A DNA stretch of 32,282 nucleotides, taken from NCBI GenBank assembly GCA_020832925.1, contig JAJHRF010000019.1, positions 1 to 32,282 on the forward strand, in the 5' to 3' direction. The stretch is from Desulfurococcaceae archaeon. Its GTDB lineage: Archaea; Thermoproteota; Thermoprotei_A; Sulfolobales; Ignisphaeraceae. Shown one piece after another: positions 1 through 32,282 of the stretch (position 1 is its first letter; every line of letters begins with the position of its first letter). Below the pieces are notes generated by a model. That model was not told where the DNA came from. It ran no database searches and saw only the letters and a list, made by a program, of their open reading frames with translations. A program made the position numbers and the translations under genes.

Positions 1-452
1 AGATAGACTTTGTCTTGATGAAGTCTAATCTAGAGGAGTTCCCCAAGATTCTCGAATACGCTATTTCAAGGAATCTAGATCTAAATGTTATAGAGCTTGT
101 ACCTCTTGGAACACCTCAAGATGTTTACCGAAAAGAGTTTGTTTCTGTTACAGAAGTTCTGAAGTTTATTGAAGAGAAAAGCGTTAGTAGGTATGTTAGG
201 GAGTTCCAGAATAGACCTGTATACATACTTGCTAATGGGTCTAGGGTAGAGGTTGTTATAGGCTACGGGAATAGGTATCTATGTAGTGCTTGTACACGTA
301 TGAGATTGACATCCGATGGATGTTTCAAAACATGTTTATATGTTGAGAAACCTGTTATATGTATTGCTGAAGTTGTTAAGAATAGAGATGAAGAAACCTT
401 AGCTAAACTATTCAAAGAAGCTGTATACGCTAGAAAACCTTTCTTTACGTAG
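1..452 (+). CDS. moaA: GTP 3',8-cyclase MoaA, C-terminal part (5' end outside window)
   Basis: This is the C-terminal part of MoaA, the radical-SAM enzyme that with MoaC turns GTP into cyclic pyranopterin monophosphate in molybdenum/tungsten cofactor synthesis. The frame is open to the left edge (codons begin at base 3), so the start and the N-terminal radical-SAM CxxxCxxC cluster lie outside. The piece carries the second, GTP-binding 4Fe-4S site: CSACTRMRLTSDGCFKTCLY at roughly residues 94-113 of the visible part, with CxxC and a third Cys about 13 residues on, as in the family (CNRLRLTADG). The end is normal for MoaA. It is convergent with the next gene, with a 7-nt gap. A tungsten or molybdenum cofactor would suit an anaerobic thermophile. 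The assignment is secure; only its completeness is unknown. Confidence 0.93.
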   Translation, partial: IDFVLMKSNLEEFPKILEYAISRNLDLNVIELVPLGTPQDVYRKEFVSVTEVLKFIEEKSVSRYVREFQNRPVYILANGSRVEVVIGYGNRYLCSACTRMRLTSDGCFKTCLYVEKPVICIAEVVKNRDEETLAKLFKEAVYARKPFFT

Positions 453-459
453 CGAAAAA

Positions 460-1161
460 CTATATCCGTACTCTGTAGAGTATAATCATGTATATCCCCG
501 AGCTTATCATAATCAAGGAGCCCACCACCTTAACGATTCCCTCATGTTTAACTAGATATCTATATACATCTCCGAGACTTGTCAACCCTACAACTGTAAA
601 CATAAATGCTATCAAAGGTAATACGAATATAGCTACATAGAAAAGAGTTAGAGGAACCCAGATACTGTAACTATAAACCGTGGTAACAATGTTGTATAGT
701 ATGTAGAGACCTGCTGAACAAGGTAGTAAGGTAAACGCTGATATAAAACCTAGGAATGCTACTGGTGCTAAACCTTTTACGAACTTCCTAAAATTCAGCA
801 GGTTAGCGATTCTACAAGGAATATCATCTTCTCGACAAATAATCTCACTAGATGTAGAGACCCCTCTTCTCCTAAGAGATGAGAATAACATAGCAGAGCC
901 ATAGATAAGGATTATCCCTACGAGAACTTCTATAGGTAGTCTAATAGCTGTAACTCTTAAGAGGAGACCAAAGATAACGTAGCCTATGTAGATAGAGAGG
1001 ATGTAAGTTATACCTGTTTTAATAGCGTTTCTAACGCTGATCATTATAGATGATGCTAGTATCGATAGGAATAAAGCGAATATACATGGATCTACAGAAT
1101 CTATTAAAGCCCATAAAACTACTTGCCCAAGTAGTGAAACGATATTGCTATAACTATCCAT
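460..1161 (-). CDS. CcdA/DsbD-type thiol-disulfide transporter membrane protein
   Basis: A 233-aa polytopic membrane protein with about six hydrophobic helices. The signature is two membrane cysteines, each after a proline, in symmetric positions: DSVDPC near residue 26 in the first helix and LLPCSAG near residue 148 in the fourth. This is the arrangement of the CcdA/DsbD family, which passes electrons from cytoplasmic thioredoxin across the membrane to extracytoplasmic thiols. Two further cysteines (near residues 109 and 116) lie in the central cytoplasmic loop. The ATG is preceded by GGTG about 7 nt upstream on the minus strand. It is divergent from the 1256 gene, sharing a 94-bp promoter region. 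No cytochrome c maturation partner is visible, so the substrate is unknown and oxidative protein folding is as likely as cytochrome biogenesis. Confidence 0.78.
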   Translation of the reverse strand: MDSYSNIVSLLGQVVLWALIDSVDPCIFALFLSILASSIMISVRNAIKTGITYILSIYIGYVIFGLLLRVTAIRLPIEVLVGIILIYGSAMLFSSLRRRGVSTSSEIICREDDIPCRIANLLNFRKFVKGLAPVAFLGFISAFTLLPCSAGLYILYNIVTTVYSYSIWVPLTLFYVAIFVLPLIAFMFTVVGLTSLGDVYRYLVKHEGIVKVVGSLIMISSGIYMIILYRVRI

Positions 1162-1200
1162 AAACTAGCACCGTATCCCAATGTTTTCTCCTGGTTTCAA

Positions 1201-1246
1201 TTTATAAGTGTTGCTAACGTAGTATTCTAGAGGTTGTAGGAGGTGA
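1201..1246. promoter_or_regulatory. Shared divergent TATA element and SD of the 1256 gene
   Basis: TTTATAAG at 1201-1208 reads as a TATA box on both strands (CTTATAAA on the minus strand). It is well placed for the rightward gene starting at 1256 and the leftward gene starting at 1161. GGAGGTGA at 1239-1246 is an almost perfect Shine-Dalgarno sequence, 9 nt before the GTG at 1256, and decides that start. Confidence 0.5.
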
Positions 1247-1255
1247 TTAGGTATA

Positions 1256-2149
1256 GTGTACAGAGTTGATGGATATAAACAGTACCTCTGTATATTGCTA
1301 GGATCTGAGTACTGGTTCTTAGAAACAATGTTTAGGAAAGCTAGGTATATCGTCTTCCCCAATCTTCTTCTAGGCTACTTGAAAGAGTTGAAAGGTTTCC
1401 AAGGTATGCCTAGGAGAAATCTATGCCTTGTATACGATAGCTTGTTAAATAGATTCGTAGGAGCTGTACACGGTCTAGATATAGCTCTCGGAATCCAACT
1501 CAACGAATTCTATAGAGAGAACGTATATGGAGTAACAGTACCTGTTGAATGGTTTTGGGATAAATGGGGTGGTGAAGGGATAGGTTTTATACATACAAAA
1601 CCTAGGTATATAGCTAGGTTCAGTAAGTACCTCGAAACATCTATAATTAAAAACATTGTTCAAGAAGTTAGCGGAGATCGCGATGTAGATGTGGAGGGTC
1701 TTCTCGAAGAAGCTATGTTAAGCGGTATAGCGGTAACCAATATCGATAACGTATATTTGTTTGCGGAAAAGCTTTGGAGAACCCAAGACTATAACCCTCT
1801 AAAACAAGCTAAAGTTAATCAACAGTTAGAGCTTTTAAGAATTCTAAAAGAGATCGGTATAGCCAACAACTATACTGTCAATATAGAGAAGAGTAGGAAA
1901 GAGATAGAGATTAAATGGATTACCAACAACAAGGTCAAGACATTTAGGATATGCTCATGTAGAGATGCACTGAAGATCGTTGAGAAAACACATGGAAAAG
2001 AATGTATGGATATATGGATAGCTATACACGATGTTGAGAAAGGTTCTCAATGTGTATCTACTAAAGATCGTGGGATTAAGGTTGTGGGTTGGAGAGAAGT
2101 ACTAGATATCTATAGATCGTTCAGCATAGTTATGGATATATTTTACTAG
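1256..2149 (+). CDS. Hypothetical protein, 297 aa, unrecognised family
   Basis: I do not recognise this protein. It has no membrane segment or signal peptide and is basic and aromatic-rich, so it should be a soluble cytoplasmic protein. The GTG start is set by the strong GGAGGTGA 9 nt upstream; the next in-frame Met (1328) lacks such a site. The N-terminal half is rich in Trp/Tyr/Phe (a VEWFWDKWGG stretch near residue 98). The middle is helical and charged. The C-terminal ~80 residues contain a CSC pair and a WIAIHDVEKG strand-like segment, followed by a basic KDRGIKVVGW stretch. An alternating Asp/Glu/Lys pattern in such a segment can occur in nuclease-like folds, but I see no convincing catalytic motif and assign no function. 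It stands alone between divergent and downstream promoters. Codon use matches its neighbours, so I take it as a real gene. Confidence 0.72.
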   Translation: MYRVDGYKQYLCILLGSEYWFLETMFRKARYIVFPNLLLGYLKELKGFQGMPRRNLCLVYDSLLNRFVGAVHGLDIALGIQLNEFYRENVYGVTVPVEWFWDKWGGEGIGFIHTKPRYIARFSKYLETSIIKNIVQEVSGDRDVDVEGLLEEAMLSGIAVTNIDNVYLFAEKLWRTQDYNPLKQAKVNQQLELLRILKEIGIANNYTVNIEKSRKEIEIKWITNNKVKTFRICSCRDALKIVEKTHGKECMDIWIAIHDVEKGSQCVSTKDRGIKVVGWREVLDIYRSFSIVMDIFY

Positions 2150-2229
2150 GTATAGAATTTCTTTCAGTCTTTATGTAGCGAAAAATTTATAAAGATTTCC
2201 TAGTTTATAAAATTCTCCGGAGTCTATGT

Positions 2230-2853
2230 ATGGCAGAAGCTAAACAAGAGATTAGCGCAGCAGAAGCTGCGAAAAGAGCATCAGCTTCGCTAGGTAAAGC
2301 TATTCTATATATAGTACTCTACGTTGTTGTATCAGCTTTAGTTAAATACCTTATAACAGAGATTCTAATAAAGATATATGCTGATATAACAGCGTACGAA
2401 GTCTATATACAGATACTGTTAGCATTTGCTTTCGGTTACCTAATTATTAGCCAATTCGCATGGTTTTTCTACTGGACTACAAGACCTAAATACGGTCATC
2501 CAACAGCAGCAGCTATAAGAAATGTTATCAGGATTATAGGTATAGGTGCTTTAGCAGCTGCTATAGCTGGAGGTGTTGCAGGTGGAGCAGCTGGTGTTGC
2601 TCTCGGAGGATTCCTAGGAATGGTTGTAGGCTTCGCATCACAACAAGTACTTGGACAAGCTATTGCAGGGCTATTCCTATTAATAGCAAGACCATTTAGA
2701 GTAGGGGATGCAGTAATAATCGCTGGTGAAGATGGTACTATCGAAGATGTATCAACATTATTCACAATAGTTAGAAAAGCTGATGGCATAACAGTATTGA
2801 TACCGAACAACGCCATTATTGGCGGAAAGATATACCTAAAACCAAAGAGATAA
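2230..2853 (+). CDS. Minimal MscS-family mechanosensitive channel
   Basis: A 207-aa small-conductance mechanosensitive channel homologue, which would release osmolytes through the cell membrane on hypo-osmotic shock. Two N-terminal hydrophobic helices (about residues 23-45 and 57-78) precede a Gly/Ala-rich pore helix (about 97-140, many GG/GA pairs, ending GFASQQVLGQ) and then the beta-domain signature ARPFRVGDAV plus IPNNAIIGG. The protein stops directly after the beta domain, so the large C-terminal alpha/beta cage of Escherichia coli MscS (286 aa) is missing. TATA-like TTTATAAA elements lie near 2187 and 2205, and CCGGAG lies about 8 nt before the ATG. The family call is secure. Whether the short form is a full channel or partners another subunit cannot be told here. 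Confidence 0.85.
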   Translation: MAEAKQEISAAEAAKRASASLGKAILYIVLYVVVSALVKYLITEILIKIYADITAYEVYIQILLAFAFGYLIISQFAWFFYWTTRPKYGHPTAAAIRNVIRIIGIGALAAAIAGGVAGGAAGVALGGFLGMVVGFASQQVLGQAIAGLFLLIARPFRVGDAVIIAGEDGTIEDVSTLFTIVRKADGITVLIPNNAIIGGKIYLKPKR

Positions 2854-3362
2854 ACAACATTAATTAGTACAACATATTTTTTAGTTGAAGTATTTTAATT
2901 AAATTCTCTTTTTATACTGTTAAACACATAACTATGATTAGATGCTAAAGATATATAAACAGATTCAGCGAAGAAAAGCGATGTTCTGATAAAATATTAT
3001 TAAAGAGATGAACAAAATCATGTTGAGGAATTTATCTACAGCTTTACCTAGTTAACCAGAATCGTTAGAATCATGATAGATAGATAAAAGGTTAAGGAAG
3101 AACTCCGGAAATTAGTTGAATTATGAAACCTGCACTACATAATGTCAACTTCTCAACGTAGATCATATGCGTTAAGAAGACTTATTACCGCTCTTATCTA
3201 TGTCACATCTGATTACTGTTGAAAGACTTTGTTTAGGTTAACTTCCATATTGAGGTTGTAGACTTACGTATTTACTGGGTCTTTATGGATATATACTAGG
3301 TAAGGTAAGTTTATCTGTATATTTATACCTATGGCTATAGCTTTATCTAGTGGTGATAGCGT
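2854..3362. other. 509-bp intergenic region, no gene recognised
   Basis: A+T-rich spacer. It contains stops in all frames apart from a 26-codon ORF (3142-3222, basic) that I do not accept as a gene. The last 50 bp hold the promoter of the next gene (a GTATATTTATACC TATA-like stretch near 3318) and its GGTGAT ribosome-binding site at 3352-3357. I see no tRNA-like fold and no paired C/D boxes. Confidence 0.5.
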
Positions 3363-4259
3363 ATGGTTAAGGTTGTACCTAGGACATACCTTATCTACAG
3401 TTTTAGTCCTGATAATAAACCTGTTGAAAAGGTTTATCCTGGAGAGATAGTGATTTTCGAGACTGTAGATGCTCTAGGTGGTCAGGTTAGAGATGAGTCT
3501 ACTCCTTTAACTAGCATTGATTGGTCTCGTGTAAATCCTGCAACAGGTCCTATCTATATTGAAGGTGTTGAACCTGGTGATACTCTTGTAATCGATATTC
3601 TGGATATAGAGGTTGAGGATAGAGCTGTTATAGTTACCATCCCTGGTGCAGGGGTTCTAGGGTACAGGGATATCAAGCCTAAGGTAAAGATCTTACCCAT
3701 AGTTAAAGGTATGCTATACTTCGACAATATCAAGCTTTTACCTAAACCTATGATAGGTGTTATAGGTGTTGCACCACCTAGCGGCTCTATACCTACAGGT
3801 ACATCGGGACCCCATGGAGGTAATATGGATGTGGTAGAGATAACCAGAGGATCGAGGGTGTACCTCCCAGTTTTTGTTAAAGGTGCTTTACTAGCTCTAG
3901 GAGATCTCCATGTACTTCAAGCAGATGGAGAGATATGTGTTGCAGCTGCAGAAGTATCGGGGAAAGTCGTTACTAAGATTGATGTTGTAAAAGGTAGAAA
4001 ACCGCTACTACCATTAGTAGAGACTCAAACATATATTCATGTAATAGGCTATGGGGAAGATCTAGATGAAGCTACTCGTAGAGCTACAGAAGTAGCTGTT
4101 CAAGGGTTGATGAAGGAGTATCTACTTAGTTTTGAAGAAGCGTACATGTTGGCAAGTTTAGTTGTAGATCTGAGGATTAACCAAGCTGTAGACCCAGCTA
4201 AAGGTGTTAGAGCATCTATACCGAAGAACATAATCTCCATAGAATCGCTACTAACTTGA
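3363..4259 (+). CDS. Acetamidase/formamidase family protein
   Basis: A 298-aa member of the FmdA/AmdA family, metal-dependent cytoplasmic amidases that hydrolyse formamide or acetamide to ammonia and the acid. Family landmarks: an N-terminal beta domain including VNPATGPIYIEGVEPGD (about residues 58-74), the GPHGGNMD motif near residue 148, and the metal-site motif GDLHVLQADGEI near 180-191. Typical members have Q-G-D-G-E; this one has QADGE. The length is near that of the short archaeal and clostridial members. The ATG is 5 nt after GGTGAT. No amide transporter or ammonia gene is adjacent, so the substrate is unknown; close archaeal homologues are often annotated only by family. Confidence 0.88.
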   Translation: MVKVVPRTYLIYSFSPDNKPVEKVYPGEIVIFETVDALGGQVRDESTPLTSIDWSRVNPATGPIYIEGVEPGDTLVIDILDIEVEDRAVIVTIPGAGVLGYRDIKPKVKILPIVKGMLYFDNIKLLPKPMIGVIGVAPPSGSIPTGTSGPHGGNMDVVEITRGSRVYLPVFVKGALLALGDLHVLQADGEICVAAAEVSGKVVTKIDVVKGRKPLLPLVETQTYIHVIGYGEDLDEATRRATEVAVQGLMKEYLLSFEEAYMLASLVVDLRINQAVDPAKGVRASIPKNIISIESLLT

Positions 4260-4450
4260 TAGCTCTGAAGAATCTGAAGTATTACTATCAAAACGGTTTT
4301 TGTTTACCCTAACGCTATCTATTCAGACTATTCAGAAACCTAGACATACTTTAGCTAATTCAAGGTCTTGACTTTGAAAGAATATATAATGTGTGTTTCA
4401 GGTGAAGGTTTTTGAGTTCCCTAAGGTTAGGTTTATTGTTAGGTGTTTGT

Positions 4451-5293
4451 ATGCGGCAGGTTTCGAAACTCTACTTCGGTACTGCTGGTATACCTAATTC
4501 AACTCCTAGAAAATCTACGCCTAACGGTATTAAGAGAGTTGTTGAACTAGGTCTAGACGCTATGGAGATAGAGTTTGTTAGAGGTATCAGGATGAGCGAT
4601 GAGATGGCTTCTGAAGTGAGAGAACTTGCTAATAGCCTAGGTGTTCTACTAACTGTTCACGCTCCTTACTATATAAATCTCAACTCTAGCGAAACATCGA
4701 AAGTTGAAGCAAGTATCAATAGGATTCTAGAGAGTGCTAGAGTTGGTTTTAAAGCAGGTGCATGGAGTGTTGTATTTCATAGCGGTTACTACGGTTCTTC
4801 AACAAGTGAAGAAGCTTATAGAAGGATTAGAGATGCAATCAAGTTTATAGTGTCTAAGCTTAGAGATGAAGATGTAGATATATGGGTAAGACCTGAGCTT
4901 ATGGGTGGGGTAAGCGAGTTCGGATCTCTAGAAGAAGTTATAAAGCTGGCTGAGGATATAGGGGATGGCGTTCTACCTTGCATAGATTTCGCACATCTTC
5001 ATGCAAGAACTAACGGTAGATATAATACATATGAAGAGTTTAGAGAAGTCCTGAATATTATAGAGAGTAGGTTGGGGAGAGAAGCTTTAAACAATATGCA
5101 TATACATATAAGCGGTATAGAGTACAGCGAGAAAGGGGAGGTAAAGCATTTGAATATCCTTGAATCAGATTTCAACTACAAAGATCTTGCAAAAGTATTG
5201 AAGGAGTACAACGTTAAAGGAGTAGTTATAAGCGAATCACCAAATCTAGAAGATGATGCAATACTGTTTAAACAAACATATGAAAAACTTTAG
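4451..5293 (+). CDS. nfo: Endonuclease IV (Nfo)-like AP endonuclease / xylose-isomerase-fold protein
   Basis: A TIM-barrel protein of the AP endonuclease family 2, which would cleave the backbone 5' of abasic sites in base-excision repair. Metal-ligand motifs appear in the expected order: VHAPYYINL, FHSGYYG, RPELMG, CIDFAHLHAR, then a HIHISGIEYSEKGEVKHL segment and a final ISESP. These match the Zn ligands of endonuclease IV (His, His, Glu, Asp-His, His, Asp/His, Glu). I place the start at the ATG at 4451, where KLYFGTAGIP begins, just as in homologues, with GGTG 6 nt upstream. A TTG at 4412 would add 13 unconserved residues. A TATA-like AATATATAAT lies at 4380-4390. Sugar-phosphate isomerases share the fold, but the GTAGIP start and ligand spacing favour endonuclease IV. 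Confidence 0.85.
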   Translation: MRQVSKLYFGTAGIPNSTPRKSTPNGIKRVVELGLDAMEIEFVRGIRMSDEMASEVRELANSLGVLLTVHAPYYINLNSSETSKVEASINRILESARVGFKAGAWSVVFHSGYYGSSTSEEAYRRIRDAIKFIVSKLRDEDVDIWVRPELMGGVSEFGSLEEVIKLAEDIGDGVLPCIDFAHLHARTNGRYNTYEEFREVLNIIESRLGREALNNMHIHISGIEYSEKGEVKHLNILESDFNYKDLAKVLKEYNVKGVVISESPNLEDDAILFKQTYEKL

Positions 5294-5316
5294 TATAACC
5301 TAAACTAGTAGAGTTA

Positions 5317-6081
5317 TTACAAGATGAAGAACTCTACATAGATAACGTTGTCTCTACATAGAGTAACTGCGAACGCTCTCTGCATAGATTCGTAAGGTCT
5401 CCTTACCCAGCACCCTGTTCCAGCAACTCTGTATTCCTTCGAGTAGTAAGCTACATGGCTATGACCATGAACAACCCAATCCATATCCCCTAACCTAAGT
5501 ATCTTCCTAAGCACAGTACCTACAAAAGGTTTTCTAAAGATCTTCTGCATAAATACATCCAAGATATGAGCTACGATACCATTTCTCGATACATAATCAC
5601 CGTGAGTCACATATACACTCCCTAGACACCCATCTACAGATATCCTAAGTACATAAGGTACTATGTAACATGAAAAACTATCTCTATGGAGCTCTACATA
5701 GTTTCGAGGTAATGGTTTGAAATCATGGCTAGAAGAAGAAGGTACATAGATAACCTTCTTGATATTACCTATAGCAAGCTTCTCGAGTATATACATAATC
5801 TTCTCGTTGAACAGAACCCTCTTATCTATTAAATCACCTGCTATCACTAAAGATCCAAACGAACCTCTTATCACGAATCTGAATATTTGAAACCATAGAC
5901 TATCATCGTTACCTATATGTAGATCAGATACTATCAGTATAGGGATATCGGAACGAGAAAACCTTAAATCAAATACTCTAGGAGCTCTACCTACTACCCA
6001 CGGAAAACTACGTATAACAACGATGATGATACATAGCATCACCAAGATAGCTACGATGATTAGCATCATCATATACCTCAT
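5317..6081 (-). CDS. Membrane-anchored calcineurin-like metallophosphoesterase with altered GNHD motif
   Basis: A 254-aa protein. An N-terminal hydrophobic helix (about residues 4-24) anchors a calcineurin-like phosphoesterase domain. The dinuclear metal motifs are visible in order: SDLHIG (residue 52 on), GDLID (about 82-86), THGD (about 160) and HGHSH (about 206). The usual GNHD motif is replaced by SSSSHD (near 115), so the metal-ligand Asn is Ser while the catalytic His is kept. The overall layout recalls LpxH-like and archaeal YmdB-type enzymes, but lipid A is not expected here and the substrate is unknown. A GAGGT lies about 4 nt before the ATG. The gene is convergent with the endonuclease IV-like gene. 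Confidence 0.82.
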   Translation of the reverse strand: MRYMMMLIIVAILVMLCIIIVVIRSFPWVVGRAPRVFDLRFSRSDIPILIVSDLHIGNDDSLWFQIFRFVIRGSFGSLVIAGDLIDKRVLFNEKIMYILEKLAIGNIKKVIYVPSSSSHDFKPLPRNYVELHRDSFSCYIVPYVLRISVDGCLGSVYVTHGDYVSRNGIVAHILDVFMQKIFRKPFVGTVLRKILRLGDMDWVVHGHSHVAYYSKEYRVAGTGCWVRRPYESMQRAFAVTLCRDNVIYVEFFIL

Positions 6082-6519
6082 CCTTACCTCAGCATCGCTA
6101 TAGAGCTTAAATCAGCTCTAGATCTAAGAAATGGTATAGGTTGCAGAATTAAACTTAGTGAAAAACCTTCTCTACATAGTTAAAGTTGTTAAAATTAATA
6201 TCTACATTAAAACAAGTAGTTATTACTTCAGCAAAGGGTGAGCTCATCATGTATCAGCTCTTCCCTTAATCATCACACTTCGTCGAGAACTATGAATACG
6301 AAAAACGTGTTTACGGTATTCTCCTGAGTTACCCAGTATAGTAAATCGTAGTATAGAGATGTATAGAAGTATATCTAATAAGGTTTCATACCCATTCAAA
6401 GTCTATACCTAGATCAAGGACCTGTTATCGATAGTTATATCCATTAATTTTTCGAAGTATTTGAAGCAGGCAACTAGATTTTTATATCCACATTACATAG
6501 TTAGGTAGGGGTAATCGCT
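6082..6519. other. 438-bp divergent intergenic region
   Basis: A spacer between two divergent genes with no credible ORF. A TATA-like TTTTTATATCC near 6479 serves the rightward gene, and AGGTAGGGG precedes its ATG. A short GAGCT/AGCTC inverted pair lies near 6240-6263, too weak to call a site. I see nothing else. Confidence 0.45.
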
Positions 6520-7161
6520 ATGGTCTCGATAACTACTGGCAATTCATTGCTTAAAGAAGCTTTAGAAGATATGAGGAGTGGAGCTCTTCTGCTTATCGTT
6601 GGGTGGTTTCTAGTTGGTATAGCAGTTGCAGGAGGGCCATTCACTATTCTTAGAGTTATTACTAGAGGTGCACGCGGTGTTGGCGGTATTTTAGTAACAG
6701 GTTTCGAGGTGTTGCTTATGCTGATCCTGGTTTTACTAGGAGTTATAATTATGTTTATAGGTTTCTTCTGGAAGTTTATCTCTGGTACACAAAAACTTGC
6801 TCAAGCTGATAAAAGATTTAGAACAGCTTCTCAACTAGTTGGACTCTATAGGTGGGGATTAGTATTGGCCTTGATATCTATAATACTTGCTGTAACTATT
6901 GTAGGTCTTATCATAGCTATTCCGCTAGCTATCGTAACTCTAATACTGTTTCTTTTAGGGAGTATAGGGTTGATAATACTCTCGTTTAATCTAAACGAAG
7001 TATACAAGAACATACTGTACTTAGTAGCTGGTATACTGTTCATAATAGGGATCTTCATACCTATACTCAACGCTATAAGTTTTATACTTCTATACGTAGC
7101 TCTCGGAGATACAATGGAAAAACTAAGTACAACACCTACACCAAATCCAACACTTGTATAG
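6520..7161 (+). CDS. Polytopic membrane protein, DUF973-like
   Basis: A 213-aa integral membrane protein of unknown function. A short amphipathic N-terminus (LLKEALEDMRSG) is followed by about five to six hydrophobic helices (roughly 20-40, 62-88, 112-130, 132-155, 160-182, 185-200) with one basic loop, KLAQADKRFRTASQ, near residues 90-104. The short charged N-terminal helix, glycine-rich helices and a closing helix before an ALGDTMEKL tail resemble the DUF973/DUF996 proteins common in crenarchaea. That is a pattern judgement. A hairpin starts right at the stop codon. There are no functional clues from neighbours. Confidence 0.65.
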   Translation: MVSITTGNSLLKEALEDMRSGALLLIVGWFLVGIAVAGGPFTILRVITRGARGVGGILVTGFEVLLMLILVLLGVIIMFIGFFWKFISGTQKLAQADKRFRTASQLVGLYRWGLVLALISIILAVTIVGLIIAIPLAIVTLILFLLGSIGLIILSFNLNEVYKNILYLVAGILFIIGIFIPILNAISFILLYVALGDTMEKLSTTPTPNPTLV

Positions 7162-7199
7162 AATACCTAATTCTACACGATAAGAATCAATTAGGTATT
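7162..7199 (+). terminator. Hairpin directly after the DUF973-like gene
   Basis: A perfect 11-bp inverted repeat, AATACCTAATT (7162-7172) and AATTAGGTATT (7189-7199), with a 16-nt loop. It begins one base after the stop codon and is followed by TTTCTA. A shorter alternative stem (ATTCT/AGAAT) nests inside the loop. It could end transcription or protect the mRNA 3' end. Archaeal termination depends mainly on U-tracts, so this role is uncertain. Confidence 0.45.
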
Positions 7200-7372
7200 T
7201 TCTATCCCCATCTCTACATCGGTAACCATTATATCTATATAAGTAACCGTGATATTAACGGTATTAACGTTTATAAAACGTGCTTTTAGGTAAATCTATA
7301 ATGCGATATTCTTTGTTGTCTCTATGAAAAAGCTTAACTTTATCCTACAGATACAGGTCTACAGGGGTGTAT

Positions 7373-8899
7373 ATGGTTATCGCTAAGCCTAGGTCTGAAT
7401 TATTCAAAGATATAGTTTTTGAGAAAGAGGATACTGTATACTATAGAACATACTTAGCTGGGGATTGGGTTGATAGTGGTGAGTACCTTGAGGTGAAAAC
7501 ACCTATAGATTTATCAACTATAGCAAAAGTATCTAAGCTTTCTTGGGATTACGTTGATAAAGCTTTAGATAAGGTTTATAGGTATGGTCGATGGACTGTA
7601 AGAGATATTCCTGGGTGGAAACGTCTTGAGGTATTAGAGAAAGTTGCTCAAAAAATTGAGGAATTGAAGGAAGATTTCATCGAGATACTCGTTCTCAACG
7701 CTGGTAAAACACGTTCTCAAGCAGCAGGAGAGGTTATAGCTAGTATTGATAGGTTAAGAGCTGCTCATCTAGATGCTAGAAAGATATTTGGAGAATATAT
7801 GCCTGGTGATTGGGATCAAACAACTATTGAAACTGAAGCTATTGTTAGAAGAGAACCTGTAGGTGTTGTCCTAGCTATTGTACCTTTCAACTATCCTTTA
7901 TTTGATACAGTATCGAAAGTTGTTTACAGTTTTGTAGCTGGTAACGCTATCGTTATTAAACCTCCTTCAGCAGACCCACTACCAGTTATACTCTTTGCCA
8001 AAATTCTAGAGGTAAGCGGTTTTCCACAAAATGCTTTCGCAGTTCTAACTATACCTGGTAGTGAAAGCGATAGACTTGTAGCTGACGAGAGGGTGGGGGT
8101 GATAAGTTTTACAGGTAGTAGTGAAACAGGTAGAAGAGTTATAGAGAAAGCTGGTATAAAACAGTTCGTAATGGAGTTAGGAGGTGGCGACCCAGCTATA
8201 GTTCTATCAGATGCAGATCTAGGTCTAGCAGCAGAAAGAGTTGCGGCAGGTATATATAGCTACGCTGGACAGAGATGCGATGCTATAAAACTCATCCTTG
8301 TAGAGGAACCGGTATACGAAGATTTCAAGAATCTCCTCGTTAAAGAATTGTCTAAAGTAAGAGTAGGAGACCCAAGAGAACAATCAACAACCATGGGTCC
8401 GCTAATAGATGTTAAAGCTGTAGATGAAATGATGAACGCTGTAGAGGAAGCTGTGAAACTAGGTGGAGTAGTACTATTCGGAGGAAAAAGACTTGGACCT
8501 ACATATATCGAACCAACACTTATAGAATTCAAAGATAAAGAAGCTCTAAAGAAGAGTACCCTCTACAGAAAAGAAGTCTTCGCACCAGTAGCAATCATAA
8601 CAAGTTTTATAGATCTCGACGAAGCTATTCAACTTGCAAACGGCAGAAGATACGGTCTAGATGCTGCTATCTTCGGCGAAAACGTAAACAAAATTAGGAA
8701 ACTCCTAAGGTATCTAGAAGTAGGTGCAGTCTATATAAACGATATGCCTAGACACGGAGTAGGGTACTATCCCTATGGAGGAAGAAAGAACTCTGGTATT
8801 GGTAGAGAAGGGATAGGATACTCGATAGAATACGTAACAGCATACAAAACGATAGTATACAACTTTAGAGGAAGAGGAATCTGGAGATACACATTATAA
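7373..8899 (+). CDS. gapN: Non-phosphorylating glyceraldehyde-3-phosphate dehydrogenase (GAPN)
   Basis: A 508-aa aldehyde dehydrogenase that I recognise as the archaeal GAPN. It oxidises glyceraldehyde-3-phosphate directly to 3-phosphoglycerate with NAD(P)+, bypassing phosphoglycerate kinase in the branched Embden-Meyerhof pathway of hyperthermophilic crenarchaea. Long stretches match the Thermoproteus tenax enzyme as I recall it ([65 protein letters not shown]). The general base is Glu268 and the nucleophile Cys302, counted from the ATG at 7373. A GTG six bases upstream (7367) is a possible alternative start; GGGGTG ends 3 nt before the ATG. A TATA-like GTTTATAAAA lies near 7269. The T. tenax enzyme is activated by glucose-1-phosphate and AMP; whether this one is cannot be seen. 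Confidence 0.94.
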
Positions 8900-9079
8900 A
8901 AATAGAACACAAACCCGAACAACCATTAGTTTATATCGTCAATACCTATAGCTACCTCTTTTTCAAGTTGATATCATTGCCAGTAGGTCTTAGAGCTACT
9001 CCACGACCTTGCTTTGAGCAATTATGGAATAGCTGCATAGTTATTGTGTTGCAGAGTTTGGGGCTGTTATTCCTAGTCT

Positions 9080-9832
9080 CTATTTCTTCTTTTTCTTTAC
9101 AGGTTTAATTTTGCTTATGGATATAGTAGTCCTAGCTTTAAATGTTGATGTTATACTCTCCATGTATGCTCCAACAACTGTTATAACAAGTCCAGCACCG
9201 AAAAGTGCTGAAGCTATTAAAGCTTGTGAAAAACTTACACCACATACATACTTAATCTCAACTTGTTTATATGAAGCTTCTGTTGGTGGTTCCAATTTTA
9301 TCTCTAACCCTTGAACTTCTATCGTTTGAGAGCTAGGGCCATGAATAACGAGTTTATTTATAACAGTATCTGTATCTAGACTTAGCTGGAGTTCGTATAA
9401 CCCTGGTGTCAAGCTGTTCATGAAGAATAGCGTTGTAGTTATATTATCTCTGCTAGCTGATTTAAATGGATTTAGATCTGTTTTAACAACGGTCCTGTTA
9501 TTCTTAATATCGTTTATAGCTATAAACCCTCTATAGCTAGTGTTCACAGGTTTACCTAGGATCTCTACATAGATATAGCCAACGGTATCGGTTAAGTTAA
9601 ATCTATGAGTGAACAGGGTATTACTTCTCAACATGATGTTTGAAAGGTTAACAGCTACAACTCTATAGTATTTAGTTTCGTTAAACTCAGGTCTAATTCT
9701 ACCAACAAATTCTGTTGGTGAATAGAAATACGTAGAACAAGTTTTAACCTCGATACCGTTTAACAGGTATACCCACCCTGCTATAGTTATCAAAACCCCT
9801 ATAGCAATTACAGCTGTATATCTTAATGTCAT
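9080..9832 (-). CDS. Secreted or membrane-anchored protein of unknown function, Lys tail
   Basis: A 250-aa protein with a hydrophobic N-terminal helix (about residues 5-25), a hydrophilic middle of about 175 residues rich in Thr/Asn/Val with many N-x-S/T sequons, and a second hydrophobic helix (about 204-225) before a basic tail ending in KPVKKKKK. This layout fits an extracytoplasmic beta-rich domain held by two membrane helices, with the Lys-rich end in the cytoplasm. Two Cys (near 32 and 198) flank the domain and could form a disulfide. I recognise no family. The gene is divergent from the PAP2 phosphatase gene and probably has its own promoter. Normal codon use and a clean long frame support a real gene. 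Confidence 0.68.
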   Translation of the reverse strand: MTLRYTAVIAIGVLITIAGWVYLLNGIEVKTCSTYFYSPTEFVGRIRPEFNETKYYRVVAVNLSNIMLRSNTLFTHRFNLTDTVGYIYVEILGKPVNTSYRGFIAINDIKNNRTVVKTDLNPFKSASRDNITTTLFFMNSLTPGLYELQLSLDTDTVINKLVIHGPSSQTIEVQGLEIKLEPPTEASYKQVEIKYVCGVSFSQALIASALFGAGLVITVVGAYMESITSTFKARTTISISKIKPVKKKKK

Positions 9833-9994
9833 ACACTATCACCTTTCAAAAGCTACAGCTGTTATCTGAAATCTAGGATTTTTATAAAAATAAGTTTTGA
9901 TGTTAATCAGATTATTTAGCAGACCATAGCCATAGAAAATCCGGAGGATGTTGGATAAACTTTATATTTGTTCAGGGATTAAGGTATTAAGTCG

Positions 9995-10870
9995 ATGTAC
10001 AGGTTGCGATGTATGGATATGGATAGATTTTTCCTATATCTAGGAATCGGTATGTTAGTGTTGTTGATAATAGCGTTGATAACGGATTCAACTACTCTAT
10101 GGAAATTTATTACAGTTCTCGGGGAAGAGTATATATATATCGCTATATCGATTATTCTTTACAGCTTTAATCCATCTCTAGGTTTCTCAACTATGCTTAT
10201 CCTAATATTTTCTGCCAATATAAGTATCTTGTTAAAGAATATATTCGCTATCCCTAGACCTCCTAAAGAATTTTGGAGAACAGAAGCTGGAGGGTATTCA
10301 TTTCCTAGCGGTCATACCCAAACAACATCGACTTTCTGGTATACAATAGCTTTCATTTTAAGGAATAGGTATTTATTGTTTTTAGCATCGTCTATAACGC
10401 TAGCTGTGGGGATATCTAGGATAGCACTTCGTGTCCACTGGATATCAGATGTTGTTGGAGGATACTTGATAGGGTTTATAGTAGCATATACATTGATAAG
10501 ATTTATTGAGAGAAGCTATAGGTATACATTGGTAAGTATATCGATAACAGCATTACTATTAAACATCGTAAACCTGTTTATAGCTATAGAGGTTATTACC
10601 TACCGTATCCTGGGAACAGTTATAGGTTTAATAATAGCTATTCCAATACATATCAAAACTCTTAGATATGTAGAGAGATTTAGTTTTATAGAGAGAATTG
10701 TTAACGTTATTGCAACTCTATTCCTAGTATCAGTATCTATAGGTTTAGAGAAGTTAATTCATGAATATGGGTGGACTCTATACATAGCTATACCTTTAAT
10801 CACTGTATCAACACCTATCGCTATACCAAAGATAGTAAAGATTATTACGAAGAACATCGCATCACAGTGA
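9995..10870 (+). CDS. PAP2-family membrane phosphatase
   Basis: A 291-aa integral membrane phosphatase of the type-2 phosphatidic acid phosphatase family, acting on lipid phosphates or polyprenyl diphosphates at the membrane. All three catalytic motifs are present: K-x6-RP as [10 protein letters not shown] (about residue 86), PSGH within FPSGHTQT (about 104-107), and SR-x5-H-x3-D within [12 protein letters not shown] (about 143-154). Around eight hydrophobic helices surround them, including three or four after the last motif, more than in the smallest members. Substrates in archaea could include undecaprenyl- or dolichyl-type diphosphates or archaetidyl phosphates; nothing here discriminates. 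The ATG at 9995 is used; another in-frame ATG follows at 10013. The gene precedes the MoxR operon by 88 bp. Confidence 0.86.
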
Positions 10871-10878
10871 TGTAGTAT

Positions 10879-10897
10879 TATATACGCAACGTATATA
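10879..10897. promoter_or_regulatory. 8-bp perfect inverted repeat overlapping the moxR promoter
   Basis: TATATACG, a 3-nt spacer CAA, then CGTATATA. The right arm is continuous with a TATA-like stretch (to about 10899) that sits at a suitable distance from the start at 10959. An operator overlapping the TATA box is a common archaeal repression layout. The regulator is unknown. Confidence 0.4.
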
Positions 10898-10958
10898 TAC
10901 TGAACCCGAGGATATTCTATATTGTAATACTGTGGTAATGTTTTTGATGAGGATCTCT

Positions 10959-11894
10959 ATGAATATATTCAATATTATTAAGAGAGAGCTTATCGATAGA
11001 GAAATCCTTATAGAGAAAGAAGTTGAGCTTAAGCTTATCACATCAGCTCTTCTTTCGAGAGGTCATATCCTTATGGAGGGAGTTCCAGGTGTTGCTAAAA
11101 CTTACACATGTAAAGCTTTAGCTAAACTTCTCGGTCTATCTTTTAAACGTATCCAGATGACCCCGGACCTACTTCCTTCAGATATCATAGGTTTCTATGT
11201 CTACGATCAGAAGACCGGGGAATTCGTTCTGAGGAAAGGACCTATATTCACCAATATACTTCTTGTTGATGAGATTAACAGAGCTTCTCCTAGAACTCAA
11301 AGTGCTTTGCTAGAAGCTATGCAGGAGAAACAGGTTACTATTGAAGGCGAGGTTTTTAAACTTGAAGAACCTTTCATGGTTATAGCTACTCAGAACCCTG
11401 TAGAGATGGAGGGTGTTTTCCCTCTACCTGAAGCTCAGCTAGACAGATTTCTGATAAAGATTGTCACAGGTTATACATCTACACAAGGATTGATTAAGAT
11501 TATGAAACGCGCTGACGAGATTGAGGAAGCTATAGAGAGTTTGAAACCTGTTGTTACAAGGGAAGAGGTTTTAGAAGATATCGCTGTTGTCAAGAATATC
11601 AAGGTTGAAGACTCTATATATAGCTATATAGCTTCTATAGTTGAGGAGACTAGGAGACATACAGCTGTTAAACTAGGTGCATCACCTAGAGCCGCAATAG
11701 CTTTAATTAAAATGGCTAAAGCTTGGGCATATATAAACAGTAGAAACTACGTAATACCTGACGATGTTAAAGCAGTCGCAAAACCTGTTCTAGTTCATAG
11801 AATTATCTTGAAACCAGAGTTCGAGATACAGGGAGTAACAGCTGAGAGAGTTGTAGATGATGTTCTAATAAAGGTACCGGTGCCAAAACCTTGA
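10959..11894 (+). CDS. moxR: MoxR-family AAA+ ATPase
   Basis: A 311-aa AAA+ ATPase of the MoxR class, chaperone-like motors that assemble or activate protein or metal complexes, usually encoded with DUF58 and von Willebrand-type proteins. The Walker A motif is GVPGVAKT (about residues 41-48), and Walker B is [12 protein letters not shown]. Also visible are the sensor [10 protein letters not shown] and an arginine-rich [10 protein letters not shown] segment, all typical. I choose the ATG at 10959 because GAGGA ends 5 nt before it; a GTG at 10932 would add nine residues. It is the first gene of a six-gene operon: its stop overlaps the next start (TTGA). It probably acts with the DUF58 protein at 15704, as in bacterial MoxR operons. 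Confidence 0.93.
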
Positions 11895-12940
11895 AGCTAG
11901 GATCTCTATACCCAGCGATAGCTATATCCATTCTTTTACTAAACTTTGTAATAGCGGTGGTATCTGGGGAAGAGGATAGACATACACCTGGTTTCCCACA
12001 GGTTACAGAAAGTAGCTCTACACAGTTACCGATACCTATAAACATATCTGATATAGAGAAAGCTGTTTCAGAGCTATATAATAGAAATCTACTGAGTAGA
12101 GAAGAATTTGAGAAACTAAAGAACTTAAACAACCTTAGTCTCAAAGAAGCATTATCTAGGATAAGCAACGATGATGTTCGTAACCAACTCTTAAACCTCT
12201 ACAACAAAAACATGATTACATCTGAAGATGTAGAAGCTTTCCTCAACTACCTAGATACCCTAAAAACCTCCGGCGTTCTAGACCCTATCGATGAACTTCT
12301 AGCACTTAAAGCACTAGAAATTCTATCGAATACTATCCAGAACCCCTATACATCAGAAATAATTTTGAGAATGTTCTCAGTTTTAAAAGATCTTGAGGTG
12401 ATGAGGAAAGGTATAAGTATTCCGGAGAAGTTTACTCCAAGCTCTTTAGCTTCTACAGGAAAACCTTCCCCAACACTTCCACAGCTATTTACACCTCTTC
12501 TCCAGCTACCTACACTACCGAGGCTAAGGTTTTCTCTACCTAATATACCTAGAGAAGTCTCGGTATCTATATACATAGCTTTCTCCATAGCTATAGCTCT
12601 AATTGTTGGCAGGAAATACCTGGTATCAGCTTTAAACAAATTGAGAATAGGTTTAGCTACTGGGAGAACTATTCAATGGATTAACGATGTTTTTCTCGAA
12701 GCTTACTGGAGATCTGTATACATTGTATCAACTATTACTGGTTTACGTAGATACGATTGGGAAACACATAGAGAATTTCTAGAGAAAGTCTCTAATGTTC
12801 TAGATTCTAGAGTTGCGGAGATTTTCAAAGATATTACCTATGCCTACGAAGAGTATAGATATGGGTTTAAGTCTAGTTCTGGTCAAAGAATTCTAGGTAG
12901 TTTTAAGAAGTTGGTGAACTATGTCAAATCGTATACATAG
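11891..12940 (+). CDS. Anchored protein with DUF4129-like C-terminal domain
   Basis: A 349-aa protein starting with TTG that overlaps the moxR stop by 4 nt. Residues 5-25 look like a signal peptide. An acidic helical extracytoplasmic part (about 45-170) and a Pro-rich linker (about 185-215) follow, then a membrane helix (about 222-240). The cytoplasmic C-terminus (about 255-349) carries the pattern [10 protein letters not shown]...[16 protein letters not shown], then EYRYGF. This resembles DUF4129 (Y-x-LL-x-x-L...TPxEF...ARYG), a domain regularly found in MoxR/DUF58/transglutaminase operons. The N-terminal region has repeated '[10 protein letters not shown] / [11 protein letters not shown]' helical units. 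It may be a scaffold that links the ATPase to the cell surface. Confidence 0.72.
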
Positions 12941-14015
12941 GTTGGTACTGCTAGTGTTCAGTAGGTTGATAATCTTAGCGGCTTTCTATAAAGAGATAAT
13001 GCTTTTCTTCAACACATTCCCTAGTCTCCTAAGTAGAGGTCTAGTTTCTCCATACCTTTTCCTTACCAACGTGAGCTACGTAATCTTGTTAACGATATCG
13101 ATACTAGCTTTAGTAGCTATAGCTATAGGTAACATCTATGCATTCGCTATAGCTGTAATCATATCGGCATTTACATGTTATAAACCTTGCCTACCTCTAA
13201 CACAGATAATCTTCTTCTTATTATACCTTGCAATAGATACAGTAACTAATAGCTATAGAGGTTTAGAACATGTAAGTATTAGAACAAGGTTTAGAGATAT
13301 AGCGAAATCTCTTCCAATACCTTTAATACCGATAGTATCTAGCACCGTGGTAGCGGTTTTAGTTATCTTCATGATAATCTCTATAGTTAACAGGTTTACA
13401 GATATACCTAGATCTAATCCCCAGCTCTACACAGTTACGGCATCCCCTATAACAAAGATAGTGGTATCTTTAGCAGGGGTTATCTACGCTTACAATATTG
13501 TTAGAAAAGTTGCTGAAATAGTAGCTGTATTTGTAATGCCTTCACCTAGAGTAGCTCTACAAGAGCTTTCTAAAGAGAAGGATATAGATCTAATATTTAT
13601 CCCTGCATTTAGATGGCTTCTATACCTAGCTTTTGCAGCTATTCTCTATACCCCTGTATACACAATTGTTTTCGATATACTTTTAATAGATTTGCTGAAA
13701 GAGTTAAGCGATTTGATGAAGAGCATAGTCTCAGCTATAACCTATGTCTCTCTAGTAATACTCTGTAGATCTCTAGATATATTCTCAGATATTCATCTAG
13801 GTGTTAAAAGATTTGCAGTAACATCTACAGCTCTACTAATCCTCGTCTACGTAGCAGCTGTCAAACTTGCTCTCCCTTACCATGGATGGGGAGCTGTTTT
13901 AGCTCCAGATATTCAGAAGCTAGGTGAAGTAGTTCAGAAGAACTACATAGATTTCGGGACAACAGTTATAACATTTATTTCAACATTCTTTAAACTGCTA
14001 GGTGTAGCTCCATGA
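12921..14015 (+). CDS. Polytopic membrane protein of MoxR operon
   Basis: A 364-aa membrane protein with about nine hydrophobic helices and short loops. It starts at the ATG inside the end of the preceding gene (20-nt overlap) and is preceded by GGTGA. Its own stop overlaps the next start (ATGA). I recognise no family. Basic residues cluster around 115-130 (a cytoplasmic loop with GLEHVSIRTRFRDIAKSL) and 190-225 (KVAEIVAVFVMPSPRVALQE). Its place between a DUF4129-like and a DUF4350-like gene suggests that it is the membrane core of the system encoded by this operon; that is inferred from context only. Confidence 0.72.
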   Translation: MSNRIHRLVLLVFSRLIILAAFYKEIMLFFNTFPSLLSRGLVSPYLFLTNVSYVILLTISILALVAIAIGNIYAFAIAVIISAFTCYKPCLPLTQIIFFLLYLAIDTVTNSYRGLEHVSIRTRFRDIAKSLPIPLIPIVSSTVVAVLVIFMIISIVNRFTDIPRSNPQLYTVTASPITKIVVSLAGVIYAYNIVRKVAEIVAVFVMPSPRVALQELSKEKDIDLIFIPAFRWLLYLAFAAILYTPVYTIVFDILLIDLLKELSDLMKSIVSAITYVSLVILCRSLDIFSDIHLGVKRFAVTSTALLILVYVAAVKLALPYHGWGAVLAPDIQKLGEVVQKNYIDFGTTVITFISTFFKLLGVAP

Positions 14016-14248
14016 GTAGGTTAGAGATTTTGAGGAGATCTCTCCTATATCTACTCCCAGCAATCTCCATAGCTATACTAGCGTTCTCTGTATACCTACT
14101 CCTAGCTTCTGTCGGCTATATGGAGAGAGGTTTTGTAGGAACATCGCTTCTCTCAGCCTTAATAGGGTTTGCACTTCTCTCCGCATCTCTATACGTAATG
14201 AGGTTAGCAGCCTATGTCTATGCCTCTGAGAAAAGATCTGAGAGTTAA
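14012..14248 (+). CDS. Small two-helix membrane protein of MoxR operon
   Basis: A 78-aa protein with two hydrophobic helices (about residues 12-33 and 42-66), a short outside loop containing GYMERGF, and basic ends. It overlaps the previous gene by 4 nt (ATGA) and the next by 35 nt, so its reading frame is constrained by translational coupling. I recognise no family. It may be a small subunit of a membrane complex with the 364-aa protein. Confidence 0.62.
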   Translation: MSRLEILRRSLLYLLPAISIAILAFSVYLLLASVGYMERGFVGTSLLSALIGFALLSASLYVMRLAAYVYASEKRSES

Positions 14249-15707
14249 GCAGAAAGGGTTTATATCTACAACAACGATACTGCTATTAATAGCTATAGGG
14301 CTTCTAGCTCTCGTAGAGAAAGGACCTACAGTTCCTGGTGTACCTATAGGTGCTTCACCTATAAACCCTTTATCTCTAGGTACATCGAAATTTGTAGAAT
14401 TAGCGAGTAGAAACTACACAACGTTTATTGTCTACAGATTGAGGGATCTAGAGAATATCGGTGGAGAGATATGTCTATACATCACGGTATCGCCAGAGAT
14501 TCCATATACAGTTGAAGAATCGAAAACGATCTTCAGCATCCTCAGGAATAAGTGTTCTAAATTAAGGTTTCTTATAGCAGATGAATCTACTTACTCAAAC
14601 CCTCTTCTACAAACCTTAAACTCTAGTATAAGAATCGAGGGTTCTAGGATATACAGAATCTCTACGAAGATAACCACAGCTATCGTAAGCAGGTTTCTGC
14701 AGAACATATCCTCTCCATACCCATTAGCAGAGATAACTGTTAGAGATACCCATAGAGTTGTACTTGATAAAGCTTCAGCTATCCACGGTGGAACAGCTAC
14801 AGGTTATACATATACATCGAGTAGAGATGAAGTTCTATGTGTTATAGATTTAGAAGGAGAGATATCTAGATGTTCTCAGTTATTCGTTGTAGCAGCTAAA
14901 GAATCTATAGATAGAGCTGAGCTTTTCGTTATAGGTGACGGCTCTATACTCTTGAACCAGGTTTTACTATCTAATAGAAGTGAGTATCTATCACTAGCAG
15001 AAGATCTTCTAGCATATCTATGCGAAGAAAATCCTAGATGTGTAGTAGTATTCGACGCTATGCACTACACAACACTCTCAATAAGAAACGTGTTCTCGAA
15101 CCCCTACCCTATTCTAGGGAAACTTCTACAAGACCCGTTAACACTTATATACATAGTGTTATCGATTATAGCTCTACTCCTACACCCATCAACATGGCTT
15201 CCACCTTTAATACAATGGCTAAGCAACGTATTCACCAATATAACGATAGGTTTAGCTAGTGTATTAACAATAGCTATCTCTACATGGATTATGTATAGAG
15301 TATTAGCAGGCGGTACAAAAGTTTACCCTGATCAGAGATTAGCTGAGCAGATCGAGGAAGAGGTTGGAGTATTTGCAGAACTTAGGAAGAGTATCCTGAG
15401 GACCAAGGTTAAACTCTCGAAACAGGATTTCATAGCTATATGTCAAACACTAGATGTTATGTTAACTCTTTACAGTGGTTATAGTTTGTGGAGCGATAAC
15501 GCTTTAAACATTCTATCCGATCTCCTTGGGGATAGAGAGAAAGCTTATAGAGAGTTGAAGTGGATCTATAGATTGTATAGAAAAGCTTTTGGTGAAAGTC
15601 GGTTACCGTTGATAGTTCTCTGGGGAAGAGCTACGAAGAGATTGGTAAGTATTGTTGATGAAGTTGGGAAGAGAATTGGGGAGAAACTCGGTGTCAACAT
15701 AGTATGA
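14214..15707 (+). CDS. Anchored protein with DUF4350-like domain
   Basis: A 497-aa protein. A basic N-terminus and one membrane helix (about residues 16-35) precede an extracytoplasmic region (about 50-300). Two more hydrophobic helices (about 308-326 and 341-360) and a cytoplasmic helical C-terminus (about 370-497) follow. The outer region has the DUF4350 pattern: GTSKFVELASRNYTTFIVYR, then LYITVSPEIPYTVEESKTIF, then RFLIADES with LLQTLN, and later ELFVIGDGSILLNQVLL. That domain resembles a glutamine-amidotransferase-type fold used for sensing or binding, without visible catalytic residues. It overlaps both neighbours. DUF4350 proteins commonly occur with MoxR, DUF58 and DUF4129, which supports the call. 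Confidence 0.74.
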   Translation: MSMPLRKDLRVKQKGFISTTTILLLIAIGLLALVEKGPTVPGVPIGASPINPLSLGTSKFVELASRNYTTFIVYRLRDLENIGGEICLYITVSPEIPYTVEESKTIFSILRNKCSKLRFLIADESTYSNPLLQTLNSSIRIEGSRIYRISTKITTAIVSRFLQNISSPYPLAEITVRDTHRVVLDKASAIHGGTATGYTYTSSRDEVLCVIDLEGEISRCSQLFVVAAKESIDRAELFVIGDGSILLNQVLLSNRSEYLSLAEDLLAYLCEENPRCVVVFDAMHYTTLSIRNVFSNPYPILGKLLQDPLTLIYIVLSIIALLLHPSTWLPPLIQWLSNVFTNITIGLASVLTIAISTWIMYRVLAGGTKVYPDQRLAEQIEEEVGVFAELRKSILRTKVKLSKQDFIAICQTLDVMLTLYSGYSLWSDNALNILSDLLGDREKAYRELKWIYRLYRKAFGESRLPLIVLWGRATKRLVSIVDEVGKRIGEKLGVNIV

Positions 15708-17008
15708 TAATCCCTACTAAGAGGTTTGCAGCGTATATAGCTGTAACAGCTTCTGTAGTAACGATAGCTGTGTTACTAGATCCCCAAGCGCTATTAACAG
15801 CTGTTACTATGCTAGCTATAGAGATATCGATGGCTATACATCTACAACTCTCTATAGGAGTTCTCGAGAAAATCGGTGTAGAGGTATCTATAGATAGTTC
15901 AACAGATAGAGAACCTGTTATAGTTAAGATAAAGCTTGTTAATAGAAGTATCTACCCAGTTTTCCTAGCTGAGTACAGCTTTAGTTATGAATCTATACTA
16001 AGGCTTGAGAAAGGGTGTAGAGCAGGTCTAATCTCCATACCTTCGAAAAGCTCTACAGAACTCCAGTTTGTTTTCGGAGCTAGAGTAGGTACACATAGAG
16101 TAGGTCCTCTAACAATTGTTTTAAGAGATTTCTTAGGGCTCTTCAAAACACAGCCTATAGAGATATGGAAAGGTTCTAGCTTCAAAGTTACACCATCTAT
16201 CGAAGTCGCTATCTTGAGGAAACTATACCTATACACTAGAAGTTCAGGTTTAGTTAAATCTAGAATCCCAGGTGAGGGTATAGAGTTCTACGATGTGAGA
16301 GACTATAGACCTGGAGATGAGCTTAGGAGAATTGTTTGGAGAGTATATGCATCTAGACAGAAACTAGCTGTTTGGGAAGCTGAGAAAGAGAGTTACCAAG
16401 CTATTGTATACATAGTCAACTCTTCTAAAGATATGTGGACAGGTATGCCAAAAACAACACCTGTAGAACATAGTGCAAGAATTATTGCATCTATAGCTAG
16501 ATACGCAACATCTAGAGGATACCTACAAACAGCAGTAACAGTAAACGAATGTGGTTCAAAAGTCTTCGGGGAACCAGCTTTCGGAAGACAAGGATTAACA
16601 AGAGTATTAGATGCACTAGCGAATCTAAGTATATGCCCAGAATCAGAAACACAAGTAAACTGGGATGAAACCCTGCTAAAAATACTACCTATTCTACCAA
16701 GAGAAAGAACATTCATACTCATATTCACCAAAACAACACCAAACACAGAACAACTAATAAACATCTCAACAAAACTTTCATCACTTGGACACAGAATTTA
16801 TGTAGTTGCACCCCTAATCGTTACATACGATGTAAGTAAAAAACTACCACAAAAACTAGTTGAAATATATAGAGCAAAACAGCTCGAAATAGCATCAGAA
16901 GAACTTAAAGGCATTGAAATACTTAAGAAAGTAGGGGTAAAAGTTATAGCTGTAAATCCACAGCTAGTAGCGCAAAGGATAATACAAGAAATAGAAATAA
17001 GCCTATAA
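15704..17008 (+). CDS. DUF58 domain protein of MoxR operon
   Basis: A 434-aa protein. Two N-terminal hydrophobic helices (about residues 8-45) are followed by a beta-rich immunoglobulin-like region (about 60-160). The DUF58 signature GEGIEFYDVRDYRPGD and LRRIVWR then appear at about 190-213. The C-terminal half has the layout of a von Willebrand type A fold (VYIVNSSKDMW near 245 in the place of the metal-site strand, but without a clean DxSxS). DUF58 proteins are the usual partners of MoxR ATPases. The start ATG overlaps the previous stop (ATGA). This is the last gene of the operon. Its closing codons are more A-rich than the rest. Confidence 0.88.
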   Translation: MIIPTKRFAAYIAVTASVVTIAVLLDPQALLTAVTMLAIEISMAIHLQLSIGVLEKIGVEVSIDSSTDREPVIVKIKLVNRSIYPVFLAEYSFSYESILRLEKGCRAGLISIPSKSSTELQFVFGARVGTHRVGPLTIVLRDFLGLFKTQPIEIWKGSSFKVTPSIEVAILRKLYLYTRSSGLVKSRIPGEGIEFYDVRDYRPGDELRRIVWRVYASRQKLAVWEAEKESYQAIVYIVNSSKDMWTGMPKTTPVEHSARIIASIARYATSRGYLQTAVTVNECGSKVFGEPAFGRQGLTRVLDALANLSICPESETQVNWDETLLKILPILPRERTFILIFTKTTPNTEQLINISTKLSSLGHRIYVVAPLIVTYDVSKKLPQKLVEIYRAKQLEIASEELKGIEILKKVGVKVIAVNPQLVAQRIIQEIEISL

Positions 17009-17188
17009 AGTTATATAATGAAATTATATTACTACTGAAGAATACAGATTCAGATAATAGCCTTATGTCTAGCACTCTTATAGTGATAATTATTAAAGAA
17101 TAGGAAGCTCTACATTAATTTTAAATTTTAATAATCTTAATTCATTCTGTAACACTTTATTCTAAGAGGAAATAGCATCTCAATTTCA

Positions 17189-17851
17189 TTAATATCTACT
17201 CCTACGCAATTCTTCTACTAGTTTTCTACATATTTCTACTGCTATAACTGCGTTTTCTCCATAAGCATCTGCACCTATCTCTTTAGCGAATTTCTCTGTT
17301 AATGGTGCACCACCAACAATTACCTTAACCTTATCTCTTAAACCTTCTTTTTCTAAAGCTTCTATAACTTTCTTCATATTAATCATTGTAGATGTTAGTA
17401 ATGCACTCATACCTACGATATCAGGTTTATACTGTTTAACAGCATCAACAAATTTTTGTGGAGATACATCAACACCTAGATCAATAACTTCAAAACCATT
17501 TGCTCTAAGCATAGTTGTAACTAAGTTTTTACCAATATCATGTATATCACCCTCTACAGTACCGATAACAACTCTACCAATAGGTTTCAAAACCTCTTTC
17601 TCTCTCATAATCAAAGGTTCAAGAATATTCATAATCTCTTTAAAAATCTCAGAAGCAATAATAAGATCAGCAACAAAATAAACACCTCTTTCATACAAAT
17701 CACCAACAATTTTCATACCATCAGCAAGAACATTGATAATATCTATAGGTTTAACCCCATACTCAATAGCTTTTTTAACAAAATCAATAGTTCTATCCAA
17801 ATCAAGATTAACTAGAGATTCCTTAATTTTAACTAAAACTTCTTGAGACAT
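17189..17851 (-). CDS. Corrinoid (cobalamin)-binding methyltransferase protein
   Basis: A 221-aa methyl carrier of the MtaC/MtbC/MtmC type. It holds a corrinoid whose cobalt accepts a methyl group from one methyltransferase and gives it to another. An N-terminal four-helix cap (about residues 5-85) contains the family-typical YFVADLIIASEIF. A Rossmann-like B12-binding domain follows with the DxHxxG motif GDIHDIGKN; His104 (counted from the ATG at 17851) should be the lower cobalt ligand. The later SALLTSTM and VGGAPLT motifs also match. The ATG is chosen because GGTG lies 6 nt before it; an upstream TTG would add four residues. It lies 42 nt after the methyltransferase-like gene at 17894 and is probably co-transcribed with it. 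No reductive activase gene is visible. Confidence 0.93.
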   Translation of the reverse strand: MSQEVLVKIKESLVNLDLDRTIDFVKKAIEYGVKPIDIINVLADGMKIVGDLYERGVYFVADLIIASEIFKEIMNILEPLIMREKEVLKPIGRVVIGTVEGDIHDIGKNLVTTMLRANGFEVIDLGVDVSPQKFVDAVKQYKPDIVGMSALLTSTMINMKKVIEALEKEGLRDKVKVIVGGAPLTEKFAKEIGADAYGENAVIAVEICRKLVEELRRSRY

Positions 17852-17893
17852 AAACAACACCAACTACCAAAACAAATACACAGCAATATAAAC

Positions 17894-19180
17894 TCATCGT
17901 TTTATTGGGTATTTACCATACTCATAAGCAGTTTTAAACATTGCAACTATATTCTCCGGTGGTGTTGGAGGTTGTATATTATGTACTGGTGCTAATATAA
18001 ATCCTCCTTTCGGTGCAAATATCTCTATAAGCTTTTTGACATGTTCAATAACCTCGTTAGGTTTAGCGAATGGTAGTACGTGTTGTGTATCTACACCACC
18101 CCAGAAAGTTATCTGATCACCGAACTCTTTCTTAAGTTTCTCAGGATCCATACCTTTAGCAGATATTTGGACTGGGTTTATGATATCTACACCAATATCT
18201 ATAAACTCTTTTATTAATGGGTATATAGATCCACAACTATGGAAGAATATATATGCTCTACTTCTCTTCTTAACAATACTGAACAATTCTTCATATCTAT
18301 GTTTATAGAATTCTCTAAAAGTTTTAACATCGATTTGAGGACCTTCTTCAGTACCAAAATCATCACCAAAACCAATAACATGAACAAATTCACCAAAAAC
18401 ATCAACATACTTCTCAACATTGTATTTCACGATCTCTAACCTTATATCGAGTATAGCTTCAGCTAAAGACTTTCTAATCCTTAAATCACTAAGCCATTTA
18501 TCCCAACCTCTTACACCTTGAGCCCATTCATGAAGTGTAGCACCTTCAACAAATGCTAATGCATAAGATGTGTTTTTATATAGGTATTCTGCACGTTCTC
18601 GTAGAAGATTTAAGAATTGATCGCTAACTTTATACGAATCCCAATCGAACTTCTTTATATCGTCAACAGTTCTAGCATTGTACAAAATGTTTTTCTCTTT
18701 ATCGATGACGCCCCAGAAGTAGTACCCATTTCTAGGCATTTTAGCTAAAATTTTGTTACCTATATAGGCTATGTAATCGTTATTACTTTTAACTACTTGT
18801 ATATAAGACGGAATCTCAGCTTCATAACCTATATCATCTTCACGTCTCCATAAAATCCATTTATTGGTAATACCTTCAAAAGCTGTTCCATCACCTAGGA
18901 TATACCTCCATAAAGCATATCTTGAACCACAAGGTTCTGAAACTCTTGTAATATCTATAACATCTACATTAAATAGGTTAAGTATATCATCATGAACATC
19001 TGCACGTTGTTGAATAAAATTAATTATTCTTACGGGTTTATGAGGAAGCTTAAGAAATTTCCTTAACTCAATATATGGAATAACATGGATACCCGAAGAA
19101 TCTGTTCCTCCAAGATCTATTGGAACTCTATCCGGTTCTTCATGTTTTAATGCGATTAACACTCTTTCTCTTGGATTCAT
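17894..19180 (-). CDS. UroD-superfamily corrinoid methyltransferase-like protein (paralogue A)
   Basis: A 428-aa protein of the uroporphyrinogen decarboxylase/MtaA-MtbA superfamily. The start RERVLIALKHEEPDRVPID and the HSCG motif (His314, Cys316) mark the Zn-dependent methyltransferase branch rather than haem synthesis. The third Zn ligand, a Cys in MtaA, appears to be His within APVHNIQP. The corrinoid protein encoded 42 nt downstream is the natural partner, so this protein likely moves methyl groups to or from its cobalt. The substrate is unknown. The ATG at 19180 follows GGTGGT by about 4 nt; an upstream TTG would add four residues. Paralogue B (23029-24333) is closely related, and parts are identical in DNA. 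A true haem-pathway UroD is unlikely given these motifs. Confidence 0.87.
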   Translation of the reverse strand: MNPRERVLIALKHEEPDRVPIDLGGTDSSGIHVIPYIELRKFLKLPHKPVRIINFIQQRADVHDDILNLFNVDVIDITRVSEPCGSRYALWRYILGDGTAFEGITNKWILWRREDDIGYEAEIPSYIQVVKSNNDYIAYIGNKILAKMPRNGYYFWGVIDKEKNILYNARTVDDIKKFDWDSYKVSDQFLNLLRERAEYLYKNTSYALAFVEGATLHEWAQGVRGWDKWLSDLRIRKSLAEAILDIRLEIVKYNVEKYVDVFGEFVHVIGFGDDFGTEEGPQIDVKTFREFYKHRYEELFSIVKKRSRAYIFFHSCGSIYPLIKEFIDIGVDIINPVQISAKGMDPEKLKKEFGDQITFWGGVDTQHVLPFAKPNEVIEHVKKLIEIFAPKGGFILAPVHNIQPPTPPENIVAMFKTAYEYGKYPIKR

Positions 19181-19192
19181 TAATACCACCAA

Positions 19193-19729
19193 TCTTTAAT
19201 AACCTAGCTAGCTAGGTTATAACCACTTGTTATTCTGAAACAAATAAATCTAAACTAAGATCATGATCTAATAATAATATCATAGCTATTAAGACAAACC
19301 TATAGATTTTGATAGACATTGATCATAGGATTGCGCCTTTCTATACAACTTTAACTCTTTTAACAAGCTTCTCTAAATAGTTAATATTCTTAATAAGTCT
19401 TAAAATTATTTAATACAACTTCCTCCACCTATATTTGAATGCTTATCTAAGAGGATACATCTGTATTAAAGATCTAACCCCCCTTCTTACTAAACTTTTA
19501 AATATGTTTATTATCAGAATTTGTCTAAACTTTATGTAAAGATGTACAAGAAATATTATTTAAGGAATGAACTACGAGGTTATGTTATGATAATGATTAG
19601 TTTAAATATAAAAAATGAATTATAATAATCTTTTCTATCCTCATAATCAAGTTCAAGAATATTTAAAAACTAGTCTAAAAAGATACTTATCGTGGTAGTT
19701 GATGTATTGATAAAGATGAAGGTGTGTGT
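19193..19729. other. About 540-bp divergent regulatory region
   Basis: A strongly A+T-rich spacer between the leftward methyltransferase/corrinoid pair and the rightward sugar transporter operon, with no credible ORF. It holds a 22-bp palindrome at 19199-19220. At 19640-19663 lies a short stretch nearly identical to part of the corrinoid gene. Near 19657-19668 is a TATA-like AATATTTAAAAA that suits the transporter start. AAGGTG at 19719-19724 is the ribosome-binding site for the ATG at 19730. Confidence 0.5.
19199..19220. promoter_or_regulatory. Perfect 22-bp palindrome, probable operator
   Basis: The half-site ATAACCTAGCT is followed immediately by its exact reverse complement. It ends 19 bp upstream of the ATG of methyltransferase-like paralogue A. 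A plausible minus-strand TATA element (near 19241-19250) would put the transcription start in or next to it. The position fits an operator that blocks initiation. A hairpin in the leader RNA is the alternative. Confidence 0.5.
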
Positions 19730-20821
19730 ATGTCTGTAAAACCTAAGGGTATCCCCATTTCTATATTCGTAGCATCTCTAATCGTAATTGCAGTAATAGC
19801 AGGAGTTTTAGGGTATGTTTTAGCACCGAAACCTGTACCTGTAGCTCCAACAACAATTACTGTTCCAACTACAGTAACTTTGATTACCACTGTTACCCAG
19901 ACTCCAGCTCTGCCTGGTGCAGGGTTGACTATATATTGGATTGGTGGAGGAGCTGGAGACCCATTTGATGCAAGGCTATATAAAGGTGCAATGGATGCTG
20001 CTGCTCTTCTAGGAGTAAAGTTAATCTATGTTCATACCGAGTGGAATCCTGAGAAAATGGTTGATGAATTTCGTAAAGCAATAGCAGCTCGTCCTGATGG
20101 TATTGTTGTTATGGGGCATCCTGGTTATGAAGCTTTAGCACCATTATTTGAAGAAGCAGCTAAGAATGGCATACTCGTAACTTTGGCTAACGTAGATATA
20201 CCTGAATTTAGAGCAAAATACTGGTACACTGGATACGTTGGTCAAAACTTGTATCAATCTGGATATACTCTTTGTGCAACAGCTATTGAAAGATATAAAG
20301 ATGTTCTTAAATCTGGATCACGTGCAGCAATATTCTCTGGGAGTTGGGAACAACCTGCACGTGCACTCCGTGCTATAGGATGTGAAGATGCATTAAAGAA
20401 GGCAGGGTTAGTAGTTGATAGAGTTTCACATCCACCTGAAGTCTACGGTAACCCATCTGCAGGAACAACATATGTAACAGGTTACCTAGCAGCACATCCC
20501 GATGTAAAGCTGATAGTATTCGATGGTGGTGGTACTACAGCAGCGGCCGCTGATTATATGAGAGCTGCAGGTAAGAAACCTGGTGAAATAATAGTTATAG
20601 GATTCGATTTAACACCAGGATCTGTAAAAGGTATTAAGGAAGGCTATGTACAGATGGTTATAGATCAACAACCATATCTACAAGGATTTATGACAGTTTT
20701 AAACTTAGTATTGAGTAAGAAATACGGATTCCAAGGACTGTACATAGATACAGGAGGAGCAATTGTAGATAGTACTAATGTAGGACCTGTAGAGAGTTTG
20801 GTTATGGCAGGGTATCGCTAA
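19730..20821 (+). CDS. Sugar ABC transporter substrate-binding protein (RbsB-like)
   Basis: A 363-aa extracytoplasmic binding protein of the Peripla_BP_4 (ribose/galactose/autoinducer-2) class. It has an N-terminal hydrophobic anchor or signal (about residues 8-31) and a Thr/Pro/Val-rich linker (about 36-62), as archaeal surface binding proteins often have. Two alternating alpha/beta lobes follow, beginning GLTIYWIGGGAGDPFDARLY. The ARPDGIVVMGHP and VIGFDLTPGSVKGIKEGY segments are class-typical. The start is the ATG at 19730, 5 nt after AAGGTG; a GTG at 19724 is less likely. First gene of the transporter operon, 90 nt before the ATPase gene. The ligand is probably a sugar released from the glycosides handled by the neighbouring enzymes, rhamnose or a derivative being the natural guess. 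Confidence 0.9.
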   Translation: MSVKPKGIPISIFVASLIVIAVIAGVLGYVLAPKPVPVAPTTITVPTTVTLITTVTQTPALPGAGLTIYWIGGGAGDPFDARLYKGAMDAAALLGVKLIYVHTEWNPEKMVDEFRKAIAARPDGIVVMGHPGYEALAPLFEEAAKNGILVTLANVDIPEFRAKYWYTGYVGQNLYQSGYTLCATAIERYKDVLKSGSRAAIFSGSWEQPARALRAIGCEDALKKAGLVVDRVSHPPEVYGNPSAGTTYVTGYLAAHPDVKLIVFDGGGTTAAAADYMRAAGKKPGEIIVIGFDLTPGSVKGIKEGYVQMVIDQQPYLQGFMTVLNLVLSKKYGFQGLYIDTGGAIVDSTNVGPVESLVMAGYR

Positions 20822-20911
20822 ACTCTTTCCAATTAAAGAAAGATATTCTTTTTAACTTTGTAAAAATATAGTTTTGTGATGAACAATTAAGAATCTAAAT
20901 AGGTATTTTGT

Positions 20912-21730
20912 ATGAATAGGGGGTACATTGTTGAAATGCGGAACATCGTTAAAAGATTTGGTTCTGTAGTAGCACTTAGAGGAGTAGATTTTTATGTTCA
21001 AGAGAATGAGGTTGTAGGTCTTGTTGGGGATAATGGTGCTGGTAAATCTACTCTTGTAAAAATACTGTTCGGTATTTATGCTCCAGATGAAGGAGAGATT
21101 ATTGTTAAAGGTATTAAATTCAGAAAATTGAATCCTAAACTAGCTTACGAATTAGGTATAGTTCTTGTACACCAAGAACGTATACTATGTGAGAACCACA
21201 CTATATGGAGAAACGTTTTTATGGGTAGAGAACTTACGAATAGGTTAGGATTTCTAAAAATTAGTGAGATGAAGAAGATTGCTTATGAATGCTTATCTCA
21301 ATTAGGATTAACAAGAATGCAAGTTGATACACCAGTAAAATATCTTTCAGGTGGTTATATGCAAGGTGTACAAATATCTAGAGCTCTTACATTTGATGCA
21401 GATCTAGTTATATTAGATGAACCAACAACCGCATTAAGTCTTGTAGAAACACAAAGAGTTCTTGAATACGTAAATAAGTTAAAGGATAGAGGTAAATCAT
21501 CGATATTTATAAGCCACAACATTTACCATGTATACCCTGTTGCAGATAGATTTGTAATACTAGATAGAGGTAGGGTTGTAGCAGAATTCTATAAAAAAGA
21601 TTTAACACCAGAAGATCTTGCTGAAATTATGATCTCTATAGCTAGGACAGGTAGTGTTCCAGAAAAATATCAGAAACTGAATTTAAGACTTACTTATGGG
21701 AAAGGTAGTTCTAGTAGATCAACTTTATGA
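20912..21730 (+). CDS. Sugar ABC transporter ATP-binding protein (RbsA-like, single domain)
   Basis: A 272-aa ABC ATPase that energises sugar import on the cytoplasmic side. Walker A is GDNGAGKST (about residues 39-47), the ABC signature LSGGYMQG (about 146), Walker B LVILDEPTTAL (about 165-175), and the switch His is in ISHN. The closest family pattern is RbsA/XylG/MglA (HQERILCENHTIWRNVFMGRE), but those are usually two fused ATPase domains of about 500 aa. This one has a single domain, as in the Frc-type systems, and should act as a homodimer. The permease gene starts 9 nt after its stop. Confidence 0.92.
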   Translation: MNRGYIVEMRNIVKRFGSVVALRGVDFYVQENEVVGLVGDNGAGKSTLVKILFGIYAPDEGEIIVKGIKFRKLNPKLAYELGIVLVHQERILCENHTIWRNVFMGRELTNRLGFLKISEMKKIAYECLSQLGLTRMQVDTPVKYLSGGYMQGVQISRALTFDADLVILDEPTTALSLVETQRVLEYVNKLKDRGKSSIFISHNIYHVYPVADRFVILDRGRVVAEFYKKDLTPEDLAEIMISIARTGSVPEKYQKLNLRLTYGKGSSSRSTL

Positions 21731-21739
21731 GTGGTTTAG

Positions 21740-22786
21740 ATGGTAAATATGTATAGAAACATAGGAAATACCGTTACAAGAGTGACAAAAGCGTTATCTG
21801 GGTATAAACTGCAGATCATTATAACAGCTATATTTTTATCGTTATGGTTTATCTTCTACATTATAAATCCACCAGCTATTACCAATATATTCACATACTA
21901 CTCTATTGCGAGTGTTGCTCCATTCACAATTATCCCGGCTCTAAGCTTAACGTTAATTATAATAGCTAGAGAGATAGACTTATCTTTCTCTTCAATAATG
22001 GCTTTAGGAGCTTTAGTAACTGCTTTAACATGGAAAGCATTAGGCGAAGCATCACCTCTCGGAGTATTGCTAGGTTTGTTAGCAGGGTTAGGAGCAGGCT
22101 TGCTGAATGGGGTATTGATATGCAAGTTAGGTATACCATCATTAATTGCGACAATAGGTACGATGTTTCTATGGAGAGGGGTAGTACTAGTTGTAACACA
22201 AGGATTTAGTATTCCTTTAGGAGAGTACAGAGGTTCCCCTGTTTTCAATGTATTGGTGGGGAGAATATATGGAATCCCAGCCCATTTCCTATGGGCTATA
22301 GGGTTAGCTATAGTATTCTGGGTTATTCTGAATAGACATAAGTTTGGTGCATACATATACTATGTAGGCGATAATCGTATAGGAGCTCAAATGGTTGGAA
22401 TAAACGTCCATAGAGTACTAATATCTTTATATGCTATACACGGCGTTATAGCAGCTTTCGCAGGAATAGTAGATACACTCGAAATGGCAACATTTTGGCC
22501 AACCCTAGGAGATATCTATATGCTAAAATCTGTAGCAGCAGTTGTAGTTGGAGGAACACCTGTTACAGGTGGAGTAGGTACAATCTACGGAACTTTCATA
22601 GGAGGACTAATACTTGAGTTCATCGAGATGGGTGTACTAACGTCAGGAGTAACAGGTTTCTGGATACGGTTAGTACACGGCGTAGTTATAATAATAGCGT
22701 TAGCTGCACAAGGAATGCTTAGAAGAATAGAATTAGCTAGAGCGAGAATAATAAAAATGCTTATCGAAGAATCAGAAGAAAAGTAG
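21740..22786 (+). CDS. Sugar ABC transporter permease (RbsC-like)
   Basis: A 348-aa membrane permease of the BPD_transp_2 family. About nine to ten hydrophobic helices are visible. The family-defining REIDLSFSSIMALGA (compare GGIDLSVG in RbsC) lies near residues 76-90, and GVLICKLGIPSLIATIGTMF near 120-140 is also typical. The AVVVGGTPVTGGVGTIYGT segment near 273-290 matches the coupling region that meets the ATPase. It starts 9 nt after the ATPase gene, so the two are translationally linked. It completes a three-gene import system. The downstream gene is on the opposite strand, 242 bp away. Confidence 0.92.
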   Translation: MVNMYRNIGNTVTRVTKALSGYKLQIIITAIFLSLWFIFYIINPPAITNIFTYYSIASVAPFTIIPALSLTLIIIAREIDLSFSSIMALGALVTALTWKALGEASPLGVLLGLLAGLGAGLLNGVLICKLGIPSLIATIGTMFLWRGVVLVVTQGFSIPLGEYRGSPVFNVLVGRIYGIPAHFLWAIGLAIVFWVILNRHKFGAYIYYVGDNRIGAQMVGINVHRVLISLYAIHGVIAAFAGIVDTLEMATFWPTLGDIYMLKSVAAVVVGGTPVTGGVGTIYGTFIGGLILEFIEMGVLTSGVTGFWIRLVHGVVIIIALAAQGMLRRIELARARIIKMLIEESEEK

Positions 22787-23028
22787 AGAAGCAATTGAAA
22801 TTACTCCCCATTTAAACCTATACCAAAACATCTCTCCACATAACATCACAGACAATCCTTTTAAATAAACCCCTAAATCTATATAAAATTAAATACAATA
22901 CTTTAAATCTAGAACCACCTCTTCTTATCGTTAAATGTTTTAAAATGTTTATGTTGAGAAATTCGATGTCATTTAACATGTTTATCATCATTAATACACA
23001 ACACGAACTCTACTACTCAATGAAAATA

Positions 23029-24333
23029 TTACCTAATAGGGTATTTTCCATATTCGTATGCTGTTTTAAACATTGCAACAATGTTTTGTGGTGGAACACC
23101 TGGTTGTATATTGTGTACAGATGCATATACAAATCCTCCTCTAGGTGCAAATATCTTAATCAATTTCTTAACATGATCAACAACCTCCTCTGGTTTAGCG
23201 AATGGTAGTACGTGTTGTGTATCTACACCACCACCCCAGAAAGTTATCTGATCACCGAACTCTTTCTTAAGTTTCTCAGGATCCATACCTTTAGCAGATA
23301 TCTGAACAGGATTAATAGCATCTAAACCAATATCTATAAACTCCTTTATAAATGGGTATATAGATCCACAACTATGTAGCCATGTAAACATTTTGGAATG
23401 TTTCTTAACATAACCAATAAGTTCTTCATATCTATGTTTATAGAATTCTCTAAAAGTTTTAACATCGATTTGAGGACCTTCTTCAGTACCAAGATCATCA
23501 TATCCTATAGCTGTAACCTGGACATATTCACCAATAGCACTAACAATTTTCTTGATGTTGTACATCATAATTTCGTGTATATGGTCTAGAATTGCTTCTG
23601 CTAATGGTTTTCTAATTTTTAGATCTGATAACCATTTATCCCAACCTCTAAGATTTTGACCACCAGCATCATGATAACCTCCAGGATTTCCAATGAAATT
23701 GTTTATCAATGCGTAGTCAGTGTTTTTATATAGATATTCAGCTCTTTTCCTAAGAATTTCAACAACATCATCTGCTACCTTAAATGAATCCCAATCAAAT
23801 TTCTTAACATCATCAACACTTCTAACATCTGCTAATAGAGGTTTCGATTTTCTCCATCTAACTAAACTATCGAAATAATACCCACTTCTAGGCATTATAC
23901 CAAATAATTTACCAGCTGAATAACCAGCAAAACCCTCCTCGATTTCTATAATCTCAACATATTTCGGTATCTCAACATCAACACCGTAAGGAGCTCTCCA
24001 AACATAGAATTCGTGGTCTGAAACCTCTTTTACAGAACCATCTATAGCACTAACAAATCTATATATGTATGGGTGTGGTGCTATGGGCTCCAAAACCCTA
24101 TTAATATTGATTACATCTACATGGAATAAATCTAAAATATCTTTATCAACTTCAGCAAGCTGTTGACCAATATCATTAATTCTCACAGATTTTAGGGGTA
24201 AACTTAGGTACTTTCTAAGTTCATAATATGTTTTAGCATGAATACTTGTACAAGGAGTAGCACCAAAATCAATTGGAATTCTATCAGGTTCTTCATGTCT
24301 TAAAGCAAGGACTACACGATCTCTAAACTTCAT
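23029..24333 (-). CDS. UroD-superfamily corrinoid methyltransferase-like protein (paralogue B)
   Basis: A 434-aa paralogue of the protein at 17894-19180, with the same plan: RDRVVLALRHEEPDRIPID start, HSCG Zn motif (His320, Cys322), and SVHNIQPGVPPQNI at the end with His where MtaA has its third Zn Cys. It has an extra Gly (FWGGGVDTQ) against paralogue A. The N-terminal half and the segment after YKNTDYALINN differ clearly, as expected if the substrate side has changed. GGTGGT lies 6 nt before the ATG. It has no corrinoid gene of its own, so both paralogues may share the carrier at 17189-17851, one acting as methyl-donor side and the other as acceptor side. Confidence 0.86.
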   Translation of the reverse strand: MKFRDRVVLALRHEEPDRIPIDFGATPCTSIHAKTYYELRKYLSLPLKSVRINDIGQQLAEVDKDILDLFHVDVININRVLEPIAPHPYIYRFVSAIDGSVKEVSDHEFYVWRAPYGVDVEIPKYVEIIEIEEGFAGYSAGKLFGIMPRSGYYFDSLVRWRKSKPLLADVRSVDDVKKFDWDSFKVADDVVEILRKRAEYLYKNTDYALINNFIGNPGGYHDAGGQNLRGWDKWLSDLKIRKPLAEAILDHIHEIMMYNIKKIVSAIGEYVQVTAIGYDDLGTEEGPQIDVKTFREFYKHRYEELIGYVKKHSKMFTWLHSCGSIYPFIKEFIDIGLDAINPVQISAKGMDPEKLKKEFGDQITFWGGGVDTQHVLPFAKPEEVVDHVKKLIKIFAPRGGFVYASVHNIQPGVPPQNIVAMFKTAYEYGKYPIR

Positions 24334-24522
24334 ATCTGTACCACCATACCCCTATGTGTTTATGATCGCTTCGGCATTTAAATTTTCATGAATTTTGATA
24401 ATGTTTGATTTTGGATTTAAAAATAAAAGAATAGATAGGAGGTAGAGTGTTTCAAAGGTTAAGACAAAGTGAAAATATTTTTAAAGTGTAGCTTATGTAC
24501 GTGAATTACTTGGGGTACGTAT

Positions 24523-27225
24523 ATGTTGAGGATTGAAGATCTTAGAGTAGAGTTTACTGTAAACCCTCTTGGTGTTGATGAGCCTAGGCCTAGGTTCTCC
24601 TGGATCCCTATCCATAGTGAGAGGGGTAGGAGGCAAAAAGCTTATAGAATTATTGTTGCTAGCTCTTTAGAGAATGCTTTGAGGGGTGTTGGCGATGTTT
24701 GGGATAGTGGTGTTGTTGAATCTGACGAGAACATTGTTGAATACAATGGGCCTCCGCTAAAGAGCTTTACTAGGTATTTCTGGAGGGTTAAGTGGTGGGA
24801 TGATAAGGGTAGGGAAAGTGGGTGGAGTGATGTTGCATGGTTTGAAACAGCTATACTCAACCCAGAGGAGTGGAAAGGTCAATGGATTAGTGGTGGTCAG
24901 CTTTTTAGGAAGGAGTTCTATGTTGATGGAGATATTGCCGAGGCAAGGGTGTACATATCTGGTCTAGGTTACTACGAGCTTAGAATCAATGGTGTTAGGG
25001 TAGGGGATAAAGCGCTCGACCCTCCTTGGAGTGAGTATACAAAGACTGTTTACTATAGTGTATACGATGTTACACACCTTGTTAGGAAAGGACGGAATGC
25101 TATTGTTGTTATGCTTGGTAGAGGGAGGTATGCTCAAAAGTTTCCCGGTGTGAAATACTATGGAGAACCGAAGCTACTCTTATTACTAAGAGTTAAACTA
25201 GCTGATGGTAGGGTTGTAGAGGTTTATAGCGATGAAACGTGGAGATGTTTAGAGAAAGGACCTATAATAAGCGATGATATTTACAATGGTTTTAGGTATG
25301 ACTTCAGGTTAGAGCCTATTGGATGGGATAAACCAGGTTTCGATGATTCTAATTGGAAACCTTGTACAGTTGTTGATTCTCCTGGAGGTTTTCTAAGATC
25401 TACAGCAACAATCCCAGCTACAAAAATTATGGCTGTTCTAAAGTCGAGAGAAGTTTACAGTCCTAGACCAGGTGTATATGTATTCGATTTTGGGCAGAAT
25501 ATAACTGGCTGGGTTAGGCTAAGGGTTAGAGGATCTCCGGGTACAGAGGTTAGGTTAAGATATGCCGAGGTATTAAACCCCGATGGAACTATCAATACTA
25601 AGAATCTTGGACGTGCAGAAGCAACTGATGTATTCATTCTTAGAGGTGATGGTGTAGAGATCCTCGAGCCTAAGTTTACATACCACGGTTTCAGGTATAC
25701 AGAGGTAAGCACAGCTTCAGGGTATATAGCACCTCTATCTCTAGATGATATAGAGGCTCTCGTTATCCATGCAGATCTAGAACCTATAGGATCTATAGTT
25801 ACATCGAGTAAGCTTATCAACGATATCCATAGACTCGTTATATGGAGTCTCAAAGGTAATCTAACAAACGGTATTCAAACAGATTGTCCTCAGAGAGCAG
25901 AGAGGATGGGTTGGTTAGGAGATGCATGGCTATCATCAGATTCCGCTATGCTTAATTTCAATATGGTTAGATACTATGAGAAGATAGTGCGGGATATAGT
26001 GGATTCTCAGAAAGAGGATGGGTCTATACCTGATACAGTACCTCCATACTGGAACACATACCCAGCTGATCCTGCGTGGGGAACAGCTTTCATCTACATC
26101 CCGTGGATGCTCTACATATACTACGGGGATAAGAGGATTATCGAGAAAGTCTATGAGTATGCCAAGAGGTGGTGGAGCTACCTATACTCGAAAACTAAAG
26201 ATGGTGTACTCTACTTCGGTAAATATGGGGACTGGGTACCACCTGGAAGAGTTTTCAATATACAAGACTGCCCATTTGAAATAATATCTACATGGATACT
26301 ATACAGAGATGCCAAGATTTTAAACAGTATGGCTAGAGTTCTAGGGAAACACGATGAAGCTAAATACTTCGAGGAGAAGGTAAGAGAGATAGCTAACGCT
26401 TTCAATAAAACATTTCTACACGAAGTAGAGTTATTCGGACGCAAAGTTTCTGGATACTTCTCGGTATACACTTCGCAAACAGGTACACAACTATACCTAG
26501 GATCACCAAGATTTGGAGGTTCACAAACATGTTTAGCACTACCACTAGTAGAAGATCTAGTTCCTCAGGAGAAGGTTGAAGATGTAGTTAGAGCTCTTGT
26601 TCATAGTGTAGAAGTTGATTGGGATAAACATCTGAATGTAGGGATACTAGGAGCTAAATACGTACCCGAAGCACTTGCTAGATACGGCTATCTACAGCTT
26701 GCATACGAAGCAATTACACAGGAAACATATCCAAGCTTCGGTTACTGGATTAAAGAAGGTGCAACAACACTTTGGGAGAGATGGGAGAAATTAACAGGTT
26801 CTGGTATGAATTCCCATAACCACCACATGTTCGGAAGTATAGATGCATGGTTCTATAGATGGTTAGCAGGTATACAAATACTTGAACCAGGGTTCAAAAG
26901 ATTCTCAGTAAAACCCCCGATAATCAAAGGGCTTAACCACGTATTAGCCAAGATATACACAGTTAGAGGTTTAGTACACGTTACATGGGTAAACGAAGGA
27001 GATAAACTCAAGCTGTTAATAGATGTCCCTGTAGGATCTATAGCAGAACTACATCTACCCAAGATAGCGAAGAACATCGAAGTTGTTGAAAGCGGTAAAA
27101 CTATATGGAGAGAAGGGAAGTTCACACCTACAGAAGGAATTATCTCAGCTAAAGAAGAAAAAGAAGAAATTGTTATAGAGATTGGATCAGGTAGCTATAG
27201 TTTTGAAGTAAGACTAACTACATGA
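24523..27225 (+). CDS. GH78 alpha-L-rhamnosidase
   Basis: A 900-aa glycoside hydrolase family 78 enzyme that removes terminal alpha-L-rhamnose from glycosides by inversion. Visible layout: N-terminal beta domain (NPLGVDEPRPRFSW, then YFWRVKWWDDKGRESGWSD), a carbohydrate-binding beta domain (about residues 125-300), a concanavalin-like beta region (about 310-420, FDFGQNITGWVRLRV), the (alpha/alpha)6 barrel (about 425-785) and a C-terminal beta domain (KPPIIKGLNHVLAKI). TDCPQRAERMGWLGDAW carries Asp454, the probable general acid Glu460 and Asp467. The probable general base is Glu752 in WERW. I see no signal peptide, so it should act inside the cell on imported rhamnosides. TATA-like ATTTTTAAAG near 24477; GGGGTA before the ATG. 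Confidence 0.93.
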   Translation: MLRIEDLRVEFTVNPLGVDEPRPRFSWIPIHSERGRRQKAYRIIVASSLENALRGVGDVWDSGVVESDENIVEYNGPPLKSFTRYFWRVKWWDDKGRESGWSDVAWFETAILNPEEWKGQWISGGQLFRKEFYVDGDIAEARVYISGLGYYELRINGVRVGDKALDPPWSEYTKTVYYSVYDVTHLVRKGRNAIVVMLGRGRYAQKFPGVKYYGEPKLLLLLRVKLADGRVVEVYSDETWRCLEKGPIISDDIYNGFRYDFRLEPIGWDKPGFDDSNWKPCTVVDSPGGFLRSTATIPATKIMAVLKSREVYSPRPGVYVFDFGQNITGWVRLRVRGSPGTEVRLRYAEVLNPDGTINTKNLGRAEATDVFILRGDGVEILEPKFTYHGFRYTEVSTASGYIAPLSLDDIEALVIHADLEPIGSIVTSSKLINDIHRLVIWSLKGNLTNGIQTDCPQRAERMGWLGDAWLSSDSAMLNFNMVRYYEKIVRDIVDSQKEDGSIPDTVPPYWNTYPADPAWGTAFIYIPWMLYIYYGDKRIIEKVYEYAKRWWSYLYSKTKDGVLYFGKYGDWVPPGRVFNIQDCPFEIISTWILYRDAKILNSMARVLGKHDEAKYFEEKVREIANAFNKTFLHEVELFGRKVSGYFSVYTSQTGTQLYLGSPRFGGSQTCLALPLVEDLVPQEKVEDVVRALVHSVEVDWDKHLNVGILGAKYVPEALARYGYLQLAYEAITQETYPSFGYWIKEGATTLWERWEKLTGSGMNSHNHHMFGSIDAWFYRWLAGIQILEPGFKRFSVKPPIIKGLNHVLAKIYTVRGLVHVTWVNEGDKLKLLIDVPVGSIAELHLPKIAKNIEVVESGKTIWREGKFTPTEGIISAKEEKEEIVIEIGSGSYSFEVRLTT

Positions 27226-27257
27226 TCATCCCCTGATCAAAACAACGAATTCTTTTT
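27223..27257 (+). terminator. Possible terminator after rhamnosidase gene
   Basis: TGATCA, loop TCCCC, TGATCA. The first arm starts at the rhamnosidase stop codon. A T-rich stretch (TCTTTTTCTT, about 27249-27258) follows 10-20 nt later, which is the element archaeal RNA polymerase uses to stop. The stem is only 6 bp. Confidence 0.35.
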
Positions 27258-27560
27258 CTTAATACAGCTAATAAACATTACCTAAATCCCTTCGTACCTC
27301 TACCCTCATAAAAACTTACCTCAACAACTTCTTCAAGGGTATACCTCTTAACAATTTCAAATATTACTCCTAAATCCTACACTAAGGAGCTTAACTTAAC
27401 AAAGGCTATCACAAGTTTGAAGCGATTTTCAATGCTTGTAGATATTCCTAAATGCTTTTCAAAACTATGAAATATTCTAAGTGCTATGTAAAGACTTTAA
27501 AGATAAATATTGAGAATATAAACATCTGTTACCAGTTACTTGTTTGTATAGGTACCCGAT
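27226..27560. other. 335-bp intergenic region
   Basis: Apart from the terminator-like element at its left end and a TATA-like CTTTAAAG near 27494 that would serve the next gene, I see nothing in it. There is no ORF and no RNA fold that I can support. Confidence 0.4.
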
Positions 27561-27767
27561 ATGTATGCGAAGATTAGGATTAGTAGAAAGACTTATTGGG
27601 ATAAAGTTTGCGGTTGTTGGTTTGGTAAGAATGCTGGTGGAACTTTTGGTAGCCCTTTGGAAGATTTGTATGGTCGTGAAGAGATGTTCGATGTTTGGTG
27701 ATATCCTAAACTTGTTGAAGGTGGTATACCGAATGATGATCTAGAGATTCAGCTTGTATGGCTTCAG

Positions 27768-28919
27768 GTGTTAAGGGATAGAGGTATCGATATATCAGCA
27801 CGTGGTTTAGCTGAATATTGGCTCGATTGTATACTCTATAATTGGGATGAGTATGGTCTTGCTAAAACAAATCTAATGAAGGGTTTACTACCACCTATCT
27901 CTAGTTGGTATAATAATTGGTTTAAGAATTGTATGGGGAGCCCTATAAGATCTGAAATATGGGCATGTATAGCTCCTGGAGCACCAAATATAGCTGCAAA
28001 GTATGTTTACGAAGATGCTGTTGTTGATCATGCTGGTGGTGAAGGTGTTTATGGCGAGATTTTCAATGCTGTTGTTGAATCAGCAGCTTTTGTTATAAGT
28101 GATAGAGTTAAACTAGTTGAAATAGGTTTACAAGCTATACCTGAAAATAGTTTAATAGCTAAAGCTATTAGAACAGCTTTAGATGCATACCTAAAGGGGT
28201 TGGATTGGAGAGAAGCTCGTGAACGTGTTAAAGAAGCTGTTTATAGCTCTATAGCTCAGTATGCACCTATTAACCTAGGTTTCGAAGTTATAGGGTTAGT
28301 CTACAGAGAAAGCTTCGGGGATGCTATAGCGAAGGCTGTGAATTGTGGATGGGATACTGATTGCATTGGTGCAACTGTTGGAGCTATATGGGGTGTAATA
28401 CATGGTGTAAGTAATCTCCCAGAAGAGTGGATTAAACCGTTAAGTAATAGAATAGCTGTTAGCGAAGGGATAAAGAATATACACATACTGAAAACAGTTG
28501 AAGAATTAATTGATGAAGTATGTGCTATAGGTGAGAAAGTTTTGAAGTATTTCAATGCTCCAGTCGAGATATCAGATCACGACGATTTCACTAACGCTGA
28601 AACAGTTATAAAATCTCTTGTAAAAGAAGTGAAATATCTCTGGGATATACCACCTAACAGAGTTGACTTTGATTTAACAAGTATAAAAACTTCAATAACA
28701 TATCTAGATGGACTTGCGATACTCCCAAATAAACTAAATAACTTCCTTATAGAAATTGAGAATACACGCCCAACATCGGTTACAGGTATATTAGACATCT
28801 CTACATCTTCTGGCTGGGTTTTGAGACCTGCATGTCCATGCCCAATATCTTTAGGTCCACGAGAAAAAGCTAGGTTTAAGTTTATAGTTGAAGCATCTGC
28901 AGAAGATATATACATCTAA
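27768..28919 (+). CDS. ADP-ribosylglycohydrolase-family protein, open part
   Basis: The longest uninterrupted part of the broken gene, 383 codons from a GTG. It contains HAGGEGVYGEIFNAVVESAAF and, further on, NCGWDTDCIGATVGAIWGVIHG. The Asp pair in the WDTD of that segment (residues 265 and 267 counted from the ATG at 27561) corresponds to the metal-binding DTD of ADP-ribosylglycohydrolases, which hydrolyse ADP-ribose or related N-/O-glycosidic bonds. The N-terminal Asp motif PNDD lies just before this GTG, so a protein starting here would lack part of the active site. A beta-rich tail (about 280-383) follows the catalytic domain. Large versions of this family occur in sugar-utilisation clusters of bacteria, and the setting here is similar. 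The substrate is unknown. Confidence 0.66.
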   Translation: MLRDRGIDISARGLAEYWLDCILYNWDEYGLAKTNLMKGLLPPISSWYNNWFKNCMGSPIRSEIWACIAPGAPNIAAKYVYEDAVVDHAGGEGVYGEIFNAVVESAAFVISDRVKLVEIGLQAIPENSLIAKAIRTALDAYLKGLDWREARERVKEAVYSSIAQYAPINLGFEVIGLVYRESFGDAIAKAVNCGWDTDCIGATVGAIWGVIHGVSNLPEEWIKPLSNRIAVSEGIKNIHILKTVEELIDEVCAIGEKVLKYFNAPVEISDHDDFTNAETVIKSLVKEVKYLWDIPPNRVDFDLTSIKTSITYLDGLAILPNKLNNFLIEIENTRPTSVTGILDISTSSGWVLRPACPCPISLGPREKARFKFIVEASAEDIYI

Positions 28920-28962
28920 TGAGTGTACAGCTAAGATACTTCTATACAGTAGACCTAGGGTT

Positions 28963-29496
28963 ATGAGTATCCCAATAGTTTTCGTTGGGGGATTTAGATG
29001 GCTTATTTCAGAGGTTTACCGCGAACCACTATCTCTAGATACTGTTTTCTCACTTGAGAAAGAACTGGATCTCTATATAAAAGGTGTGAAAGGTGAAGGA
29101 TGGAGAGAAGTGGCGTGGCCTGAAAACAATCTTGAGATCGAGCCGTTCTTCAACAGAAAACCGGGTGTGATATACCTTAGACACTACATATATTCACCAA
29201 GTAGAAGAAAAGTAGTTATCGGAGTACCAAACAATAGCCGCATGAAACTATGGTTAAACAATAAACTAATCCATGAAACAATTAAACCTGTACCTCTAAG
29301 ACCTAGCCCCACCAGCGATCGATCAAACTATACAGAAGCAGAACTTAGAGAAGGATGGAACCACATAATGATAAAGATAATACGCGAAAACAAACCCATA
29401 GAAGCACGCTTCATCATTGTGAGTAGCGAATGGAATAAAGGAATGCCCGATATAATTCAATGCAGGTTTCCATGGGAAGCAAGAGATAAACAATAA
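28963..29496 (+). CDS. C-terminal beta-sandwich/carbohydrate-binding-like part of the interrupted protein
   Basis: A 177-aa ORF from the ATG at 28963. The frame is open from 28888, overlapping the previous ORF by 32 nt. It begins SIPIVFVGGFRWLISE, continues with ELDLYIKG and VIYLRHYIYSPSRRKVVIGV, and ends with MKLWLNNKLIHETIK plus LREGWNHIMIKI. The LWLNNK...GWNHIMIKI pattern is that of the galactose-binding-like or accessory beta domains often attached to glycoside hydrolases (xWxNG...GxNxlxVK). No strong ribosome-binding site precedes the ATG, and the frame joins smoothly to the preceding ORF if one TA is restored. I therefore regard it as the detached C-terminus of that protein, although it could be expressed on its own. 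Confidence 0.55.
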   Translation: MSIPIVFVGGFRWLISEVYREPLSLDTVFSLEKELDLYIKGVKGEGWREVAWPENNLEIEPFFNRKPGVIYLRHYIYSPSRRKVVIGVPNNSRMKLWLNNKLIHETIKPVPLRPSPTSDRSNYTEAELREGWNHIMIKIIRENKPIEARFIIVSSEWNKGMPDIIQCRFPWEARDKQ

Positions 29497-29676
29497 AGAT
29501 TTACATAATCTACAAAAACTTTTCCTAATCACAACCTACTGCTATAGATAAAGATCATAAATTTTTCTTTTTAGATAGTAACACTTTATTGTAAATTTAA
29601 CCCAGAGCTAGGTAGTTTTTACAAAAATAAATACCCTTTTCATCAACTAGTTATTGTAGCTGTAATGGGAGTGTGT

Positions 29677-31161
29677 ATGAATGTTATTGTTGTTATGTTG
29701 GATAGTTTGAGATCTGATCATCTTGGTTGTTATGGTAATTCATGGATTAAAACACCTAATCTTGATAGATTTGCTAGTGAAGCAACTGTTTTTAGGAGAT
29801 TTTATGCTGAAGGACTACCTACACTTCCTGTTAGAACAGCTCTATTCACCGGGAGGTATACTTTACCTTATAGAGGTTGGCAAAGATTAGAACCTGACGA
29901 TATCCCTATAGCTGAGATTCTATGGGATGCAGGGTATGTTACAGCTTTAGTATCAGATACATGGCATTTACATAAACCTGGTATGGCTTATGAAAGAGGT
30001 TTCGACTACGTTATATTCATAAGAGGTCAGGAAGGTGATCCCTATATCCAGGATGCTGAGATCAGTTTAGATATATGGCATGAGAAGAATTGGTATGTAC
30101 CATCTATTGATATCTATATCCCGAGAGAACAGAATAAGCAAATGTTTATTCAGTATCTAAAGAATACTGCTTGTTGGAGAAGAAAAGATTCTTGGTTTAT
30201 TAGAAGTGATGAAGATACTTTTGTTGCGCATGTTATGAAATCTGCTTATAGTTTACTTAAGAAGATTGTTGAAGAAGATGGTAGGAAGGATAAGATATTT
30301 ATGTGGATAGATAGTTTTGATCCTCATGAACCTTGGGATCCACCAGAAGAATACTACAACCTGTATGCTCCACCTGATTACAACGGTAAACCTATTATAT
30401 GGGGTGGTGGTTTCGCTGAAGAATATACAGATGAAGAGATTAAGCATATTAGAGCTTTGTATGCTGCTGAAGTTACTGTTGTAGATAAATGGGTTGGGTG
30501 GTTCTTCGATAAAATTAAAGAGCTTGGTCTATGGGAAAACACGATGATTATAGTGTTAAGTGATCATGGAATTCCGCTAGGTGAAAACGGTATAATTAAG
30601 AAGTATTTGCCATGGCCATACGAAGTACTTTCAAAAGCTGTATTAATGATTAGGCATCCTGAAGGCGTTGGTAGAGGTAGGTATATAGATGCATGGGTTG
30701 AAACAGTAGATATAACACCTACAATACTGGATTTCCTAGGCATAGATATAACTAAAAAACGCAGTCCATGGAGTGTAAACCCATTGGAGATCCACGGAAA
30801 ATCGTTAATACCTTTAATAAGCGGTGATGTTGAGGAGGAAGAGTTTAGGGAATTCGCTATAAGTGGTCACTACAAAAGATCCTACAGTATAAGATGGAGA
30901 AACTACACATACATAACATGGCCATCTAGAGTAGAAGCTCCATATCAATGGGGTTTATATGAAGTATATAGAACTAGGATAGAGAAAACATCTCCAGAAC
31001 TATACAAAGTTGATAGAGATTACATACCGCCACCACCTAAAAACTATGATTGGAGAAAAGATGTTATAGAAAAAGAGAATATAATTGATATAGAGAAAGA
31101 TGTTGCTAAAGAGCTTGAGGTTAAACTAAGAAGAAAAATAATGCAACTACTAAAATATTAA
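29677..31161 (+). CDS. Sulfatase-fold hydrolase with Thr at the nucleophile position
   Basis: A 494-aa member of the alkaline phosphatase/sulfatase superfamily. The N-terminal metal motif is VVMLDSLRSDHLGCYGN (Asp9, counted from the ATG at 29677). The second metal site is IVLSDHGIPLGENG. The sulfatase signature (C/S)xPxR appears as TLPVR (Thr49, Pro51, Arg53) followed by TALFTGR. Cys or Ser, which is converted to formylglycine in true sulfatases, is Thr here, as in superfamily phosphodiesterases with a Thr nucleophile. Sulfate-ester, phosphodiester or phosphonate-ester cleavage are all possible. The start is the ATG 5 nt after GGGAG, not the one at 29665. No signal peptide is visible, so the site of action is cytoplasmic. 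It may remove an ester group from an imported sugar. Its position beside the rhamnosidase recalls sulfated-rhamnan pathways. Confidence 0.84.
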   Translation: MNVIVVMLDSLRSDHLGCYGNSWIKTPNLDRFASEATVFRRFYAEGLPTLPVRTALFTGRYTLPYRGWQRLEPDDIPIAEILWDAGYVTALVSDTWHLHKPGMAYERGFDYVIFIRGQEGDPYIQDAEISLDIWHEKNWYVPSIDIYIPREQNKQMFIQYLKNTACWRRKDSWFIRSDEDTFVAHVMKSAYSLLKKIVEEDGRKDKIFMWIDSFDPHEPWDPPEEYYNLYAPPDYNGKPIIWGGGFAEEYTDEEIKHIRALYAAEVTVVDKWVGWFFDKIKELGLWENTMIIVLSDHGIPLGENGIIKKYLPWPYEVLSKAVLMIRHPEGVGRGRYIDAWVETVDITPTILDFLGIDITKKRSPWSVNPLEIHGKSLIPLISGDVEEEEFREFAISGHYKRSYSIRWRNYTYITWPSRVEAPYQWGLYEVYRTRIEKTSPELYKVDRDYIPPPPKNYDWRKDVIEKENIIDIEKDVAKELEVKLRRKIMQLLKY

Positions 31162-31320
31162 ACAAGTGATTGAAGGTAGCAAATTAGATGATATTAACGA
31201 TTCGTAATAGGATATAGCTATATTTTTACGAGTGTTGTGTTGGAGTTGAAGTATTTTTTAGAAATATCTAATCTAAGTATTTAAGGTTGTTCATTCTGTA
31301 AATATGTTGGTGGTTTGGGT

Positions 31321-32282
31321 ATGGTTTTTGATGTTGTATCTCTTGGTGAGATACTTGTTGAGTTTGTTAGGAAGGAGAGAGATGTTATGCATACTGTTCC
31401 AGGGGATTATGTAGGTCCTTTTCCTAGTGGTGCACCTGCTATAACTATCGATACATGTGCTAGACTTGGTTTGAGAACAGGTTTTATTGGTGTTGTTGGT
31501 GCTGATGATTTTGGTGAAATGCTTGTTGAGAGACTCAGATCTGATGGTGTTGATGTTTCAAGGATTAGAATTGATAGAGAATCTGCAACAGCTATGGCTT
31601 TTGTTGCTTATAGATCTGATGGTAGTAGGAGATTTGTATTCACATTAAAGTTCTCTGCATCTGCAAAACTATCTCCTAACGATATAGATCCTGATTATGT
31701 AGCTAGAGCAAGTGTTCTCCATGTCTCTGGATCAACAATGTATATAAGTAAACTTGCTAGAGATGCTTGTGTTAAAGCTGTTGAGGTAGCTAAGAGTAGT
31801 GGTAGAGTTGTTTCTCTAGACCCTAATATAAGGTTAGAGCTGGAGTCTATCGAGAGGATTAGGGAGATACTGGGGAGCGTAGTCAGGTATACCGATATAG
31901 TTTTATCAGGTGAAGACGAGCTTTCAATGGTTACAGCTGTAAACGATATCTATACAGCTATACGTAGAGTATTTGATTGGGGTCCAGATGTAGAGATTGT
32001 TGTTGTTAAAAGAGGTAGGAAAGGATCTCTAGCTGTTACAAGAAGTGGTGATATTGTTGAAGTACCTGCTCTACTTGTTAAAGAAGTTGATCCTACAGGT
32101 GCTGGAGATGTTTTCAACGCAGCTTTTATCTATGGATATCTAAAGAATTGGAAACTAGATAGAATCCTACTTTTCGCTAATGCTGCTGGAGCTATTAAAG
32201 TTGGGAGAGTAGGTCCTATGGAAGGACCTAGATCTTATAACGAAGTAGTTGAGTTAATCCGTGAAAAAGGTTATATGTTTTA
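31321..32282 (+). CDS. PfkB-family carbohydrate kinase (reaches window end)
   Basis: A ribokinase-family sugar kinase, 320 codons visible, ending Gly-Tyr-Met-Phe followed by TA at the window edge. Probably only the last base of the stop codon is missing. The start FDVVSLGEILVEFV and FPSGAPAITIDTCARLG are the family's substrate-binding start. VVGADDFGEMLVERL is the second signature, and DPTGAGDVFNAAFIYGY holds the anion hole GAGD with the catalytic Asp. A GGTGGTTTGGG run precedes the ATG, and a TATA-like TATTTAAG lies near 31279. Sequence alone does not separate 2-keto-3-deoxygluconate, ribose or fructose kinases. Next to a rhamnosidase, it may phosphorylate a rhamnose-derived keto-deoxy acid or another sugar from the same pathway. 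Confidence 0.92.
   Translation, partial: MVFDVVSLGEILVEFVRKERDVMHTVPGDYVGPFPSGAPAITIDTCARLGLRTGFIGVVGADDFGEMLVERLRSDGVDVSRIRIDRESATAMAFVAYRSDGSRRFVFTLKFSASAKLSPNDIDPDYVARASVLHVSGSTMYISKLARDACVKAVEVAKSSGRVVSLDPNIRLELESIERIREILGSVVRYTDIVLSGEDELSMVTAVNDIYTAIRRVFDWGPDVEIVVVKRGRKGSLAVTRSGDIVEVPALLVKEVDPTGAGDVFNAAFIYGYLKNWKLDRILLFANAAGAIKVGRVGPMEGPRSYNEVVELIREKGYMF

Follow-up and report, generated by a model that had tools for sequence, protein, structure and literature searches.

The DNA analyzed here (hereafter the window) is one whole contig of 32,282 nucleotides (G000:C29) from a 1.88-Mb genome that is 99% complete, and it is assigned to Ignisphaera, a heat-loving archaeon. Its last 15 kb carry a corrinoid carrier gene, two genes of the uroporphyrinogen decarboxylase (UroD) superfamily that we call UROD-A1 and UROD-A2, a sugar importer, a rhamnosidase and several further genes (Table 1). 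All genes listed in a sequence-only reading are present, with scores against curated profiles far above chance. Orthologues of the UROD-A2, GH78 and corrinoid genes occur at 78-87% identity in another Ignisphaera genome, which makes assembly contamination unlikely.

Table 1. Features of the 15-kb region, with positions in the window.
Feature	Position	Strand	Remark
Corrinoid carrier, MtbC/MtgC-like	17189..17863	-	B12-binding cap and B12-binding domain, DxHxxG motif
UROD-A1, UroD-fold MtaA-like methyltransferase (predicted)	17894..19192	-	PF01208, 1e-21
Intergenic stretch separating rbsB from the divergent UROD-A1/corrinoid unit	19193..19723		Putative regulatory region
RbsB-like sugar-binding protein	19724..20821	+	Peripla_BP_4
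RbsA/XylG-type ATPase, single-domain	20912..21730	+	Profile match
RbsC-type permease	21740..22786	+	BPD_transp_2
UROD-A2, second UROD-A methyltransferase (predicted)	23029..24333	-	PF01208, 5e-18
GH78 alpha-L-rhamnosidase	24523..27225	+	Five Pfam domains, the full set
ADP-ribosylglycohydrolase-family gene, C-terminal part	27768..28919	+	Interrupted; island membership uncertain
Orphan ORF, 202 aa	28888..29496	+	No family match in the curated profile search
Alkaline-phosphatase-superfamily (sulfatase-fold) hydrolase	29665..31161	+	Thr at nucleophile position; island membership uncertain
PfkB-family sugar kinase	31315..32280	+	Extends to contig end

The carrier with its B12 motif, the pair of UroD-superfamily genes, the rhamnosidase and the PfkB kinase were all correctly recognized in that reading. 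The carrier combines PF02607 and PF02310, bears the DxHxxG signature of MtbC/MtgC-type proteins as DIHDIG at residues 106-111, and scores 209.3 bits against TIGR02370 (slightly under the cut-off of 215.3); no second intact PF02607 carrier turned up in the genome. Two other labels stood in part. The ADP-ribosylglycohydrolase gene matches its family but is interrupted, with an N-terminal segment upstream in the same frame, ahead of an in-frame TGA at 27699, so that it is either a pseudogene or the product of an error in sequencing. The sulfatase-fold protein belongs to its fold family, but has Thr (TLPVR, residue 53) at the site where sulfatases need Cys or Ser for formylglycine, which makes hydrolysis of phosphate or other esters the likelier activity.

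UROD-A1 and UROD-A2 are 62% identical to each other. The label “MtaA/MtbA-type” that they had been given holds at the level of the fold: the AlphaFold model of UROD-A1 (pLDDT 93.6) finds its best PDB fold match in MtaA (4ay7), ahead of true UroD decarboxylases, and a phmmer search with UROD-A1 returned 4ay7 as the only PDB match and did not find CdmB. The label does not extend to the family, and orthology with MtaA was dropped, because the pair scores only 27-46 bits against the MtaA/CmuA models (TIGR01463, NF040654), far below cut-offs of 235-400, and the metal ligands are altered. Aligned with MtaA, UROD-A1 has H318 and C320 at the HxC motif and H404 at the position of the Cys in the last motif. 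We take the HxC motif and the final Cys of MtaA to be zinc ligands; this H-x-C ... C site is incomplete in UROD-A, where the third Cys is replaced by His. Over 45 UROD-A sequences H318 and H404 are invariant and C320 is nearly so (Asp in one subclade), and an MtaA-like metal site composed of H318, C320 and H404 is accordingly predicted. Two further identities were discarded: uroporphyrinogen decarboxylase itself, as no HemE model matched and only MtaA-type NCBIfam models did so at E <0.001, and a CdmB-type dehalogenase, as UROD-A has no sequence match to CdmB. The other UroD-fold paralogues of Ignisphaera form a separate group that matches CdmB at 9e-66. CdmB has been grouped with the O-demethylases MtvB, OdmB and VdmB (PMC13222342), and by its sequence UROD-A lies outside this MtvB/OdmB/CdmB clade. 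Elsewhere in this genome are broken UroD paralogues with in-frame stops; as these are a mixture of TAG, TGA and others, pyrrolysine or other recoding was rejected in favor of ordinary decay as the simpler cause.

The importer had been described as a full RbsABC set. RbsB, RbsA and RbsC are indeed all present, but RbsA, at 272 aa, has one ATPase domain and not the two usual for CUT2 importers. All three components are ~40-55% identical to the importers of six bacterial UROD-A operons, and no other fetched locus gave better matches, although the loci were gathered by way of UROD-A and the search is thereby biased toward UROD-A operons. The relatives of RbsB in the PDB are several sugar-binding proteins, so the substrate is not narrowed by them, and a weak match to a rhizopine-binding model (84 bits against a cut-off of 420) is a hint only.

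A scan of species genomes for UROD-A, from which 80 loci in several bacterial phyla and archaea were kept, places the family repeatedly among sugar genes. UROD-A is carried, for example, by the acetogen Moorella stamsii (L252). Recurring bacterial operons take the form LacI-RbsB-RbsA-RbsC-UROD-A-UroD-FucI-aldolase-FGGY kinase (L241 and relatives) or, in Desulfosporosinus (L268), ROK-RbsC-RbsA-RbsB-UROD-A-corrinoid-FGGY with a xylose-isomerase-like gene upstream; isomerase and FGGY kinase occur together in, for example, L219, L241 and L268, and on an annotated Chloroflexota plasmid UROD-A has the same kind of surroundings. Rbs-type importer genes were found at 34/410 near UROD-A and 1/143 far from it in bacterial neighborhoods (p = 3e-4). 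A pooled test of sugar genes near UROD-A was likewise significant against an internal control; taken singly, FGGY, FucI, SDR and LacI were not significantly enriched against this small control. No GH78 gene is present in the bacterial operons, which do retain sugar importers, isomerases and kinases.

A second Ignisphaera species (L060) keeps the divergent GH78/UROD-A2 pair, at 86-87% identity (87% for the UROD-A2 orthologue) and with a corrinoid gene after it, while in a third species (L093) GH78 lies ~4 kb from a UROD-A gene. Other Ignisphaera UROD-A genes keep company with peptide/sugar-type ABC importers and with GH42-like, DUF2139, GH3-like (a label assigned by eye) or arabinose-isomerase-like genes, and in two loci of the same phylum (L176 and L177) UROD-A is accompanied by a ROK kinase and by a mannosidase-like enzyme of GH2. 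The expected linkage of UroD and corrinoid genes to sugar genes is seen in the importer enrichment and the kept GH78 pair, but not everywhere: the locus of the closest UROD-A1 orthologue (L076), which adjoins an isoaspartyl-peptidase-like gene, and the Thermofilaceae loci L171 and L175 are without sugar genes.

Linkage to corrinoid chemistry is of two kinds. In 14 of 88 loci a corrinoid gene lies no more than four genes from UROD-A, a trait that changes state at least 12 times on the UROD-A tree; UROD-A, a corrinoid gene and the activase RACo adjoin in a Thermoproteales archaeon (L178) and in KSB1 (L234), and UROD-A stands with a corrinoid gene alone in L167. At the level of genomes, RACo occurs in 46 of 49 mostly bacterial genomes with UROD-A against 1 of 14 control genomes, and in a Thermoproteota sample in all 23 strict UROD-A archaeal genomes against 110 of 375 others (p = 3e-12), counts that are phylogenetically clustered, so that p-values overstate their independence. 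The background of RACo is not low everywhere, reaching 75/140 (54%) in the bacterial class of G460.

The activase and methyl acceptor had been noted as not in view, which is true of the window, but the rest of the genome supplies candidates for both. RACo is clustered with CdhE, CdhD, CdhC, CdhB, CdhA and CooC (L187), a complete archaeal CODH/ACS cluster (CdhA through CdhE) with homologues typed in L094; a second cluster (L190) contains FwdABC, Ftr and Mch; and a third contig encodes an MtrH-family protein. To this family belongs MtoA, which in Methermicoccus transfers the methyl group from methyl-corrinoid to H4MPT (PMC8630106). All four parts of a corrinoid methyltransferase system (methyltransferase I, carrier, methyltransferase II and activase) are therefore encoded in the genome, methyltransferase I as a candidate, and their linkage is partial. 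MTHFR was not found in this genome. On the contig of the CODH/ACS cluster, ~10 kb off, are a rhamnulokinase-like FGGY kinase (492 bits against a cut-off of 528), a fucose-isomerase-fold protein and an aldolase fragment (L055). In a related genome (G009) UROD-A and RACo are present and Mch is absent, and the methyl acceptor may for that reason differ there. In other species, genes for methanofuran biosynthesis lie next to carrier and CdmB-type genes. Hot-spring Ignisphaera assemblies have been called fermentative, in a study whose test for the Wood-Ljungdahl pathway included a screen for the bacterial marker Fhs (PMC8579995), a screen that would miss the archaeal-type pathway. The description of the island as lying outside methanogens and acetogens is right by taxonomy, but with an archaeal CODH/ACS present its wiring resembles that of acetogens and Archaeoglobus.

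We consider it probable that the island serves to demethylate O-methylated sugars in a corrinoid-dependent manner, its substrates being perhaps methylated rhamnosides, or else related polyols. The gene inventory, the conserved partnerships, the co-occurrence with the activase and the fold are observed, and from them we infer the substrate, the direction of methyl transfer, the metal and every flux step. In such a scheme GH78 would free terminal rhamnosyl units and RbsABC would bring in the (methylated) sugar. UROD-A1 and UROD-A2 would serve as methyltransferase I, with a metal site that holds methoxy or hydroxy oxygens, and would pass the methyl group of the substrate to Co(I) on the corrinoid carrier, which RACo would reactivate. 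The MtrH-family protein would then move the methyl group to tetrahydromethanopterin, from which it could enter acetyl-CoA via CODH/ACS or be oxidized to CO2 via Mch/Ftr/Fwd, and the demethylated sugar would pass into kinase/isomerase/aldolase catabolism through PfkB in the island and the rhamnulokinase-like, fucose-isomerase-fold and aldolase-fragment genes elsewhere. The earlier proposal that a UroD-fold enzyme and a corrinoid protein act on an imported sugar gains from the recurrence of sugar operons, carrier adjacency, the RACo counts, the kept GH78 pair and the activase and acceptor genes elsewhere in the genome; its more specific elements, the O-methyl ether bond and the demethylating direction, stay putative, as does the rhamnoside, which is suggested by just GH78 and the rhamnulokinase-like gene.

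One counterpoint to a demethylation module is that only 14 of the 88 UROD-A loci have a nearby corrinoid gene. This favors an account in which UROD-A is some other sugar enzyme on the UroD fold (a lyase, decarboxylase or isomerase) and its links to corrinoid and activase genes stem from a shared anaerobic lifestyle, an account to which the 54% RACo background in one bacterial class also lends weight. Near-universal RACo among UROD-A genomes, the repeated adjacency of UROD-A to carrier and activase and the retained MtaA-like metal site all speak against it, and we regard it as unlikely, if the least so of the alternatives. Next comes the reading that UROD-A demethylates methoxylated aromatic aglycones in the manner of MtvB or MtoB, for instance those of plant glycosides freed by GH78, with the importer taking only the released rhamnose. 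GH78 enzymes often act on plant glycosides, and UroD-fold O-demethylases for aromatics are known (PMC13222342). The aromatic/haloalkane clade of CdmB and MtvB is, however, a separate family, represented in Ignisphaera by another paralogue group, and UROD-A does not match CdmB; the retention of sugar importers, isomerases and kinases in bacterial operons without GH78 also counts against an aromatic substrate; this reading too appears unlikely.

That MtaA is the nearest PDB match in both fold and sequence could instead mean that UROD-A is a methyltransferase II, which takes the methyl group from the carrier and passes it to a thiol such as coenzyme M or homocysteine, while the primary demethylase lies elsewhere. 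We think this improbable, given the gap between the scores of the pair and the 235-bit MtaA/CmuA cut-off, the invariant His in place of the Cys that completes a thiol-type zinc site, and the Asp that replaces the HxC Cys in one subclade; moreover, the genome already encodes an MtrH-family methyltransferase II, and a general methyltransferase II would leave the linkage to sugar operons unexplained. Finally, the interrupted ADP-ribosylglycohydrolase gene and the broken UroD paralogues might suggest a decaying region in which independent sugar and methyl-transfer genes are neighbors by coincidence. Such an explanation is very improbable in light of the divergent GH78/UROD-A2 pair kept in a second species and of an importer/UROD-A pairing that crosses the domains of life.

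On balance, a corrinoid methyl-transfer strategy applied to a new class of substrate by a distinct UroD-fold family appears better supported now than it was in the sequence-only reading. Many glycans and cyclitols of plants, algae and bacteria carry O-methyl caps that block their breakdown, and in the open-access literature searched we found no description of a corrinoid enzyme for the anaerobic removal of methyl groups from sugars. The broader proposal, to which we give roughly even chances, is that UROD-A represents a new class of O-demethylase, dependent on a metal and a corrinoid, for methylated carbohydrates or polyols, spread across archaea and many anaerobic bacterial phyla, by which methyl groups from sugars would enter the Wood-Ljungdahl pathway and a crenarchaeon could exploit them much as an acetogen would. 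If true, this would account for a large family whose annotation goes no further than “uroporphyrinogen decarboxylase family,” would connect the metabolism of carbohydrates with that of one-carbon units in many uncultured anaerobes, and would make a crenarchaeal genus one more of the organisms that channel methyl groups into CODH/ACS. This gene partnership is shared by distant bacteria and archaea and points to an unrecognized oxygen-free route for the use of methylated sugars.

Among known systems, the Mto methoxydotrophy system of Methermicoccus (MtoA, MtoB, MtoC and MtoD), with related genes in Archaeoglobus, offers a parallel in its methyltransferase I, corrinoid protein, MtrH-family methyltransferase II, activase and H4MPT acceptor (PMC8630106, PMC8359953). 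MtoB, however, acts on methoxylated aromatics and resembles Moorella MtvB, whereas the UroD-fold family of the island is another one, associated with the import of sugars, and its MtrH-family and activase genes sit on other contigs. The O-demethylases MtvB, OdmB and VdmB, together with CdmB (PMC13222342), share with the island the combination of a UroD-fold methyltransferase I (a candidate one in the island) with a corrinoid protein and an activase, and differ from UROD-A in that the latter lacks sequence resemblance to CdmB, has an MtaA-like metal site and resides among sugar genes. MtaA and MtbA, the methylcobamide:CoM methyltransferases, are closest in sequence, fold and HxC motif, but UROD-A departs from them in family score, in the Cys-to-His change at the third metal ligand and in the lack of a methanogenesis context. 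In transport, the island resembles CUT2 (Rbs/Xyl-type) importers in having a binding protein, ATPase and permease of the same family, and differs in its ATPase, which belongs to a single-domain subfamily common to bacterial UROD-A operons.

The complement of one-carbon genes, which includes the proposed routes for the methyl group (CODH/ACS and Fwd/Ftr/Mch), differs within Ignisphaera: both are encoded in the genome to which the window belongs, G000, and the genus is variable because Mch was not found in G009, an Ignisphaera genome with UROD-A and the corrinoid activase RACo, or in one other near-complete genome.

Features in the window and on other contigs of the same genome
Feature	Location	Remark
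MoxR-type ATPase, then membrane proteins and DUF58-like protein	window 10932-17008	named by eye
ADP-ribosylglycohydrolase-family gene	window 27227-28919	interrupted by in-frame TGA at 27699
Complete archaeal CODH/ACS with RACo	L187, G000:C22:15000-34900
Fwd/Ftr/Mch	L190, G000:C59:8000-21599

The genes from the MoxR-type ATPase to the DUF58-like protein lie upstream of the island, apparently as an operon of their own. Corrinoid-carrier and UroD-fold genes are degenerate, with in-frame stops, at L054 (G000:C51), L053 (G000:C36) and L087, which suggests that methyltransferase systems have been gained and lost repeatedly in Ignisphaera.

A further carrier-sugar pairing is found in two other Ignisphaera species (L067, L069), where a corrinoid carrier lies beside a beta-galactosidase of family GH35 and a protein of the raffinose-synthase family; no UroD gene was found in the fetched stretch of either locus. 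Clusters of corrinoid carrier, MttB-family methyltransferase and amino-acid-type permease (L073, L079, L085, L090) recur in several species of the genus and probably represent a separate quaternary-amine demethylation system.

Ignisphaera also carries UroD-fold genes of the CdmB type, a group apart from UROD-A (L057, L064, L070, L074, L075, L077, L081, L082), several of them adjoined by corrinoid carriers, with methanofuran-type biosynthesis genes close by in L057 and L070. The archaea named in the available part of the CdmB paper (PMC13222342) are Asgard archaea, and Thermoproteota are not named there.
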